From positions 2,488,750 through 2,552,749 of the forward strand of contig NZ_CP033877.1 in assembly GCF_006970445.1 (NCBI RefSeq): a stretch of 64,000 bases of DNA, given 5' to 3'. The notes under the pieces are model-generated. The model was not told the DNA's origin and ran no database searches. It saw only the letters and a program-made list of their open reading frames with translations. The position numbers and the translations under genes are program-made. Each line of letters begins with the position of its first letter. Position 1 is the first letter of the stretch. Of this stretch, positions 1-64,000 are shown piece after piece. This DNA is from Stenotrophomonas maltophilia. GTDB taxonomy: Bacteria; Pseudomonadota; Gammaproteobacteria; Xanthomonadales; Xanthomonadaceae.

Positions 1-274
1 GCTGGTGGCCGCGCTCGGTCAGTCGTGCACCGCCGCCGCCACGGCCGCCCACGCTGCGCGCGACCAGCGGTTCGCCGGCCGCGGTGTTCATCGCGTCCAC
101 CGCGTCCCAGGCGTTCTTGTAGGTCATGCCCATGCGCTTGGCGGCCTGGCTGATCGAGCCACACGCGTCGATCAGGCCCAGCAGCGCGAAGCGTCCGCGG
201 CCACCCACGCTCTGCCCGGCAATGCTCAGCCACAGGTTGCCCTGAAGTTCCAACGGCGGCTCGGCCTCACTCAT
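1..274 (-). CDS. modE: ModE molybdate-responsive regulator, N-terminal part (runs off window)
   Basis: The reading frame starts at 274 and continues past base 1, so only about 90 residues are visible. They contain the ModE winged-helix DNA-binding domain: GRFALLGLIDACGSISQAAK followed by RMGMTYKNAWDAVDAMN, then a wing with LVARSVGGRGGGGARLT. ModE binds molybdate through C-terminal MOP domains, which lie outside the window, and then represses molybdate uptake genes. The gene is divergent from the TonB receptor operon. The shared 182-bp region holds a perfect FNR box (338-351) and a perfect ModE-type palindrome (414-437). Since the regulator sits next to its likely target site, the pairing supports the molybdenum assignment of the neighbouring importer. 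Whether modE heads an operon cannot be seen. Confidence 0.9.
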   Translation of the reverse strand, partial: MSEAEPPLELQGNLWLSIAGQSVGGRGRFALLGLIDACGSISQAAKRMGMTYKNAWDAVDAMNTAAGEPLVARSVGGRGGGGARLTERGHQ

Positions 275-337
275 CGTGCTTCGATCCCTGCGTTCGCGCG
301 AGCGGCCAGTGTACGGCGTGGCCGCCCTGCACCGGGC

Positions 338-351
338 TTGATATCGATCAA
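338..351. promoter_or_regulatory. FNR box between modE and the TonB operon
   Basis: TTGATATCGATCAA matches the FNR consensus TTGAT-N4-ATCAA at all ten defined bases. Its centre is about 70 bp before the modE start and about 112 bp before the TonB receptor start. Either gene could be activated from it: a class II position would put transcription starts near 303 (modE) or 386 (receptor). Confidence 0.7.
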
Positions 352-413
352 GGTAGCCGTGCCGGCCAGCGCCGAGAATCCCCGGGTCGGTCATCAAGTT
401 GACCCCTGCCAAC

Positions 414-437
414 CGTTATATCATCTTTGATATAACG
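414..437. promoter_or_regulatory. ModE operator (Mo box)
   Basis: A perfect 10-bp inverted repeat, CGTTATATCA and TGATATAACG, separated by TCTT. The arms match the CGYTATAT half-sites known for ModE operators. It ends 20 bp before the TonB receptor ATG, where molybdate-loaded ModE would block transcription. The modE gene itself starts 140 bp away on the other strand. Confidence 0.82.
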
Positions 438-456
438 AACCTGAGGACTCGCGAGG

Positions 457-2442
457 ATGCGTACCTGTCGTTTCGTTCTACCCCTGTCTGCCCTGCTGCT
501 CCCGCTTGCCGCCACCGCCGCCGACGCCGCCTCGCCGCCGCCGGTGTTCACCCTGGGCACGATCGACGTGCGTGCCGAGCGCGGCACCTCGCCCACCGTG
601 GCCGAACGCAGCCTCGATGCCGAACGCATCCAGCAGCTCGACCGCAATACGGTCGGTGATGCGGTCAGCGTGCTGCCGGGCGTGAGCCTGGCCCGCAACT
701 CGCGCAACGAGGACATGGTCTACCTGCGCGGCTTCGACGCACGGCAGGTGCCGGTGTTCCTCGACGGCATCCCGCTGTACGTGCCCTATGACGGCTACGT
801 GGACTTCGGCCGCTTCACCACCTTCGACCTTGCCGAGATCCAGGTCGCCAGCGGCGGTGCCTCGCTGCTGTACGGGCCGAACATCCTCGGCGGTGCGATC
901 AACCTGGTCAGTCGCCGTCCCGAGCGCCCACTTGAAGGCGATGTGCGGCTGGGCGTGGCCGATGGCGGCGAGCGCAAGGCGGCCGTCAATATCGGTGGCC
1001 GCCGTGGCGACTGGTACTTCCAGCTTGGTGCGTCGATCCTGAAGGCCGATGAATTCCCGCTGCCGGATGGCTTCGTCGACTACAAGCGCGTGCCCACCGA
1101 TACCGGCAAGGACCGCCGCAACGCCTCGCGCGACGACCGTCGCCTGTCGTTCAAGCTGGGCTATACCCCGCGCGAGGGCGACGAGTACGCGATCGGCTAC
1201 GCGCGCCAGGACGGCGAGAAGGACAACCCGGTCTACACCGGCACCGCGCGCAGCGGCATCCGTTACTGGCGCTGGCCGTGGTGGGACAAGGACAGCCTGT
1301 ACTTCATCGGCAACACCCGGCTGGGCGAGCACACCACGCTGCGCACCCGCGTCTACCGCGATACCTATGGCAACGGCCTGGATGCCTACACCGACGGCAG
1401 CTACCAGGTGGCGATGGACAACAGCAGCTTCCCCAGCATCTACGACGACCGCACCGTGGGCGGCTCGGTAACCCTGGCCACCACGGCGCTGCCGCGCCAG
1501 GAACTGCAGTTCGCGATCCACTACAAGGAAGACCAGCACAGCGAGCGCAACCCGCACTCGCCCACCAAGGACTTCCGTGATGTCACCACCTCGGTGGCGA
1601 TCGAGGACCGCATCGCGCTGACCAACACCTCGCACCTGCGCGTGGGCATCGGCCATGACCGCCGCGACGCCAAGCGCGTGTATTTCTGGCCAACCGGCAG
1701 CACCGATGCCACCAATGCGGTGCTGGAGTACGTGCAGCAACTGGCGCCGGACCAGCAGTGGTATGCAAGCGCCGCGCGGCGCACGCGTTTCCCGACCATC
1801 AAGGATCGCTACTCCGCGCGCATGGGTTCAGCCCTGCCCAACCCGGACCTGAAGGCCGAGCATGCCACTCACTTCGAGGTGGGCCTGCGTGGCAGTTGGT
1901 GGGAAGGCGGCCAGTTGCAGGCGGCGCTGTTCCAGAGCCGTATCGATGACCTGATCCAGAACGCGGTGGTGGCCTCGCGCGAATGCGGCGGCAGCACCTG
2001 CAACCAGGCGCAGAACATCGGCAAGGCCCGCCACCAGGGTGTCGAACTGGGCCTGCGCCAGCGCATCGGCAATGACTGGGACGTGCAGACCAGCTACACC
2101 TGGCTGCGCCGCACCAACCTGGAAGACCGCAGCGTGGCCCTGCTCGACAGCCCGCGCCAACGGCTGTTCATGGCGGTGGGCTGGCAGCTGCTGCCGCAGT
2201 TGAAGCTGCAGGCCACGCTGGAAGCCGAACAGGGCCGCAAGGTCAGCTACGCCGATGCCGCACGCCCGGTACGTGACCTGCCCGGCTATGGCATCACCGG
2301 CTTCAAGGCCAGCTGGAGCCCGCGCGAGGCCTGGGATTTCGACCTCGGCGTGCGCAACATCGGTGACAAATGGTACGAACTGGCCGACGGCTACCCGATG
2401 CCGGGCCGCACCTGGTTCGCCAATGCCAACTGGAGGTTCTGA
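457..2442 (+). CDS. TonB-dependent outer-membrane receptor, probably for a molybdenum compound
   Basis: 661 residues, with a signal peptide (residues 1-22, ending AATAADA), a plug domain at about 30-150 (VYLRGFDARQVPVFLDGIPL and the segment SGGASLLYGPNILGGAINL), and a beta barrel ending in Trp-Arg-Phe, as usual for outer-membrane barrels. It would import a ligand across the outer membrane using TonB energy. The substrate cannot be read from the protein. The ModE palindrome 20 bp upstream, the adjacent modE gene and the downstream DUF2478 and FecCD-type ABC genes point to molybdate, tungstate or a molybdenum chelate. It is the first gene of a six-gene operon; the next gene starts 2 bp after its stop codon. 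A siderophore or cobalamin receptor is the alternative, but no Fur box or cobalamin riboswitch was seen. Confidence 0.85.
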   Translation: MRTCRFVLPLSALLLPLAATAADAASPPPVFTLGTIDVRAERGTSPTVAERSLDAERIQQLDRNTVGDAVSVLPGVSLARNSRNEDMVYLRGFDARQVPVFLDGIPLYVPYDGYVDFGRFTTFDLAEIQVASGGASLLYGPNILGGAINLVSRRPERPLEGDVRLGVADGGERKAAVNIGGRRGDWYFQLGASILKADEFPLPDGFVDYKRVPTDTGKDRRNASRDDRRLSFKLGYTPREGDEYAIGYARQDGEKDNPVYTGTARSGIRYWRWPWWDKDSLYFIGNTRLGEHTTLRTRVYRDTYGNGLDAYTDGSYQVAMDNSSFPSIYDDRTVGGSVTLATTALPRQELQFAIHYKEDQHSERNPHSPTKDFRDVTTSVAIEDRIALTNTSHLRVGIGHDRRDAKRVYFWPTGSTDATNAVLEYVQQLAPDQQWYASAARRTRFPTIKDRYSARMGSALPNPDLKAEHATHFEVGLRGSWWEGGQLQAALFQSRIDDLIQNAVVASRECGGSTCNQAQNIGKARHQGVELGLRQRIGNDWDVQTSYTWLRRTNLEDRSVALLDSPRQRLFMAVGWQLLPQLKLQATLEAEQGRKVSYADAARPVRDLPGYGITGFKASWSPREAWDFDLGVRNIGDKWYELADGYPMPGRTWFANANWRF

Positions 2443-2444
2443 AC

Positions 2445-2987
2445 ATGACCGCGTCCCCGCCGCCTCGCATCGCGGCCATCGTGCATGACCACAGCGGCGA
2501 GCCCGATGGCCTGCTGGCCGCATTCGCCGCACGCCAGCTGGCCGCCGGCCACCGCGTGCGCGGGCTGGTGCACCTGCCACACGAACCCATCGCCAACGGC
2601 AAGAAGCGCATGGCCCTGATGGACGTGACCGATCCCGGTTCACGCTACCCGATCAGCCAGGCGCTGGGCCCGGCGTCCTGCGGCTGCAACCTGGACCCGG
2701 GCGGCATCGCCGATGCCAGCGCGGTGCTGCGCCGCGCGTTGCAGGAACATGCCGAGCTCGCCATCGCCAACCGTTTCGGCACGCTGGAGTCGGAAGGCGG
2801 CGGCATGGCCGATGAGCTGCTGGCATTGATGCTGGCCGGCATTCCGTTGTTGACGGCGGTGAAGCTGCCCTACCTCGATGCGTGGCGCCAGTTCACCGGC
2901 GGCATGGCCATCGAGCTGCCCGCCGAGGACACCGCGCTGCAGGCCTGGTGGGACGCCTGCCGCAACGCGCCGGAGGCCGCTGCATGA
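2445..2987 (+). CDS. DUF2478 family protein
   Basis: 180 residues resembling DUF2478, a family often encoded next to molybdenum transport genes and thought to be NTPase-like. Visible features are the N-terminal beta strand and loop RIAAIVHDHSGEPDGLLAAF, a Cys-rich patch (ASCGCNLDPGG), a segment ELAIANRFGTLESEGGGM and the C-terminal IPLLTAVKLPYLDAW. The Asn-Arg-Phe-Gly then Glu-Gly-Gly-Gly pattern is a hallmark I recall for this family. No signal peptide is present, so it is cytoplasmic. It starts 2 bp after the receptor stop and overlaps the next gene by 4 bp, so it belongs to the same transcript. Its task, perhaps handling or sensing imported molybdenum, is inferred from context only. Confidence 0.7.
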   Translation: MTASPPPRIAAIVHDHSGEPDGLLAAFAARQLAAGHRVRGLVHLPHEPIANGKKRMALMDVTDPGSRYPISQALGPASCGCNLDPGGIADASAVLRRALQEHAELAIANRFGTLESEGGGMADELLALMLAGIPLLTAVKLPYLDAWRQFTGGMAIELPAEDTALQAWWDACRNAPEAAA

Positions 2988-4021
2988 GGCGGCGCGCCCT
3001 GCTGCAGGCATTCGCGCTGGCACCATTGCTGGTCGCCAGTGCCGAGCTGCTGGCGATGCCGGCGCATCGTGTGCTGCGGCTGGGAGCGCCCAAGGCCACG
3101 CCCAAACGCGTGTTCGCGGCCGGTCCGCCGGCTGCGGTGCTGCTCGCCGCCGTGGCACCCGACCGCCTGCTGGGCTGGCCGATGAAGGTCTCACCCGACG
3201 CACTGGCGCAGCTGCCGGCTTCGCTGCGCACGTTGCCAGTGGTCGGCCGCCTGGCCGGACGCGGGAGCACGGTCAGCCTCGAGCGTCTGCTCGCGATGCA
3301 GCCGGACCTGGTGCTGGATGCCGGTGACTTCGATGCCAATTACCGCGACTCGGCCGAGCGGGTCTGGAAGCAGACCGCGATTCCCTTCGAACTGATTGCC
3401 GGGCGCCTGCCCGATCATCCGGCACAGCTGCGCCACGTGGGCCGGCTGCTGGGTGCCGCCGCACGCGGCGAAGCGCTGGCGCAGGCCGCCGAGGCACAGC
3501 TGGCATTGGTGCGCGAGGTGCTGGCGACGCGGCCTGCAGCAACGCGGCCCACGGTGTACTACGGGCGTGGCAGCGATGGCCTGGAAAGCGGCCTGTCCGG
3601 CTCGATCAACACCGAAGTCATCGAGTTCTGTGGCGGCCGCAACGTGGCCGCCAGTGCCGGTGCCGGTGGCCTCGCGCGCGTGTCATTCGAACAACTGCTG
3701 GCCTGGGATCCGGACGTGATCCTGACCCAGGATGTCGGCTTCGCTGCGCATGCGGCACAGGATCCACGCTGGCGCGCCCTGCGTGCCGTACGCGAGCGCC
3801 GCCTGCACTGCGCGCCGGTGCTGCCGTTCGGATGGCTGGATGGCCCGCCCGGCATCAACCGTTTGCCCGGCCTGCCGTGGCTGCTGTCCAGGCTGCATCC
3901 GGGTGCAGTGCCCGCGCTTGCGCCCGCCGCGCTGCGTGCCCGCATCGGCGCGCTGCATCAGCTGCTGTGGGGCGAGCCATTGCCCGCCCAGCTTGCACGC
4001 AGCCTGGATGCGAACGCCTGA
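2984..4021 (+). CDS. ABC transporter periplasmic binding protein (BtuF/FepB/MolA class)
   Basis: 345 residues. The start at 2984 overlaps the previous stop (ATGA) and gives an N terminus MRRRALLQAFALAPLLVASA, a signal sequence whose paired arginines resemble a Tat motif. The mature part has the two-lobed class III binding-protein layout: an N lobe with AAVAPDRLLGWPMK and LERLLAMQPDLVLD, a connecting helix, and a C lobe with FEQLLAWDPDVILTQD. This family feeds metallophores, cobalamin or, in Haemophilus MolA, molybdate and tungstate to FecCD-type permeases. The gene lies directly before the permease (2-bp gap). With the ModE box upstream, a molybdenum ligand is the favoured substrate; the sequence alone cannot settle it. 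Confidence 0.85.
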   Translation: MRRRALLQAFALAPLLVASAELLAMPAHRVLRLGAPKATPKRVFAAGPPAAVLLAAVAPDRLLGWPMKVSPDALAQLPASLRTLPVVGRLAGRGSTVSLERLLAMQPDLVLDAGDFDANYRDSAERVWKQTAIPFELIAGRLPDHPAQLRHVGRLLGAAARGEALAQAAEAQLALVREVLATRPAATRPTVYYGRGSDGLESGLSGSINTEVIEFCGGRNVAASAGAGGLARVSFEQLLAWDPDVILTQDVGFAAHAAQDPRWRALRAVRERRLHCAPVLPFGWLDGPPGINRLPGLPWLLSRLHPGAVPALAPAALRARIGALHQLLWGEPLPAQLARSLDANA

Positions 4022-4023
4022 GC

Positions 4024-5037
4024 ATGCGCACGCTTCCACGTTGGGCCTGGCATGCCGGTGGCTGGAGCCTGCTGCTGGCGATGCTGCTGCTGGCGTTCTC
4101 GGTTGGCCAGTTCCCGGTGCGCCCTGCGGCGCTGCTGCACGCCATCGGCTGGCAGCTGTTCGGCATCGGCGAACCCAGCCCGCCTGCGGTGCAGGCCGCG
4201 CTCTGGCACATCCGCCTGCCACGGGTGTTGGCCGCCGTGCTGATCGGTGCAGTGCTGTCGGCAGCCGGTGCGGCCTACCAGGCCATGTTCCGCAATCCGC
4301 TGGTGTCACCGGACATCCTCGGCGTCTCCGCCGGTGCCGGACTGGGCGCTTCGCTGGGCCTGTTCCTCGGCCTGCCGATGCTGCTGGTGCAGGGCATTGC
4401 GTTTGCGGGCGGGTTGGGTGCGGTGGGCCTGGTCTGCCTGGTGGCAGCGCTGGTGCGGCGGCACGATCCGGTGCTGGTACTGGTACTGGCCGGTGTCGCG
4501 GTGTCGGCACTGCTCGGTGCCGGCATCTCGCTGCTGAAACTACTGGCCGATCCGTACACGCAGTTGCCGTCGATCACCTTCTGGCTGCTGGGTGGTTTGA
4601 ACGCCGTGGTCATCGACGACCTCAAGGTCACCGCGCCGCTGCTGCTGGTCGGGCTGTTGCCGCTGGTGCTGCTGCGCTGGCGGGTGAACCTGCTCGGCCT
4701 GGGTGACGAAGAGGCCAGCGCGCTGGGCGTGGCGGTCACCCCGCTGCGCTGGACGCTGATCGCCGCCGCTACGCTATGCACCGCCGCGGCGGTGTCACTG
4801 GCCGGCATCATCGGCTGGGTCGGGTTGGTGGTTCCGCATATCGCTCGGCTGCTGGTCGGCGCTGATTTCCGCCGCCTGCTGCCGGCCAGCCTGCTGCTCG
4901 GCGCCAGCTTCCTGCTCGCCGCCGATACGCTGGCGCGCACCCTGGCGCCAATCGAGCTGCCGCTCGGCATTCTCACTGCGTTCGTCGGTGTGCCGTGCTT
5001 CCTGCTGGTACTGGCGCGCAGCGAGCGTCGCCCATGA
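4024..5037 (+). CDS. FecCD-family ABC transporter permease
   Basis: 337 residues and almost entirely hydrophobic, with about nine to ten membrane segments. The family signature near residues 60-100 is clear (IRLPRVLAAVLIGAVLSAAG then MFRNPLVSPDILGVSAGAGL), as is the later coupling-helix region LGDEEASALGV and the SLAGIIGWVGLVVPHIARLL block. It forms the inner-membrane channel for the binding protein encoded upstream and overlaps the ATPase gene by 4 bp. Iron-siderophore, cobalamin and MolB-type molybdate permeases share this fold, so the name of the substrate rests on the operon's ModE site. Confidence 0.88.
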   Translation: MRTLPRWAWHAGGWSLLLAMLLLAFSVGQFPVRPAALLHAIGWQLFGIGEPSPPAVQAALWHIRLPRVLAAVLIGAVLSAAGAAYQAMFRNPLVSPDILGVSAGAGLGASLGLFLGLPMLLVQGIAFAGGLGAVGLVCLVAALVRRHDPVLVLVLAGVAVSALLGAGISLLKLLADPYTQLPSITFWLLGGLNAVVIDDLKVTAPLLLVGLLPLVLLRWRVNLLGLGDEEASALGVAVTPLRWTLIAAATLCTAAAVSLAGIIGWVGLVVPHIARLLVGADFRRLLPASLLLGASFLLAADTLARTLAPIELPLGILTAFVGVPCFLLVLARSERRP

Positions 5038-5810
5038 GCGCCGCCACACCGCTGCTGGAAGCACGCGGATTGGCCATCGGCCATGCCGGCGTAGCACTGG
5101 GTGCGCCGTTCGCGCTGTCGGTACAGCCTGGCGAGGTGCTGTGCCTGCTTGGCCCCAACGGCTGTGGCAAGACCACCCTGTTTCGTACGCTGCTCGGCCT
5201 GCTGCCTGCAGTGCACGGCGAGGTGGACCTGCAGGGCTCGCCGTTGCGCACGCATGATCGCGCCGCCCGCGCCCGCCGTATGGGCTATGTGCCGCAGGCC
5301 GCGCCGCTGCCCTTTGCCTGGCGCGTGCGCGAGGTGGTGGCGATGGGTCGCGCCGCGCACCTGGGCCTGCTGGGGGCACCCGGTCGCGCTGATGAAGCCA
5401 TCGCCGATGACTGCCTGCGCGAACTGGGCCTGCAGGCGCTGGCCGACCGCACCGTCACCACGCTCAGCGGTGGCGAACGCCAGCTGGTACTGATCGCACG
5501 TGCACTGGCCCAGCAGGCGCAACTGCTGGTGATGGACGAACCCACCGCCAGCCTCGATTTCGGCAACCAGCTGCGCATCCTCGATACCGTGCGCCGCCTG
5601 GCCGATCGTGGCATCGGCGTGCTGCTGTCCACCCATCAACCGCAGCACGCGCTGCAGGTGGCCGACCGCATCGCGTTGATGTCCACCGGCAGCCTGCAGG
5701 CGCTCGGTCCTGCCCGTGAGGTCGCAACGCCCGAACGCCTCGCCACCCTGTATGGCGTCGATGCCGCACGCGTCGCCGCCGCCCTGCCCGCTTCTGGAAT
5801 TTCTACATGA
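5034..5810 (+). CDS. ABC transporter ATP-binding protein (FecE/BtuD/MolC class)
   Basis: 258 residues with a full nucleotide-binding set: Walker A GPNGCGKTT near residue 45, signature LSGGERQ near 144, Walker B LLVMDEPTASLD, and the H-loop STHQPQHAL. Size and layout match ATPases that pair with FecCD permeases. Start at 5034 overlaps the permease stop, and its own stop overlaps the methyltransferase start, so the genes are translationally coupled. It would power import through the permease at 4024-5037. Confidence 0.88.
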   Translation: MSAATPLLEARGLAIGHAGVALGAPFALSVQPGEVLCLLGPNGCGKTTLFRTLLGLLPAVHGEVDLQGSPLRTHDRAARARRMGYVPQAAPLPFAWRVREVVAMGRAAHLGLLGAPGRADEAIADDCLRELGLQALADRTVTTLSGGERQLVLIARALAQQAQLLVMDEPTASLDFGNQLRILDTVRRLADRGIGVLLSTHQPQHALQVADRIALMSTGSLQALGPAREVATPERLATLYGVDAARVAAALPASGIST

Positions 5811-6607
5811 GTACACCCCTACCCACCCCGATCGACCACAGCGCACGTTATCGCCAACACCTGCAGGCCTGTGGTTTCCAGGCAAAGCCGGCCAGTGCCT
5901 GGGATGCGCGTGCCGCACAGTCCAGTTGGAAGCGCCGTCACGACGACTACAGCGAAGCGTTCCTCGCCCGGCTTGATCTCTCCGGCGTGGCCACCGTGCT
6001 CGACGTGGGCTGCGGCCCCGGCCTGCTGAGCCTGCCGATTGCCGCGCAGGTCGGCCATGTGCACGCGCTCGACTACAGCACCGCCATGCTCGACGGCCTG
6101 CGCGCCGCGATCACCCGCGACGGCGTTCCCAACGTCACGCCGTGGGCGCTGTCGTGGACCGACGACTGGCACGACGTGCCGCGCTGTGATCTGGCCATTG
6201 CCTCGCGCTCGCTGATGGTGGCGGATCTGGAGGCCGCGCTGCGCAGGCTGGATGCGCACGCTCGCCAGCGTGCCTGCATCACCTTCGCTACCGGCCCCCG
6301 GGCCGGTGTGCCGGAGTTGGCCGAGCTGCTTGGCCGTGACTGGGTGCCGATGCCCGACCACCGCTACCCGATCAACATGCTGCTGGACATGGGCCGTGAA
6401 CCGCAGGTGGATTACCTGCCCGAATCAGTACGCGACGTCGCGCAGGATGCCGACGGCCTGGTGCGCCAAACCACGGAGCTGTTCGGTGCATTGGATGCGG
6501 ATGAGGAAGCACGCGTACGTGCATGGCATGCACGTTCGCCGCAGCACCGTTTCGGCATGGCACCGACGCGGCGCTGGGCGTTCATCCAGTGGGCGACGAA
6601 CGGCTGA
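5807..6607 (+). CDS. Class I SAM-dependent methyltransferase closing the import operon
   Basis: 266 residues with a Rossmann methyltransferase core: motif I VATVLDVGCGPGLLSLPIA near residues 60-78, an acidic loop VHALDYSTAML, and motif IV-like CDLAIASRSLMVADL. It overlaps the ATPase gene by 4 bp and is the last gene before a SMAG dimer. The target is unknown. Possibilities are modification of the imported chelator, of a thiol or metalloid ligand, or of an unrelated substrate. A methyltransferase co-transcribed with a TonB/ABC import set is not part of the standard molybdate system, so its link to the substrate is inference from gene order. Confidence 0.75.
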   Translation: MSTPLPTPIDHSARYRQHLQACGFQAKPASAWDARAAQSSWKRRHDDYSEAFLARLDLSGVATVLDVGCGPGLLSLPIAAQVGHVHALDYSTAMLDGLRAAITRDGVPNVTPWALSWTDDWHDVPRCDLAIASRSLMVADLEAALRRLDAHARQRACITFATGPRAGVPELAELLGRDWVPMPDHRYPINMLLDMGREPQVDYLPESVRDVAQDADGLVRQTTELFGALDADEEARVRAWHARSPQHRFGMAPTRRWAFIQWATNG

Positions 6608-6611
6608 ACCG

Positions 6612-6674
6612 GTAGAGCCCGCCGCTGGCCGGCTGCTTCGGATTCCATGGGTGCCGGCCAGCGGCCGGCACTAC
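6612..6674. repeat. SMAG palindrome pair between convergent genes
   Basis: A GTAG-headed element (6612-6633, slightly diverged) faces a reverse copy ending in CACTAC (6652-6674). The pair can fold into a long hairpin and lies between the ends of the methyltransferase and modC genes, where it could act as a two-way terminator or mRNA stabiliser. Confidence 0.75.
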
Positions 6675-6715
6675 CATCATATGCAACCAACCATCGCCCA
6701 TGCGTCCATCACGGA

Positions 6716-7384
6716 TCAACCGCCGACGATGCGGCCGTCCACCACGCGCGCTACCTGCTGGCCGAACACGGCCACGTCCTGCGGGTCGTGGCTGATCAAC
6801 AACAACGGGATGCCGGTCTTGTCCAGTACGGCCTCCAGCTCCTGGCGCAGGTGCTGGCGAAGATCATGGTCCAGCGCGGAGAACGGCTCATCCAGCAGCA
6901 ACGCCTGCGGTTGCGTCACCAGGGCGCGCGCCAATGCAGTGCGCTGGCGCTGGCCACCGGACACCTGGGAAGGCAGCAGGTCACCCACCGTGTCGATGCG
7001 GAATGCATGCAACCACTGCTCCACCGCATCGAAGCGCTGGCCGATCCGCGGATTCAACCACCCCTTCTCCAGACCGAACGCCACGTTCTGGCGCACGCTC
7101 AGATGCGGGAACAACGCGTAATCCTGGAACACGTAGCCCAGCCGGCGGCGTTGCGGCGGCAGATCCACGCCGGTGGCCGCATCGAACAGAGTCTGCCCCT
7201 GCAGCCGTACATGCCCCTGGCCCGGCCGTAGCAGCCCGGCCACCGCCTTCAGGGTCAGGCTCTTGCCGGCGCCCGAAGGCCCGAACAGCACCACCTGCCG
7301 CTGCGTGCACTGCAGCGACACGTCCAACACGAAATCCTGGCCGGCCGCCTGCAGGCGGCGCTGCACCTGCAGGTCAAGCCACAT
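6716..7384 (-). CDS. modC: Molybdate ABC transporter ATP-binding protein, short form
   Basis: 222 residues with Walker A GPSGAGKSLT, signature VSGGQRQR, Walker B LLLDEPFSALD and the H-loop ISHDPQDVA. The ModC-like N-terminal part is complete, but the protein stops after the ATPase domain. E. coli ModC is about 350 residues because it carries a C-terminal MOP domain that binds molybdate; that domain is missing here. The gene overlaps modB by 11 bp and is the last of hemN-like, fnr, modA, modB, modC. The product would drive high-affinity molybdate uptake together with ModB and ModA. Confidence 0.88.
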   Translation of the reverse strand: MWLDLQVQRRLQAAGQDFVLDVSLQCTQRQVVLFGPSGAGKSLTLKAVAGLLRPGQGHVRLQGQTLFDAATGVDLPPQRRRLGYVFQDYALFPHLSVRQNVAFGLEKGWLNPRIGQRFDAVEQWLHAFRIDTVGDLLPSQVSGGQRQRTALARALVTQPQALLLDEPFSALDHDLRQHLRQELEAVLDKTGIPLLLISHDPQDVAVFGQQVARVVDGRIVGG

Positions 7385-8057
7385 CGCGCAGCTCCCGGCG
7401 ACGTCCGCCCACCAGCCGCGCGGCCAGCAACAGGATCACGATGCAGACCACCGAGGTCAGGATCACCAGCGCATTGGCCTTGCCGTCCTGGCCGGCCTGC
7501 ACCGCCTCGTAGATGGCGATCGAAAGCGTCTGCGTGCGGCCGGGAATGCTGCCCGCCACCATCAATGTCGCGCCGAACTCGCCCATCGCGCGTGCAAACG
7601 CCAGCAACAGCCCGGCAAGAATGCCGCGCCAGGCCAGTGGCAGCGTGATGCGGAAGAACACCGCCGCTTCGGACACACCCAGCGTGCGTGCGGCCTGCTC
7701 CAGCTGTCCGTCCACTTCCTCGAACGCCGCGCGTGCCGGCTTGAACACCAGCGGCAGCGAGGCCACCGCCGCGGCGATCACGGCCGCCTGCCAGGTGAAC
7801 ACCAGGTTGATACCGAACCACGACTGCAGCCACGCACCGATCGGACCATTGCGACCGATCAACACCAGCAGGTAGTACCCCAGCACCGTCGGCGGCAGCA
7901 CCATCGGCAAGGTCAGCAGTGAATCCAGCAGCTCACGACCAGGAAATCGTCGACGCGCCAGCAGCGCCCCCAGTGCCACACCCAGCACCAGATTGATCGC
8001 GGTGGCCCAGCCGGCCACCTTCAGCGACAACCACAGTGCGCTCCAGTCGAGATCCAT
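7374..8057 (-). CDS. modB: Molybdate ABC transporter permease
   Basis: 227 residues with about five membrane spans. Family signs include LTLPMVLPPTVLGYYLLVL early on and the permease loop EQAARTLGVSEAAVFFRITL (the EAA motif), followed by ARAMGEFGATLMVAGSIPG, which is typical of ModB. Its start lies 3 bp after the modA stop. It forms the inner-membrane channel for molybdate. Confidence 0.93.
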   Translation of the reverse strand: MDLDWSALWLSLKVAGWATAINLVLGVALGALLARRRFPGRELLDSLLTLPMVLPPTVLGYYLLVLIGRNGPIGAWLQSWFGINLVFTWQAAVIAAAVASLPLVFKPARAAFEEVDGQLEQAARTLGVSEAAVFFRITLPLAWRGILAGLLLAFARAMGEFGATLMVAGSIPGRTQTLSIAIYEAVQAGQDGKANALVILTSVVCIVILLLAARLVGGRRRELRDVA

Positions 8058-8060
8058 GCC

Positions 8061-8804
8061 TCAGGGCTTGCCGAACCCATGTTTGGCCAGGATCGCCTGG
8101 CCCTGTGCGGAACGCACGAAGGCGGTGAAGCGCTTGGCTTCAGCCGGTTGCGCACTGGCCTTGGTCACCGCCAGCGGATAGGCGATACGCCCCGCCACAG
8201 GCACCGCGAAAGCGCGGCGCACGCGGTCGGGCATTGCCTGCGCATCGGTGGCATAGACGAAGCCGGCATCCACTTCACCGCGCGCCACGTAATCCAGCGA
8301 CTGGCGCACGTTCTGCGTGGTGATGGTCTTGCCCTGCACCGACGGCCACAGGCCTGCTGCTTCCAGCGCGCCCTTGGCATAGCGGCCGACCGGCACGCTG
8401 TCCGGGTTGCCCAGTGCGATGCGTTGCATGCCAGCACCGGCCAGGTCCTTCAAGGTACGCGGTGCAGCCTTGGCCTGCGGCGGCACCACCACCCACAGCG
8501 CGTTCACCGCGAACACCTCGCGGGTGCCGGCCGCCAGCAGATCCTGCTGCTGGGCCTGGTCCATCGTGGTTTCATCGGCCGACGCGAACACATCCACCGG
8601 CGCGCCGCGGCTGATCTGCTGCAGCAGCACGCCGGACGCGGCGAAGTTGAAATCCACCTTGGTTCCCGGGTGTGCCTTCTCATAGGCGGTGCCCAGTTCG
8701 CGGAAGCTCTCGGTCAGGCTCGATGCCGCCGACACCGTCAGGTCGGCCGCCCATGCCGGCACCGTGGCCAGCAGGCCCAGCAACAACAGTCCAGCTCGCT
8801 TCAT
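8061..8804 (-). CDS. modA: Molybdate-binding periplasmic protein
   Basis: 247 residues. The signal peptide MKRAGLLLLGLLATVPAWA ends before ADLTVSAASSLTESF, the conserved ModA start of the mature protein. Further ModA blocks are FNFAASGVLLQQISRGAPVD and VFASADETTMD, the region QNVRQSLDYVARGEVDAGFV, and VPVAGRIAYPLAV. The start at 8804 has GGAG six bases upstream; the ATG just before it (8807) is spaced too close. The gene is 19 bp after fnr and 3 bp before modB, so it is part of the fnr operon. It captures molybdate in the periplasm. Confidence 0.93.
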   Translation of the reverse strand: MKRAGLLLLGLLATVPAWAADLTVSAASSLTESFRELGTAYEKAHPGTKVDFNFAASGVLLQQISRGAPVDVFASADETTMDQAQQQDLLAAGTREVFAVNALWVVVPPQAKAAPRTLKDLAGAGMQRIALGNPDSVPVGRYAKGALEAAGLWPSVQGKTITTQNVRQSLDYVARGEVDAGFVYATDAQAMPDRVRRAFAVPVAGRIAYPLAVTKASAQPAEAKRFTAFVRSAQGQAILAKHGFGKP

Positions 8805-8823
8805 CATCGGCTCCCGGCCAGGT

Positions 8824-9600
8824 TCAGTTCGGATCGGATTCGTCGGCCACCGCCAGCGCCGCCAGGCGCTCGGGCTGCAGCAGCAGGATCTCACGCTGCT
8901 TCACCGCGATGATCCCATCATCGCTCAGGCGGCGCAGCACGCGGCTGGCGGTTTCCGGCGCCATCCGCAGGTAATTGGCGATCTCGGTACGCGCCATCGT
9001 CAGGTTGAAGCGCGTAGCGGAAAAACCACGCCGCGCGTAACGCTCGGACATGTCCAGCAGGAACGCGGCCATGCGCTCTTCAGTACGGTGGTTGGCGGCC
9101 AGCGTGGCGACCTTGCCGATCTCCGCACTGAGCAGGCTGAACAGCTTGGCCTGCAGCCCCGGCATGCGCGTGGCCAGCGAGCTCAGCTTGGGGAACGAGA
9201 TGCGGCACAGGTGCACCGTATCCAGCGCCACCGCATTGCAGGGGAAGCGCGAACCGTGGATCGCATTCAGGCCAATCACTTCGCCCGGCAGGCTGAAGCC
9301 CAGCACCTGCTCGTTGCCCTGGCTGTCGTCGACGAAGGTCTTGACCATGCCGGCGCGCACTGCAGCAATCGAATCGAACGATTCACCGGCGCGGAAGATG
9401 TAGTCACCCGCATGGAACGGACCGACGTGGTCGACCAGCACGTGCAGATCACCCAGTGCGGTCTTGTCGTAGCCCTGCGACATGCATGCGTCGGAAAACG
9501 CGCAGGTGCTGCAGAAGTGCAGCGCGTCGCCGTCATCGGCGGCGGCGGGGTTCGGTGTGGCCTGTCCAAGGCGGCCGTGCGAAGGCGGATTCGAAGACAT
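8824..9600 (-). CDS. fnr: FNR-type oxygen-sensing transcription factor
   Basis: 258 residues. Four cysteines needed for the oxygen-labile [4Fe-4S] cluster are present at 30, 33, 39 and 132, with the same spacing as Cys20/23/29/122 of E. coli FNR. A cyclic-nucleotide-like fold follows (VDHVGPFHAGDYIFRAGESF), then a helix-turn-helix near residues 195-225 with TRTEIANYLRMAPETASRVL, modified here only in ordinary ways (MARTEIANYLRMAPETASRV). The recognition helix E-T-A-S-R fits the TTGAT half-site, and matching boxes occur upstream of modE, narK2, moaA and its own operon. The start was chosen at 9600, the first Met giving a normal-length protein. It would activate anaerobic nitrate respiration genes in this window. 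Confidence 0.92.
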   Translation of the reverse strand: MSSNPPSHGRLGQATPNPAAADDGDALHFCSTCAFSDACMSQGYDKTALGDLHVLVDHVGPFHAGDYIFRAGESFDSIAAVRAGMVKTFVDDSQGNEQVLGFSLPGEVIGLNAIHGSRFPCNAVALDTVHLCRISFPKLSSLATRMPGLQAKLFSLLSAEIGKVATLAANHRTEERMAAFLLDMSERYARRGFSATRFNLTMARTEIANYLRMAPETASRVLRRLSDDGIIAVKQREILLLQPERLAALAVADESDPN

Positions 9601-9611
9601 CGGGGCAAGAC

Positions 9612-10835
9612 TCAAGCGATGGCGGCCGCCGGCCGGAAGCATGCGGCCATCATACGCCACAGCAGGCGCCCTTCTTCGGCCAGGCGCAGTACGCGCCCAT
9701 CCCAGTGTGCCCAGCCGCGCGCCAGCACCGGTGCCAATGCCGGCAGCTGCTCGGCGAAGCATTCTTCGAACGGTTCATCGTTGCGCCATTCGAAGGCAGC
9801 CGCATCGAGCGCGTGATCGCAGGCGATGCTCTGCGCCACCTCGGCTGCCAACCGCTCGTCCTCGGACAGGATCAACCCGGCAGACACGCCCATGTGCCCG
9901 GCTTGCAGCCGCGCACGCCATTCGCCCAGTTCGTCCTCCAGGCGGTAGAACACCTCGCCGATCTGGCTGCAGGCGGACAGGCCAAGCCCGATGAAATCGC
10001 TGCGGTCGCGGCGTGGCACGCCGGCCAGGTCACAATGACGCTGGCCATCGCCCGGGCCATGCGGGTTCGGCAGGTCGCCGCGCTGGTAGTGGTCACCACC
10101 GATCGGTTCGTAGCCTGCTGCGCGCAGCAGGCGCCAGCTCTGCAGCCATCGTGCCGCCGAGGGATGCTCTGGCAGCGCGCAAGGCGCCGGCAGCAGGATG
10201 CGCTCGGGCGCTTCGGCCAGCACCTCATGCAGTCGTTCGATGAAGCCGGTGTCCTCACTGCCGGGCACCCGCAACTGGTAGTAGCGCGCGGTAAAGCCCA
10301 CCTGTCGCGCCTGCGCCAGCAGGGTCGGCCCGGGTGCATCGGCGCGATCGATCACGTTCAGCCGGGTGCAGCCCACCGCACGCAGCTGTGCTGGCGCCAG
10401 CGCGCTGCCCGCGTCCAGCCGCACCTCCACCTGTGGCCGCGCCACGGTGCGCAGGTGCTGCGGCACGGCATCCAGCAGCTGGCCCAGCTGCGGTGGCGGC
10501 AGCGTCTCGGCCAGCCCCAGCTGCAGCACCATCGCCACTACCTCGCGGTCTTCAGCCAGCGCGCCGGCCTGCAGGCGCAGCGCCAGCAGCAGGGTCTCCA
10601 GATAGGCCTGCGGCGGCACATCGCGCCCGCCACGACCGGCCTGGAAGCCGAGCGTCACGCCACGCGGGATCAGGTGCTCATTGCTGGCGCGCACGGCAGC
10701 GCGCCACCCGCTTTCGCCAAAGCCGGTACTGAACTGGTCAGCCGGCGGAAACAGCACGTGCCGGGGCTGCCGCAGCAATGCCGCCTGCAGCGCAGTGTCC
10801 TCGCTCTCGTCAACGTGGAAGCTCATGGCAGACAT
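9612..10835 (-). CDS. HemN-like protein lacking the radical-SAM cysteines
   Basis: 407 residues collinear with oxygen-independent coproporphyrinogen III oxidase: the N-terminal FSTGFGESGWRAAV matches the FSEAFGEQDYLQAL region of HemN, and the C-terminal half keeps AAGYEPIGGDHYQRGDLPNP, FIGLGLSACSQIGEVFYR and RLLWRMMAACF. The segment that should hold the CxxxCxxC cluster motif (PFCxxLCxFCGC in HemN) reads GVTLGFQAGRGGRDVPPQAY and has no cysteine. It therefore cannot be a normal radical-SAM enzyme; it may bind porphyrin or heme or have a regulatory role. It starts at 10835 with GAGGAA nine bases upstream and lies 11 bp before fnr, echoing the hemN-anr neighbourhood of pseudomonads. Confidence 0.75.
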   Translation of the reverse strand: MSAMSFHVDESEDTALQAALLRQPRHVLFPPADQFSTGFGESGWRAAVRASNEHLIPRGVTLGFQAGRGGRDVPPQAYLETLLLALRLQAGALAEDREVVAMVLQLGLAETLPPPQLGQLLDAVPQHLRTVARPQVEVRLDAGSALAPAQLRAVGCTRLNVIDRADAPGPTLLAQARQVGFTARYYQLRVPGSEDTGFIERLHEVLAEAPERILLPAPCALPEHPSAARWLQSWRLLRAAGYEPIGGDHYQRGDLPNPHGPGDGQRHCDLAGVPRRDRSDFIGLGLSACSQIGEVFYRLEDELGEWRARLQAGHMGVSAGLILSEDERLAAEVAQSIACDHALDAAAFEWRNDEPFEECFAEQLPALAPVLARGWAHWDGRVLRLAEEGRLLWRMMAACFRPAAAIA

Positions 10836-10861
10836 CTTCGGGCGTTCCTCTTCGCGTGGCC

Positions 10862-10875
10862 CTGATTGAAATCAA
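10862..10875. promoter_or_regulatory. FNR box before the hemN-like/fnr/modABC operon
   Basis: CTGATTGAAATCAA matches TTGAT-N4-ATCAA at nine of ten bases. It ends only 27 bp before the start codon at 10835, so it is probably too close for class II activation of that start and could be a site of FNR autorepression. Confidence 0.5.
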
Positions 10876-10897
10876 GCGTGGCGCATCTGATGGTTCC

Positions 10898-11013
10898 TGC
10901 CGGCCAGCGGCCGGCATTACCCTTTCATCCACCACTCGGTAGTGCCGGCCGCTGGCCGGCAGCACCCTCCACCCATCGCGCACCATCCCGGTAGTACCGG
11001 CCGCTGGCCGGCA
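10898..11013. repeat. Cluster of three SMAG elements
   Basis: One reverse copy (10898-10920) and two forward copies (10939-10961 and 10991-11013), each with GGCCGGC-type arms around a CGCTG or CAGCG centre. They fill the gap between the end of narK1 and the hemN-like gene. Confidence 0.88.
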
Positions 11014-11020
11014 CGCACCT

Positions 11021-12352
11021 TCACCCGCCGCGTACCCGCTCGGCCGCGGCCGCATCGATGGCTTCAGGCAGGTCGGTCTCGCGGTCGATCTGCGGGAAGT
11101 GGCGGCGCTCCATGCGGCGGATGGCGAAATGCATCCAGGCCAGTGCAGCGGCCACCAGCACGAACAGCAGCATGAAACAGCTGCTCCAGATGCCCACGGC
11201 ATCGTTCAATGCCCCGAACACGATCGGCAGGACGAAGCCACCCAGGCCGCCGATCATGCCGACCACACCGCCCACCGCACCCACGTGCTGCGGGTAGTAC
11301 ACCGGAATGTGCTTGTAGACCGCGGCCTTGCCCAGCGACATGAAGAAGCCCAGCACGAACACCAGCACGGTGAACATCACCACGCCGATGGCCAGATGGA
11401 AGTGGATCGGGCCATGGATGCCCTTCACCACATACTCGGTATCCGGGTAGGCCAGCAGGAAGGTGCAGATGGCCGACACGCCAAAGGTCCAGTACATCAC
11501 CCGGCGCGCGCCCATCCGGTCCGACATCCAGCCGCCGACCACGCGGAACAGGCTGGCCGGGATCGAATAGCACGCCGCCAGCATGCCGGCGTGGCCCACG
11601 TCCATGCCATAGGCGCCCACCAGGTAGTGCGGCAGCCAAAGCGCCAGCGCCACGAAGCCACCGAACACGAAGAAGTAATACAGCGAGAACCGCCACACCT
11701 GCAGGTTCTTCAGTGGCGCCATCTGCTCGGCGAACGGCACCGGCTTCACGCCTTCGCGACGGCGCTGCTCCAGCGACGGGTCTTCCTTGCTGAAGAGGAA
11801 GAACAGCACCGCAGTGACGGCCAGCGCGACGGCCCAGACCTTGGCGACCATGGTCCAGCCGGCCGCCACCATCACCAGCGGCGCCAGAAGCTTGGTCACC
11901 GCCGAGCCGATGTTGCCGGCACCGAAGATGCCCAGTGCGGTGCCCTGCTTGCTGGCCGGGAACCACTTCGAGACGTAGGCCACGCCCACCGAGAAGTTGC
12001 CGCCGGCGATGCCCACGCACAGCGCGGCGATCAGGAACTGGGTGTAGGTCTGTGCATAGGTGAGCATCCAGGTGGCCACTGCGCCACACAGCATCACCAG
12101 CACCATCACCTTGCGGCCACCGAACTGGTCGGACCAGATGCCGAGGAAGACCCGGCTGACCGAACCGGTCAGCACCGGGGTGGCGATCAACAGGCCGAAC
12201 TGGGTGTCATTCAAGCCAAGCTGTTGACTGATCTGGATGCCGATGATCGAAAAGATCATCCACACCGCGAAGCACACGGTGAAGGCGAACGTACTCAGCC
12301 ACAGCGCACGTTGCTGCTGCCCGGCACTGGCGGGGGCAAGGGCCTGGTTCAT
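11021..12352 (-). CDS. narK1: Nitrate/nitrite MFS transporter (NarK1 type)
   Basis: 443 residues and twelve predicted membrane spans. Nitrate-porter signatures are visible: an early FAVWMIFSIIGIQISQQLGL helix, the motif A-like GIWSDQFGGRK, GIAGGNFSVGVAYVSKWFP (the first nitrate signature) and GMIGGLGGFVLPIVFGALND (the second). It resembles the NarK1 or nitrate/proton symporter class, while the second transporter in this operon (20023-21441) is of the other class. It is the last gene of narK2-GHJI-ppiC-narK1, 23 bp after ppiC. Two NarK types in one operon would allow proton-coupled nitrate entry to start respiration and nitrate/nitrite exchange afterwards. Confidence 0.9.
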   Translation of the reverse strand: MNQALAPASAGQQQRALWLSTFAFTVCFAVWMIFSIIGIQISQQLGLNDTQFGLLIATPVLTGSVSRVFLGIWSDQFGGRKVMVLVMLCGAVATWMLTYAQTYTQFLIAALCVGIAGGNFSVGVAYVSKWFPASKQGTALGIFGAGNIGSAVTKLLAPLVMVAAGWTMVAKVWAVALAVTAVLFFLFSKEDPSLEQRRREGVKPVPFAEQMAPLKNLQVWRFSLYYFFVFGGFVALALWLPHYLVGAYGMDVGHAGMLAACYSIPASLFRVVGGWMSDRMGARRVMYWTFGVSAICTFLLAYPDTEYVVKGIHGPIHFHLAIGVVMFTVLVFVLGFFMSLGKAAVYKHIPVYYPQHVGAVGGVVGMIGGLGGFVLPIVFGALNDAVGIWSSCFMLLFVLVAAALAWMHFAIRRMERRHFPQIDRETDLPEAIDAAAAERVRGG

Positions 12353-12375
12353 GAATTCTCCTCGTTCAAAGGGGG

Positions 12376-13275
12376 TCAGCCGATATCCGCTTCGGCTTCG
12401 ATCTCATCCAGCCCGCGCACCGGGTAGCGCTCCTGCAGCTGCAGCAGGTAGGCCTGCACCTCGCGCTGCCGTACCTGCAGCTCCAGGTAGTCACGCAGCT
12501 GCGGCAACACCGTCTCGAACGGCTGCGGCAGGCCTTCCTCGCGGGCATCGACGCAGACCACGTGGTAGCCCCAGCGCGATTCCACCGGGAAACCGGCCAG
12601 GCCTTCGCGCAGGCGGAACACCTGTCGGTCGAACTCCGGCGTGGTCTGCCCACGCTGCAGCCAGCCCAGGTCACCGCCTTCGCTGCTGGACGGGCAGCGT
12701 GAATGGCGCAGGGCGAAATCGGCGAACAGGTGCGGCGATTCCTTCAGCAGCCCAACCAGCCGCTCGCCCTCGGTACGTGCAGCGAAGCGCCCGGCCACGT
12801 CGTCGGCCGGCGCGGCCAGCAGGATATGGCGCAGGTGCACGCGATCGGGGGAGCGGAAGCGCTCCGGGTTCTGCTCGAAGTAGCGGCGGCAGTCTTCATC
12901 GGTCGGCACGCGGTCTTCGATCGCATCTTCCAGCAGTTGCTGGATCAGCACTTCCTCGTCGCTTACCCGGTTGCCCTCTGGTGCCTGCAGGCCAAGCCGC
13001 TGCGCTTCCAGGCGCAGCAGCTCGCGCACCACCAGTGCACGTGCCGCTTCGGCACGTGACTGTTCCGGGCGCATCGCCCGGTGGTGCTGCATCTCGCGGG
13101 CGATGTCGGCCTCGCTGATCGCGGTCTCGTCCACGAACAGCCGGCACGGTGCCGGCTGCCCGAGCGAGCGCGGCCCCTGCGCTGCCGCGTCGTGGAGATG
13201 CGAATGCGCCTCGGCAGGAACCGGCGCGGCGGAGTCGATCACGGTGATCGGCAGGAATTTCGGCAGGCTGCCCAT
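12376..13275 (-). CDS. PpiC/parvulin-type peptidyl-prolyl isomerase of the nar operon
   Basis: 299 residues. A parvulin domain occupies about 150-260, with RVHLRHILLAAPADD, CPSSSEGGDLGWLQRGQTTP, and ESRWGYHVVCVDAR, as in NifM and SurA-like isomerases. The N-terminal half is a helical SurA-like region with LVVRELLRLEAQRLGL. No signal peptide is evident, so it is likely cytoplasmic. It starts 3 bp after narI. A similar gene accompanies narK1K2GHJI in Pseudomonas. It probably assists folding or maturation of the nitrate reductase, but this is inferred from position. Confidence 0.88.
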   Translation of the reverse strand: MGSLPKFLPITVIDSAAPVPAEAHSHLHDAAAQGPRSLGQPAPCRLFVDETAISEADIAREMQHHRAMRPEQSRAEAARALVVRELLRLEAQRLGLQAPEGNRVSDEEVLIQQLLEDAIEDRVPTDEDCRRYFEQNPERFRSPDRVHLRHILLAAPADDVAGRFAARTEGERLVGLLKESPHLFADFALRHSRCPSSSEGGDLGWLQRGQTTPEFDRQVFRLREGLAGFPVESRWGYHVVCVDAREEGLPQPFETVLPQLRDYLELQVRQREVQAYLLQLQERYPVRGLDEIEAEADIG

Positions 13276-13278
13276 GGC

Positions 13279-13986
13279 TTACTCCCGCGGCCCGTAGCGC
13301 AGCGTGGCCTGGCGGCGGCGTACTACCTGGTACGGCCGCCACAGGTAGCTGATCGGAATGCTCCACACGTGCACCAGGCGGGTGAACGGCGCGATCAGGA
13401 ACAGGGTCAGGCCCAGGAAGATGTGCATCTTGTAGACCCAGCTGACGCCCTCGATGTAATCAGCGGCACCGGCGCGGAAGGTCACGATGTGCTGCGCCCA
13501 CTCGGCCAGCTGCACCATCACCCCACCGTCCAGGTGGCCGGACGAGACGCGGATGCTGTACAGGCCCAGGCACAGCTGCGCGAACAGCAGCACCAGCACC
13601 AGGGTGTCACCGAAGCTGCCGGTAGCCCGAACACGCGCATTGAACAGGCGGCGTACCAGCAGGATGCTGATGCCGATGAAGCACAGTGCGCCGAACACAC
13701 CACCGACCACCATCGCCAGCATCTGCTTCTGCGAGGAGGTGATGAAGTGCTCGTACACCGCGTGCGGGGTCAGCAGGCCGACCAGGTGACCGCCGAGGAT
13801 GGCCAGGATGCCGATGTGGAAGCAGTTGCTGCCGATCCGCATGCCCTTGTCCGACAGCATCTGGCTGGAGCCGGTGCGCCAGGTGTACATGGCCTTGTCA
13901 TAGCGGGCCCAGCTGCCGATCAGCAGCACCGCCACGGCGATGTACGGGTAGTACTGGAAGGCGAATTGATGCAGGGAGTAACTCAT
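13279..13986 (-). CDS. narI: Respiratory nitrate reductase gamma subunit (cytochrome b)
   Basis: 235 residues with five membrane spans. The four heme-b ligands fall at His57, His67, His188 and His206, one position off E. coli NarI (56, 66, 187, 205). The conserved CFHIGILAILGGHLVGLLTP and YKMHIFLGLTLFLIAPFTRL segments hold them. NarI takes electrons from quinol and passes them to NarH. The start overlaps the narJ stop by 4 bp; a longer reading frame upstream would run into narJ and was not used. Confidence 0.96.
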   Translation of the reverse strand: MSYSLHQFAFQYYPYIAVAVLLIGSWARYDKAMYTWRTGSSQMLSDKGMRIGSNCFHIGILAILGGHLVGLLTPHAVYEHFITSSQKQMLAMVVGGVFGALCFIGISILLVRRLFNARVRATGSFGDTLVLVLLFAQLCLGLYSIRVSSGHLDGGVMVQLAEWAQHIVTFRAGAADYIEGVSWVYKMHIFLGLTLFLIAPFTRLVHVWSIPISYLWRPYQVVRRRQATLRYGPRE

Positions 13987-14663
13987 GGCTGGACCTCTCG
14001 ATGCGAAGGACGGGCCGGCGAACGCACGGGCGGCTTGCAGTCTTCGGCGGGGGCTTCGGCGCCGAAGCGCACCGCCTCCTCCTCCCACAAGCGGTCCATG
14101 GCCTCGGCGGTATCGTCGCGGGCTTCTTCGCTGGCACGTTGGCGCAGCGCCTGCAGATCGGCCTTGCCGTCACCGGCTTCGACCAGGATCTCGAACAGCA
14201 CCCGGTGCGGCAGCTCACGCTCGGCGGCACGCGCGGCCAGCATCCCGGCGATATGGCCGATGTGGTGCAGCCACTCGCGGGCCTCGCTGCCGGGGCGATG
14301 GGCCAGGAACTCCAGCAGCAACGGCAGGTAATCCGGCAGCTCGCGTGCATCCAGTTCAAAGCCGTTGCGGCGGTAGGTTTCGACCAGATCGACCATGGCC
14401 TGGCCACGGTCGCGCGACTCGCCATGGATGTGTTCGAACAGCAACAGGCTCATCGAACGGCCGCGGTCGAAACTGGCCAGCCATGCCGCCTGCGCATCCA
14501 GCGCATCGGTCGCCAGCAGCTGCTGCACGAAGCTGCGCAGCTGCTGGCGGCGGGCGGCGTTCAGCGCCGGGTCGTCACAGGCGGCGAGCAGTTCCTCGCC
14601 GTGCTCCCACAGTTCCTCGCGGGGGTAGTCCAGCAACACCCCGACCAGCTTGAGCACGCTCAT
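13983..14663 (-). CDS. narJ: Nitrate reductase assembly chaperone
   Basis: 226 residues, all-helical, starting MSVLKLVGVLLDYPREELWE, which is the standard NarJ opening. Other conserved pieces are LFEHIHGESRDRGQAMVDL and PDYLPLLLEFLAH, both typical of NarJ/TorD-family chaperones. It is needed to insert the molybdenum cofactor into NarG and is not part of the final enzyme. It overlaps narH upstream and narI downstream by a few bases, so all are translationally coupled. Confidence 0.95.
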   Translation of the reverse strand: MSVLKLVGVLLDYPREELWEHGEELLAACDDPALNAARRQQLRSFVQQLLATDALDAQAAWLASFDRGRSMSLLLFEHIHGESRDRGQAMVDLVETYRRNGFELDARELPDYLPLLLEFLAHRPGSEAREWLHHIGHIAGMLAARAAERELPHRVLFEILVEAGDGKADLQALRQRASEEARDDTAEAMDRLWEEEAVRFGAEAPAEDCKPPVRSPARPSHREVQP

Positions 14664-16207
14664 CACACCACCTCCTTGCGGCGGTGGTTCGGGCCCTTGT
14701 CCACCACGAAGGTGGTCGTCTTGCGCTGCCCGAACAGGTCGGCCGGGCTGTCACCATTGCAGCCGTTGCCGAAGGTGAAGCCGCAGCCGCCGCGCTCGCC
14801 GAAGGCATCGTTGGCGTACTCGCGGTGGCCGGTCGGAATCACGAAACGGTCCTCGTAGTTGGCGATGGCCAGGTAGCGGTACATCTCTTCCACCTGGGCG
14901 ATGCTCAGCCCGGTCTGTTCCAGCACCGCGGTGTCTTCCACGCCGTCCACGTTCTTGGCCCGGCGCCAGGCACGCATGGCCATCAGCCGCTCCAGCGCGC
15001 GTACCACCGGCGCCTCGTCACCGGCCGTCAGCAGGTTGGCCAGGTAGCGCATCGGAATGCGCAGCGACGCCACGTCCGGCAGCTCGCCGCTCATGCCCAC
15101 GCGGCCACGCTCGGCGGCGGACTGGATCGGCGACAGCGGCGGTACGTACCAGACCATCGGCAACGTGCGGTACTCCGGGTGCAGCGGCAGCGCCAGCTTC
15201 CAGTCGATCGCCAGCTTGTACACCGGCGACTGCTTGGCCGCATCCAGCCAGCTGTCCGGGATGCCCTCCTTGCGCGCGGCGGCGATCACCGCCGGGTCGT
15301 TCGGGTCCAGGAAGATGTCCAGGTGGGCCTGGTACAGATCCTTCTCGGCGGCCACCGAAGCGGCCTCTGCGATGCGGTCGGCGTCGTACAGCATGACCCC
15401 CAGGTAGCGGATGCGGCCCACGCAGGTTTCCGAGCACACGGTCGGCTCACCCATCTCGATGCGCGGGTAGCAGAAGATGCACTTCTCCGACTTGCCGCTC
15501 TTCCAGTTGTAGTAGATCTTCTTGTACGGGCAGGCCGACACGCACATGCGCCAGCCGCGGCACTTGTCCTGGTCGATCAGCACAATGCCGTCTTCCTCGC
15601 GCTTGTAGATCGCGCCGGAGGGGCACGCCGAGACGCACGCCGGGTTCAGGCAGTGCTCGCACAGGCGCGGCAGGTACATCATGAAGGTCTTCTCGAAGGC
15701 GCCGTAGATCTCCTTCTGCACCTGGTCGAAGTTGTAGTCGCGCGAGCGCTTGCTGAACTCCGAACCGAGGATCTCCTCCCAGTTCGGGCCCCACTCGATC
15801 TTCTGCATGCGCTCGCCACTGATCAGCGAGCGCGGCCGCGCGGTGGGCTGGTGCTGGCTGTCCTTGGCGGTGTGCAGGTTCTGGTAGTCGAAATCGAACG
15901 GCTCGTAGTAGTCGTCGATCTGCGGCAGGTCCGGGTTGGCGAAGATCTTGGCCAGCATGCGCCAGCGGCCACCCGCGCGTGGCACCAGCTTGCCGGCGCG
16001 GGTGCGCACCCAGCCGCCGTTCCACTTGTCCTGGTTCTCCCATTCCTTCGGGTAACCGATGCCCGGCTTGGTTTCCACGTTGTTGAACCAGGCGTACTCG
16101 ACGCCCTCGCGCGAGGTCCAGACGTTCTTGCAGGTGATCGAGCAGGTATGGCAGCCGATGCACTTGTCCAGGTTCAGCACCATCGCGATCTGTGCACGGA
16201 CCTTCAT
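14663..16207 (-). CDS. narH: Respiratory nitrate reductase beta subunit (iron-sulfur)
   Basis: 514 residues with four iron-sulfur motifs: CIGCHTCSITC (from residue 16), CEHCLNPACVSACP, CRGWRMCVSACP and CIFCYPRIEMGEPTVC. The Trp in CxxW marks the site of the 3Fe-4S cluster, as in E. coli NarH. It carries electrons from NarI to NarG. The start at 16207 overlaps the narG stop codon. Confidence 0.97.
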   Translation of the reverse strand: MKVRAQIAMVLNLDKCIGCHTCSITCKNVWTSREGVEYAWFNNVETKPGIGYPKEWENQDKWNGGWVRTRAGKLVPRAGGRWRMLAKIFANPDLPQIDDYYEPFDFDYQNLHTAKDSQHQPTARPRSLISGERMQKIEWGPNWEEILGSEFSKRSRDYNFDQVQKEIYGAFEKTFMMYLPRLCEHCLNPACVSACPSGAIYKREEDGIVLIDQDKCRGWRMCVSACPYKKIYYNWKSGKSEKCIFCYPRIEMGEPTVCSETCVGRIRYLGVMLYDADRIAEAASVAAEKDLYQAHLDIFLDPNDPAVIAAARKEGIPDSWLDAAKQSPVYKLAIDWKLALPLHPEYRTLPMVWYVPPLSPIQSAAERGRVGMSGELPDVASLRIPMRYLANLLTAGDEAPVVRALERLMAMRAWRRAKNVDGVEDTAVLEQTGLSIAQVEEMYRYLAIANYEDRFVIPTGHREYANDAFGERGGCGFTFGNGCNGDSPADLFGQRKTTTFVVDKGPNHRRKEVV

Positions 16208-19200
16208 CACACCACCTCCTTGGCAGCGGCCGGTACGGCCTCGCCATCAAGCCAATCGATCTTGTCCATCTTGCGTACGATCACGAACTCGTCTCGGTTG
16301 GTACCGCAGGTGCCGTAGTAGTTGAAGCCATAGGCCAGCTGCGCGTAGCCGCCGATCATGTGGGTCGGCTTGAGCACGATGCGGGTCACCGAGTTGTGGA
16401 TGCCGCCGCGGGTGCCGGAAATCTCCGAGCCCGGCACGTTGATGATGCGTTCCTGGGCGTGGTACATCATCGCCATGCCCGGCATCACGCGCTGGCTGAC
16501 CACCGCACGGGCGGCGATCGCACCGTTGACGTTGAACAGCTCGATCCAGTCGTTGTCGACGATGCCGGCGCTGCGCGCGTCGTCCTCGCTGATCCACACG
16601 ATCGGGCCGCCACGCGACAGCGTCTGCATGATCAGGTTGTCGCTGTAGGTGCTGTGGATGCCCCACTTCTGGTGCGGGGTGATCCAGTTCAGCACGATCT
16701 CCTTGTTGCCGTTCGGGCGCTGGTTCAGCAGCGGCTCCACCGTGCGCGTGTTGACTGGCGGGCGATAGCTCATGAAGGCCTCGCCAAAGTCGATCATCCA
16801 CTCGTGGTCCTGGTAGAACTGCTGGCGACCGGTCACGGTGCGCCACGGAATCAGCTCGTGCACGTTGGTATAGCCGGCGTTGTAGCTGACGTTGTCGTCT
16901 TCCAGGCCCGACCAGATCGGCGAGGAAATGATCTTGCGCGGCTGTGCCTGGATGTCACGGAAGCGGATCGCCTCGTGCTCCTTGCCCACGGCCAGGTGGG
17001 TGTGCTCGCGGCCGGTGAAGGTGCCCAGCGATTCCCAGGCCTTCACCGCCACGTGGCCGTTGGTTTCCGGCGCCAGGTGCAGGATCACTTCGGCCGCGTC
17101 GATCGCGGTCGAGATGGCCGGGCGGCCCTGGCTTACGCCTTCTTCGTGCACGGTGTGGTTCAACTTGCCGAGGAACTCGACCTCGTGCTTCGTGTCCCAG
17201 CTCATGCCCTTGCCGCCGTTGCCCTGCTTGTCCAGCAGTGGGCCGAGCGAGGTGAACTTGCGGTACAGGTTCGGGTAGTCACGCTCCACCACCGTCATCG
17301 ACGGCATGGTCTGGCCCGGAATGGCCTCGCACTCGCCCTTCTTCCAGTCGGCCACGCCGAACGGCATGCCCAGCTCGTTGGGGGTGTCGTGCAGGGTCGG
17401 CACCAGCACCAGGTCCTTCTCCACACCCAGCACGCCCGGCGCCATCTCGCTCACGGTGCGGGCCACCTCCTTGAAGATGTCCCAGTCGCTGCGCGATTCC
17501 CACGCAGGGTCCACCGCCTTCGACAGCGGGTGGATGAACGGGTGCATGTCCGAGGTGTTGAGGTCGTCCTTCTCGTACCAGGTTGCCGTCGGCAGCACGA
17601 TGTCCGAGTACAGCGCGGTGGTGCACATGCGGAAGTCGAGCGTGACCAGCAGGTCCAGCTTGCCTTCCGGCGCCTCGTCGCGCCACTTCACCTCCTGCGG
17701 CTTCACTGCGCCCATTTCGCCCAGGTCCTTGCCCTGCAGCCCGTGGCGCGTACCCAGCAGGTGCCGCAGCATGTACTCGTGGCCCTTGCCCGAGGAACCG
17801 AGCAGGTTCGAGCGCCAGATGAACATCATGCGCGGGTGGTTCTGGCTGGCGTCCGGGTCGGCGAAGGCGAAATCCAGCGAGCCATCCTTGAACTTGCCCA
17901 GCGCGTAGTCCGCCGGGGCCACGCCGGCCGCTTCGGCCTCGCGTACCAGCTGCAGCGGGTTGCGGTCCAGCTGCGGGGTGCTCGGTAGCCAGCCCATGCG
18001 CACCGCGCGCAGGTTCAGGTCGGCCAGGCTGCCGCCGTACTTGCTCGCATCGGCCAGCGGCGACAGCAGTTCGTCCACCTGCAGCTTCTCGTAGCGCCAC
18101 TGCCCGGTGTTGAAGTAGAAGAACGAAGTGCCGTTCATGTGGCGCGGCGGCTTGCTCCAGTCCAGGCCGAACGCGAGCGGCTGCCAGCCGGTCTGCGGGC
18201 GCAGCTTTTCCTGGCCCACGTAATGCGCCCAGCCGCCACCGGTCTGGCCCACGCAGCCGCACATGATCAACATGTTGATCAGGCCGCGGTAGTTCATGTC
18301 GTTGTGGAACCAGTGGTTCATGCCCGCGCCGACGATGATCATCGAACGGCCATGGGTCTTGTCGGCGGTACGCGCGAACTCGCGGGCGATCTCGATCACC
18401 TCGGCGCGCGACACGCCGGTGATGCGCTCCTGCCACGCCGGCGTGCCCGGCACCATGTCATCGAAGCTCGATGCCACGTTGCCGCCGCCAAAGCCACGGT
18501 CCACGCCGTACTGGGCCAGCAGCAGGTCGTAGACCGTGGCCACCAGCGTCTCGCCGCCGTCGGCCGTGGCCAGCCGGCGCACCGGAATGTTGCGGTCCAG
18601 TACTTCTTCGGCCGGTGCAGCGGTCCAGCCATCGCTTTCAATGCCACCGAAGTACGGGAAGCTCACCGCCTCGATGCCGTCGTTGGCGTCGGACAAGCTC
18701 AGGCGCAGGCGTGTGTCGGCGCCGTTGCTGGCCTTCTCTTCGATGTTCCAGCGACCCTTCTCACCCCAGCGGAAACCGATCGAGCCATTGGGCACCACGA
18801 TCTGGCCACTGTTCTCGTCGTAGGCCAGGGTCTTCCAGTCCGGGTTGTTGGCTTCACCCAGCCCGCCCAGCTCACTGGCACGCAGGAAGCGGCCCGCCAC
18901 CAGGCGGCCATCGTCGCGACGCTCCAGGCGCACCAGCATCGGCATGTCCGAGTACTGGCGGCAGTAGTCCTGGAAATACTGCGAGGGCGAATCCACATGG
19001 AACTCGCGCAGGATCACATGACCGAAGGCAAAGGCCAGTGCCGCGTCGGTGCCCTGCTTGGGGTGCAGCCAGTGGTCGGTCAGCTTGGCCAGCTCGGAAT
19101 AGTCCGGGCAGATCGCCACCGTCTTGGTGCCGTTGTAGCGCGCCTCGGTGAAGAAGTGCGCATCGGGCGTACGCGTCTGCGGCACGTTCGAGCCCCAGGC

Positions 19201-19950
19201 GATGATGTAGCGGCTGTTGTACCAGTCGGCCGATTCGGGCACGTCGGTCTGCTCGCCCCAGATCTGCGGCGAGGCCGGCGGAAGGTCGCAGTACCAGTCG
19301 TAGAAGGACAGGCAGGCGCCGCCCAGCAGCGAAAGGTAACGCGCGCCGGCGGCATAGGACACCATCGACATCGCCGGAATCGGCGAGAACCCCACCACGC
19401 GGTCCGGGCCGTACTGCTTCACCGTGTACAGGTTGGAGGCGGCGATGATCTCGTTGGCCTCTTCCCATTGCAGGCGCACGAAGCCGCCCATGCCGCGGCG
19501 GGTCTTGTACGAACGCGCCTTCTCCTTGTCCTCCACGATGCTGGCCCAGGCATCGACCGGGGCCTTGCTCTTGCGCGCTTCGCGCCACAGGCGCAGCAGC
19601 GTGCCGCGGATCAGCGGGTACTTCAGACGGTTGGCGCTGTACAGGTACCAGGAATAGCTGGCGCCACGCGGGCAGCCACGCGGTTCATGGTTGGGCAGGT
19701 CCGGGCGCGTGCGCGGGTAATCGGTCTGCTGGGTTTCCCAGGTGACCAGGCCGTTCTTGACGTAGATCTTCCAGCTGCAGGAGCCGGTGCAGTTCACGCC
19801 GTGGGTGGATCGCACGATCTTGTCGTACTGCCAGCGCGCGCGGTAACTGTTTTCCCAGTCGCGGCCCTCGCTCTTGGCAAATCCATGGCCATCGGCAAAG
19901 GTCTGGGGGTCACGCTTGAAGAACTGCAAGCGATCGAGGAAATAACTCAT
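16207..19950 (-). CDS. narG: Respiratory nitrate reductase alpha subunit (Mo-bisMGD)
   Basis: 1247 residues, as in E. coli. The FS0 cluster ligands are His50, Cys54, Cys58 and Cys93, at the same numbers as in E. coli. The molybdenum-ligand region SLLGGACLSFYDWYCDLPPA is intact. The C-terminal molybdopterin-dinucleotide binding domain includes VWISEDDARSAGIVDNDWIE. It reduces nitrate to nitrite in the cytoplasm while attached to NarHI. The start at 19950 is MSYFLDRLQFF, the usual NarG start. It lies 72 bp after narK2. Confidence 0.98.
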   Translation of the reverse strand: MSYFLDRLQFFKRDPQTFADGHGFAKSEGRDWENSYRARWQYDKIVRSTHGVNCTGSCSWKIYVKNGLVTWETQQTDYPRTRPDLPNHEPRGCPRGASYSWYLYSANRLKYPLIRGTLLRLWREARKSKAPVDAWASIVEDKEKARSYKTRRGMGGFVRLQWEEANEIIAASNLYTVKQYGPDRVVGFSPIPAMSMVSYAAGARYLSLLGGACLSFYDWYCDLPPASPQIWGEQTDVPESADWYNSRYIIAWGSNVPQTRTPDAHFFTEARYNGTKTVAICPDYSELAKLTDHWLHPKQGTDAALAFAFGHVILREFHVDSPSQYFQDYCRQYSDMPMLVRLERRDDGRLVAGRFLRASELGGLGEANNPDWKTLAYDENSGQIVVPNGSIGFRWGEKGRWNIEEKASNGADTRLRLSLSDANDGIEAVSFPYFGGIESDGWTAAPAEEVLDRNIPVRRLATADGGETLVATVYDLLLAQYGVDRGFGGGNVASSFDDMVPGTPAWQERITGVSRAEVIEIAREFARTADKTHGRSMIIVGAGMNHWFHNDMNYRGLINMLIMCGCVGQTGGGWAHYVGQEKLRPQTGWQPLAFGLDWSKPPRHMNGTSFFYFNTGQWRYEKLQVDELLSPLADASKYGGSLADLNLRAVRMGWLPSTPQLDRNPLQLVREAEAAGVAPADYALGKFKDGSLDFAFADPDASQNHPRMMFIWRSNLLGSSGKGHEYMLRHLLGTRHGLQGKDLGEMGAVKPQEVKWRDEAPEGKLDLLVTLDFRMCTTALYSDIVLPTATWYEKDDLNTSDMHPFIHPLSKAVDPAWESRSDWDIFKEVARTVSEMAPGVLGVEKDLVLVPTLHDTPNELGMPFGVADWKKGECEAIPGQTMPSMTVVERDYPNLYRKFTSLGPLLDKQGNGGKGMSWDTKHEVEFLGKLNHTVHEEGVSQGRPAISTAIDAAEVILHLAPETNGHVAVKAWESLGTFTGREHTHLAVGKEHEAIRFRDIQAQPRKIISSPIWSGLEDDNVSYNAGYTNVHELIPWRTVTGRQQFYQDHEWMIDFGEAFMSYRPPVNTRTVEPLLNQRPNGNKEIVLNWITPHQKWGIHSTYSDNLIMQTLSRGGPIVWISEDDARSAGIVDNDWIELFNVNGAIAARAVVSQRVMPGMAMMYHAQERIINVPGSEISGTRGGIHNSVTRIVLKPTHMIGGYAQLAYGFNYYGTCGTNRDEFVIVRKMDKIDWLDGEAVPAAAKEVV

Positions 19951-20022
19951 CGGGGATCTCCCTTTGCGGACATCGGCATCGTGGCTGTGTGTGTCATCTG
20001 GCTGCGGTGCGTTTTCATGTCG

Positions 20023-21441
20023 TCAGCAGGGTGTCTCGGCACCGCGCCGGTAGTACCACCACCAGGTCACGGCCAGGCAGGTGACATAGAAAACAACGAA
20101 TCCGTACAGCGCCATGTCGGGGCTGCCGGTCAACGTAATGGACGAGCCGTAGCTCTTGGGAATGAAGAAACCGCCGTAGGCGCCGATCGCACCGGAGAAG
20201 CCGACCACCGCGGCCGATTCGATGCTGGCCTGGTGCGCGGCCGTGGCCTTGCCCTCAGCGTTGTCGTTGGCCGACCAGCGCTCATGGAGGGTGCGGAAGA
20301 TCACCGGAATCATGCGGAAGGTGGTGCCGTTGCCGATGCCACTGAGCACGAACAGCGCCATGAAGCTGAGCAGGAAGCCGTAGAAGTTGCCGCCCTGGCC
20401 GTCACTGGGCAGGAAGTGCAGCACGCCGAACACCGCGGCGATCATCAGCGCGAACACCCAGAAGGTCAGGCGTGCGCCGCCCCAGCGGTCGGCCATGCTG
20501 CCACCCACCGAGCGCATCAGTGCGCCCAGCAGCGGGCCGATGAAGGCGTAGGCCAGCGGGTTCACGTGCGGGAACTGGCTCTTCACCAGCATCGGGAAGC
20601 CGGCCGAGAAACCGATGTAGGAACCGAAGGTGCCGATATACAGCCAGCACATCAGCCAGTTGTGCTTGCGGCGGAAGATCACCGCCTGCTCGGAGAACGA
20701 CGAGCGGGCGCTGGTCAGGTCGTTCATGCCGAACCAGGCCGCGACGGCGCACAGCGCGATGGCCGGCACCCAGATGAAACCGGCGTTCTGCAGGAACAGC
20801 GGCGCCCCACCCTCCACCGCGGGCTGCGGCGCACCACCCAGCGCACCGAACACGCCCACGGTGATGACCAGCGGAATCACCGCCTGCGCCACCGACACGC
20901 CCACATTGCCCAGGCCGGCGTTCAGGCCCAGCGCCAGGCCCTGCTTCTGCTTGGGGTAGAAGAAGGAGATGTTGGACATCGACGACGAGAAGTTCGCACC
21001 GCCGAAGCCACACAGGATCGCGATGGCCACGAACACCCAGTACGGCGTGGCCGGGTCCTGCACCGCAAAGCCGAGCCAGAGCGTCGGCGCCAGCAGCGAC
21101 GCGGTGGACAGCGCGGTCCAGCGGCGGCCGCCGAAGATCGGGATCACGAACGAATAGAAGATGCGCAGGGTCGCGCCGGACAGGCTGGGCAGCGCCACCA
21201 GCCAGAACAGCTGGTCGGTGCTGAAGTTGAAGCCGATCTTCGGCAGGCTGATCGACACCGCCGAGAACAGCACCCAGACCGAGAAGGCCAGCAGCAGCGA
21301 GGGGATCGAGATGACCAGGTTGCGGGTGGCGACCCGCTTGCCGGTGCGCTCCCAATAGCCGGGGTCCTCCGGCGTCCAGTCGCTGATGACGCGACCGGGA
21401 CTGGCAGTGCTGCGGACAACAGGATCGCTACCGACGGTCAT
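20023..21441 (-). CDS. narK2: Nitrate/nitrite MFS antiporter (NarK/NarK2 type)
   Basis: 472 residues and twelve membrane spans with an N-terminal extension (WTPEDPGYWERTGKRVATRN) seen in E. coli NarK. Nitrate signatures: GFGGANFSSSMSNISFFYPK and GFSGAIGAYGGFFIPKSYG. Start at 21441 (ATG) has GGAG six bases upstream; an in-frame TTG four codons earlier overlaps that site and was rejected. It heads the nar operon. A perfect FNR box at 21538-21551 lies about 100 bp upstream. It should exchange incoming nitrate for nitrite. Confidence 0.94.
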   Translation of the reverse strand: MTVGSDPVVRSTASPGRVISDWTPEDPGYWERTGKRVATRNLVISIPSLLLAFSVWVLFSAVSISLPKIGFNFSTDQLFWLVALPSLSGATLRIFYSFVIPIFGGRRWTALSTASLLAPTLWLGFAVQDPATPYWVFVAIAILCGFGGANFSSSMSNISFFYPKQKQGLALGLNAGLGNVGVSVAQAVIPLVITVGVFGALGGAPQPAVEGGAPLFLQNAGFIWVPAIALCAVAAWFGMNDLTSARSSFSEQAVIFRRKHNWLMCWLYIGTFGSYIGFSAGFPMLVKSQFPHVNPLAYAFIGPLLGALMRSVGGSMADRWGGARLTFWVFALMIAAVFGVLHFLPSDGQGGNFYGFLLSFMALFVLSGIGNGTTFRMIPVIFRTLHERWSANDNAEGKATAAHQASIESAAVVGFSGAIGAYGGFFIPKSYGSSITLTGSPDMALYGFVVFYVTCLAVTWWWYYRRGAETPC

Positions 21442-21537
21442 ACATGGCTCCAAGGCTGTGGAATGACGTGGGTACTGCGTTTCAAGTTGTAACCCGTCGT
21501 CATGCAGCCATTAGGCCGTGCAGCACGGACGACGGGG

Positions 21538-21551
21538 TTGATCTGGATCAA
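21538..21551. promoter_or_regulatory. FNR box of the nar operon
   Basis: TTGATCTGGATCAA matches the FNR consensus at all ten defined bases. Its centre is 104 bp before the narK2 start, so a class II promoter would start transcription near 21503 and leave a leader of about 60 bases. Confidence 0.8.
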
Positions 21552-21586
21552 TCAGGGGCCGGTTTCCACCCTGCCCCTGACAAATG

Positions 21587-21952
21587 TCAAACCGATGAAG
21601 CGGTGCTGCGGCGGGTCACCCCGCGCTGGCGCACGCTGTCGCGCACGTCCACATCGAACTGCAGCTGAAGCTGGCTGCCGTCTTCCAGGGCAATGTCGAA
21701 TGGCAGGCCATCCCGGCACGGCAGCCGTCCCGCCAAGGCCTCGACTGCCGAGCGCGGCAGTATCAGGCGGCAGAAGGTGCCACCATCGAGCAGCACCGGC
21801 TGCTCGCCGCCATGCAGCGACACCGCCATGCCCCAGCCCTCGATACCGCCAAAGCGGGTCATGTTCTCGACCGATTCACCGGCCAGCAGGCGCGCCAGTT
21901 CGGCCTCGTCCAGGCGAAGCCGTACCGATTGGTCCTGCAACTGCACTTTCAT
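21587..21952 (-). CDS. Small protein, probably DUF7009 family, coupled to mobA
   Basis: 121 residues starting MKVQLQDQSVRLRLDEAEL and rich in beta strands: repeated short strands such as LFDGGTF-like PVLLDGGTFCRLILPR and PFDIALEDGSQLQLQFDVDV. No signal peptide, membrane span or catalytic motif is visible. It starts inside the mobA stop codon (4-bp overlap) and so is translated with MobA, which ties it to molybdenum cofactor formation. I recall similar proteins as DUF7009, but I cannot confirm the family. Confidence 0.7.
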   Translation of the reverse strand: MKVQLQDQSVRLRLDEAELARLLAGESVENMTRFGGIEGWGMAVSLHGGEQPVLLDGGTFCRLILPRSAVEALAGRLPCRDGLPFDIALEDGSQLQLQFDVDVRDSVRQRGVTRRSTASSV

Positions 21953-22491
21953 GACGCAACATCCTCCCATTGTTCGGGGGTATTGCAGTTGACCAGCCCG
22001 GCCTCGTCAACCGGCGCCAGGGCCACGGAATTCACGCCAAGACGACCCTGCAGGGCCTGCAGCGAGCGCGGACCGTCCGCGTCGTCCAGCATCGATCCAA
22101 GTACATTGCGACAAGCATCGTCTATATCCACCAGCATGGGCAGGGGGTGACCGGCAAAGATCGTGCATGGACCGCGATGGCCGTCACGCAATTGCTGCAG
22201 CAATCGCGGCGGCAGCAACGGCGTATCCACCGGCACTACCCAGGCCGGGCCATCGGGCATGCGCATCGCCACGCTGTAGAGCCCGCCCAGCGGCCCACAA
22301 CGTGCCACGCGGTCCGGCACGCCGCCGAAGGCCGGATAATTTCCGCTGACCCAGACCGCGCGCGCGCCAGCCTGCATCAACAGGCCCCGCATGTGCTCCA
22401 GCAGCGTGCGGCCCTGCCACGGCAGCAGTGCCTTGTCGCGCCCCATCCGGCTGGACAGGCCGCCGGCCAGCACGATGCCGTTGACGCTCAT
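21949..22491 (-). CDS. mobA: Molybdenum cofactor guanylyltransferase
   Basis: 180 residues with the nucleotidyltransferase start VNGIVLAGGLSSRMGRDKAL (GTP-binding loop), PLGGLYSVAMRM, and VVPVDTPLLPP, where the Asp binds the metal ion. The end NCNTPEQWEDV is also typical. It attaches GMP to molybdopterin to make the MGD form required by NarG. A SMAG-like palindrome lies in the 36 bp between it and moaE. Confidence 0.93.
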   Translation of the reverse strand: MSVNGIVLAGGLSSRMGRDKALLPWQGRTLLEHMRGLLMQAGARAVWVSGNYPAFGGVPDRVARCGPLGGLYSVAMRMPDGPAWVVPVDTPLLPPRLLQQLRDGHRGPCTIFAGHPLPMLVDIDDACRNVLGSMLDDADGPRSLQALQGRLGVNSVALAPVDEAGLVNCNTPEQWEDVAS

Positions 22492-22495
22492 CGCA

Positions 22496-22520
22496 GTAGA
22501 GCCACGCCATGCGTGGCTGC
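22496..22520. repeat. SMAG-like palindrome inside the moa operon
   Basis: A GTAG head followed by AGCCACGC and GCGTGGCT arms around a short centre. It sits between moaE and mobA and may lower read-through or set mRNA stability. Confidence 0.65.
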
Positions 22521-22527
22521 AGCGGGC

Positions 22528-23028
22528 TCAATGCTGGTGATCGTGCGCATGGTCATGGGCATGTGCGGGTTCGCTGTCCGCATGGCACAGGCTGCAGCCC
22601 TCGCTCCACTCGCTGTCGCCGTCCTCGTAATGCTCCTGCTTCCAGATCGGGCACTGGTGCTTGACCACCTCGATCAACTGCCGGCATGCGCGGAACGCCT
22701 CGTCACGGTGCGGGCTGCCCGCCGCCACCACCACCGCCACATCACCAATGCCCAACCGGCCCTTGGCATGGGCCACATACAGCTTCAGCTTCGGACCGAA
22801 CGCCGCCTCGACCTCGGCGGCCAGGCGCTTGAACTCGTTCAACACCAGCGGCTCGAACAGGTCGTAGGTGATCCCGGTCACCGGCCGACCGATGTTGACG
22901 TCACGCACCTTGCCGATGAATACGTCGATGCCACCGAAGCCCGGATCGGAGACGGCAGCGATGCCTTCGACTGGATCGATCGCCGCCTGCGCGCGGTCCA
23001 CCACCTTCGCGATGATCTTCTCGCTCAT
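22528..23028 (-). CDS. moaE: Molybdopterin synthase large subunit with a histidine-rich tail
   Basis: 166 residues. Family blocks include GGIDVFIGKVRDVNIGR, ITYDLFEPLVLNEF, and the active-site region VAHAKGRLGIGDVAVVVAAG with HRDEAF and CPIWKQEHYEDG. MoaE converts precursor Z (cPMP) into molybdopterin using sulfur from MoaD. The last 15 residues are AHAHDHAHDHQH-like and preceded by CSLCHADSEP; this Cys- and His-rich tail is an extension not seen in E. coli MoaE and could bind zinc, copper or nickel. It follows moaD by 3 bp. Confidence 0.93.
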   Translation of the reverse strand: MSEKIIAKVVDRAQAAIDPVEGIAAVSDPGFGGIDVFIGKVRDVNIGRPVTGITYDLFEPLVLNEFKRLAAEVEAAFGPKLKLYVAHAKGRLGIGDVAVVVAAGSPHRDEAFRACRQLIEVVKHQCPIWKQEHYEDGDSEWSEGCSLCHADSEPAHAHDHAHDHQH

Positions 23029-23031
23029 CAC

Positions 23032-23295
23032 TCAGCCCCCGCTCACCGGCGGCAGGATCGCCACCCGGCCGTCATCGGGCAGCGCCTCGTGGTCACGCAG
23101 CACGCGCTGCTGGTCGGCAAACGCCGAATAATCCAGCAGGCCCGCGCGGAAACCCGGCCAACGCACCGGCAGCAGCTCGCGCAGCGCCTGGCGCAGATCG
23201 GCCACGGTGCCACCGGCCACATCCACGGCGATCTCGCGGCTGGCATCCAGATCTGAAAACGCGCCGAACAACTGCAGATTCACTTGTTTCATCAT
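23032..23295 (-). CDS. moaD: Molybdopterin synthase sulfur carrier subunit
   Basis: 87 residues with a ubiquitin-like fold, starting KQVNLQLFGAFSDL and ending in the conserved Gly-Gly (AILPPVSGG). The C-terminal glycine is the site of thiocarboxylate formation. Two adjacent ATGs (23295 and 23292) overlap the moeA stop; either may be used. It pairs with MoaE directly downstream. Confidence 0.93.
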   Translation of the reverse strand: MMKQVNLQLFGAFSDLDASREIAVDVAGGTVADLRQALRELLPVRWPGFRAGLLDYSAFADQQRVLRDHEALPDDGRVAILPPVSGG

Positions 23296-24545
23296 GACTC
23301 CTGGCTCACCAGCTGCACCGGTTCGTGGTGACCCCAGCCCTGCACGCGCACGTAGGTGCCAGCACTGGCCAGGTCTCCCTCGGCCTCCAGCACCACCCAG
23401 GCGTTGGCCTGCAGCATGGACATCAAACGGAACGACTCCTGCCCGGACAGCACGCGCGCGCTCAGGCGCCCCTGCCCGTCCATTTCCACCCGCGCACGCG
23501 CGTGGAAGCGCAGGCCCGGCGGCTTGCGCACGTCGGCCTGCAGCGGCAGCTGCAACACGGTTTCCGGTGCCAACCCCAGCAGGCGGCGCAGCACCGGCTC
23601 GACGAAGAAGCGCTGGCCCACGGCAGCGGAGACCGGGTTGCCCGGCAGGCCGAAATACAGCGCACCATTGGGCAGCACCGCGAACAGCAGCGGCTTGCCC
23701 GGGCGGATCGCCACCTTGTGGAAGACGATGCGCGCACCACGGCCGCGCAGCGCATCGGGAACGAAATCGTAGCGACCAGCCGACACCGCGCCGGTGCTGA
23801 TCAGCACCTGCGCGCCAGCGCCCAGCGCCTCATCCAGCACCGCATTGAACGCGGCCACGTCATCGCCCACGGTGCCCTGCCACACCACCTCGGCGCCGGC
23901 CGCCTGCAGGCGACCCACCAGATACGGCCGGTTGCTGTCACGGATCTGGCCGGATTCCAGCGTCTGCGCCGCCTCCGTCACCAGCTCCTTGCCGGTGGCG
24001 ATCACTGCCGCCTTCGGCCGCGCCACCACCGCCACCTGGCCCACGCCGATGGCATGCAGCAGGGTGCGCGCATTGATGTCCAGCACCTGCCCGGCCTGCA
24101 GCACACGTTCGCCGTCGCTCACATCCTGGCCGCGCAGGCGCACGTTCTGGCCCGGCTTGACCGTGCCCTTCAAGGCGATGCGGGTCGGGCGTCCCTCCTC
24201 GCTGGCGAGCACGTCCACGTTCTCGACCGGCACCACCGTATCCAGCCCAACCGGCATGCGCGCGCCGGTCATGATTTCCCAGGCACCCTCGCCGCCTTCG
24301 GCGCCGGCATCGCCGGCTGCCTGCCAGCCCTGCACGGCAAATTCGGTACCGGCTTCGAACGTCGCGCCGTTGGCGCGCAGCGCGAAACCGTCCATCGCAG
24401 AATTGTCGAACGGCGGCAGCGACTGCTCACTGATGATGTCACTGGCCAGAGTGCGGCCGCCGGCCTCATGCAGCGGCAGGCGCTCGGCCGGCAGCGGCGT
24501 GGCCGCATCCAGCAGGTGCTGCAAGGCTTCGCTATAGGCAATCAT
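23292..24545 (-). CDS. moeA: Molybdopterin molybdenumtransferase
   Basis: 417 residues. MoeA landmarks: PPFDNSAMDGFALRA near residue 55, IMTGARMPVGLDTVVPVENV, GQNVRLRGQDV, the nucleotide-like loop VLISTGAVSAGRYDFV and FGLPGNPVSAAV. In E. coli the corresponding loop reads SGGVSVG, so the Gly-Gly-Val stretch is here Thr-Gly-Ala-Val. It inserts molybdenum into adenylylated molybdopterin. The start overlaps the moaCB stop codon. Confidence 0.95.
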   Translation of the reverse strand: MIAYSEALQHLLDAATPLPAERLPLHEAGGRTLASDIISEQSLPPFDNSAMDGFALRANGATFEAGTEFAVQGWQAAGDAGAEGGEGAWEIMTGARMPVGLDTVVPVENVDVLASEEGRPTRIALKGTVKPGQNVRLRGQDVSDGERVLQAGQVLDINARTLLHAIGVGQVAVVARPKAAVIATGKELVTEAAQTLESGQIRDSNRPYLVGRLQAAGAEVVWQGTVGDDVAAFNAVLDEALGAGAQVLISTGAVSAGRYDFVPDALRGRGARIVFHKVAIRPGKPLLFAVLPNGALYFGLPGNPVSAAVGQRFFVEPVLRRLLGLAPETVLQLPLQADVRKPPGLRFHARARVEMDGQGRLSARVLSGQESFRLMSMLQANAWVVLEAEGDLASAGTYVRVQGWGHHEPVQLVSQES

Positions 24546-25552
24546 CAGTGGCCACCACCGTCGACCATCGCCAAGGCGTGGCCCAGCACCGGCGCCAGGA
24601 TATCCAGGCACTGCGCCGCCGCCTTCGGGCTGCCCGGCAGCGCGAACACCAGCATGTTGCCCAGCTGCACCACCTCGGCGCGGCTCAGCCAGGCCATCGG
24701 CGTGTGCTGTGCGCTCAGTGCCCGCACCATCTGCGCCAGGCCATGCACCGGCCGCGCGTTCAGGGAACGCAGCGCCTCCGGGGTCAGGTCACGCGGGCCC
24801 AGCCCGGTACCGCCGGTGCACAGGCACAGGCGCACACCGTCGGCGGCCAAGGCCTGCAGGCGGCCCGCCAATGGCTCGATGCCATCAGGCAACACCTCGG
24901 CGGCCACGACCTCACCGCCCAGCTTTTTCAGGCCGGTCACCAGGGTCGGGCCAGAGATATCTTCATAGGTGCCCTCGCTGGCGCGATCGCTCAGCGTGAT
25001 CACCGCGCAGGCCGCGCCCTCCAGGCCCTTCGGCGCACGCGGCTTGAAGCGCGTGCGCTCGGCATCGTCCATGCCGTCGGGGTGCAGCCAGACACCGCGC
25101 TTGCCGCCTTCCTTGAACAGCAGGCGGATGCCTTCGATGCGCAGCGCCGGTTCCACCGGCTTGCTCAGGTCGTACAGGGTCAGCAGCGCCGCGTTGACGC
25201 CGGCCAGTGCCTCCATCTCCACGCCGGTGCGCGCCTCGCTGGCGCACTCGCACCACACGCGGATCGCCTGCCGTTCCGGTACCGGCGCGCAGAACACCTG
25301 CACCAGTTCCAGCGGCAGCGGGTGGCACAGCGGCATCAGCATCGAGGCCATCTTGGCGCCCTGCAGGCCGGCAATCTCGGCCATCACCAGCGCATCGCCC
25401 TTGGGCAGGCGGCGCTCGACGATCAGCGGATAGGCCACCGGCCCGGCATGCAGCTCGCCCACCGCCACCGCGCGGCGGCGGGTGATGCGCTTGTCGCGGA
25501 CATCGGCCATATGGAAGGCCGCATTCAATTCCCCACTCATCGTGTTGCTCAT
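24545..25552 (-). CDS. moaCB: Fused MoaC-MoaB/MogA cofactor biosynthesis protein
   Basis: 335 residues joining two enzymes. Residues 1-155 are MoaC (FHMADVRDKRITRRRAVAVG, MLMPLCHPLPLELV, EARTGVEMEALAGV), which makes cPMP from the MoaA product. Residues 165-335 are a MoaB/MogA domain (ITLSDRASEGTYEDISGPTL, CTGGTGLGPRD, NMLVFALPGSPKAA), which adenylylates molybdopterin. A short linker (RTRFKPRAPKGL) separates them. The ATG at 25552 overlaps the moaA stop, with GGAGG touching it; a second ATG at 25540 is possible. Confidence 0.93.
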   Translation of the reverse strand: MSNTMSGELNAAFHMADVRDKRITRRRAVAVGELHAGPVAYPLIVERRLPKGDALVMAEIAGLQGAKMASMLMPLCHPLPLELVQVFCAPVPERQAIRVWCECASEARTGVEMEALAGVNAALLTLYDLSKPVEPALRIEGIRLLFKEGGKRGVWLHPDGMDDAERTRFKPRAPKGLEGAACAVITLSDRASEGTYEDISGPTLVTGLKKLGGEVVAAEVLPDGIEPLAGRLQALAADGVRLCLCTGGTGLGPRDLTPEALRSLNARPVHGLAQMVRALSAQHTPMAWLSRAEVVQLGNMLVFALPGSPKAAAQCLDILAPVLGHALAMVDGGGH

Positions 25553-26529
25553 CCTCCGATGGAGGCCAGGTGCGGGGTCAGCCCGGTCTGGCCCTGGTGC
25601 AGTCCATGCCCGGCCGCTTTCAGGCCAAGCTGTGTGGTGATGCGTGCCAGCAGCGCGTCATGGTCATCGTCGCTCTGCAGCAGCGGGCGCAGCGGCACGC
25701 CGAACTCGCCGAACAGGCACAGCCGCAGGTCGCCCTTGGCTGTCACCCGCAGGCGGTTGCAGCCCTTGCAGAAGTCGCGCGAATACGGGGCGATGATGCC
25801 GATGCTGCCGCGATGGTCGGGGTGGCCGAACTCGCGTGCGGGGCCGGCATCAGCGGCGCGCGGCCGCTCGTGCCAGCCAGCGGCCAGCAGCTGCTCGATC
25901 ACCACGTCGGCACGCAGGTGGTGGCGCTGGAAATAGGCTTCGTTGTCGCCGGTGCGCATCAGTTCGATGAAGCGCACGCTGAAGGAGCGGTCGCGCAGGT
26001 AGTCCATCCACTGCGGCAGCTCGTCGTCGTTCAGGCCGCGCAGCAGCACCGCATTGAGCTTGATCGCCGGCAGGCCCAGCGCCTGCGCCAGGGCCAGGCC
26101 CTGCTCGATCTCCGGCAGGCGGTCATGCCCGGTGATGGTCCTGAAGCGTTCGCGCTGCAGGCTGTCCATGCTCACGTTCAGCGCGGTCAGGCCGGCGCGG
26201 TGCCAGCCCGGCAGGCGCCGCGGCAGCAGCGTGCCATTGGTGGTGATGGCCACCTTGCGGATGCCCGGCACCGCCGCCACGGTGGCGATGATCTCGTCCA
26301 GGTCCTTGCGCAGGCTGGGCTCGCCGCCGGTCAGGCGGATCTTGCTCATGCCCAACGCGGCGAACGCACGCACCAGGCGCGCGATTTCATCCACCTGCAG
26401 GAAGCGTGGGCGGCCATCGGCCTGGTAACCGTCGGGCAGGCAGTAGCTGCAACGGAAGTTGCAGGCTTCGGTCAACGACAGGCGCAGGTACGGAAAGCTG
26501 CGTCCGAAACCGTCGGTGAGTTGGCTCAT
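25549..26529 (-). CDS. moaA: GTP 3',8-cyclase
   Basis: 326 residues. The radical-SAM motif appears in SLTEACNFRCSYCLP (CxxxCxxC), followed by the SAM-binding GGEP of RLTGGEPSLRKDL, and the C-terminal second cluster in CKGCNRLRVTAKGDLRLCLF. The expected C-terminal Gly-Gly is present (LASIGG). It starts the cofactor pathway from GTP. The start at 26529 leaves a GGTGG site nine bases upstream; an earlier in-frame GTG was rejected. It heads moaA-moaCB-moeA-moaD-moaE-mobA. Confidence 0.95.
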   Translation of the reverse strand: MSQLTDGFGRSFPYLRLSLTEACNFRCSYCLPDGYQADGRPRFLQVDEIARLVRAFAALGMSKIRLTGGEPSLRKDLDEIIATVAAVPGIRKVAITTNGTLLPRRLPGWHRAGLTALNVSMDSLQRERFRTITGHDRLPEIEQGLALAQALGLPAIKLNAVLLRGLNDDELPQWMDYLRDRSFSVRFIELMRTGDNEAYFQRHHLRADVVIEQLLAAGWHERPRAADAGPAREFGHPDHRGSIGIIAPYSRDFCKGCNRLRVTAKGDLRLCLFGEFGVPLRPLLQSDDDHDALLARITTQLGLKAAGHGLHQGQTGLTPHLASIGG

Positions 26530-26636
26530 GGCTGGTCCACCTTGTTGCTCCACCGTCTTGCCTGTGCCCGGAACGGCCCGGATACCCTCGCCTGCTGGAA
26601 CGATTGCCAGAGTACGCGGCCTTCAGTTCCATGGGC

Positions 26637-26650
26637 ATGACTTAAATCAA
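26637..26650. promoter_or_regulatory. Possible FNR box upstream of moaA
   Basis: ATGACTTAAATCAA agrees with TTGAT-N4-ATCAA at eight of ten bases. Its centre lies about 114 bp before moaA, close to the 104-bp spacing of the perfect box before narK2. It also precedes the divergent gene at 26724. Confidence 0.45.
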
Positions 26651-26723
26651 TCGCGTTCGGCCCCGCGTGGCAGGCGTTGTGGCAGCATGCGGCTTTCCGT
26701 GCAGCGGGCGTGTGACAACCCTC

Positions 26724-27128
26724 ATGATGATGAACGATTTCCAGCAGCTGCTGCACGCCGCAGGCCAGCAGGCTGAACCGCAACGCCTGCTGTTCGTATT
26801 CGTGCGCGCCGAGCTGCCCGAATCGCCCACCAGCGACCAGCGCGACCGGCATGACCGCCGCGAGGGCGGCACCCTGTCGCCGGTGCTGTGCGTGGACAAG
26901 CTGCCGGCCGAGGTGCCCAGCTTCCAGGCGCTGGCGGCCGAGTCGACCACCACCGGCATCGACTGGGACCTGGTCTTCGTGGCCGCGCTGGACGGCCGCG
27001 CCGGTTTCGCCCCCAACAGCGACGAAGCCGCCCGCCCGCTGCAGCTGATGGTCAACGCCATCCACGACGGTCAGATCGGCCGCTTCGCCGCCTTCGACCG
27101 GGGCGGCGAGCCTGTTCAGTTCTATTGA
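26724..27128 (+). CDS. Conserved hypothetical protein
   Basis: 134 residues starting with three Met codons (MMMNDFQQLLHAAGQQ). It has no signal peptide or membrane span. Recognisable pieces are QRLLFVFVRAELPE, GTLSPVLCVDKLP, GIDWDLVFVAALDGRAG and MVNAIHDGQIGRFAAFDRGG. I recall close relatives widespread in pseudomonads and xanthomonads, sometimes misnamed ribonucleotide reductase alpha subunit, without proven function. It is divergent from moaA; its end overlaps the next, convergent gene by 7 bp. Confidence 0.8.
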   Translation: MMMNDFQQLLHAAGQQAEPQRLLFVFVRAELPESPTSDQRDRHDRREGGTLSPVLCVDKLPAEVPSFQALAAESTTTGIDWDLVFVAALDGRAGFAPNSDEAARPLQLMVNAIHDGQIGRFAAFDRGGEPVQFY

Positions 27129-27451
27129 GCCACCAGCTGCAGGGTCAGGAAGAAGATCACCAGCACGGTGTTCAGCCCCCAGGCGACGGTCAGCCCGCGC
27201 GCGGCCACGCCCAGGTTGGGGGTGCGCGCGGTGGGCGCCGCCCGCCAGACCGCCGGGATGATCCAGCCGGTATAGAGCAGCAGCACGGCAAAGACCCCCA
27301 GCAGCAGCGTGGTGCGCTGGTTGACCAGGGCCCAGAGGGCGACCGCCCACAGAATGTTGCTGGGAATGACGCCCTGCAGCCAGAACACACTCCAGAGCCG
27401 TGAACGCCCCGGGGTATCGGGCGTCGGATGCAGGGAAGCGGTGGCGGTCAT
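27122..27451 (-). CDS. Small integral membrane protein
   Basis: 109 residues with three likely membrane spans (FWLQGVIPSNILWAVALWAL, TTLLLGVFAVLLLYTGWIIP, and GLTVAWGLNTVLVIFFLTLQ). I do not recognise the family. It is convergent with, and overlaps the end of, the gene at 26724-27128. Confidence 0.7.
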   Translation of the reverse strand: MTATASLHPTPDTPGRSRLWSVFWLQGVIPSNILWAVALWALVNQRTTLLLGVFAVLLLYTGWIIPAVWRAAPTARTPNLGVAARGLTVAWGLNTVLVIFFLTLQLVAQ

Positions 27452-27542
27452 AAGTCTCCTTCTGGTTAGGAAACGTGCCGGACCAGCCTGCGCTTGGTGG
27501 CTGGGAACGTCAACCCGAGTCGCACGTCACGCTTTGGCGTCT

Positions 27543-27565
27543 GTAGCGTCGAGCGATGCTCGACT
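27543..27565. repeat. SMAG-like element
   Basis: GTAG followed by CGTCGAGC and GCTCGACT arms around a short centre, a variant arm family of the GTAG repeats. Confidence 0.55.
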
Positions 27566-27810
27566 CAGGCCCCTGCGGAGCCTGTCGCCATCGCCCCTCC
27601 CCACCCGCGCCCTTCCCTCCCCCAACCTCGACACCTGTCGCAGATTGCACGGTGCGGGCGGATCACCACGCCAGCCCGCGCTGGCAGTGCTTAACAGCGT
27701 GGGAGAATGCCGAAAGCGTCTCCAATCGAGCGATCTTTGCAACTCTTCTGATTGGCATTGCACAGCGCCAGGGGCTCAGATGGCGTGCCACCGGAAAAGG
27801 GTGGCCGGGC

Positions 27811-27991
27811 TTCGAACACCCGAGTTGATGTTGATGTATGCGCTTGCCAGCCGGCGTCACCTTAGCGTGGCGCTGGCTGGCAATCCGTCTGCCGGCTATG
27901 GCGGGCGGTGAGTGGGGGCTTCCGGGCCCGCCGGACTGACATCAACCCGGTGTTCGAACCACGTACCGCCCGCCACTTTTATGGGTGGCGG
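27811..27991 (+). other. Nested inverted-repeat region, possible structured RNA or leader
   Basis: Outer arms at 27811-27831 (TTCGAACACCCGAGTTGATG...) and 27939-27958 (ACATCAACCCGGTGTTCGAA) pair over about 20 bases with one mismatch and one bulge. Inside are TTGCCAGCC / GGCTGGCAA (27844-27852 with 27875-27883) and GGCGGGC / GCCCGCC (27900-27906 with 27926-27932). A further hairpin CCGCCAC / GTGGCGG follows at 27970-27991, 30 bp before the ATG of the next gene. Confidence 0.5.
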
Positions 27992-28021
27992 CTACCGATT
28001 GCCCCTGCACGGAGCTCTGCC

Positions 28022-28396
28022 ATGAACGAATCGGACTTCCCCCATCTGCACGCCTACCGCAGCACCGCCCACGACGACGGTTCGCCACAGGCTGCGCCCG
28101 CAGTGGACAGGAACACCTTCATTGCCAATCTCAACCGTATCGGCTCCGGTGCGGCGGCCGATGGCCAACCCTGGCCGGAGCGGCATCAACTGCCCGGCCG
28201 CTGCCTGGCCCTGGCCGATGCCGATTGCGCGTTGAGTGGATTGCGGGTGGTACTGGAGATGCTGCTGGCGGCGGAACGCACCCGCCAGAACGGCGAACCC
28301 GGGCAGTACGTGGGCGACCGGGTGATGGAGGGGTTGGTCATGGCCTGCCAGTCGTTGTGCGCGCAGGCGGTGGGGCGGTTGCAGATTGATCCCTAA
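28022..28396 (+). CDS. Hypothetical protein after the structured region
   Basis: 124 residues, soluble and acidic, with no signal peptide. The start MNESDFPHLHAYRSTAHDDG has GGAG eight bases upstream. The C-terminal half is helical (LSGLRVVLEMLLAAERTRQ, VMEGLVMACQSLCAQAVGRL). I do not recognise a function. Its unusual feature is the long set of hairpins just upstream, which may control its translation. Confidence 0.7.
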   Translation: MNESDFPHLHAYRSTAHDDGSPQAAPAVDRNTFIANLNRIGSGAAADGQPWPERHQLPGRCLALADADCALSGLRVVLEMLLAAERTRQNGEPGQYVGDRVMEGLVMACQSLCAQAVGRLQIDP

Positions 28397-28445
28397 TGGC
28401 GGCGGACGATCAGGCTGCTCCCTCCATCATCCGACATAGGCTCTT

Positions 28446-28934
28446 TCATCGCGCGACCGATTGTGGTCCTCCCGCCCGACATGCCAGCGGCGTAGCGCCC
28501 CTGTCCGGTGGAATCGCGAGCACATTCCAGCGCTCGGCCAAGGTGCGTTCGACACGGACAGAAAATGACTGGGCCTCGGCAGGCGTCCTCCCTTCAGAGA
28601 AGCCGACGGCTATTTCGAAGCGATCCAATCCGAGATTCCCCGCCTCCAGTCCGGAGCCATCTTCCCGCTTGACTCCGACGTAGACGACAGGACGCTTCAC
28701 GTCGACCTTTGACTTGGCAAGCTGCCGATCCAATTCAGCACTGCCATCAAAGAACTGCATTCTTTCGTCCTTGGCGATAGCGCTGAGGGTCTGCTTGAAA
28801 AGATCCAGGCCCTCTTGGTCGTACACGCAGAACTGGATCATCTTGAAGGGCCGTTTTCCGATGGCGCATGCGCCATCGGATAATCCAAATCCCACTCCAA
28901 TCAGAAGTACTACTGTCAGGAGCTTTACCATCAT
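28446..28934 (-). CDS. Exported hypothetical protein
   Basis: 162 residues with a signal peptide (MMVKLLTVVLLIGVGFGLSD then GACAIG). The mature part has no recognised motif; it includes QFCVYDQEGLDLFKQTLSAI, VKRPVVYVGVKREDGSGLEA and LAERWNVLAIPPDRG. The first ATG overlaps the stop codon of the small upstream gene, so the two are probably translated together. It converges on the gene at 28022-28396. Confidence 0.65.
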   Translation of the reverse strand: MMVKLLTVVLLIGVGFGLSDGACAIGKRPFKMIQFCVYDQEGLDLFKQTLSAIAKDERMQFFDGSAELDRQLAKSKVDVKRPVVYVGVKREDGSGLEAGNLGLDRFEIAVGFSEGRTPAEAQSFSVRVERTLAERWNVLAIPPDRGATPLACRAGGPQSVAR

Positions 28935-29161
28935 CGTGGCCCAATGATGCAAAGCGTTGCGGCCAATGTCGCCGCCGGACCAAAAATCAGGAACCCAAGC
29001 GCATCGTTGAGTATCGGATTGGGCCCGGCTCCTTCGCCCACGATTGTGATCTGCGACCCGATTCCCAGCGGCCCAGGCGCCACCTTCCACGATACCGTGC
29101 CTGGATGGAACTGATGGCTGGGACGCGTTGAATTCGCGATTGTCATGCTCTTTGAGTCCAC
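28931..29161 (-). CDS. Small hypothetical protein with a C-terminal membrane segment
   Basis: 76 residues. The N-terminal part is polar (STRPSHQFHPGTVSWKVAPG), and the C-terminal part is one hydrophobic span (LNDALGFLIFGPAATLAATL). Its stop overlaps the ATG of the exported protein downstream, which supports it as a real gene. Function unknown. Confidence 0.5.
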   Translation of the reverse strand: MDSKSMTIANSTRPSHQFHPGTVSWKVAPGPLGIGSQITIVGEGAGPNPILNDALGFLIFGPAATLAATLCIIGPR

Positions 29162-29260
29162 CCATTGCGAAATGTGGTTTCGTCCGCCGTTCCCGACAAG
29201 CTCAACGTCAGGGGTGAATCACTCTCTGGCCGGCGGCGCACCTGGGGCACTTATCTCTCA

Positions 29261-29617
29261 TCACTCCTGAAGCTCCCCGAGGTTGAGATCCCTGGCATAT
29301 GACCGCCGACTACTGATCTGAACTTCCTTGGATGCAAACCTTCGACCGTCCCTGCATTCGACAGCGAATTGGTAGCTTCTGGGCTCCGGCCCTGCAACGA
29401 CCATCATGGGGACCGAGAATGTGCTTCCAACCGGTTTCGACGAAACGACACCTTCGCGCTCCCCAAGCATGCTCAGCTCACAATCGAGAGCGCGAACGTC
29501 ACCCTGACCTGGCGGCACGCTTCCCGAGACGCGCACGATCATATCGCCACCCGATGTTGCACAGCCGGCCAGAACCAGACCGGCAATGACAGCTGCGGCA
29601 CACTTCACCTTTGGCAT
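29261..29617 (-). CDS. Small lipoprotein
   Basis: 118 residues. The lipobox VLAGC follows a short hydrophobic signal (MPKVKCAAAVIAGLVLAGC). The mature part looks like a beta-rich domain: MIVRVSGSVPPGQGDVRALD, STFSVPMMVVAGPEPRSYQF, and two Cys that could pair. Function unknown. The region's GC content is lower than the flanking genome. Confidence 0.65.
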   Translation of the reverse strand: MPKVKCAAAVIAGLVLAGCATSGGDMIVRVSGSVPPGQGDVRALDCELSMLGEREGVVSSKPVGSTFSVPMMVVAGPEPRSYQFAVECRDGRRFASKEVQISSRRSYARDLNLGELQE

Positions 29618-29683
29618 CCCCGAATCCTCAGTACGCACTGCGACGTCTCACGCCGATAGCCATTCAGGGACGCATCAATCTCA

Positions 29684-30013
29684 TCAATAGATACCCGCCA
29701 TGATACGAATGTAGTCGTCGAGCGAATCCACCCGCCGATCGACTCCAATACCACGTTTTTTTGCGAGCGATTGAAGCTCGAATATTAAAACTCCATAGCC
29801 CGAGTCCCAGCCATGAGCTTCACCAGGCGACAGTTCCTTCGAAAATCGATCTCCAGGACGGAGCTTCCCGGAGGGCAAACGAAGCTCGTCTGCAACATGC
29901 TCCAGCAGCTCCACTACGGTTTCCTGATCCAGGCCACTCTCCGCATAATATTGGTCATAGAAGCCAGTTGGCGACAGCACGCTTCTTTCTCTCAGGCTTT
30001 CTTTCATATCCAT
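29684..30013 (-). CDS. DUF1493-like protein
   Basis: 109 residues resembling DUF1493 proteins: ETVVELLEHVADELRLPSGK, LRPGDRFSKELSPG, then GWDSGYGVLIFELQSLAKKR. That layout recalls acyl-carrier-like helices. The start at 30013 has GAGG rather close; the Met at 30007 has better spacing (nine bases). It lies among small lipoprotein genes in a low-GC segment, but shares no overlap with them. Confidence 0.65.
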   Translation of the reverse strand: MDMKESLRERSVLSPTGFYDQYYAESGLDQETVVELLEHVADELRLPSGKLRPGDRFSKELSPGEAHGWDSGYGVLIFELQSLAKKRGIGVDRRVDSLDDYIRIMAGIY

Positions 30014-30240
30014 TCGCCTCTATCCACCACCTGCGCTGCAGCCACAATAGAGCATGGAGCCTATGTCCCAGAATCCCGAGCGCCTTCCCATTCGTGAACA
30101 TGGACCAGTGGCAAGGTCGATGTGACGCATGCCCGACCTCACAGGACGCTCGGCCGGAAAATGCCGAATCAGGCACCGGGAAGGGAGATCGCCAGGTGCC
30201 ACTCACGCATTTCGCTTGCCAGGCGAGACCGCGCAGCCAC

Positions 30241-30681
30241 TTATAGCGCTATTCCGCTGTAAACAAGGCCCAGTGCTTCATCACGCATGACCCAGAGACC
30301 AGCATCACCCTCCGGGCACAGATAGAACTGCCCGCCGTAGCTTGACGCTCGCGACCATGCGCTGCGGGCAAACTGAGGAAATCTCCGCATGACCCGCGCA
30401 TCAGACATCTCCGGCCTGCTTACCAGCCTGCAGTCTTCGGGCAAAGCGAGAACCCCGCCGGTCGGGCGGAAGACCAACCACGATTCATTTGTGTCCATGT
30501 CGTGCGTCTCGCGTATGTTGACTGCGTCCTCAGGCAACCATGAAGGCAACCACTTCGACTCACCGATTGCTTGTCTTGAGACGGCTTGGTTGCGGTCTGC
30601 ATACTCGGTGCTGGAAACTTCCATGCAACCAGAAAGTGCGATTGACAGCATCACGATCGGGAGCAGCCTGGGAGCGTGCAT
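30241..30681 (-). CDS. Lipoprotein, paralogue of the one at 33411-33863
   Basis: 146 residues with the signal and lipobox MHAPRLLPIVMLSIALSGC. The mature part carries WLPSWLPEDAVNIRETHDMD then TNESWLVFRP, which matches WIPGWVPHEATDLREVHDLD and SNTSALAFT in the gene at 33411. Later two Cys (DCRLVSRPE and FYLCPEGD) also align. Function unknown; the shared motif defines a small lipoprotein family with two members here on opposite strands. Confidence 0.7.
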   Translation of the reverse strand: MHAPRLLPIVMLSIALSGCMEVSSTEYADRNQAVSRQAIGESKWLPSWLPEDAVNIRETHDMDTNESWLVFRPTGGVLALPEDCRLVSRPEMSDARVMRRFPQFARSAWSRASSYGGQFYLCPEGDAGLWVMRDEALGLVYSGIAL

Positions 30682-31121
30682 TTGAGGCGTCCAAGTCATC
30701 AGTAGCGGAGGTTTCCACCGGGACGATAGCTCCTGCGCATCTGCGAGCAACTCCCGGTACGGATCATTTATCCAGATGATCGCCCGAAGCGATCTGCCAG
30801 CTGATCCGCTTCGGAGTCAGCGGCCCCGCGTCACGCATCGGATCGTCCCTGGTCCGGAATGCGGCAGTGCCACATTCCGCTTTTATCGTTAAGGACGCTT
30901 GCACATTCAAGTGTGGAGACGCGGAACCGGTCACAGATTCAAGCATCCAGAGCCATTCAGCGGACTACGCCCTGTCCCCATGACTTCCTGCACAGGGAGT
31001 CGGTGTTATACATCACTACATTACCAGCACGACCTGTCGCGAGGTCGGCAGGCTACGGCGCTCCGCTGCAGACCTGACCCATCGGAAGGGCTGGCACGCG
31101 TCACGGCCCAAGGGAATGGCA
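30682..31121. other. Non-coding gap
   Basis: 440 bp between a minus-strand lipoprotein gene and a plus-strand hydrolase gene. It contains a strong hairpin followed by T residues at 30853-30884 and no supported gene. Confidence 0.55.
30853..30884 (+). terminator. Rho-independent-like terminator with no gene in front
   Basis: GGAATG-C-GGCA pairs with TGCC-A-CATTCC, followed by GCTTTTAT on the plus strand. No plus-strand gene ends here, so it may close a small RNA or a lost gene. Confidence 0.5.
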
Positions 31122-31940
31122 ATGAAGAGCAGCCGAGTGACGTTGCGGGTGCTGGCCGCGATGATGGTCGCTGCAGGCACCGCCCACGCAGGGGAAATCC
31201 AGGTGGATCGCGGCGCCTACGCACTGCAGGCCGAAGAGACCGGGGTCGGCCCGATCACCGTGGTCTTTGAATCCGGTTTCGGGCAGGGCGCGGGCGCCTG
31301 GAAGGAGGTGGTTGCGGGTCTGGGGCGCGACTATCACAGCATCACCTACGCCCGTGCAGGACTCGGCAAATCCGGTAGCGACGGTCACCCCAAGCGCATC
31401 GATGGGCATCTGGCCGACCTCACGGCCGTGATCGATACGCTCGCACCCGGTCGCCGCGTTGTGCTGGTGGGTCATTCCTGTGGCGGCCTGCTGGCCACGG
31501 AGTTTGCACGCCGCCATCCGGAGCGCCTGCAGGGCCTGGTGCTGGTGGACCCGGCCACGATGGGGCAGCGCCATGCGTTCAAGCAGGCCGACAGTGCACG
31601 CGTGCAGGCAGACGATGCCCAGCTGCGGGCAATGCTGCCGCCGACCATGGCCGCCGACTACGCCGTGTTGACCGAACAGCTGGATGCACCCGGTGCGGAG
31701 ACCCCGCGCACGATGCCGGATGTGCCGGTTGCGCTGCTGACTGCAACCCAGCTGGCTGCCGAACCTCTGTTCTTCGAAGAAACCGCAGCGGGCAAGGCAC
31801 TCTGGAAGATGCAGCACTCCCTGCTCTTCTCGGGCTTCACGCGCGGCACGCATCGCTACCTGGCGACCGGGCACACCCTCCAGCGCGAGGATCCTGCTGC
31901 GGTGGTGGCCGCCATCAGAGCTGTTGTGGACCAGCCCTAG
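31122..31940 (+). CDS. Exported alpha/beta hydrolase
   Basis: 272 residues with a signal peptide ending GTAHA. The fold is visible from the oxyanion strand ITVVFESGFGQGAGAWKEV, the nucleophile elbow VLVGHSCGGLLATEFARRHP (Ser in GHSCG), the strand GLVLVDPATMG, and a C-terminal His in RYLATGHTLQREDP. The substrate is unknown. The ATG at 31122 has GGGA six bases upstream; one two codons earlier (31116) is part of the same stretch. Confidence 0.82.
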   Translation: MKSSRVTLRVLAAMMVAAGTAHAGEIQVDRGAYALQAEETGVGPITVVFESGFGQGAGAWKEVVAGLGRDYHSITYARAGLGKSGSDGHPKRIDGHLADLTAVIDTLAPGRRVVLVGHSCGGLLATEFARRHPERLQGLVLVDPATMGQRHAFKQADSARVQADDAQLRAMLPPTMAADYAVLTEQLDAPGAETPRTMPDVPVALLTATQLAAEPLFFEETAAGKALWKMQHSLLFSGFTRGTHRYLATGHTLQREDPAAVVAAIRAVVDQP

Positions 31941-31959
31941 CGCCCTGCGACAACGCACT

Positions 31960-32277
31960 TCATGACCGCGACCGCTCTGGCCGGCGGCGCCTGCGCCCCC
32001 GACGTCGCACCTGCCTCCGCGGCCGCCCGGCATGCATGCCCTCCCGCAGTGCGATATGCCCGAACATCAGCGCCGCAGCAACGAGCCCCATCGCCACCAG
32101 TATTTCGAATCCCCGATCACCAAAGAGCAGGCGGATCGATATCTCCAGTGAGCACAGCCTGCCGCAGCGCAGGCCCTGCTCGTTGAAGCCATAGATGAGC
32201 ACCAGTACACCCATCAGCCCGCACAACGCCATCAGGGCCAGGCTTGCGATGAAGATGAAAGGTCGATGGATACGCAT
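31960..32277 (-). CDS. Small membrane protein with an arginine-rich tail
   Basis: 105 residues. Two membrane spans (FIFIASLALMALCGLMGVLV and EILVAMGLVAAALMFGHIAL) are followed by a very basic end (PRRQVRRRGRRRRRPERSRS). Function unknown. It begins 17 bp after the lipoprotein gene at 32295-32618 and is probably co-transcribed with it. Confidence 0.55.
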   Translation of the reverse strand: MRIHRPFIFIASLALMALCGLMGVLVLIYGFNEQGLRCGRLCSLEISIRLLFGDRGFEILVAMGLVAAALMFGHIALREGMHAGRPRRQVRRRGRRRRRPERSRS

Positions 32278-32294
32278 GCGCTCGTCGTGGTCTT

Positions 32295-32618
32295 CTACGG
32301 TGATGTCCAGCGCGACGTTGCGAGCACGCGATCGGAAGCATCCAGCTCCGCCGACCAGGCTTCAGTATCCAGGCCCAGCCGGTTCTCATACCACCATCGC
32401 TGCACACAGCGGCCACTGCATCCGCTGCTGGCATATCGGGTAAAGAGAACACCGGCGTGCTCCACCACGTCAGGCGGCCCCAGCGCCCGGAGTACCTCGG
32501 CCCTGTTCGCCCTGACCGGGACCGAAGCAAGCGCATGGGAATGCCACGCTGAGATCGCCGAGCAACCGGCAACGTACGCCACGAATAGGCCGGCAAGCCC
32601 CCACATCAGTGCCCTCAT
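32295..32618 (-). CDS. Small lipoprotein, SmpA/OmlA-like region
   Basis: 107 residues. Signal and lipobox: MRALMWGLAGLFVAYVAGCS. The mature part contains NRAEVLRALGPPDVVEHAGV followed by an aromatic strand (RWWYENRLGLDTEAW), which resembles the fold of small outer-membrane lipoproteins of the SmpA/OmlA kind. Start at 32618 has GGAGG about a dozen bases upstream. Confidence 0.65.
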   Translation of the reverse strand: MRALMWGLAGLFVAYVAGCSAISAWHSHALASVPVRANRAEVLRALGPPDVVEHAGVLFTRYASSGCSGRCVQRWWYENRLGLDTEAWSAELDASDRVLATSRWTSP

Positions 32619-32757
32619 TGACAGATCCCCTCCTGCGCCGCGCGCCCGCGCATCATCCGCGCAGACCTTCTTCAACGTCAAACCTCGACAAGCGGGCCTG
32701 TTGCAGCGCCCGGCATCCGTGCTAGCGTGCGCCGTCAAACTCTCCATGGGGTGCAGG

Positions 32758-33378
32758 ATGCGCAATGGAATGGAACGGAATCTGGTGATCGCCTGCATGG
32801 CCCTCGCTGTTGCCCCAGCGGCCGCAACAGCGACCGCAATGCCGGGCGATCGTGGGCAGGATTTCGTGCAGACGCAGGCGATCGCAGTGCGCTGCCAGAA
32901 GACTCTACCCGGCCTGAAACTGCAGTTGCAGGAGGGCCGTCAGCACTGGCTGTCGACACTCGACGCCGCACAACTGCAGGCCGCCGAGGCCTATGCCAGC
33001 AGCAAGGAAGGCAAGACTCTGGGAAAGAGTGTGGAGCGGGATGCCTCCCGCGCCTTCGGTCGCAATCCCCTGTCCGCCGCAGCGACCTGCGTTGGCCTGC
33101 TCGCCGAGTACGGCCCGGCCCACCCGCTGCCTGCCGGCACAGCAATGCCGGCCGACCGGGTGCAGCACTACATGCTGCACTTCGCGCCGATGGTGCTGGC
33201 CCGGCTGCAGTGCGCGCGCCTGGAGGGCATCGACGTGGCAGCCCAGCCCGATGGCTCGGAAACCTGGCAGTACCGGGCCTGTGGCCGGACCGAATCCGTT
33301 CGCATGGCCCCGCTCGGGCAGAGCTGGTCGATGAGCGATGCGGACCGCAATCGCCTGTTCGACGCGCTGACCCGATAG
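32758..33378 (+). CDS. Exported hypothetical protein
   Basis: 206 residues with a signal peptide (ACMALAVAPAAATATA). Helical parts follow (LQLQEGRQHWLSTLDAAQLQ, AYASSKEGKTLGKSVERDAS), with two to three Cys that may form disulfides (VRCQK, TCVGL, QCARL, RACGR). The segment AEAYASSKEGKTLGK recalls DUF2059-type proteins, but I cannot place the family. Start at 32758 follows a CAGG site closely; the Met at 32770 is an alternative. Confidence 0.6.
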   Translation: MRNGMERNLVIACMALAVAPAAATATAMPGDRGQDFVQTQAIAVRCQKTLPGLKLQLQEGRQHWLSTLDAAQLQAAEAYASSKEGKTLGKSVERDASRAFGRNPLSAAATCVGLLAEYGPAHPLPAGTAMPADRVQHYMLHFAPMVLARLQCARLEGIDVAAQPDGSETWQYRACGRTESVRMAPLGQSWSMSDADRNRLFDALTR

Positions 33379-33410
33379 GTCGGACGGCATTCCACGGGGC
33401 CGCAAGGACG

Positions 33411-33863
33411 ATGTTTCCACCCACCATCTGGACCAGGATGCGATCCATCCTTCCATTGACCGTCTGCACGGCGCTCAGCGCCTGCGGCCTGGTGATGGAC
33501 AGTTCGTTCGACACCCAGCAGCAGGCCATCGACGCCGACATGGTGAACAAGGGATGGATTCCCGGCTGGGTGCCCCACGAGGCGACCGACCTGCGCGAGG
33601 TGCACGACCTGGACTCAAACACCAGCGCGCTGGCCTTCACCAAGCCCCCTGCGATACCACTGCAGCTGCCTGCGGATTGCCAGGCAACCACATTCAACAA
33701 CAGCGATCCTGTTGCGTTCGATCGATACTGGTGGCCTGGCAACGCGACGCTCAGCGCGTCGTACCGCGTCTTTCACTGCGCGCCCGAATCCGGAAAATCG
33801 GTTTTCGTGGCGGTGAGCAGAAACGAAGACCGCGTACTTTTCTGGCGGACATACGCGCGCTGA
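33411..33863 (+). CDS. Lipoprotein, paralogue of the one at 30241-30681
   Basis: 150 residues. The lipobox is ALSAC after a signal starting MRSILPLTVCT. The mature part has the family motif WIPGWVPHEATDLREVHDLD, with Asn-Thr-Ser and a later pair of Cys (DCQATT, FHCAPES). It shares the motif with the lipoprotein at 30241-30681. Function unknown. It lies in a plus-strand run of small secreted proteins. Confidence 0.7.
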   Translation: MFPPTIWTRMRSILPLTVCTALSACGLVMDSSFDTQQQAIDADMVNKGWIPGWVPHEATDLREVHDLDSNTSALAFTKPPAIPLQLPADCQATTFNNSDPVAFDRYWWPGNATLSASYRVFHCAPESGKSVFVAVSRNEDRVLFWRTYAR

Positions 33864-33901
33864 TGCGCTTGCGCAGCCATTCTTCCCACCAGGATTCATC
33901 G

Positions 33902-34429
33902 ATGTCCATCACGCATGCACGTTTCGCCACCGTTGCCCTCTGCCTTTGCGCCTGCCTGCCGGCCTACGCCACGCAGAACGCCCCCGCCGACGTCAAGGCC
34001 ATCGAACAGGTGGTCGAATCGTTCCGCACCTCGCTGATCAACAAGGACAAGCCGACTTACATGGGCCTGTTCTTCTCGGACAAGGCGGAAGACATTGGCT
34101 GGCAGTACGTCTCCGAGGATGTGCGCCTGCAGGACATCCGCAAGGCCAAGCCCGATGCGATCAAGGCGCGGCGGATTCCCGCCAACAACTTCATCGCACT
34201 GATCGACGGGGCGGTGGCCTCGCCGAAACCGAAGGAGGAGACATTCTCCAACACGAAGATCGAGACGGATGGCGATGTGGCCTCGGTATCGTTTGACTAC
34301 AGCTTCCACGACGATGGAGTGAAGACCAACTGGGGCAAGGAAATGTGGCAGCTGATCCGCACCGAACAGGGCTGGAAGATCTTCTCGGTGATCTATTCGA
34401 TCCGCGATTCACGCAGCCCGGCCGAATGA
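33902..34429 (+). CDS. Exported NTF2/SnoaL-like protein
   Basis: 175 residues. A signal peptide (LCLCACLPAYA) is followed by a cone-shaped NTF2-like domain: VKAIEQVVESFRTSLINKDK, PTYMGLFFSDKAEDI, VASVSFDYSFHDDGVKTNWG and the strand EMWQLIRTEQGWKIFSVIYS. This fold is used for small-molecule binding or catalysis; here the role is unknown. It overlaps the next gene by 4 bp. Confidence 0.75.
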   Translation: MSITHARFATVALCLCACLPAYATQNAPADVKAIEQVVESFRTSLINKDKPTYMGLFFSDKAEDIGWQYVSEDVRLQDIRKAKPDAIKARRIPANNFIALIDGAVASPKPKEETFSNTKIETDGDVASVSFDYSFHDDGVKTNWGKEMWQLIRTEQGWKIFSVIYSIRDSRSPAE

Positions 34430-35106
34430 GTGATCTGTCAGACTGGTACCCACCGTCCGTCCATGCCAGCCAGACCCCGATGACCCGGATTGCCGACCTC
34501 AACGCCGACCAGCTCGCCCACCACGCGCTCAACATCTTCATCGCCCAGGGCCGCCATGTGGACGGCGCCCGCGTGATCTACCGGGCGTTGCAATTGGACC
34601 CGCATCATCCCGGTGCGCTGCGCTGCCTGAGCGATTTCCTGGCCCACGAGGGCACCGAGCCCTTCGCGGCAGTCACGCTGGAACACGCCCTGTCCGGTGC
34701 CGTTCCACTGGATGACGATGCGCGCCGGATGCTGGATGACCTGCGTTTCCTCGACATCTGGTCCTGGGGGTTTTCGCGGCACGTCTCCGGCGAAGCCAAC
34801 CTCAGCGGCGAAGCCTTCCAGCAGCGCGACGACTTTGTCTTCGATGGCCCGGCCTATGCGGCCTTCCTCAATACGGTCACCGAGCCGGCCGGTTCGTTGC
34901 AGGGCGCCTTCCAGGCGGCCGTCCGCATCTGTGGGCTGATGTCCGGCCTGCTGCGTCATGCGGAGAAGGACAATCCGGCGTTCGATGACGTGCTGCGATC
35001 CTCCGACTTCGTCGAGACAGAGGCGTACCCGGCATGGCTGGCCTCGTCGACCGATGAGCTGGACGCCCTCGACCAGGCCATCCAGGCACAGCGCCAGGGC
35101 GGCTGA
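34426..35106 (+). CDS. TPR-like cytoplasmic protein
   Basis: 226 residues, no signal peptide. Residues 28-70 (LAHHALNIFIAQGRHVDGAR and VIYRALQLDPHHPGALRCL) form about two TPR-like helical repeats. The rest, with RFLDIWSWGFSRHVSGEANL and ADDFVF-like DDFVFDGPAYAAFL, is unrecognised. It is translationally coupled to the NTF2-like gene and lies 82 bp before dgkA. Confidence 0.68.
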   Translation: MSDLSDWYPPSVHASQTPMTRIADLNADQLAHHALNIFIAQGRHVDGARVIYRALQLDPHHPGALRCLSDFLAHEGTEPFAAVTLEHALSGAVPLDDDARRMLDDLRFLDIWSWGFSRHVSGEANLSGEAFQQRDDFVFDGPAYAAFLNTVTEPAGSLQGAFQAAVRICGLMSGLLRHAEKDNPAFDDVLRSSDFVETEAYPAWLASSTDELDALDQAIQAQRQGG

Positions 35107-35188
35107 AGGAAAATCCAACGGGCGTCCGACGCTTTCCCGACGCCCACCTGCACATCCTGTTGTGAGGTCAATTCATGGCAGGGCCGGC

Positions 35189-35581
35189 ATGCAGCCACCT
35201 CACCCCAGGGACAGCGGCAAGTACCCGCACGGCAAGACCGGGCTTCGCCGTATCTTCCATACGCTGATCCATTCGCGCGATGGCTTCATCGCCACCTTCC
35301 GTGGCGAAGCCGCCTTCCGGCAGCTGTTGCTGCTGCATGCACTGCTGATCGCCACCGCGTTCCTGCTGGACATCAGCAGGGTCGAACGCGCCGTGGTGCT
35401 GGCGGTCTGCTTCATCAGCCTGCTGGTGGAACTGCTCAACTCGGCCATCGAAGCGGTGGTCGACCGCATCTCGCTTGACCACCACCCACTGTCCAAGAAC
35501 GCCAAGGACATGGGCAGCGCCGCACAGACCACCGCGCTGCTGATGGTCGGCACGGTGTGGGGCGTGATCCTGCTGGGCTAG
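35189..35581 (+). CDS. dgkA: Diacylglycerol kinase, integral membrane
   Basis: 130 residues with three membrane helices. Conserved parts: HSRDGFIATFRGEAAFRQ, the catalytic LVELLNSAIEAVVDRIS with Glu and Asn at the active site, and SKNAKDMGSAAQTTALL. It phosphorylates diacylglycerol so that it can be recycled into phospholipid. The start at 35189 gives a somewhat basic N-terminal tail (RDSGKYPHGKTG). Confidence 0.93.
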   Translation: MQPPHPRDSGKYPHGKTGLRRIFHTLIHSRDGFIATFRGEAAFRQLLLLHALLIATAFLLDISRVERAVVLAVCFISLLVELLNSAIEAVVDRISLDHHPLSKNAKDMGSAAQTTALLMVGTVWGVILLG

Positions 35582-35595
35582 CTCACGCCCGACCC

Positions 35596-35617
35596 GCCGG
35601 GCAGGGCCCGGCGCTAC
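35596..35617. repeat. SMAG element (reverse)
   Basis: GCCGGGC and GCCCGGC arms ending in GCGCTAC, lying between the convergent ends of dgkA and the peptidase gene. Confidence 0.7.
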
Positions 35618-35631
35618 CTCGTGTTGATGCG

Positions 35632-36552
35632 TTACTGCGTGGCCAGGGCGAAATCCAGGCCCGCGCACACCGCCGCAACCTGGGCGTCGTTGCATTCCTG
35701 CGGGTTGGTGCGCGGGCTGTCCGGGTAGACCTCGGTGGTGGTGGCAAAGCGCGCGTCGGTGAAGCCGGCGCAGGCGCCGATCGAGCGCGATTCGCCCCAG
35801 ACCACGCCCGGCGACTGCAGCGGCAGGCCGACCAGATTGCCCTCGGCGTCGGCCGGGGCGATATGGGTGACCGGGGCCACGGCGGTGATCAGTGCCTTCT
35901 GGAATTCGGCCTGCGGATCTTCGCTGTTGCCGATCACGTAGAAGCCATCCGGAATGGTGTCGCGCTCGAACGGTTTGCCGTCGCGCGCGCAGCGGGCCGG
36001 ATCGAACTCCTGCAGGTCGCTGTCGGTGGTCTCGTGCAGGTCCAGGTGCACCAGCAGGTTCGGCTTGCGCTCGGCCACCCAGCGCATCAGCGCGGCAGCT
36101 TCCTCGATCTGGCCGCCGTCACGGAAGCTGCGGTTCGGGTCGATGGCATCCGGGTTCCAGCGCTGGATGCGCTCGTAGCCCCACGGGCTGACGCACGGCG
36201 CCACGATCAGGTTCAACCGGCCCAGGTAACGCTCGGCCTGCTGTTCCAGGAACTGCAGGGCGCCATGCACGCCGCTGGTCTCATAGCCATGCACGCCGCC
36301 GGTGACCAGAGCGGTCGGCAGCGCCGGGTTCCAGTTGTGGTTGACCACCGCGAACAGCGGGTAGTGGTCCGGCGCGTAGTCCAGCTGGCCGTACTGGATC
36401 ACATCGAAGCTGTCGTCCAGGCGCTCGAGCGCGGCCACCACGTCGTCGTGGTAGCTGCGCTGGCGCTGCTGGCGGGCCCGCCACTGTGCGCGTTCCGCGT
36501 CGCCCCAGGGCTGTCCGGGGGTGCCGATCGGGTAGAACTGCGCAACAGTCAT
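35632..36552 (-). CDS. M14-family zinc carboxypeptidase-like protein
   Basis: 306 residues. The zinc site of M14 peptidases is visible: VTGGVHGYETSGVHGALQFL (HxxE) near residue 90 and HLDLHETTDSD (second His) near 175. RNF-like Asn-Arg of the substrate-binding region appear in DAIDPNRSFRDGG. The Glu general base may be in TTTEVYPDSP. The substrate is unknown: a short peptide or N-acyl amino acid. Start at 36552 has GGAG seven bases upstream. Confidence 0.82.
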   Translation of the reverse strand: MTVAQFYPIGTPGQPWGDAERAQWRARQQRQRSYHDDVVAALERLDDSFDVIQYGQLDYAPDHYPLFAVVNHNWNPALPTALVTGGVHGYETSGVHGALQFLEQQAERYLGRLNLIVAPCVSPWGYERIQRWNPDAIDPNRSFRDGGQIEEAAALMRWVAERKPNLLVHLDLHETTDSDLQEFDPARCARDGKPFERDTIPDGFYVIGNSEDPQAEFQKALITAVAPVTHIAPADAEGNLVGLPLQSPGVVWGESRSIGACAGFTDARFATTTEVYPDSPRTNPQECNDAQVAAVCAGLDFALATQ

Positions 36553-36696
36553 TGGGTACTCCAAGGGTCGAACGGATGGGTGCAGCCGGACATTCTAAGC
36601 CCTGTCGCGCCTGCGGGTGCCCTCCCCCGGCCCCGCCTTCATCCAGGCCGGGTCATCTGGTTGTAAAATCAACGGTTTTTGGCCCCTCACCCCTTG

Positions 36697-37350
36697 ATGG
36701 CGAACGCAGCGCAGCCGGTCCTGGGTGGACCGGAGTTCCTCCGCCTGCTCGCCCGTCTCAGCGACGGCGCGATGCCGGCCACCAGTCCCGCCCTGACCGA
36801 TCGCCTCGGCCAGTGGGTGGACTGGAGCCGTGCCGTGGCCCTGTCCGGGGCGCTCGGCGGACGCCTGCCCGAGCCCGGTGAAGCCACTGAAGCGGTCCAG
36901 GATGTGCTGGCCGACTGCGCCCAGGCGCACGCCAGCCTGCTGGCCTCGATCCGCGAGGATGCCGAGGCCGAGCGCCTGCTGGACCTGGCCGAAGCCGCCG
37001 CTGCACCCAACTTTGCCTCACTGCGCCAGCGCTATCGGGTGCTGCAGCAGGCCATCCAGACCGCCACCGGGCGCCTGCGCGGCCGCCTGCGCGACCAACT
37101 GGTGCAGGTTTCGCCGGAGCTGGCGCGGCTGGCCGAGGTCGATGCGGTGATGGAGCAGACCCTCACCCCGCGCGAGCACAGCCTGCTGGCCACCGCGCCG
37201 GCAGTGCTCGGCGCCCGTTTTGAACGCGTGCACGGCCAGCCCGGCTGGCGCGCGGCCTTCCGCCATGACATGCGCACGCTGCTGCTCGCCGAGCTGCAGC
37301 TGCGCTTCCACCCGATCGAAGGGCTGCAAGACGCCCTGCGCTCCCACTGA
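36697..37350 (+). CDS. DUF3348 family protein, first gene of the stator-like operon
   Basis: 217 residues, cytoplasmic, helical. DUF3348 features: GPEFLRLLARLSDG, DRLGQWVDWSRAVALSGALG and a long helix block LRQRYRVLQQAIQTATGRLR ending in FRHDMRTLLLAELQLRFHPI. A TAAAAT stretch at about 36664 could be its -10 element. It is followed by DUF802 after 10 bp, then OmpA-like and DUF2894 genes with overlaps. The family has no assigned function; it is presumably an accessory of the membrane pair. Confidence 0.8.
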   Translation: MANAAQPVLGGPEFLRLLARLSDGAMPATSPALTDRLGQWVDWSRAVALSGALGGRLPEPGEATEAVQDVLADCAQAHASLLASIREDAEAERLLDLAEAAAAPNFASLRQRYRVLQQAIQTATGRLRGRLRDQLVQVSPELARLAEVDAVMEQTLTPREHSLLATAPAVLGARFERVHGQPGWRAAFRHDMRTLLLAELQLRFHPIEGLQDALRSH

Positions 37351-37360
37351 CCGGAACACC

Positions 37361-39625
37361 ATGTCCAGAACTGCTTTCCATGTCGTTGTTTTCCTTGTCG
37401 GCCTGCTGGCCGTGTGCTGGATCGGCATTGGCTACGTTTCGGTGCATCCGCTGGGTGCAGCGGTCGCGGCGATCATCGCGGCCTGCTACATCGCCGGTGG
37501 CGTGGAGCTGTACCGCTACCGCCAGGCCAGCAACGGCCTGCGCACCGCACTGAACGATCTGTCCAGCGCGAAAGAGAGCCTTGCCCCCTGGCTGGAACGC
37601 GTGCCGGTGGGCCTGCGCAACGCCGTGCGCCTGCGCGTGGAAGGCGAGCGCACTGCCCTGCCCGCACCGGTGCTGACCCCGTACCTGGTTGGCCTGCTGG
37701 TGCTGCTGGGCATGCTCGGCACCCTGCTGGGCATGATGGACACGCTGCGCGGCACCGGCCTGGCCCTGCAGAGCGCGACCGACATGGCCGCCATCCGCGG
37801 CTCGCTGGCCTCACCGGTACAGGGCCTGGCGGTGGCATTCGGCACCTCGATCGCCGGCGTGGCCAGCTCGGCCATGCTCGGCCTGCTGGCAGCGCTGCTG
37901 CGTCGCGACCGCCTGCAGGCCGTGCAGCAGCTGGACCGCGCCATTGCCGGCGACCTGCACCCGTACTCGCAGGCCTGGCAGCGCGCCGAATCGCTGCGCC
38001 TGCTGCAGGCACAGTCCGCCGCGCTGCCGGCGCTGGTCGACCGCCTGCAGGCGATGACCAGCACCTTCGAACAGCACAGTGCGGCCGCCAATGAGCGCCT
38101 GCTGACCGGCCAGGCCGAGTTCCTGACCCAGAGCCAGGCCCTGCAGGAACGCCTGGCCGTCTCGCTGCAGCAGTCGCTGCGCGAAGGGGCTGAAGCCAGC
38201 GCCGCCGCCATCGGTGGCGCGCTGCAGCCGATGGCCGAGACCACGCTGGCCGGCTTGGCCCACCATGGTGAGGCGCTGCATGCTCGTGTCGAGCAGGCGG
38301 TGCAGCAGCAGTTGTCTGGCCTGAGCGACGGTTTCGAGCGCAGCCGCGTCGCCACCGAAGCCAGCTGGGCCAAGGTGGTGATCGAGCAGACCCAGGCACA
38401 ACAGGCGCTGGTGAGTGATCTGCGTCAGCACCTGCAGGCCTTCAGCGATGGCCAGGCCACGCATGCCGAAGCGCTGGTCACACGTATCGGCGAGCGCCTG
38501 CAGGCCGATGCACAGGGCAATGCGGAGGCCTTGCGTGCCGCCGCCGAACAGCAGCAGGCCCTGAACAGCGCGCTGGTCGAGCGCCAGCAGCAGGCGCTGC
38601 TCGCAGCCGGCCAGCAGCTGGACGAGCACGCGCAGGCCTTGCTGCAGGCACTGGAGCAGCGCCACAGCGCCAGCCAGTCGCTGCTGCAGGACCACGAACA
38701 ACAACGCTCGCAGCAGTGGCAGGCCGCGCAGGCCGCCGCCGCCACCGCGCACGCCGAACTGCAGGCCAGCCTGGACAGCCGCGAGCAGCAGCGCCAGGCG
38801 CGCTGGGACGCGGTCAGCGCCGAACTGCAGCAGGCCCACGCCACGCTGCAGGCGCAGCTGCAGGCCGGCGATGAACAGCGCCTGCAGCGCTGGAGCGATG
38901 CCTTGCAACACGTTTCCACCGACCTGGCCGAGCGCCTGCAGGCCAACGGCGAACGCCTGGCCGCGCAGCAGCGGCAGGTCTGCGACACGCTGGCCGAGAC
39001 CGCACAGCAGATCGGCGAGAACGGTCGCGCGCAGGCCAGCGCCACGCTGGCCGAAGTGTCCACCCTGCTGCAGACCGCGGCGGCGGCACCGAAAGCTGCT
39101 GCCGACGTCATCAACGAGCTGCGCAGCACGCTCTCTGAAAGCCTGGTGCGTGACAACGCGATGCTGGAAGAACGCGGACGCCTGCTGGCCACCGTGCAGA
39201 CCCTGCTCGATGCGATCAACCATGCCTCGCACGAGCAGCGCACCGCCGTGGACGCGCTGGTCGGCGGTTCGGCCGAGCTGCTGGAACGCGTCGGCAACCG
39301 CTTCACCGACCATATCGCCGCCGAGACCGGCAAGCTGGATGGCATTGCGGCAGCGCTCAACGGCAGCGCCGGTGAAGTCGGCCAGCTGGCCGGCACCTTC
39401 GGCGAGGCGGTCGCGCAGTTCGGCAGCGCCTCCACCGAGCTGTCCGGCCGCCTGGAACAGATTGGCGGTGCTCTGGATGCCTCGCTGGCCCGCAGCGATG
39501 AGCAGCTGGCCTATTACGTGGCGCAGGCGCGCGAGGTGGTCGACCTCAGCCTGCTGTCGCAGAAGCAGGTGATGGAAGAACTGCAGCAGTTGGCCACGCG
39601 CCGCGGCAAGGCCGGTAGCGCATGA
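37361..39625 (+). CDS. DUF802 protein: MotA/ExbB-like membrane unit with a ~570-residue coiled-coil tail
   Basis: 754 residues. Membrane helices lie near 5-25, 32-50, 105-127 and 153-181. The last two carry an ExbB/MotA-like pattern: LVGLLVLLGMLGTLLGMMDT, then about 30 residues on, GSLASPVQGLAVAFGTSIAG and VASSAMLGLLAALL. From about residue 190 to the end there is a very long Gln-, Ala- and Glu-rich region of coiled coil, with many repeats of QQAL, ERQQQ and LQA type. The gene overlaps the OmpA-like gene by 4 bp. The layout (stator A unit with long cytoplasmic tail) is like ZorA of Zorya systems, but neighbours differ. Function unproven. Confidence 0.8.
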   Translation: MSRTAFHVVVFLVGLLAVCWIGIGYVSVHPLGAAVAAIIAACYIAGGVELYRYRQASNGLRTALNDLSSAKESLAPWLERVPVGLRNAVRLRVEGERTALPAPVLTPYLVGLLVLLGMLGTLLGMMDTLRGTGLALQSATDMAAIRGSLASPVQGLAVAFGTSIAGVASSAMLGLLAALLRRDRLQAVQQLDRAIAGDLHPYSQAWQRAESLRLLQAQSAALPALVDRLQAMTSTFEQHSAAANERLLTGQAEFLTQSQALQERLAVSLQQSLREGAEASAAAIGGALQPMAETTLAGLAHHGEALHARVEQAVQQQLSGLSDGFERSRVATEASWAKVVIEQTQAQQALVSDLRQHLQAFSDGQATHAEALVTRIGERLQADAQGNAEALRAAAEQQQALNSALVERQQQALLAAGQQLDEHAQALLQALEQRHSASQSLLQDHEQQRSQQWQAAQAAAATAHAELQASLDSREQQRQARWDAVSAELQQAHATLQAQLQAGDEQRLQRWSDALQHVSTDLAERLQANGERLAAQQRQVCDTLAETAQQIGENGRAQASATLAEVSTLLQTAAAAPKAAADVINELRSTLSESLVRDNAMLEERGRLLATVQTLLDAINHASHEQRTAVDALVGGSAELLERVGNRFTDHIAAETGKLDGIAAALNGSAGEVGQLAGTFGEAVAQFGSASTELSGRLEQIGGALDASLARSDEQLAYYVAQAREVVDLSLLSQKQVMEELQQLATRRGKAGSA

Positions 39626-40260
39626 GCGACGAGCTGGAGGTCGACGGCGGCTCACACGCCCCGATCTGGGCCGCCTTTGGCGACCTGATGTCGGTGCTGC
39701 TGGGTGCGTTCGTGCTGATACTCGTCGGTGTTGTCGCCGTGCAGCTGGAGCTGTCGCAGCGGCTGGACCAGGAAGTGAAGCAGCGCCAGGCCGAAGCCAA
39801 GCGCCTGCAGACCCTGGAGCAGGCACTGGCCGGCCCGCTGGCCGCCGGTCGCGTGACGCTGGTGGATGGCCGCATCGGCATCAGCGGCAGTGTGCTGTTC
39901 GCGCTGAACTCCGATCAGCTGCAGCCGGAAGGCCAGGAGCTGCTGCGCAGCCTGGCCGCGCCGCTGGCCGCCTACCTGGGCAGCCGCGAAGAGATCCTGA
40001 TGGTCAGCGGCTTCACCGATGACGCGCCGGTGCGCGAAGGCAACCGTCGCTTTGCCGACAACTGGGAGCTGTCCGCACAGCGATCGCTGACCGTGACCCG
40101 CACCCTGATCGCCGATGGCATACCGGCCGACGCGGTGTTCGCCGCCGCGTTCGGCAGCGAGCAGCCGGTCAGCTCCAATGCCAGCGAAGACGGCCGCGCG
40201 CGCAATCGTCGCGTGGAGATCGCGCCGATTGCCAAGCCCAAGGCCCCGGATGCCAAGTAA
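39622..40260 (+). CDS. OmpA/MotB-like peptidoglycan-binding stator partner
   Basis: 212 residues. One membrane span at 16-40 begins with WAAFGDLMSVLLGAFVLILV; Asp21 is placed like the ion-carrying Asp of MotB and ExbD. A short coiled linker (QRQAEAKRLQTLEQAL) leads to an OmpA-like domain (about 70-205) with ISGSVLFALNSDQLQPEG, MVSGFTDDAPVREGNRRFAD and NWELSAQRSLTVTRTL. Such domains bind peptidoglycan. It overlaps the DUF802 gene by 4 bp and the DUF2894 gene by 11 bp, so all three are made together. Confidence 0.85.
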   Translation: MSDELEVDGGSHAPIWAAFGDLMSVLLGAFVLILVGVVAVQLELSQRLDQEVKQRQAEAKRLQTLEQALAGPLAAGRVTLVDGRIGISGSVLFALNSDQLQPEGQELLRSLAAPLAAYLGSREEILMVSGFTDDAPVREGNRRFADNWELSAQRSLTVTRTLIADGIPADAVFAAAFGSEQPVSSNASEDGRARNRRVEIAPIAKPKAPDAK

Positions 40261-40627
40261 GCCGCCCGCACTGGAAGGCCTGCGCGCACTGGTGCGCGAC
40301 CTCGATGCGGGGTCGCGCTCGCTGCCGCATTACCCGCAGGTGCCCATGCTGCAGCAGGTACAGCGCGAGTGGTCGGAGCTGCGCAGCGAGCTGCAGGTGC
40401 GCCGTTCGCTGCGCACCGAAGCCCCGGCCGACGGCGGCCCGTTGAACTCGGCGGTGCTGGTGCAGCGCATGCTGGACACGATGCAGGCGACCAGCCCCGG
40501 TTACCTGCGCCACTTCATCGACTACGTGGACACCCTGTCCTGGCTGCAGGCACTGCAGGATGGCGCCGCCAGCGGCGGGGATGCCGCGAAACCGAAGCGC
40601 ACGCGCAAGCCGCGCAACGCGGGTTGA
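40250..40627 (+). CDS. DUF2894 family protein
   Basis: 125 residues, cytoplasmic and basic at its C terminus (KPKRTRKPRNAG). DUF2894-like parts: LEGLRALVRDLDAGSRSLPH, LQQVQREWSELRSELQVRRS, and GYLRHFIDYVDTLSWLQALQ. It starts within the end of the OmpA-like gene. It always travels, as far as I recall, with DUF3348, DUF802 and OmpA-like genes; its job is unknown. Confidence 0.75.
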   Translation: MPSKPPALEGLRALVRDLDAGSRSLPHYPQVPMLQQVQREWSELRSELQVRRSLRTEAPADGGPLNSAVLVQRMLDTMQATSPGYLRHFIDYVDTLSWLQALQDGAASGGDAAKPKRTRKPRNAG

Positions 40628-40689
40628 TCGCGCATTGACGCCGACCTCGTTCGGCGCCCCTGGATACGACAATCCTGTTCCGCGCGCCT

Positions 40690-40758
40690 GGTAGATGCCA
40701 ACCTTGGTTGGCGCTCCACCAACGACGCCGCGCATGCCAACCAAGGTTGGCATCTACC
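40690..40758. repeat. SMAG dimer with perfect 23-bp arms
   Basis: GGTAGATGCCAACC continues to TTGGTTGGC (40690-40712) and is perfectly reversed at 40736-40758. The two copies flank a 23-bp centre. It can form a very stable cruciform or hairpin and follows the DUF2894 gene. Confidence 0.75.
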
Positions 40759-40790
40759 AATGCATGCGTCGGCATGCCACGCGTGTAGCG

Positions 40791-40808
40791 GTGTCACCAG
40801 ACAGTCAT
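40791..40808 (+). promoter_or_regulatory. Possible Pho box
   Basis: GTGTCAC and CAGTCAT separated by CAGA form two 7-mers with the 4-bp spacing of PhoB sites (CTGTCAT repeats); 11 of 14 bases agree, 12 allowing C or T at the last base. It lies about 130 bp before the TonB receptor gene at 40941. Confidence 0.4.
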
Positions 40809-40940
40809 CTGTCTAGCGCACCATTTTCACGTTGACCCACGGCGCCTGCAGCGCCCGCGGTCGCATCGATTGCCTCCCTTTTCGAACTCCATGAGCTCCG
40901 CGCCCGTGCGGTGGCTCGTGCCTGCCTGAGTGTCCGTAAC

Positions 40941-43259
40941 ATGACGAAGACTTTGTTGGCCGCTGCGCTGTCGATCGCGCTCGCTCCCGCGGCCTGGGCG
41001 CAGGATGCTGCCCCGACCTCCAGCACGCCCTCCGCCACCAACCTCGATGCGGTCTCTGTGATCGGCAGCGGCGAAGCGCGCCAGGTGCAGCGCATCACCC
41101 GCGAGAACCTCGATATCCTGCCGCCGGGTACCAGCCTGCAGAAGACCCTGAACCTGCTGCCGGGCGTCAACGCCCAGTCGGCCGATGCGCTGGGCACCAA
41201 CGAGCAGTCGATGACGCTCAGCCTGCGCGGCTTCAACTCCACTCGCCTCGGCTACACGCTGGACGGTGTGCCGCTGGGCGATGGTGCGTACAACAACTAC
41301 AACGGCCTGACCATCAACCGTGCGCTGATCAGCGAGAACATGGCCGGCGCCGAGCTGGCGGTGGGTATCGGCAGCCTCGGCACGCCGTCCACCAGCAACC
41401 TCGGCGGCACCATCTCGTATACCTCCGACCGCCCGGCCCAGGAACTCGGCGGCCGCGTGGTGCAGACCTTCGGCAGCGATGCCAACCGCCGTACCTTCGT
41501 GCGCGTGGACAGCGGCGAGTACAACGGTTTCTCCGGCTACGTCTCCGGCATGAATGCCGTCTCCGATCTGTGGAACGACCAGACCGCCTACAACACGTCC
41601 ACCACCAAGCAGTTCAATGCCAAGGGCGTGTGGAACTTCGGCCGCGGCCAGATCACCGGCTTCATCGATACCTCGCGGACCACGCAGGCTGACTACTTCT
41701 ACCTGTCCAAGGACGAGATGTCGCGCGGCCTCGGCTGGGACTGGGGCGGCTACGCGCCGGACTGGAACAAGGCCGTGGCCAAGGCCTACTGCAATACCGC
41801 CAGCCTCAATGCGAAGAAGTGCGACAACAGCGGCCCGGACAAGGACGCCGATGGTGCCTTCACCGCCGGGCAGATCCTGCGTGACGACAACCTGTACTAC
41901 CTGGCTGGCGATTTCTTCCTGGCCGATGGCTTCAGCCTGCGCGCCCTGGCCTACCACCACGATGACCGCGGCGAAGGCCACAACTGGAACAGCGGCGCCT
42001 GGTCGAACAAGGGCACGGCGCAGGAGATCCCGATCATCTTTCGCAACACCATCTACACCATCGACCGCGATGGCGGCACGCTGTCGTTCGACTGGGAACT
42101 GGGCGCACATCGCATCGAAGGCGGCGTCTGGTACGAGCGCAACACCAGCAGTGCCGAGCGCTACCAGACCGCCGTGGATGGGCCGCGTGACCTGAGCGGC
42201 ATGAACACCCTGCCCTCCGATGTCGGCGTGTTCGCCCAGCGCACGCGCTGGAAGACCCATCAGTTCTTCCTGAAGGACACCTGGCGCCTGCTCGATGAAC
42301 GCCTGACCCTGGAGTTTGGTGCCAAGAGCCCGCATGCCACCTCCGATGCACAAGCACTGCCGGGCGACGCGAAGACGCCGATCTCGCCGGCCTCGAACAA
42401 CCAGTTCGCCACCGGTTCGTTGAAGGCCAGCAAGAACTTCCTGCCCAGCGTCGGCGCCAACTTCCGCCTGGCCGAGCACCACGAGATCTTCGCCAGCTAC
42501 GCCGAGAACATCGCCATGTTCCAGGGCGGCTTCAAGCTGGGCCCGCAGGCGGTCAGCCAAGCCACCTGGAATGCGCAGGGCAACCTGAAGCCGGAGGAAT
42601 CGCGCTCGCTCGAAGCCGGCTACCGCTTCGTCACCGATACCCTGCAGGCGTCGATCGCGGCCTACAACGTGCGCTTCGACAACCGCCTGCTGCAGTACAA
42701 CCCCTGCGATTCGCGGCAGCCGGTCGGCCCGACCTGCGGCAACCGCTTCTACAACGTCGGCGGCGTCGACAGCCGCGGTGCCGAGCTGACCGTACTGTGG
42801 ACCCCGAACGAGCACTTCAGCTGGTACACCTCGGCCTCGCTGAACCGTTCGACCTACGCCTCCAACTACGTGCAGGCCGGTGTCGAGCAGCAGATCAAGG
42901 GCAAGATCCAGACCGATACGCCCAAGCAGCTGCTGGCCACGGAGATCACCTGGCGCGACAACGGCTGGTTCGCCAGCCTGCGTGGCAAGTACACCGGCGA
43001 ACGTTTCTACACCTACACCAACGACCAGGGCTTCGGCGGCTTCACCGTGTTCGATCTGGCCGGTGGCTATGACTTCGGCCAGATCGGCTTCGCCAAGGGC
43101 ATGCGCCTGTCGTTCAACGTGACCAACCTGACCAACAAGCGCTACGCCAGCAACCTGGATTCGAGCGTGTTCGCGCCCAGCGACCCGGCCGGCAAGCTGT
43201 ACGTGTTCCATGCCTCGGCACCGCGCCAGGTGTTCGGTACGATCGACCTTCGCTTCTGA
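40941..43259 (+). CDS. TonB-dependent receptor paired with a phytase-like protein
   Basis: 772 residues. Signal peptide: MTKTLLAAALSIALAPAAWA. The plug domain (about 35-170) has LNLLPGVNAQSADALGTNEQ and SLRGFNSTRLGYTLDGVPLG; the barrel ends in Leu-Arg-Phe (FGTIDLRF). It imports an unknown ligand. The next gene encodes a phytase-family secreted protein and follows after 21 bp, suggesting that the pair handles a phosphorylated compound such as phytate; a possible Pho box upstream agrees with that. It shows no close resemblance to catecholate siderophore receptors and is not beside the ent cluster promoter. Confidence 0.85.
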   Translation: MTKTLLAAALSIALAPAAWAQDAAPTSSTPSATNLDAVSVIGSGEARQVQRITRENLDILPPGTSLQKTLNLLPGVNAQSADALGTNEQSMTLSLRGFNSTRLGYTLDGVPLGDGAYNNYNGLTINRALISENMAGAELAVGIGSLGTPSTSNLGGTISYTSDRPAQELGGRVVQTFGSDANRRTFVRVDSGEYNGFSGYVSGMNAVSDLWNDQTAYNTSTTKQFNAKGVWNFGRGQITGFIDTSRTTQADYFYLSKDEMSRGLGWDWGGYAPDWNKAVAKAYCNTASLNAKKCDNSGPDKDADGAFTAGQILRDDNLYYLAGDFFLADGFSLRALAYHHDDRGEGHNWNSGAWSNKGTAQEIPIIFRNTIYTIDRDGGTLSFDWELGAHRIEGGVWYERNTSSAERYQTAVDGPRDLSGMNTLPSDVGVFAQRTRWKTHQFFLKDTWRLLDERLTLEFGAKSPHATSDAQALPGDAKTPISPASNNQFATGSLKASKNFLPSVGANFRLAEHHEIFASYAENIAMFQGGFKLGPQAVSQATWNAQGNLKPEESRSLEAGYRFVTDTLQASIAAYNVRFDNRLLQYNPCDSRQPVGPTCGNRFYNVGGVDSRGAELTVLWTPNEHFSWYTSASLNRSTYASNYVQAGVEQQIKGKIQTDTPKQLLATEITWRDNGWFASLRGKYTGERFYTYTNDQGFGGFTVFDLAGGYDFGQIGFAKGMRLSFNVTNLTNKRYASNLDSSVFAPSDPAGKLYVFHASAPRQVFGTIDLRF

Positions 43260-43280
43260 TTGACCGACCGGAGTCCACTG

Positions 43281-44738
43281 ATGCTCACGACCGCCCTGCT
43301 GCTGGCCACCCTCTCTGCCAGCGGATACTCCGCTCCGCATGAGGCGACGGGCGCACCGCCGCGCACCCTGCAGTTGGGCGGTCGCACCTATGTGGACAAA
43401 GGCCTGGTCGCCGCCGGGCGGCTGCCGGCGGGCACGGTGGACTTCCTGGGCGACACGCTGGGCTCGTTCTCGTCGCTGGCGGTACACCCCGGCACCTGGA
43501 AGCGCACCGCCAACGGCTACGAAGGCGTGCTGTGGACCCTGCCCGACCGCGGCCGCAACGATCCAGAGGCCGGCCTGTTCTACGACTACACCGGCCGCGT
43601 GGAGCGCATGCAGCTGCGCATCGACCTTTCCCCGGGCAAGCCCGAGCTTGGCACGCTGACGATGGTGCCCGACAAGGGCGTGGTACTGATGGATTTCAAC
43701 GGGCAGCCGTTCACCGGTGCCGACCCGGGTGACCACACGGTCACCCAGCGCCAGGTGGTGCTGCCCTCGCCCGCCTGCGGCGCCGGTGCGGGCAAGGTCT
43801 CGCTGGATGCTGAGTCACTGCAGTTCACCGCAGATGGCCACTTCTATATCGGCGACGAGTACACCGCCAACGTCTACTACTTCGATGCGCAGGGCCAGTT
43901 GCAGGGTGTGATCGTGGCGCCGCCCGCGATCCGTCCGCAGCGTGAGGGCACGCCGGCGTTCGGTTCGCTGGCGCCACCGCAGACCGGCCGACGCAACAAC
44001 CAGGGCGTGGAAGGCATGGGCCTGTCACCCGACGGCACCCGCCTGTTCGTCGCCCTGCAGAGTGCAACGCTGCAGGACAGTGCGCAGGGCAACGCGGCGG
44101 GCCGCATCAACACCCGCGTACTGGTCTACGACGTGACGGCCTCGCCGACGCCACAGCAGCCGATCGGCCATTACGTGATGGCCCTGCCCGCCTACGCGCA
44201 CGACGGCAAGGGCAAGCTGGACCGCACCGCCGCGCAGAGCGAGCTGCGCGCGCTGGACGACCATCGCTTCCTGCTGCTGGCCCGCGACGGCAACGGGCTG
44301 GGCAAGGACGGCGATGATCCGATCGTCTACAAGTCGGTGCTGCTGGTGGATCTGGCCGATGCCAGCAACCTGGCAGGAAGCAACTATGAGTCCGGTACGG
44401 CCTCGGTGCTGGCCGACCCGGCGGGCACCGTGTTGAAGGACGGCATCGTGCCCGCACGCAGCGACGAACTGCTGAACCTGCTCGACCGCCCGCAGCTGGC
44501 CCGTGCCGGGCTTGATCTGGACACCAAGCGCGGCCCGCATGCCGGACTGCTCTCGGAAAAGTGGGAAGCCATGGACGTGCTGCCAGCGCTGGACCCCCAG
44601 CATCCGAACGACGTACTGCTGCTGATCGGCAACGACAACGACTTCATCGCCCGCCACTGCCGCATGCAGGGCCAGGCCTGCGACAGTCCGTACGACAACG
44701 ACAACCGCGTGCTGGTGTACCGCCTGACGCTGCCCTGA
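43281..44738 (+). CDS. Secreted esterase-like phytase-family protein
   Basis: 485 residues with a signal peptide (MLTTALLLATLSASGYSA). It belongs to the esterase-like activity of phytase family (six-bladed propeller, as I recall it): FSSLAVHPGTWKRTANGYEG, VLWTLPDRGRNDPEAGLFYD, ESLQFTADGHFYIGDEYTAN, NQGVEGMGLSPDGTRLFVAL and the C-terminal VLLLIGNDNDF. Several acidic loops (GDEY, DRGRND) could bind calcium. It would act in the periplasm or outside the cell on a phosphate ester, in partnership with the receptor upstream. Start at 43281 has GGAG eight bases upstream. Confidence 0.8.
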   Translation: MLTTALLLATLSASGYSAPHEATGAPPRTLQLGGRTYVDKGLVAAGRLPAGTVDFLGDTLGSFSSLAVHPGTWKRTANGYEGVLWTLPDRGRNDPEAGLFYDYTGRVERMQLRIDLSPGKPELGTLTMVPDKGVVLMDFNGQPFTGADPGDHTVTQRQVVLPSPACGAGAGKVSLDAESLQFTADGHFYIGDEYTANVYYFDAQGQLQGVIVAPPAIRPQREGTPAFGSLAPPQTGRRNNQGVEGMGLSPDGTRLFVALQSATLQDSAQGNAAGRINTRVLVYDVTASPTPQQPIGHYVMALPAYAHDGKGKLDRTAAQSELRALDDHRFLLLARDGNGLGKDGDDPIVYKSVLLVDLADASNLAGSNYESGTASVLADPAGTVLKDGIVPARSDELLNLLDRPQLARAGLDLDTKRGPHAGLLSEKWEAMDVLPALDPQHPNDVLLLIGNDNDFIARHCRMQGQACDSPYDNDNRVLVYRLTLP

Positions 44739-44747
44739 CTGCAACGG

Positions 44748-45160
44748 GTATTGCCGGCCGCTGGCCGGCATCACGCCCAGACCGACCACGCATGCGGGTA
44801 CTCGCCAATCTGCCCAGCAAGACCGGCGCGTACCGGATTTCCCAGGATGTACAGCGCTTGCCGCGCCAGCGACTCCTCGGCCCTCACTGCGTGATCGAAG
44901 TAGCCAGGCTGCCACACCCCGCACGCCCTAGGCTGACTGCAACAGGTAGTGCCGGCCGCTGGCCGGCAACCACCATGTTCGAAGGCTTGGTAGTGCCGGC
45001 CGCTGGCCGGCATCACGCCCAGACCGACCACGCATGCGGGTACTCGCCAATCTGCCCAGCAATACCGGCGCGTACCGGATTCCCCAGGATGTACAGCGCT
45101 TGTCGCGCCAGCGACTCCTCGGCCCTCACTGCGTGATCGAAGTAGCCAGGCTGCCACACC
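44748..45160. repeat. 171-bp direct repeat made of a SMAG plus the RAYT gene end
   Basis: Copy 1 is 44748-44918 and copy 2 is 44990-45160, offset by 242 bp. They differ at only four bases. Each begins with a SMAG (44748-44770 and 44990-45012) and continues through the last ~50 codons of the RAYT gene. A third SMAG lies between them at 44946-44968. Confidence 0.9.
44771..44918 (-). pseudogene. Duplicated 3' fragment of the RAYT gene
   Basis: Reads WQPGYFDHAVRAEESLARQA and ILGNPVRAGLAGQIGEYPHA, the same C terminus as the intact RAYT downstream, with Leu replacing Ile once. It has the catalytic Tyr but none of the N-terminal two thirds. Probably left by a duplication involving the flanking SMAGs. 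Confidence 0.85.
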
Positions 45161-45459
45161 GTACTTCGACGACCCGCCAGGCGATTAAGGGCGAGCGCGC
45201 TCGACGACTTCATCCGGCGTGCGATGTCTGAAAGGTGAGCTGCACGCAGCTCGAACATCCAGTGGACGTGATCTGGCATGACGACCCATGCGTGTGACTG
45301 TACGAGCCCGCGCTGTTCGATGTAATGGAACTGGTCGATTACACATGCTGCTGCAGCTTCGCTTTCAAAGAGTCGGCAGCGCTGATGCGTCGTGGTTGTC
45401 AGAACGTAGACCTGGCCGATGATCGAGTGACGGCCCAGGCGGAGGCGATGGCTGCTCAT
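45013..45459 (-). CDS. REP-associated tyrosine transposase (RAYT)
   Basis: 148 residues of the Y1/HUH transposase family. The metal-binding His pair is in VVMPDHVHWMFEL (HxH after Asp), and the catalytic Tyr is in WQPGYFDHAVR. The N terminus MSSHRLRLGRHSIIGQVYVL and the end NPVRAGIAGQIGEYPHAWSV are typical of RAYTs. It is flanked by SMAG palindromes in opposite orientation (44990-45012 and 45544-45566), the layout of a REPtron. RAYTs bind and cut REP-type hairpins headed by GTAG and are thought to spread them. A Met at 45480 is an alternative start. Confidence 0.9.
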   Translation of the reverse strand: MSSHRLRLGRHSIIGQVYVLTTTTHQRCRLFESEAAAACVIDQFHYIEQRGLVQSHAWVVMPDHVHWMFELRAAHLSDIARRMKSSSALALNRLAGRRSTVWQPGYFDHAVRAEESLARQALYILGNPVRAGIAGQIGEYPHAWSVWA

Positions 45460-45543
45460 GCCCCATGGTGGGTCGATCATGGGGTGTTGAACGTCAGGCC
45501 TCGCCTCGACGGGTGTTGGGAGATGTCTGAAGTTGGCTGAGGT

Positions 45544-45566
45544 TGCCGGCCAGCGGCCGGCACTAC
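45544..45566. repeat. SMAG element (reverse) next to the RAYT gene
   Basis: TGCCGGCC-AGC-GGCCGGCA followed by CTAC; the reverse complement carries the GTAG head. With the element at 44990 it brackets the RAYT gene. Confidence 0.88.
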
Positions 45567-45592
45567 CGTTGCCGGGTAGCCACCGTCGGGGC

Positions 45593-46351
45593 TCAGCCGC
45601 GCAGGGTGGCGCCGCCGTCGACGTACAGGTCACTCATCGCCACATGTCCGGCCTGTTCGGAGAGCAGGAACATCACCGAGTGCGCGATGTCCTCGGGGGC
45701 GGCCAGCTTGCGCAGCGGAATGCCGGCCTTGTAAGTCTCCAGGTTGCCGGCGATCACCCGCTCGGCACCCCGTTCGTCCTGCCACATGCCGGTCTGCATC
45801 GGGGTCAGCGTCGATCCCGGGGCGACGATGTTGCAGCGGATGCCCAGCGGCGCCAGCTCCAGCCCGAGGCAGCGGGTGAACATCGTGGCGGCGGCCTTGG
45901 ATGCCGCATAGGCGGCCATGCCATGCCGCGGCACGCCGGCCGCATTCGAGCTGACGGTAACGATCGCGCCCTGCCGGCGCGGCGACATCACCCGCGCCAG
46001 TGCACGACCGACATGGAACACGCCATCGGCATTGACTGCAAACACCCGGCGCCAGTCGTCATCGCCGGTCTCGGTGACACCGCCCACATGCAGTACCCCG
46101 GCCACGCTGGCGGCCAGCGCGATTGGCCCGATGCTGGATTCGACCTGATCCACCAAGGCGTCCACCGCGGCGCTGTCGGTCACGTCGAGCGCGAACGACC
46201 TGACCCGCGTATCGGCCACGTGTGGCGCCTCACGATCGGTCGCCACCACCGTGCAGCCGGCCTCGGCCAACAGCCGTACCAGCGCCTCACCGATGCCGCC
46301 GGATGCACCGGTCACCAACGCCACGCGGCCCTCGAAACCGGTCAACTGCAT
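45593..46351 (-). CDS. entA: 2,3-dihydro-2,3-dihydroxybenzoate dehydrogenase
   Basis: 252 residues of the short-chain dehydrogenase family: cofactor loop VALVTGASGGIGEALVRLL, the NAG-like strand SVAGVLHVGG, catalytic Ser in VTVSSNAAGVPRHGMAAYAA with Tyr-x3-Lys (YAASK), and CNIVAPGSTLTPMQTGMW, a segment shared with EntA. It oxidises the last intermediate to 2,3-dihydroxybenzoate. It overlaps entF by 10 bp and is the last gene of the cluster. Confidence 0.93.
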   Translation of the reverse strand: MQLTGFEGRVALVTGASGGIGEALVRLLAEAGCTVVATDREAPHVADTRVRSFALDVTDSAAVDALVDQVESSIGPIALAASVAGVLHVGGVTETGDDDWRRVFAVNADGVFHVGRALARVMSPRRQGAIVTVSSNAAGVPRHGMAAYAASKAAATMFTRCLGLELAPLGIRCNIVAPGSTLTPMQTGMWQDERGAERVIAGNLETYKAGIPLRKLAAPEDIAHSVMFLLSEQAGHVAMSDLYVDGGATLRG

Positions 46352-49300
46352 GTTGCGATCTCCTGCTGCTCATCCCATTGGTGCAACCGCGCCGACAACC
46401 ACGGCGCCAGCTGCGCCACCGCATCGCGCCCGGTCAGTTCTGCGTGCATGAACGGCAATTCCATCGCCTGCACCTTGCGCGCATGCGTCCGCCACAGCGC
46501 CGACTGCAGCTGTGGTCGCGCCTGGTGATCACGCCCCGCACGCACGTGGATCAGCGTGCCATCGAATGGCTGGTGGATATGTTCGCGGATCAGTCGATTG
46601 GTGCCGGTCACGGCGCGCACCACCCCATCCAGCACGACGTCCGGCAGGCTACCCAGCGCGCTGCCGCCACGACGCAGGAACGCAAGAATGCGTTCCCGGC
46701 TGTCCAGTTCCGGATGCGCATCTGGGTCATGACCGGCAATCGCCAGCAGTGCCCGCAATGCGGCGATGGGATCGGGTTCCGGCTCGGCCCGCCAGCACTC
46801 GCTGGGATAGGCGTCCAGCAGCACCAGTTCGCCGACTTCGCGGCCGATCTCATGCAGGCGCACCGCCATCGCCTGGGCGAGGATGCCACCTACCGACCAG
46901 CCCAGTAGATGCACCGCCCCCTTCGGTTGCAATGCGACCACGCGCTGTACGTAGTCGTTGGCCATCGCCTCGATGCTGCTCGGCAGCGGCTGCCGCGCGT
47001 CCAGTGCGGGCGACTGCAGGCCATACACCGGGCGTGCCGGCTGCAGTGCCCGGGCCAGGGTGCGGTAGTTCCAGGCGATGCCACCGGCCGGGTGCAGCGC
47101 GAACAGTGGCGTAGGCCCGGCAGCGTCGGTCGCGGCCAGCGCGATCACCGGCCCCAGTGCGTGATCGGCCAGCGCGGGCGGCTCGGTAATACGAACCGCC
47201 AGCGCGGCCACGGTGGGCTGCGCAAACAAGGCACCCAGACCCAGATCGCAGCGCCAGCGCTGCTCGATCGCCAGCAGCAGGTGCACCGCCGACAGCGAGT
47301 CACCGCCGAGACTGAAGAAGTCCGCATCCACCGCCACTGGCACCTCACGCCCGAGTGCCTGGGCGAACAGCACCGCCAGCTCCTGTTCCAACGGCGTGCG
47401 CGGTGCCAGTCCAGCGACCTCATGCTGTGGTGGTTTCGGCAACGCGTTGCGGTCGAGCTTGCCGTTGGCGGTCACCGGCCAGTGGTCCACGCCGACGAAT
47501 GCCGAGGGCACCATGTAGTCCGGCACGCGCGTGGCCAGGTGGCTGCGCAGCATCACGACATCGGCAAGCGCGGTCGGCACATACGCCACCAGACGCGCTT
47601 CGCCGGGAGCATCCTGGCGCAACAGCACTTCCACCCGTTCCATGCCGGGCAGTTCGCGCAGTGCTGCCTCGATCTCACCCAACTCGATGCGCAGACCGCG
47701 CAACTTCACCTGATGGTCGCTGCGGCCCAGGTACTCCACCGCACCATCGCGGCGCCAGCGCGCCACGTCGCCGGTGCGGTAGATGCGCTCGCCCGGCAGG
47801 AAAGGATCCGCAAGAAAGCGCTCCGCAGTGAGATCATCGCGACCGAGATAGCCGCGTGCCAGCTGCACCCCGCCCAGGTACAGGTCACCCGCCACACCCA
47901 CCGGCACCGGCTGCATCCGGGCGTCCAGTACGTACAGGCGGGTATTCCAGACCGGGAACCCGATCGGCACCGGCCGCGAATGATCCTGCGCCGACGCCGG
48001 CCAGTAGCTGACATCCACTGCGGCCTCGGTCGGGCCATACAGGTTGTGCAGTTCTGCGTGCATGCGCCCATGGAAGCGGTCGCGCAACGCGGCGTCCAGC
48101 GCCTCGCCACTGGTGAATACCCGGCGCAGCTGCAGCCCTGCCGAGGCCGGCGCAGCGAGGAAGGCATCGAGCATCGACGGCACGAAATGCGCCGTGGTGA
48201 TGCCATGCCCACGGATCAAACGCGCCAGTTCAGTGGGATCGCGGTGCGCGTCGGGCCCGGCGACCACCAGCGTGGCCCCGCACAGCAGTGGCAGGAAGAA
48301 TTCCCAGACCGAGACATCGAAGGTCGCCGGGGTCTTCTGCAGCACACGGTCATCGGCGCGGATGCCGTAGTGCTCGCGCATCCACAGCAGGCGGTTGACG
48401 ATGGCGCGATGTTCGATGACCACGCCTTTCGGCTCGCCGGTCGAACCGGAGGTATAGATCACATAGGCCGCATCGCTGGGTGCAGGATCGGCCCACGGCG
48501 CCGCGAAGCTCAGCGCGGTCCACTGCTCGGGCGCGAGCACCGGCACACCAGCCATGCGCGCCGAAACCTCCGTCGCAGCCAGTACGCAGACCGGCTGCGC
48601 CGAGGCGAGGATACGTGCCAGCCGCTCGTCAGGATGGGCAAGGTCCAGCGGAAGGTAGGCGGCTCCGGCACGCAGCACCGCCAGCAGCGCGATCACCAGC
48701 TCCAGCGAGCGCGGCAATGCCACCGCCACCACGCTGCCCGGGCCGACATCCATTGCCCGCAGCTGTGCCGCCAGCGCGAAACTGCGCGCTTCCAGCGTTG
48801 CGTAATCCAGCGTAGTGTCGCCGAACACCAGCGCCGGCGCGTGCGGATCCCGATCCATGCCCTGCTGCAGCAGCTCGACCAGGGTCGTCTCCGGCAGCGC
48901 GTGCGCGGTGGCATTGAATTCCTGCAGCACCTGCTGCGCCTCCTCGGGCGTCGCCAGGGGCACGGCTGCGATATCGTCAGCCTGCAGCGCCGCCGACACG
49001 AAATGCAACAGCCGCGCCGCGTGCGCCTCGACATCCTCACGACTGTACAGCGCGGGATTGGCCTCGATCTCCAGATCCAGCAGCGCCTGGCCATCGCCAC
49101 GGAAACCCAGCGTCAGGTCATCCACCGGCCCGGTGCACAGCACCTGCAGCGCCGCTTGCACGCCGGGCAGGGCCAGCGGCTTGTAGAACGGCTGCACATT
49201 CACCAGCGGACCATGCAGCCGCTGCTGCGTGCCGACCAGACCGAGATCACGACGCAGCTGCTCTCCGCGGTAGCGGCCGTGCTTGCGACCCTGGCTGAGC

Positions 49301-50232
49301 TGCCGGCCCAGCCCACGGGTAAAGGCCTCGACGCTGCCCTCGCCAGCCGCCACGCGCAGCGGCAACACATTCATCACCATCGCCGGCACCCGCGCCGACG
49401 CATTGCCGAGCCGCCCCATGTAAGGCACGCCCAGCACCACTTCATCGGCCGCGCTCATCCGTCGCAGATACTCGGCGGCGAGCGCGGCCAGTACATCCGG
49501 CCACGGCTGCAGCCAACGTACCGATGCCTGCAGCAACTGCTCACGGAATGCCACATCGAGCGGCTGCACCCAGCGCAGCGCGTCGTCACTGGCCGCGAGC
49601 GTGCCGGCCAGGCCCACGCCTGCCGGTGCGCCCTGCATGTGCTCACGCCACCACTGCCCGGCCTGCGCGCGGCGCGGATCGGCACGATAAGCGGCATCAT
49701 CGGCCAGCACGCCCGCCAGCTCCGGCAGGGACTCACCGGTACGACCGGCATACACCGCGCACACGCGATCAGTGAACAGCGCCATGCCGTATCCATCGGC
49801 CGCCAGATGATGCACGCGCAGGTACCAGACCCAACGCTGTCCGCCCAGATCGAACAACACCTGCTGGCTGATCCGGTCGCGGGTCGGATCGACCGCGCTG
49901 AGCCGGTCGGCCTGCATCAGGCTGCGGGCCGCAGCGGCGGGATCCGCCTCGGCGGAAACATCACGCACCGAAAGCCGCGGCACGTGCGCCGGGTCATGCC
50001 ACTGCAACGGCTGGCCGTCGGGCCCCTCGGCAAAGCGCAGTGCGAAGGCCTGGGCTTCGACCGCTGCCTGGTCTGCTGCGGCGACGAACGCGGCCACATC
50101 CAGCGGACCGTCGATCCACACTGCATGTGCGGTATTGAACGACGGATTGCCCGGTGCCAGCCGCTGTGCGAACCACAGTCCGGCCTGGGCCTCGGTCAGT
50201 GCCACCGGCGTGGCCAGCGCGGCGGTGTTCAT
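46342..50232 (-). CDS. entF: Nonribosomal peptide synthetase of the siderophore (C-A-PCP-TE)
   Basis: 1296 residues with the module order of E. coli EntF. Condensation domain: active-site HHLAADG at about 141-147. Adenylation domain: DAAYVIYTSGSTGEPKGVVI near 590-610, with later YRTGDVARW. Carrier domain: FFSLGGDSLSAVHLL near 975, where Ser takes the phosphopantetheine. Thioesterase: LLGWSVGGILAQAM near 1110. It would link dihydroxybenzoate to an amino acid (serine in enterobactin) and release or cyclise the product. The start at 50232 overlaps the carrier gene by 4 bp. Confidence 0.95.
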   Translation of the reverse strand: MNTAALATPVALTEAQAGLWFAQRLAPGNPSFNTAHAVWIDGPLDVAAFVAAADQAAVEAQAFALRFAEGPDGQPLQWHDPAHVPRLSVRDVSAEADPAAAARSLMQADRLSAVDPTRDRISQQVLFDLGGQRWVWYLRVHHLAADGYGMALFTDRVCAVYAGRTGESLPELAGVLADDAAYRADPRRAQAGQWWREHMQGAPAGVGLAGTLAASDDALRWVQPLDVAFREQLLQASVRWLQPWPDVLAALAAEYLRRMSAADEVVLGVPYMGRLGNASARVPAMVMNVLPLRVAAGEGSVEAFTRGLGRQLSQGRKHGRYRGEQLRRDLGLVGTQQRLHGPLVNVQPFYKPLALPGVQAALQVLCTGPVDDLTLGFRGDGQALLDLEIEANPALYSREDVEAHAARLLHFVSAALQADDIAAVPLATPEEAQQVLQEFNATAHALPETTLVELLQQGMDRDPHAPALVFGDTTLDYATLEARSFALAAQLRAMDVGPGSVVAVALPRSLELVIALLAVLRAGAAYLPLDLAHPDERLARILASAQPVCVLAATEVSARMAGVPVLAPEQWTALSFAAPWADPAPSDAAYVIYTSGSTGEPKGVVIEHRAIVNRLLWMREHYGIRADDRVLQKTPATFDVSVWEFFLPLLCGATLVVAGPDAHRDPTELARLIRGHGITTAHFVPSMLDAFLAAPASAGLQLRRVFTSGEALDAALRDRFHGRMHAELHNLYGPTEAAVDVSYWPASAQDHSRPVPIGFPVWNTRLYVLDARMQPVPVGVAGDLYLGGVQLARGYLGRDDLTAERFLADPFLPGERIYRTGDVARWRRDGAVEYLGRSDHQVKLRGLRIELGEIEAALRELPGMERVEVLLRQDAPGEARLVAYVPTALADVVMLRSHLATRVPDYMVPSAFVGVDHWPVTANGKLDRNALPKPPQHEVAGLAPRTPLEQELAVLFAQALGREVPVAVDADFFSLGGDSLSAVHLLLAIEQRWRCDLGLGALFAQPTVAALAVRITEPPALADHALGPVIALAATDAAGPTPLFALHPAGGIAWNYRTLARALQPARPVYGLQSPALDARQPLPSSIEAMANDYVQRVVALQPKGAVHLLGWSVGGILAQAMAVRLHEIGREVGELVLLDAYPSECWRAEPEPDPIAALRALLAIAGHDPDAHPELDSRERILAFLRRGGSALGSLPDVVLDGVVRAVTGTNRLIREHIHQPFDGTLIHVRAGRDHQARPQLQSALWRTHARKVQAMELPFMHAELTGRDAVAQLAPWLSARLHQWDEQQEIATCS

Positions 50233-50486
50233 GCGTTCTGCGCGGCCTGCAGCGTCTGCACCACACCCCACCACTGGCGCAGCGTGGTGTGTTCGGCCAG
50301 CTGCGAGAACTCCAGCGGCAGGCCGGTGTTGCCCCAGGCCAGGACCAGGCCGAGCATGCGCATCGAATCCAGGTCCAGATCGATCAGGTTGTCGTCGTCA
50401 CCGATCTCGGCCGGCGTACATTCCAGAACGCGCGCCACGTCGGCACGCATCCGCTCCAGATCCAGCATCTCACCCGTGGCAGCCAT
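50229..50486 (-). CDS. entB': Stand-alone aryl carrier protein (EntB C-terminal equivalent)
   Basis: 85 residues: DLERMRADVARVLECTPAEI, then LIDLDLDSMRMLGLVLAWGN, with Ser in the DSM motif as the phosphopantetheine site. In E. coli this domain is fused to the isochorismatase in EntB; here it is a separate gene overlapping the isochorismatase stop. It carries activated dihydroxybenzoate from EntE to EntF. Confidence 0.9.
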   Translation of the reverse strand: MAATGEMLDLERMRADVARVLECTPAEIGDDDNLIDLDLDSMRMLGLVLAWGNTGLPLEFSQLAEHTTLRQWWGVVQTLQAAQNA

Positions 50487-51118
50487 CACAGCACCTCCAG
50501 CAGCTGATCGGTGGTCATCGGCACACCGGAGGTGCGCGCGATCCAGTGCAGCGCCTGATCGTGGTCGGCGCGCGAGAAATCCGCCACCGCATCGGCGGCG
50601 ATGAACGCCTCGATATCACGCTGGAACGCCTCGACCACGGTCGCGGTGCAGCCGATATGGGCGTAAACGCCGGTCACCAGCAACTGGTCGCGCCCACGCA
50701 CCCGCATCAGCGTTTCCAGGTTGCTGCGCTGGAATGCGCTGTAGCGATGCTTCACCAGCACGTGCTCGCCCGGCTGCGGTGCCAGTGCCTCGATGATCGG
50801 TTCATGGTCGGCGCTGCGGCGCATGCCCGGCCCCCACAGGTCGGCCTGAAGGCCACGGTCGCGACGGTCCTGGTCACCGTGCTGGGCGGTGTAGAACACC
50901 GGAATGCCGTGCGCGCGGCAGTGCGCCAGCAGGCGCACGATATTGTCCACTGCCGGCCGCAGCGGTGCGCTGCCTGCATCGAAGGCAGCCAGAAAGTAGC
51001 GCTGCATGTCGTGTACCAGCAGCGCAACGCGATCACGCTTCGGGCGCCACGGGCCGCGCGCCTGTGGCAGCTCTGCGGCAGTCGGCAAGGGGTAATCGGT
51101 GATACGGGGCAGCGCCAT
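50486..51118 (-). CDS. entB: Isochorismatase (EntB N-terminal equivalent)
   Basis: 210 residues. The start [20 protein letters not shown] and core LLVHDMQRYFLAAF (catalytic Asp), PGEHVLVKHRYSAFQRSNLE (Lys) and LLVTGVYAHIGCTATVVEAF (Cys) match the isochorismatase family. The protein ends where EntB of E. coli would continue into the carrier domain. It makes 2,3-dihydro-2,3-dihydroxybenzoate. It overlaps both entE and the carrier gene by one to a few bases. Confidence 0.93.
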   Translation of the reverse strand: MALPRITDYPLPTAAELPQARGPWRPKRDRVALLVHDMQRYFLAAFDAGSAPLRPAVDNIVRLLAHCRAHGIPVFYTAQHGDQDRRDRGLQADLWGPGMRRSADHEPIIEALAPQPGEHVLVKHRYSAFQRSNLETLMRVRGRDQLLVTGVYAHIGCTATVVEAFQRDIEAFIAADAVADFSRADHDQALHWIARTSGVPMTTDQLLEVL

Positions 51119-52770
51119 CAGCGCGTTCCTCCTGTCTGTTGCAGATGACGCGCACGCAGTTGCGCGCGCAGTTCGCGGCGGCTGATCTTGCCGACCGCAG
51201 TGGTATCGAAACTGTCGACGAACACGACCTGGTCGGGCACCTTGAACGCCGCCAGGCCGCGCCCGCGCATCCAGGACTTCAGAGCCGGTGCCTTGAACGG
51301 CTCGCCCTGCGCGATCACGAACGCACAGCTGCGCTCGCCCAGATACTCATCGGGAATGGAGACCACGGCGGCATCAAACACGCCGGGGTGCGCCAGCAGA
51401 TGGTCTTCGATCTCTTCGGCGGAGATCTTCTCGCCCGCACGGTTGATGTGGTCACCGGCGCGGCCCTGCACCACCAGGTAGCCTCCGGGCAGCTGCTGCA
51501 CACGGTCGCCGGTGCGATAGAAGCCGTCGTCGGTGAACGAGCGCGCATTGGCCACCGCGTCGTTGTGGTAGCCACGGATGGTGTATGGGCCACGGGTGAG
51601 CAGATGCCCCACCTCGCCTTCGGCCACCGGCTGGTCATTGTCATCGACCACGCGCACCTCGTCGTCCGGACTGATCGGCCGGCCCTGGCAGGCCACGATC
51701 AGTTCCTCCGGATCATCCAGCCGCGTGTAGTTGACCAGGCCTTCGGCCATGCCGAACACCTGCTGCAGCGTGCAGCCCAGGCCGTCGATCACCCGTCGTG
51801 CCGCTTCCGGCACCAGTTTGGCACCGCCCACCTGCAGTACCTGGAGGCTGGACAAGTCATGCTTGCTGGTGGCGGCCGCCTGCGCCCAAAGCAGCGCCAG
51901 CGGCGGCACCAGTCCGCAGCAGGTCACCTTCTCGCGGGCGATCAGCGGGAAGGCCGCATCCGGACCGGGGCCAGGGCTGAGCACCACGCGGGCGCCGGCA
52001 TACAGTGCGCCGAAGAAGCCCGGCGAACTCATCGGGAAATTGTGCGCGGCCGGCAGGGCGACCAGATAGACGCTGTCGCGGTCGATGCCGCAGAGGTCAT
52101 TGCTCGCGCGGAACGAGTAGATGTAGTCGTCGTGGGTACGTGGAATCAGCTTGGACAGCCCGGTGCTGCCTCCGGAAATCTGCAGGAACGCCACCGACTG
52201 CGGGTCCGGATCGGCCGGCAACTGGCTGCGATCGCCCTGCAGTGCCTCCAGCGCGACGAACTCCACCGCATCGCCGTCGATCACCACATGGCGAACCGCC
52301 GGCACCTCGGCCTGCAGCGCCCGTGCCAGCCCGCGATGATCGAAGCCATCGTGCAGTGCGGTGGTGATGTAGGCACTGGCTTCGGCCTTGCTGGCGAAGT
52401 GCACCAGCTCGGTGATGCGGTGCGCCGGCAACGCGTACACCGGCACCAGCCCGGCGCGGAACAGTCCACAGACCGTGCTGATGAAGCCTGCCGTGTTGCC
52501 CAGCTGCACCAGCACCCGCTCTCCGGGCTGCAGGCCGAGCGCCAGCAGGCCGGCACCGATCCGCCCGGCCTCGTGCCACAGCTGCGCATAGCTCAGGCGC
52601 ACGTCGCCGGCAACCACTGCGATGTCATCGGCGAATCGTTCCGCCCGTTCGCGCAGGAACGCCGGGAAGGTCTCGCCACGCCAATGACCGGCCTCGCGAT
52701 AGCGCGCCATCAGCGCGTCGGGCCACACCTGCTGCAGTGGCAGGCGGGAGGAATCAGCGGAAGCACTCAT
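51118..52770 (-). CDS. entE: 2,3-dihydroxybenzoate-AMP ligase
   Basis: 550 residues of the aryl-adenylating family: [20 protein letters not shown] (nucleotide loop), [20 protein letters not shown] (substrate-binding His-Asn region of DhbE/EntE), [35 protein letters not shown] and the C-terminal Lys region [15 protein letters not shown]. It activates dihydroxybenzoate and loads it on the carrier protein. It overlaps entC by 4 bp. Confidence 0.95.
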
Positions 52771-53960
52771 GCGGCAGGCTCGATGGCGGGCGGAGAGTCA
52801 TGGACACCCAGCGCGTTCAACAGGGCAGCAAACTTCGCTGCGGTTTCGGCCACCTCGGCCTCGGGGTGCGACTCGGCGACGATGCCGGCACCCGCATACA
52901 GGCGCAGCTGCGTGCCCTGCAGGCGCGCGCAGCGGATCGCCACGTACCAGTCGCCGTCACCCTGCGCGTCCAACCAACCCACGGCGCCGGCATAGAAGCC
53001 ACGCGGGACCGGTTCCAGCTCGCGGATGCGCTGCAATGCCGCCAGCATCGGTGTCCCGCATACGGCCGGCGTGGGATGCAGCTGCGCCAGCAACGCGGCG
53101 GCAGAGGTCTGCGGATCCTTCAGCGTGGCGTGGATGCGGGTGCCCAGATGCCACATGCTGGCGGTGGCATGCAGCACCGGACGCGGCTGTGCATCGACGT
53201 GGCTGCAGTACGGCGCCAGGCCCTCGACGATGGCCTCGACCACGTGGCGGTGCTCGTCATGATCCTTGTTCGAGGCCAGCAGCGCCTGCGCGGCGCGCTC
53301 GTCCTCGGCGGCATCGGCACTGCGCCGTGCGGAACCCGCCAGGGGATGCGACAGCAGCTCGGCGCCGCGCTTGCGCAGCAGCAGTTCCGGCGTCGCCCCC
53401 ACCAGCCAGGCCGGCGCCTGGCCCAGTTCCACCGGCAGCGGAACCGCATAGGTCGCCACCGAAGGATCCGCGCCCAGGCGGGCCAGCAGCACCTCCGGGG
53501 AAAGTGACTGCCGCGTGCGTGCCAGCAGGCTGCGCGCCAGCACCACCTTCTGAAGGTCCAGTTCGGGCGCGCGCAACGCCTGCACCGCCGCAGCCACCGA
53601 CGCCGCGTACGTCTCCGGTGCGGGCTCGGCCTGCAGGGCACCCTCCAGCGCTGGCGCGGCCTGTGGCTGCAACGGCAGGGCCGGCAGCAGGCGCTCGGGC
53701 TGGTACAACGCGTCGTCGGCACGCGGTTCGAATGGCACTGCGCCAACCAGCAGGCCCGGCCCACCGCGCTGCTGCGCGAAGAAGGCCGCAACGCGCTCTG
53801 CCAACGTCGCCAGCGCACCGGCCGGCAACGCGGCGCGGCAGCCACGTGCGTGCACGTGCTGGCCGGCATGCTGCAGCAGGAACAGCGACGCGTCGTCGGT
53901 GCTGTCCAATGGCACTGCCGCAGCCTCCGGCCACGCGCCCTGCATCAGGGAATCGTTCAT
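52767..53960 (-). CDS. entC: Isochorismate synthase
   Basis: 397 residues. The C-terminal two thirds is a chorismate-binding domain: [36 protein letters not shown], a magnesium-binding Glu in [52 protein letters not shown] and [16 protein letters not shown]. The start at 53960 overlaps the entS stop. It converts chorismate to isochorismate, the first step of dihydroxybenzoate synthesis. Confidence 0.95.
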
Positions 53961-55153
53961 GGGGTCTCCTTCATCCGATGCGCTGCGGTCAGCGCGCACA
54001 GCAACAGCAGCAGTGCGCCGACCAGCAGGTATGGCAGGCTCGGCCCGCCGCGATACAACAGCGTGCCGAGCATCGGCCCGGCCACCATGCCCAGTCCCTG
54101 CGCAGCAGCGACGGTACCGGCGGCGGCGCCCTGCTCGTGCGCCTCCACCGCGTCGGCAGCCAGTGCCTGGAACGAAGGGAATACGAAGCCCATGCCGAAT
54201 GCAGCCAGCGCGTAGGCCGCAGGCAGTTGCCAGGCCTGCTGCACGCCCGCCACCGAGGCAAAGCCGATGCCGGAAATGAGCGCGCCAAGAATGATCCAAC
54301 GGCGCGGGTGTACCTCCAGCTTCATCACCAGCGCCTGCGCCAGGATCAGGCCGACACCGACCGCGGTCAGGGCGATGCCTGCCATGCGTGCACCGGCAGC
54401 GGCACCCAGGCCCAGGCGATCAATCGCGAAGAAGCCGACCGTGACCTGCGCGATGGTCACCGAGACCATCGCGATGAACGCCGCCAACTGCGGCAGGCGC
54501 AACCGCGAGTCGAGGCGGCTCATCGGCGCGCGGCGCTGCGCGGATGCGCCCACCACCGGCGGCGTCGCCGGCAGCCGCCAGGCCAGCAATGCCAGTGCCA
54601 GCAACGGCAGCAGCGCGGCCACGTACAGCGCCAGCGACAGGTTCGTGTAGGCCAGCCAGCCCGCGGCGGCCGGGCCGAGCACCATGCCCAGGGCGTTGGC
54701 GCTGCCTAGGCGGGCGAGGAACTTCGCACGTTGGCCGGTCGGCGCCTTGTCGGCGATCAGCGCAGCTGCGGTAGGAGGCACGGCGGCGTAGAACAGGCCG
54801 ATCAGGCCACGCGCACCGACCAGCACCAGTACTGATACCAGTACCGGTGGCACTGCCTGCAGGGCAACGTCGATGAACACCGCCAGCGCGATGTAGACCA
54901 CGGTGTAGGCACTCATCGCCAGCATCAGCACGCGCTTGCGGCCGATGCGGTCGCTGAGCTGGCCCCAGGGGCGCGCGGCCAGCATCCACAACACGCCTGC
55001 GGCGGTGACTGACAGCCCGGCATGCCACTCGGACAAACCGAGCATGCGGACCACCGGGCCGATCACGGCGACGAAGGACATCATCGCCATGGTGCCGATC
55101 AGGGCAGCCAACACCAGCGCCGGCAAGCCGGGAACGACGGGACGTGCATGCAT
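53957..55153 (-). CDS. entS: MFS siderophore exporter
   Basis: 398 residues, twelve membrane spans. MFS motif A appears as RPWGQLSDRIGRKRVLML, and the exporter-type motif C region as ANALGMVLGPAAAGWLAY. It heads the operon entS-C-E-B-B'-F-A, where it would export the finished catecholate. The order and content match the S. maltophilia ent cluster. Upstream (55260-55272) lies a motif shared with the next gene upstream that may be a Fur site. Confidence 0.85.
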   Translation of the reverse strand: MHARPVVPGLPALVLAALIGTMAMMSFVAVIGPVVRMLGLSEWHAGLSVTAAGVLWMLAARPWGQLSDRIGRKRVLMLAMSAYTVVYIALAVFIDVALQAVPPVLVSVLVLVGARGLIGLFYAAVPPTAAALIADKAPTGQRAKFLARLGSANALGMVLGPAAAGWLAYTNLSLALYVAALLPLLALALLAWRLPATPPVVGASAQRRAPMSRLDSRLRLPQLAAFIAMVSVTIAQVTVGFFAIDRLGLGAAAGARMAGIALTAVGVGLILAQALVMKLEVHPRRWIILGALISGIGFASVAGVQQAWQLPAAYALAAFGMGFVFPSFQALAADAVEAHEQGAAAGTVAAAQGLGMVAGPMLGTLLYRGGPSLPYLLVGALLLLLCALTAAHRMKETP

Positions 55154-55259
55154 GAAACACCAGCCGTAGCAGGAAAGGATTGGCCGGACGCACCTGCGCG
55201 CCCACCCGGCGCCGACCCTGTTCAGGGCCCGATGCCATCCTTAAATGATAACGGCTCGT

Positions 55260-55272
55260 ATTTGCATTTGAT
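55260..55272 (-). promoter_or_regulatory. Candidate Fur site upstream of entS
   Basis: On the minus strand the sequence reads ATCAAATGCAAAT, within GAGAATGGGT-ATCAAATG. An almost identical ATCAAATGCGAAT lies at 55658-55670. The match to the Fur consensus is only moderate, so this is a tentative call supported by the iron-uptake role of the operon. Confidence 0.4.
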
Positions 55273-55306
55273 ACCCATTCTCTTGAATGGGCACGCAACA
55301 GTGGGT

Positions 55307-55651
55307 TCAGCGCATTGCACGCAGGCCGAGCAGGCCACGGCGCTTGAACCACCACTCCAACGGCAGCGTCACCAGCGGCGGGATGGCTGCCAGCAGGGCC
55401 AGGGCACTGGCCCACCACGGCCAGCGCAGGCGCACCGCCGCAAACAGGGTGACTGCCACATAGACCAGGAAGGCCACGCCGTGCAGCGGCCCGAACACCT
55501 TCACCAGCGCCACGTTGGCCATCGGCCCGTACTTCATCCACATGCCGATGAGCAGGCCGGCCCAGGTCACGGCCTCGATGAAAGCGACCGCAGCGAACAG
55601 GCGTCCGGTCGGGTGCATGGGGGAACGTTGGGTCACGCGGGGCTCCGGCAT
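55307..55651 (-). CDS. DUF3817 small membrane protein
   Basis: 114 residues (or 103 from the Met at 55618) with about three membrane spans. DUF3817 signs: LFAAVAFIEAVTWAGLLIGM, KYGPMANVALVKVFGPLHGV, AFLVYVAVTLFAAVRLRWPW and PPLVTLPLEWWFKRRGLL. It lies upstream of entS on the same strand, with a Fur-like motif just before its start. Function unknown. Confidence 0.78.
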   Translation of the reverse strand: MPEPRVTQRSPMHPTGRLFAAVAFIEAVTWAGLLIGMWMKYGPMANVALVKVFGPLHGVAFLVYVAVTLFAAVRLRWPWWASALALLAAIPPLVTLPLEWWFKRRGLLGLRAMR

Positions 55652-55657
55652 CGGGAT

Positions 55658-55670
55658 ATCAAATGCGAAT
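55658..55670 (+). promoter_or_regulatory. Candidate Fur site upstream of the DUF3817 gene
   Basis: ATCAAATGCGAAT, overlapping a partly palindromic TGCGAATGATACGCA, ends 7 bp before the gene start. Twin of the motif before entS. Confidence 0.35.
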
Positions 55671-55703
55671 GATACGCAGATGCGAACGTTCCGGACACCG
55701 GCG

Positions 55704-55776
55704 GGTAGCGCCGGACCCTCCCCGGCGAGCGCAGCCGTGGCAACGATACGGTGTGTCCACCAGGGTGGACACCTAC
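55704..55776. repeat. Two SMAG variants facing each other
   Basis: A GTAG-headed element with GCCGG / CCGGC arms (55704-55727) and a reverse one with GTGTCCACC / GGTGGACAC arms ending CCTAC (55753-55776). The second overlaps the end of the oxidoreductase gene. Confidence 0.7.
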
Positions 55777-56708
55777 CGGAGCGTCTGCGGCAGCACCTGC
55801 TCCCCGATCTCGCGCAGCACCGCGTCCATCGGTCGCCCGTTGTCGACCAGATTGAACATCACATGCGCCACGCCCTGCGCATGCACGCGCAGCAGATAGT
55901 CACGCAGGCCATCGCGGCCGACCTTCAAGCCCAGCGGCAGCGGTTCCGGCGGCGCCTGTGGATCCGCCTGCAGGTCCAGCAGCATCGACTGCACGAACGG
56001 CTTACCTGGCCCGCCGCGCTGCGCCAGCGCCTGCTGCCACAGGCCGATGCGACCTTCCTGCGCGGCTTCCTCGCGGTGATAGGTGGCCCAGCCTTCGGCC
56101 TCGCGCACGATCCACTGCAGGCTCTGCCGCGCGGTACCCACCACCAGCATCGGAATGCGCGCTGCCGGCGCCGGCAGCACGTCGAAGCCGCCCGTCGCCT
56201 GCAGTACGGCGGCCCGCTCACCGGCCTCCGGTGACAGCGCTGCGCGCAACAAGGTCCAGCGCTCACGGAACATCGCCGCCCTGCCCTCCAGATCCTCGCC
56301 GAAGGCGGCGAATTCTTCCGGGCGGTCACCCGAACCCAGGCCCAGCACGAAGCGTCCGTCGCTGATCCGGTCCAGGCTCAGAGCCGACTTCGCCACCTGC
56401 AGCGGCTGCCGCAATGGCAGCACGATGGCCGCGCTGCCGATCACGATGCGCTCGGTCGCAGCGGCCAGCATGCCCAGCCACAGGAACGGATCGTCCAGTG
56501 CACTGGCGGTGGCATCGGGCCCCTGCGGCACCATCAGCGGCACGTCGCGCGTCCACAGCGCGGCAAAGCCGAGGTCATCGGCCAGCCGCGCGATGCGCCG
56601 CGCCTCGCGCGGATCGGCCAGCCCATGCGACGCCACCGGCGTCATCAGGCCCAGGCTCAGGCCCTGTTGCGGAAACAACGCAGCGTAAGCGGGATTGAAA
56701 TCACTCAT
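55773..56708 (-). CDS. LLM-class flavin-dependent oxidoreductase
   Basis: 311 residues with a luciferase-like TIM barrel: LSLGLMTPVASHGLADPREA, GFAALWTRDVPLMVPQ, TERIVIGSAAIVLPLRQPLQ, LDRISDGRFVLGLGSGDRPE and IPMLVVGTARQSLQWI. These are the standard F420/FMN-binding stretches of the family. The substrate is unknown. Its stop codon TAG lies inside a GTAG head of a SMAG-like element. Confidence 0.88.
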   Translation of the reverse strand: MSDFNPAYAALFPQQGLSLGLMTPVASHGLADPREARRIARLADDLGFAALWTRDVPLMVPQGPDATASALDDPFLWLGMLAAATERIVIGSAAIVLPLRQPLQVAKSALSLDRISDGRFVLGLGSGDRPEEFAAFGEDLEGRAAMFRERWTLLRAALSPEAGERAAVLQATGGFDVLPAPAARIPMLVVGTARQSLQWIVREAEGWATYHREEAAQEGRIGLWQQALAQRGGPGKPFVQSMLLDLQADPQAPPEPLPLGLKVGRDGLRDYLLRVHAQGVAHVMFNLVDNGRPMDAVLREIGEQVLPQTLR

Positions 56709-56774
56709 GCCGGCAGCTTAGCGTGCAGGCATGCGGCAACGATGACGCGCCGCCCACCACGGGAAGAACACTGC

Positions 56775-57224
56775 ATGCCGAAGATCCGCCCTGCCCACAT
56801 CGATGACCTGCCCGCGATCAGTGCGGTGTGCCTGGCTGCGTTCACTGCGGCGGTCGCGCCTTCGCTCAGCGCGGCCGGCATCGCCACCTTCGGCAGCGTC
56901 GCCGCTGCCGAAGCATTCGGCGCGCGCCTGCACGGTGACAACCACATCCTGGTGGCCGAGCAGGACGGTCGCGTCGTTGGCGTGGTCGAACTGAAGGAAG
57001 GCCGGCACCTGGCGATGCTGTTCGTCGATCCCGGCTGCCAGGGTCAGGGCATCGGCCATGCTTTGTTCGTAGCCGTGCTGCCGAAGGTGCGCGAGCCGGT
57101 CCTGACTGTGCGCGCCTCGCTCAATGCGGTGCCGACCTACCTGCGCTATGGCTTCGCACTGGACGGTGACGTCGGCGAGTTTAACGGGTTGGTATATCAG
57201 CAGATGGTGCGGGCAGCGGCCTGA
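56775..57224 (+). CDS. GNAT-family N-acetyltransferase
   Basis: 149 residues. The acetyl-CoA binding motif A is MLFVDPGCQGQGIGHALFVA, followed by LTVRASLNAVPTYLRYGFAL, the usual motif B area. Substrate unknown. It is divergent from the LLM oxidoreductase. GGGAAG stands about eight bases before the ATG. Confidence 0.87.
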   Translation: MPKIRPAHIDDLPAISAVCLAAFTAAVAPSLSAAGIATFGSVAAAEAFGARLHGDNHILVAEQDGRVVGVVELKEGRHLAMLFVDPGCQGQGIGHALFVAVLPKVREPVLTVRASLNAVPTYLRYGFALDGDVGEFNGLVYQQMVRAAA

Positions 57225-57352
57225 AGGCATCCGCGCGGCAATGCGCGGCGGCCGTCATGCCCTGCCGCATGCCCGTCATAAGCAAACTGAATCAGCGGGT
57301 TCCCCGCGCGTTCCTACAATGCCCTGTCACCCTGCCCTTCGAGATGCTGCCG

Positions 57353-58864
57353 ATGCGCGTCGCGCTTTCCGTGTTGCTGCTGGCTTCGGCGCTGAGCGCC
57401 TGCTCCCCGGCCCCGGTTTCCACCGCCAACTCCGCCGAGGCACCTGCGCCGGCCAAGGGAATCGCCTGGCGCCACGGCGACGTCGATGATGCCTTCGCCG
57501 AAGCCGCCGACAGCGGCAAGCCGGTGCTGCTGTACTGGGGCGCCGTCTGGTGCCCGCCATGCAACCAGCTCAAGGCGGGCCTGTTCAAGGACCCGGCCTT
57601 CATCGCGCTGACCGGCAAATTCGTGCCGGTTTACCTGGATGGCGACGAGGAAGGTGCGCAGGCCTGGGGCGAACGCTTCGGGGTGCGCGGCTATCCGACG
57701 CTGATCGTGTTGGACCCACAGCGCAATGAACTGACCCGCGTGGCCGGTGGCAACGATGCTGCCGAACTGACCCGAGCGCTGACCGTCGCCGCCGGGCGCC
57801 GCAGCGCAATCGCCGCCACCCTGGCGACCGCCCTGGCCACGCCGGACAGAGTGGCCGCCGAAGACTGGCAGGTGCTGGGTGACTACGGCTGGGAAGTCGA
57901 CGCCAACCGCCTGGCCGGCGAGCGCAAGAGCCAGGATGTGTTGCGCCAGCTGTCCAGGTCGGCACCGGATGCCGCCCTGCAGCGCCGCTTCGCGCTGCTG
58001 GCCTTGGCCACCGCCGACACGCCTGCCAGCTCGCCCACCGAGGTGCGTGAATTGCTGCAGGCGGTGCTGGCGCAACCTGCCGAGGTCCGTCGCAACCGTG
58101 AACTGCTGGGCTACGCGGGCGCCTCGCTGGTCAAACAGGCCAGCGCCGGCCCGGCCACCAGCAATACGCTCGGGCAGCAGCTGCTGGTCGCGCTGGAGCG
58201 GGCAGACGCCGAACGCGGCGACCGCGCCGACGACGCCTTGTCGCGTGCGTTGACCGAAGTGTCGCTGGCTCGCCAGCAGCAGCCGAAGGGCGCACTGCCC
58301 TCGGCCCTGGTTGATCGGGTCAAGCAGCGCGTGGCCGCTGCCGATGCCGCCGCTACCGATGCGCACGCACGCCAGGCGACGATCAGCAGTGCGGTGTACG
58401 CATTGCGCGAGGTCGGTGACGACGCGGGTGCCGAGGCACTGTTGTTGGCCGAACTGAAGCGCAGCGAGCAGCCTTACTACTACATGCCCGAGCTGGCCGA
58501 ACTGGCCGAGCAGCGCGGCGACACCGCCGGGGCGCTGGAGTGGCTGAAGCGTGCCTACGACGGTGCGCAGGGCCAGGCCACCCGCGTGCAATGGGGCGTG
58601 CTGTACGTGGAAGGGTTGCTGAAGCTGGCGCCGGACGACGCGCCGCGCATCGAGCAGGCCACCGCCTCGCTGATCGCCGAACTGGAAGCACAACCGTCGG
58701 GCTACCACCAACGCACCCGCCAGCGCTTCGAGCGCCTGGCCGGGCAGCTGAAGGCGTGGAGCGGCAAGCACCAGGGCGCGGAGACGCTGGCGCGGCTGCA
58801 GCAGCGGATGCAGCAGGCCTGCGGCGAGCAGGTGGATGGCGCGTGCAAGGACTGGTTGAGTTGA
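57353..58864 (+). CDS. Thioredoxin-fold lipoprotein with a helical tail
   Basis: 503 residues. The lipobox SALSAC follows a short signal (MRVALSVLLLASALSAC). Residues about 35-150 form a thioredoxin-like domain with the redox motif WCPPC (VLLYWGAVWCPPCNQLKAGL) and the cis-Pro loop RGYPTLIVLD. The remaining 350 residues are helical and repeat-like (LLLAELKRSEQPYYYMPELA, ELAEQRGDTAGALEWLKRAY), similar to TPR arrays. It is probably a periplasmic disulfide-handling or scaffold protein. Start 57353 has GAG nine bases upstream; 57344 is possible. A terminator follows. Confidence 0.83.
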   Translation: MRVALSVLLLASALSACSPAPVSTANSAEAPAPAKGIAWRHGDVDDAFAEAADSGKPVLLYWGAVWCPPCNQLKAGLFKDPAFIALTGKFVPVYLDGDEEGAQAWGERFGVRGYPTLIVLDPQRNELTRVAGGNDAAELTRALTVAAGRRSAIAATLATALATPDRVAAEDWQVLGDYGWEVDANRLAGERKSQDVLRQLSRSAPDAALQRRFALLALATADTPASSPTEVRELLQAVLAQPAEVRRNRELLGYAGASLVKQASAGPATSNTLGQQLLVALERADAERGDRADDALSRALTEVSLARQQQPKGALPSALVDRVKQRVAAADAAATDAHARQATISSAVYALREVGDDAGAEALLLAELKRSEQPYYYMPELAELAEQRGDTAGALEWLKRAYDGAQGQATRVQWGVLYVEGLLKLAPDDAPRIEQATASLIAELEAQPSGYHQRTRQRFERLAGQLKAWSGKHQGAETLARLQQRMQQACGEQVDGACKDWLS

Positions 58865-58871
58865 GTTGATC

Positions 58872-58907
58872 AAAGCGCTGGCGGCTGGTTCGCCTGCCGG
58901 CGCTTTT
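58872..58907 (+). terminator. Rho-independent terminator of the lipoprotein gene
   Basis: AAAGCGCTGGCGG pairs imperfectly with GCCGGCGCTTTT across a GGTTCG-containing loop; the run of T follows directly. Confidence 0.65.
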
Positions 58908-59003
58908 GTTGATATCGGTTGTGGCGGGGGAAGGGGCTGGCCGGTTTCCTGCTAGCGCGGACAGCACATCAGCGCGCCGGTGAGGTTCGAAGAGCGAGTT
59001 CTG

Positions 59004-59066
59004 GTAGTGCCGGTCGCTGGCCGGCAACCCGACATTCGCTGATTTCCGGCCAGCGGCCGGCACTAC
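59004..59066. repeat. SMAG pair, head to head
   Basis: Forward copy 59004-59026 (GTAG head, one arm mismatch) and reverse copy 59044-59066 ending CACTAC. Confidence 0.85.
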
Positions 59067-59154
59067 CACGTCGCTCTTGCCTTTAACTCCATCTCCGCAC
59101 CTGCAACACGGAATGAATCAAGGCGCCGCCAGTGCACGCATTCCATGCGTCCCC

Positions 59155-59185
59155 TTGACCTCAACCAATGTTGAGGTGCGATAAC
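59155..59185 (+). promoter_or_regulatory. sodAp: SoxR-type promoter of the sodA operon
   Basis: A -35 element TTGACC (59155-59160) and a -10 element GATAAC (59180-59185) are 19 bp apart, longer than the usual 17. The spacer carries the inverted repeat CCTCAAC / GTTGAGG (59159-59176) with centre CAAT. This is the arrangement of E. coli soxS, where SoxR binds CCTCAAG / CTTGAGG and twists the long spacer. Confidence 0.75.
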
Positions 59186-59233
59186 GATCTCCGCACGGCC
59201 AACCCCCTGGCCTTCCCCACGGAGATTGCTTCG

Positions 59234-59863
59234 ATGTCGTACTCGCTTCCCCCGCTCCCCTACGCCTATGACGCCCTCGAGCCGCATTTCGATGCGCGCA
59301 CGATGGAAATCCATCACAGCAAGCACCACCAGACCTACGTCAACAACCTCAATGCCGCCATCGAGCAGGCCGGCATCGCCGAACAACCGGTCGAGGCGCT
59401 GATCGCCAACCTCGATGCTGTGCCCGAGGCGCAGCGCGGCGCGGTCCGCAACAACGGTGGCGGGCACGCCAACCACAGCCTGTTCTGGACCGTGCTCAGC
59501 ACCGACGGCGGCGCGCCCGATGACGAGCTGGCCGCGGCCATTGACCGTGACCTCGGCGGTTTCGACGCCTTCAAGGACGCCTTCACCAAGGCTGCGCAGA
59601 CCCGTTTCGGCAGTGGCTGGGCCTGGCTGACCAGTGATCGTGGTGGCCGCCTGCAGGTGGAAAGCAGCGCCAACCAGGACAGCCCGCTGATGGGTGCAGC
59701 CGTCGGCCTGTCCGGCAATACCCCGATCCTCGCACTGGACGTCTGGGAACACGCCTACTACCTGCACTACCAGAACCGTCGCCCGGACTACATCGGCGCG
59801 TTCTTCAACATCATCAACTGGGCCGAGGTCGGCCGGCGCTACCGCCAGGCCCGGGCCTCATGA
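59234..59863 (+). CDS. sodA: Manganese superoxide dismutase
   Basis: 209 residues. The start [20 protein letters not shown] and [19 protein letters not shown] hold the first metal His; further ligands are in [10 protein letters not shown] and [27 protein letters not shown] and NQDSPLMG point to the manganese rather than iron form. It removes superoxide in the cytoplasm. The start at 59234 has GGAG nine bases upstream; an earlier in-frame Met falls just behind the promoter and was rejected. It is the first gene of a three-gene operon. Confidence 0.95.
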
Positions 59864-60438
59864 GCGGCGAGACACTGCCGTACGCCGGGCCGTGGGCGGG
59901 GGTCTTCCCCGCCCCCGCTCCGGTGCCGTCGGTCGAGATGCCGCCGCGTGCCCTGCGGCGGCTGCTCGGTCACTTCCCGACCGGCGTGGCCATCGTCTGC
60001 GCGCGCGATGCACAGGGCAAGCCGGTCGGCCTGACCATCAACTCGTTCGTACCGGTCTCCCTGCAGCCACCGTTGGTGCTGTGGAACCTGGCGTTGCACG
60101 CACAGAGCCTGTCCACCTTCCAGCGTGCCACCCGCTTTGCGATCAGCGTGCTGGCGGCCAATCAGGAGGCACTGGCCCGGCGCTTCGCTGATCCGCAGGT
60201 GCGCGACCGCTTCGACGGCCTGGCATTGCTGGATGACGACGAGGACGCCCCGCCACGCATCGCTGGTGCAGTGGCCCATCTCACCTGTACCCGCCACGCG
60301 CAGTGGCCGGTCGGCGATCACCTGCTGCTGGCCGGTCGCATCATCGAAGTGCACGAGAACGGCGGCGCGCCGCTGCTGTTCCATCGCGGACGGTTCCAGC
60401 CGGGTCCGGCCGAACTGCTGGTGGAGGTACGCGGATGA
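59860..60438 (+). CDS. Flavin reductase-like protein
   Basis: 192 residues of the FMN-binding split-barrel flavin reductase family: [58 protein letters not shown] and [20 protein letters not shown]. It overlaps sodA by 4 bp, so the two are translated together. It would reduce free flavin with NAD(P)H. Together with the SoxR-type promoter this suggests a role in oxidative stress, perhaps by supplying reduced flavin for cluster repair or iron reduction; that part is inference. Confidence 0.88.
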
Positions 60439-60770
60439 ACATCGAAGCACTGGAATGCATGCTCGCCGCCGGCAAGGATGGCGCGCTGCTGCGCTTCGGC
60501 CTGGGCAAGGGCTGGCTGGATGCCGGCAATCCGGTACGCGCCGCAACCCATCTGGGCCGATGCGTAGTGCTTGATCCGCAGTACTCGGCGGCGTGGAAGC
60601 TGCTCGGCAAGGCGTGGCTGGCCGGCGGCCAGCCGCAGGCCGCGCGCGAGGCGTGGCAGCGCGGGTTGAGCGTGGCCGGCAGCAAGGGCGACCAGCAGGC
60701 GCGCAAGGAAATGCAGGTGTTCCTGCGTCGCCTGGACCGCGATCAGGCGGCCCTGGCGAAGGTGGGCTGA
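60435..60770 (+). CDS. Small TPR protein
   Basis: 111 residues with roughly two TPR units: GKGWLDAGNPVRAATHLGRC, then VLDPQYSAAWKLLGKAWLAG and GQPQAAREAWQRGLSVA. It overlaps the flavin reductase by 4 bp, so it is the third gene of the sodA operon. Function unknown; it may bind a partner protein of the operon. Confidence 0.82.
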   Translation: MNIEALECMLAAGKDGALLRFGLGKGWLDAGNPVRAATHLGRCVVLDPQYSAAWKLLGKAWLAGGQPQAAREAWQRGLSVAGSKGDQQARKEMQVFLRRLDRDQAALAKVG

Positions 60771-60775
60771 GTCGA

Positions 60776-61924
60776 TCAGCCCGCGTTGGCCGATGCCGGT
60801 GCGGACATGATGTCCGACATCGGCAGGCGGCGCGGCTTGCTCGGGAACGCATGGCGCAGGATGCGCCAGACCACCTGGCCGAACTGGCGCGGCAGCGAGC
60901 CGTTGTTGTAGTGCTGGCCGTAGCGGCGGCAGATGTCCTTCACTTCCTTGGCGATGGCCGCGTAGCGGTTGGCCGGCAGGTCCGGGTAGAAGTGATGCTC
61001 GATCTGGTGGCTGAGGTTGCCCGACAGCACGTTGATCAGGAAGCCGCCGCTGATGTTGGACGAACCGCGCAGCTGGCGCAGGTACCAGTGGCCGCGCGAT
61101 TCATTGCGCAGGCATTCCTTCGGGAAGGTTTCCGATTCGGCGGTGAAGTGGCCGCAGAAGATGATCACGTAGGTCCAGATGTTGCGCAGGCCGTTGGCCA
61201 CCATGTTGCCCAGCATCACGGTGAGGAAGAACGGGCCGGCCAGCAGCGGGAAGAACACGTAGTCCTTCAGCACCTGGCGCAGCATCTTGCGCGCCACTGG
61301 GCGGGTCTGCAGCCACATCGCTCGCGCACTCATGCGGCCCTTCAGCCAGCGGCCCAGGCGCAGGTCCTGCGCGGCCACGCCCCACTGGAACAGCAGTGCG
61401 AAGATCGGCGCGATGATCGGCTGCAGCAGGTAGAACGGCTTCCAGCGCTGCTCCGGGAAGATGCGCAGCAGGCCATAACCGATGTCATCGTCCATGCCAC
61501 GCACGTTGGTGTAGGTGTGGTGGCGGAAATTGTGGGTCTTGCGCCAGTTGTCGGCGGTGGCCACGATGTCCCACTCGTAGGTGTTGCCATTGAGTTTGGG
61601 ATCACCGGTCCAGTCGAACTGGCCGTGCATCACATTGTGGCCCAGCTCCATGTTCTCCAGGATCTTCGACAGCGCCAGCAGCAGCGTGCCGGTGATCGCG
61701 GCCGGCCACAGCAGCGGCATCCAGAACAGCGGCGAAAACGCCGCCAGGAACAGCAGGCCACGGCCACCCACGCCGAACCAGCGCACGGCGGCGGCCACGC
61801 GGCGGATGTAGCGGGTATCGGAGGCGCCGAGGCTGCCGATCACACGGTCGCGGATCGCGTCGAGTTCCTCACCGAAGGCATGCATCTCGGCAGTACTCAG
61901 GGCACGGTCGGTAGCGCGGGTCAT
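60776..61924 (-). CDS. Membrane acyl desaturase
   Basis: 382 residues with four to six membrane spans and three histidine boxes: LGHNVMHGQFDW (HxxxH), KTHNFRHHTYTN (HxxHH) and NLSHQIEHHFYPDL (HxxHH), which bind the di-iron centre. This matches acyl-CoA or acyl-lipid delta-9 type desaturases. It lies 11 bp after the ferredoxin reductase gene, its probable electron donor. Together they resemble the desaturase pair controlled by DesT in Pseudomonas aeruginosa. Confidence 0.92.
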   Translation of the reverse strand: MTRATDRALSTAEMHAFGEELDAIRDRVIGSLGASDTRYIRRVAAAVRWFGVGGRGLLFLAAFSPLFWMPLLWPAAITGTLLLALSKILENMELGHNVMHGQFDWTGDPKLNGNTYEWDIVATADNWRKTHNFRHHTYTNVRGMDDDIGYGLLRIFPEQRWKPFYLLQPIIAPIFALLFQWGVAAQDLRLGRWLKGRMSARAMWLQTRPVARKMLRQVLKDYVFFPLLAGPFFLTVMLGNMVANGLRNIWTYVIIFCGHFTAESETFPKECLRNESRGHWYLRQLRGSSNISGGFLINVLSGNLSHQIEHHFYPDLPANRYAAIAKEVKDICRRYGQHYNNGSLPRQFGQVVWRILRHAFPSKPRRLPMSDIMSAPASANAG

Positions 61925-61935
61925 GGCAGGCGTCC

Positions 61936-63006
61936 TCAGAGATCCAGGGTCAGGTCGGTGGTCGGTGCGCTCACGCAGATCCGTACCGGCTGTGCCGATT
62001 CGGACTGCAGGTCGCCGGTGCGCAGGTGGCGGGTGGCGCCACTGACGCGGTCACAGCTGCAGGTGTTGCAGATGCCCATGCGGCAGCCATGCTTGGGCTT
62101 GATGCCATGGGCTTCGAGGCTCTCCAGCAACGAGCTGCCGCGCGGCACGCTCAGCTGGCGGCCACTGCGCGCCAACGTCAGCACTACCTCGCCTTCGCTG
62201 CTGGCGTCACGCAACGGCGCCGGCGGGGTGAACGCTTCCGCCTGGAAACCAGCGACCTGGTACGCCAGGCGTTCGCGCGCAGCGGCAACGAATCCGTCCG
62301 GGCCACAGGCCAGCACGTGGCGCTGCGCCAGCGGGGTGTCATCGCCTGCCACCTGCAGCGCGTGGGTATCGATGCGTGCGGCAGGTACATCACCTTCGCG
62401 GGTGGTCAGCAGATGCACACGCAGGTTCGGCTGGCTCGCGGCCAGTGCCTGCAGCTCATCACGGAACTGCAGGTGGGCGGCACTGCGCTCCCAGTAGAAC
62501 AGGTCCACGGGTGCGGCCAGCGGACGCTGGCAGGCCTCGCGCAGCAGGCTGCGCATCGGCGTGATGCCACTGCCGGCGGCCAGCAGAAATACCGGAGCCG
62601 CCGCTGGCAACTGGAATTCACCGAACGCAGCCTCCAGGCGGAACAGCTCACCCGGCTGTGCGTGGTTGACCAGATGCTGGCTGACCCGGCCGCCCTCGAC
62701 CGCCTTGACGGTGATCGCCAGTTCGCGCGGCCCGAGTGCGGTCGGGCTGTAGCTGCGCTGCCACAGGCGTCCTTCAATCTCTACGCCCAGGGTGACGTGC
62801 TGGCCCGCGCGCATGCCGGCCCAGTGCCGGTTGGTGCGCAGGACCAGGGTTGCCGCGCCCTCGCCGGCCGGCTCGCGCCGCACCAGGCGGGCCACCGGCT
62901 CGCGCAGGGTCCACAGGGGATTGAGCTGGCCCGCCCAGAAATCGAACAGCGACGGCGAGACCCAGCGGTACGGAGAGAACAGGGACGGACGGACGACAGC
63001 GCTCAT
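61936..63006 (-). CDS. Ferredoxin reductase fused to a [2Fe-2S] ferredoxin, desaturase partner
   Basis: 356 residues. FAD-binding: LWQRSYSPTALGPRELAITV (RxYS). NAD(P)-binding: VFLLAAGSGITPMRSLLREA and HVLACGPDGFVAAARERLAY. The C-terminal plant-type [2Fe-2S] domain has CRMGICNTCSCDRVSGATRH (CxxxxCxxC) and a later Cys would be expected near the end, where VRICVS supplies it. It passes electrons from NAD(P)H to the desaturase. Start at 63006 is downstream of the operator repeats; an earlier in-frame Met falls inside them. Confidence 0.92.
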   Translation of the reverse strand: MSAVVRPSLFSPYRWVSPSLFDFWAGQLNPLWTLREPVARLVRREPAGEGAATLVLRTNRHWAGMRAGQHVTLGVEIEGRLWQRSYSPTALGPRELAITVKAVEGGRVSQHLVNHAQPGELFRLEAAFGEFQLPAAAPVFLLAAGSGITPMRSLLREACQRPLAAPVDLFYWERSAAHLQFRDELQALAASQPNLRVHLLTTREGDVPAARIDTHALQVAGDDTPLAQRHVLACGPDGFVAAARERLAYQVAGFQAEAFTPPAPLRDASSEGEVVLTLARSGRQLSVPRGSSLLESLEAHGIKPKHGCRMGICNTCSCDRVSGATRHLRTGDLQSESAQPVRICVSAPTTDLTLDL

Positions 63007-63027
63007 GGGCGAACTATACGGGCGCAC

Positions 63028-63053
63028 ATACACCTGTGTATACATGTGTATAT
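63028..63053. promoter_or_regulatory. Operator between the desaturase operon and its repressor gene
   Basis: ATACAC and GTGTAT form a perfect inverted repeat around CT (63028-63041), and a second half-site TGTGTATA repeats ten bases later. The elements lie between the divergent starts at 63006 and 63069, where the FabR/DesT-type regulator would bind. Confidence 0.6.
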
Positions 63054-63068
63054 TGAACCGGATTGGGT

Positions 63069-63755
63069 ATGATTCAGCCTCGCCCCACCGGAACCCCCAT
63101 GGCCGCCGCCACCGCCTTGTCGACGCCCGAAGATGCCAACAGCCCGGCCCGCCGTACGGTGAGCCGCGAGGATCTGCTGGCCGCCGCCCTGAAACTGATC
63201 GGGCCGCACCGCAGCCTGTCCACGCTCAGCCTGCGCGAAGTGGCACGTGAGGCCGGCATCGCGCCGAACAGCTTCTACCGGCAGTTCCGCGACATGGACG
63301 AACTGGCCGTGGCGCTGATCGACGCAGCCGGCCGCTCGCTGCGCACCATCATCGGTGAGGCCCGCCAGCGCGCCACCTCCACCGCCACCAGCGTGGTGCG
63401 GGTTTCGGTGGAGACCTTCATGGAACAGCTGCGCGCCGACGACAAGCTGCTGCACGTGCTGCTGCGCGAAGGCGCGGTCGGCTCGGACGACTTCAAGCAT
63501 GCGGTCGAGCGCGAACTGCACTATTTCGAAGAAGAGCTGCAGCACGACCTGGTGCGCCTGGCCGCGCTGGATGGCGCCGTGCTGCATGCCCCTGAACTGG
63601 TGGCCAAGGCCATCACCCGGCTGGTGTTCGCGATGGGCGCCACCGCCATGGACCTGCCGCCGGAGAAGGATCCGGAGCTGATCGAACAGATCTCCACGAT
63701 GATCCGCATGATCATTGTCGGCGCCCGCACGCCCGCCGCATTCCGCCGCGGCTGA
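63069..63755 (+). CDS. TetR-family repressor (FabR/DesT type)
   Basis: 228 residues. The helix-turn-helix is near residues 45-75 (LSTLSLREVAREAGIAPNSF then YRQFRDMDELAVALIDAAGR), with the N-x-FYRxF pattern typical of FabR. A C-terminal ligand domain follows (SVETFMEQLRADDKLLHVLL, REGAVGSDDFKHAVERELHY). FabR and DesT sense the ratio of unsaturated to saturated acyl-CoA and repress desaturase genes. It is divergent from the desaturase operon. The Met at 63099 is an alternative start. Confidence 0.88.
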   Translation: MIQPRPTGTPMAAATALSTPEDANSPARRTVSREDLLAAALKLIGPHRSLSTLSLREVAREAGIAPNSFYRQFRDMDELAVALIDAAGRSLRTIIGEARQRATSTATSVVRVSVETFMEQLRADDKLLHVLLREGAVGSDDFKHAVERELHYFEEELQHDLVRLAALDGAVLHAPELVAKAITRLVFAMGATAMDLPPEKDPELIEQISTMIRMIIVGARTPAAFRRG

Positions 63756-64000
63756 CGATCGCCCCCCGGGTCGGATCCCTTTCCAAGGGAAAGGGCTCTG
63801 ACTCCACCTCCCCTGCCCCCCACGGCAATTCCACCCTCCGCATATGACCACCGGCAGGGTTGTGGCCGTTATGTGTGATGTTATAACACTATCATGATCT
63901 GACTCGGCCAGTGCTTCACTCGGAATTGCTTCGGCTTCGTTATATAGCACTTGCTATCTTCATAAGCCACTGCTTTCATATGCATCAGCCAGGTCGCCCT
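63756..64000. other. Intergenic end of the window
   Basis: 245 bp without a gene. It holds a hairpin CCCTTTCC / GGAAAGGG (63776-63795) after the repressor gene and, further on, an AT-rich part with the 10-bp palindrome TGTTATAACA (63879-63888). This may be the promoter of a gene beyond the window. Confidence 0.5.

Follow-up and report, generated by a model that had tools for sequence, protein, structure and literature searches.

Zorya types I and II share a ZorA/ZorB motor, and ion flow, peptidoglycan binding and the ZorA tail have been reported to be important for the function of both types (PMC11890865). In type I, a bound Na+ ion has been reported, with threonine and serine at the helix-4 site (PMC11890865). 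The name Zorya type III dates from 2021 and arose from a set of 6,401 gene pairs (PMC8565338; the text of that paper also uses the term "zorBC pairs"). According to the same report, a type III system from Stenotrophomonas nitritireducens lowered the plaquing of at least one phage when placed in E. coli and protected E. coli liquid cultures against PVP-SE1 (PMC8565338). Gene names are used here as in PADLOC-DB, where DUF3348 is ZorG and DUF2894 is ZorF; the 2021 paper has the two names the other way round, with DUF3348 as ZorF and DUF2894 as ZorG (PMC8565338).

The 64,000-nucleotide stretch of Stenotrophomonas maltophilia DNA analysed here (the window) belongs to a genome assembled as a single contig of 4.55 Mb. 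An earlier note, written from the letters of this stretch alone, had singled out four closely packed genes as an undescribed, stator-like envelope machine. An ORF check of the window returned the four frames on the plus strand at that place, 36697-40627 (Table 1), and the packing was as the note had said, with a 10-bp gap between zorG and zorA, a 4-bp overlap between zorA and zorB and an 11-bp overlap between zorB and zorF. All four products matched the PADLOC models for Zorya type III (E from 0 to 1.6e-69), and the type III scores of ZorA and ZorB far exceeded those of the PADLOC-DB type I and type II models. On these profile matches the locus is almost certainly a Zorya type III system, zorGABF, sharing its four gene families and their arrangement with the systems described in 2021 (PMC8565338), the window copy being distinguished by a short ZorF. 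The word "undescribed" has to be withdrawn, as the system to which all four proteins match is a known one that had been both named and tested against phage by 2021 (PMC8565338).

Table 1. Coordinates of the zor genes and of the parts of ZorA in the window.
Feature	Position	Strand	Detail
zorG (DUF3348)	36697..37350	+	217 aa; PDLC00658 2.4e-76; PF11828 1.4e-58
zorA type III (DUF802)	37361..39625	+	754 aa; PDLC00647 E=0, 1084.6 bits
ZorA residues 1-228, transmembrane motor part	37361..38044	+	profile match 8vvn_C 4.9e-5
ZorA residues 229-495, rod, varies between species	38045..38845	+	3.665-residue periodicity, tandem-unit gain/loss
29-residue rod unit, ZorA residues 446-474	38696..38782	+	absent from relative L042
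ZorA residues 496-754, conserved distal tip	38846..39622	+	dN/dS 0.076 vs rod 0.155
zorB type III	39622..40260	+	212 aa; PDLC00651 1.3e-114; PF00691 OmpA 8.1e-18
zorF (DUF2894)	40250..40627	+	125 aa; PDLC00654 1.6e-69; PF11445 3.4e-25

The same organization recurs in other genomes. From 548 confirmed loci we named the best 80, ranked by similarity to the window ZorB, a choice that biases the set towards close kin; the nearest named relatives are S. maltophilia and its kin. All four genes were found in 75 of the 80 named loci (four had no ZorG match and one no ZorF match), and in each of these 75 the order was G-A-B-F. The 4-bp overlap of zorA and zorB was kept in 78/80 loci and the 10-bp gap between zorG and zorA in 63/76. 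As order and junctions recur across the named loci, the arrangement is not due to chance.

We compared the two motor proteins with structures of the Shewanella type I system. The profile match of ZorA to the type I chain 8vvn_C covers the TS of helix 4, and three ion-site residues of ZorA, T121, T162 and S163 (codons at 37721, 37844 and 37847), are near invariant, at 0.99 of 78 rows. ZorB has one transmembrane helix that carries Asp21 (codon 39682-39684), followed by a periplasmic OmpA domain (residues 92-196, 39895-40209) of the peptidoglycan-binding kind that the earlier note had described. It could be aligned with 8qyd_F (query 12-168 on chain 17-173) and with 8vvn_B (query 12-210 on chain 15-236), and from the start of the latter alignment Asp21 corresponds to the published Asp24 of Shewanella type I ZorB (PMC11890865). 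In the type II structure the aspartate is likewise reported at position 21 (PMC11890865). Conservation of Asp21, which had been set beforehand as a test of the stator reading, proved complete, the residue being present in 81/81 ZorB rows. Together with the PADLOC type III models, the 8vvn and 8qyd matches bear out the proposed ZorA/ZorB-type stator design with a long tail. Two details of the DUF802 product differ from the earlier description: the Pfam DUF802 match (4.5e-6) falls on residues 321-373, in the cytoplasmic tail rather than the membrane part, and the MotA_ExbB match, at 20.9 bits, lies slightly below its cut-off of 22.9 bits. We also considered reading the choice between Na+ and H+ from the helix-4 threonine and serine, as in type I, and rejected this, since these residues do not decide it.

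Other known systems can be set beside the window locus. With type I it shares the ZorA/ZorB pair, the aligned aspartate, the TS of helix 4, the long tail and the OmpA domain; it differs in that none of its four proteins matched ZorC or ZorD, and the suggestion that two soluble partners stand in their place was upheld, the partners being DUF3348 and DUF2894. With type II (ZorABE) it shares the ZorA/ZorB motor, whereas a search of the same four proteins gave no match to the HNH nickase ZorE, and the window ZorA is longer than that of S. kujiense type II, where the tail is reported to span residues 100-378 (PMC11890865). The flagellar stators MotAB and PomAB likewise have a membrane aspartate and an OmpA-type periplasmic domain (3khn, PomB and MotB in the PDB), and the window system differs from them by its extra rod and its DUF3348 and DUF2894 partners. 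Values of dN/dS were 0.038 for ZorB, 0.095 for ZorF, 0.115 for ZorG and 0.116 for ZorA, against 0.057 and 0.046 for flanking genes, so that ZorB resembles its flanking genes and ZorG and ZorA stand at about twice their level, which counts against the anti-phage motor reading given below; the ratios point to purifying selection on all four zor genes.

Behind the motor, ZorA consists of a rod that varies between species and a conserved distal tip. Among 12 sequences of the S. maltophilia group, dN/dS of the motor part was 0.090, between the values for tip and rod (Table 1). Across 76 ZorA proteins the mean hydrophobic period was 3.665 residues in the rod, close to 11/3, and 3.58 in the tip; the rod peak lay at 3.64-3.69 in 75/76, and its power exceeded that of every shuffled rod in 76/76. 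Strong tandem repeats were present in 21 of the 76 tails and in none of 380 shuffled tails, with dominant repeat lengths of 22, 29, 40, 51, 62, 69, 87, 124 and 131 residues. At 3.635 residues per turn, the eight lengths other than 124 deviate from whole turns by at most 0.066 turn, a fit equalled by 2 of 200,000 random sets, and with 124 included the worst deviation is 0.089 turn, equalled by 0 of 200,000; these figures overstate the case, as the tests were chosen post hoc and the periods are partly dependent, some being multiples of others (87 = 3 x 29, 124 = 2 x 62). In our reading, a module of about 29 residues would combine two stretches of 11 residues with one of 7.

Lengths of whole proteins tell of the same units. 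The ZorA of relative L042 has 725 residues compared with 754 in the window, exactly one 29-residue unit less. Of the 75 ZorA proteins longer than 650 residues in the named loci, 15 have exactly 698, and these are spread over Dyella, Rhodanobacter, Luteibacter, Xanthomonas and Burkholderiales. In the genus of P. xenovorans, loci were fetched for 40 of the 108 carriers and 39 gave a complete ZorA, of which 33 fell within one residue of the series 698 + 87n, with n from 0 to 4; the longest rods carry up to 348 extra residues, or four 87-residue units. The six off-series lengths were 720, 749, 756, 756, 843 and 908, and among these 756 and 843 equal 698 plus two and five units of 29, 720 and 749 equal 698 plus 22 and 51, and 908 has no reading as 698 plus repeat units. 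The simplest reading of these lengths would be that rod units are duplicated and lost, and are retained only where the helical register holds, which is what one would expect if the rod were a continuous, load-bearing coiled coil. In this the type III tail, varying by units, differs from types I and II, for which component size is described as well conserved within each type (PMC11890865). One named locus departs from the intact form: in the metagenome-assembled genome L046 (8090-10000) the ZorA frame has 595 aa and ends 123 bases short of ZorB, which points to either a broken gene or a wrong assembly; close relatives have intact copies.

The two soluble partners were examined by structure prediction and by profile searches. 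AlphaFold2 predicted ZorG with good confidence to be all-helical, with nine helices and no strands (pLDDT 86), and a fold search gave no significant match for it; the predicted model of ZorF was weak (pLDDT 68). The window ZorF is a short form that covers positions 105-184 of the 185 in PF11445 and thus lacks roughly the first 100 positions of the DUF2894 model. Proteins under 150 aa made up 16 of the 79 ZorF in the named loci, 14 of them in one Stenotrophomonas clade (99/95) and two in Luteibacter, and the N-terminal part has apparently been lost twice. The last 25 residues of ZorF carry a mean net charge of +5.3, and at least +2 in 80/80 proteins; a tail this basic suggests binding to nucleic acid or to phospholipid. 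Family profile searches found no nuclease or helicase family in the four operon proteins, a contrast with types I and II, and for this reason the effector step of type III probably differs from that of types I and II and cannot simply be copied from them.

We then turned to the distribution of the system. Of 91 species genomes of Stenotrophomonas, 88 carry a ZorB orthologue (E below 1e-90) and 87 have DUF3348; in seven of these 87 the DUF3348 gene was matched as two neighbouring pieces, and none of the matches contained an internal stop. The missing ZorG of one genome (G030) is explained by its ZorA sitting at a contig end. ZorA, too, is missing from the three genomes without ZorB, which are G016 (3.4 Mb), G021 (3.0 Mb) and G070 (2.9 Mb, 76% complete), and genome size does not explain the loss, since five carriers have only 3.2 to 3.4 Mb. 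ZorA was found in 108 of 117 genomes sampled from the genus of P. xenovorans (L096), with one real copy each and a second match (E 9.8e-4) in a single genome. HSDR_N, a type I restriction subunit that served as the control, was present in 47/91 of the Stenotrophomonas genomes and 54/117 of those from the genus of P. xenovorans. Judged by these counts, the zor system behaves like a core gene rather than a patchy one in both genera, the only two that were sampled in depth, other genera being covered thinly. More broadly, 70 of 198 genomes of the family to which the window belongs carry the system, and these represent 18 of 54 genera; at class level it was present in 8 of 370 genomes, four of these from that same family.

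Defence systems do not typically come as close to fixation as this one does in two genera of different orders, where a restriction gene reaches only about half of the genomes; such a spread would suit a housekeeping role equally well and counts against an anti-phage reading. The alternative would be a core envelope machine, in which the motor mainly senses the envelope or works on it (peptidoglycan or membrane stress), while the protection seen in E. coli would be a side effect of over-expression or of sensing the envelope. The low dN/dS of ZorB, close to that of its flanking genes, would agree with this, as would ordinary flanking genes and neighbours that are common within clades. So would the records of mobile elements: a phage collection held no ZorB orthologue (its 10 weak matches had less than 40% identity, and eight of these covered the OmpA part alone), and of 27 records with DUF3348 in a plasmid collection, each of the 20 listed is a Burkholderiales replicon of at least 589 kb. 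Against it stand the protection of E. coli by a type III copy (PMC8565338), the anti-phage function reported for the related types I and II (PMC11890865), and the fact that the system can be lost: besides the three Stenotrophomonas genomes, ZorA is absent from 6 of 8 genomes of up to 6.0 Mb in the genus of P. xenovorans, compared with 3 of 109 larger ones, and we take the system to be dispensable on this ground. On balance we regard an envelope machine as a possible but unlikely explanation.

The near-fixed state of the system in the two genera also differs from the account given in 2021, in which the new Zorya types, type III among them, are said to be patchy at genus level and to occur in diverse contexts (PMC8565338). 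That account would favour a mobile accessory defence system, acquired by transfer and lodged in defence islands, and so would the rarity of the system at class level and the finding that, among the 80 loci, neighbours differ between clades. The gene tree has one feature of this kind: the Burkholderiales copies form a single clade (100/100) drawn beside the copies of Rhodanobacteraceae, a placement that makes an old transfer likely. For the rest, the branching of the 77-row tree agrees in the main with genera, requiring 10 changes for 8 groups where the least possible is 7 and the shuffled mean is 43.7; three Stenotrophomonas rows are placed elsewhere, through weak deep branches. One contig filed as Bacillus subtilis SK7B5 (L049) bears a Stenotrophomonas-type zor operon that falls in the main clade of that genus as sister to L048, and its label is very likely the result of assembly contamination.

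The neighbourhoods likewise speak against mobility. Genes flanking the operons are mostly ordinary ones of metabolism, transport and regulation, and in a plain count over 134 flanking proteins, two padloc families were matched, by one protein each. In the window, none of the 10 proteins nearest the operon matched a padloc family, and the padloc families matched at 1e-10 by the other 49 window proteins include no Zorya model. Enrichment in defence islands, which the earlier note had named as a thing to look for, was not seen in these flanks. Models of MADS type (mad2, mad3 and mad8) do match window proteins, with best E from 1.4e-12 to 2.2e-30, and these proteins are not among the 10 nearest the operon; upstream, at 11000-27000, lie nitrate reductase and molybdenum cofactor genes, an ordinary chromosomal setting. 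With the system nearly universal in both genera and the tree tracking genera, a mobile accessory system is already weakened as an explanation, and we consider it improbable. Our reading is that these genera keep type III Zorya as core immunity, passed on for the most part vertically.

Downstream of the operon the window has a TonB receptor gene and, further on, siderophore-type genes, and these could be taken to indicate an export, gliding or nutrient-uptake motor of the MotAB, ExbBD/TolQR or GldLM-like kind that shares the Zorya shape by chance. Conservation of the neighbours does not extend to the receptor, however, for which matches of at least 93% occur in 8 of the 80 loci and any match at all in 17, and the neighbour clusters examined showed no gene for a substrate or receptor that is conserved from genus to genus. 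Flagellar MotB, MotD and MotS models of NCBIfam scored far below their curated cut-offs among the best 25 of 40 (for example, 93.1 of 283 bits), and the partners that are conserved are DUF3348 and DUF2894. We therefore hold a chance resemblance of this kind to be very improbable. Next to the operon, at 40911-44738, the TonB receptor gene is accompanied by one for a phytase-like esterase; the two have no match in the loci of some close relatives (L036, L037, L041 and L042), so that a short stretch that varies adjoins an operon that is fixed. The enterobactin-like siderophore genes, at 45593-52770, encode a short-chain dehydrogenase, a large NRPS, an isochorismatase and an AMP-binding enzyme.

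Taken together, the explanation we favour is that zorGABF encodes a motor with a shaft that serves as core immunity, to which we would give a probability of about 0.6. By analogy with the published structures and mutants of types I and II, a ZorA5B2 complex would sit idle in the inner membrane until a phage punctures the envelope, whereupon ZorB would grip the peptidoglycan, ions would pass Asp21 and turn ZorA, and the rod would carry this motion into the cytoplasm. Among the present results, it is the OmpA family match of ZorB (8.1e-18) that bears on such an assembly, on ion flow and on binding to peptidoglycan. What we add to that scheme is that the rod may act as a transmission shaft, whose length can change only in steps of the helical register, and that the conserved tip may be where the work is done, as the site of action of ZorG and ZorF. 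That this motor and shaft operate as an anti-phage device we consider reasonably probable. The parts given to the soluble partners are a guess, and a doubtful one: ZorF might bind nucleic acid near the injection site through its basic tail, with ZorG as an adaptor. We also advance, as a tentative idea that may well prove wrong, a wider view of type III as a core, nuclease-free, envelope-anchored rotary machine rather than a mobile, nuclease-type defence, with a shaft built of modules of about 29 residues that changes length only in register and thereby has a species-specific reach into the cytoplasm.

Functional tests of type III in the literature searched amount to one heterologous phage assay, that in E. 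coli, and one native knock-down screen, and no assay of the window locus was found there. In the screen, CRISPRi was used in B. cenocepacia K56-2 to knock down predicted defence systems, Zorya III among them, and fitness against phage Bcep176 is reported to have been unchanged (PMC12584637), an outcome that counts against our favoured explanation and would suit an envelope machine. Transcription was changed for the first one or two genes of the operons, and the authors give several reasons why a real system might be missed (PMC12584637).

In the literature searched we found no statement on core status or on modules in the ZorA tail for type III, nor did we find there the three results added here, namely a spread like that of a core gene, the lack of a recognised nuclease and a rod built of modules. 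Together these three make the mechanism testable. Near-fixation in two genera raises the question of whether a core motor serves as standing immunity or has a day job in the envelope. Growth of the rod in steps that preserve register provides a natural experiment that bears on the rigidity of the tail as a shaft, and the shaft model, if true, would reveal a way for an ion motor to pass a mechanical signal far into the bacterial cell.
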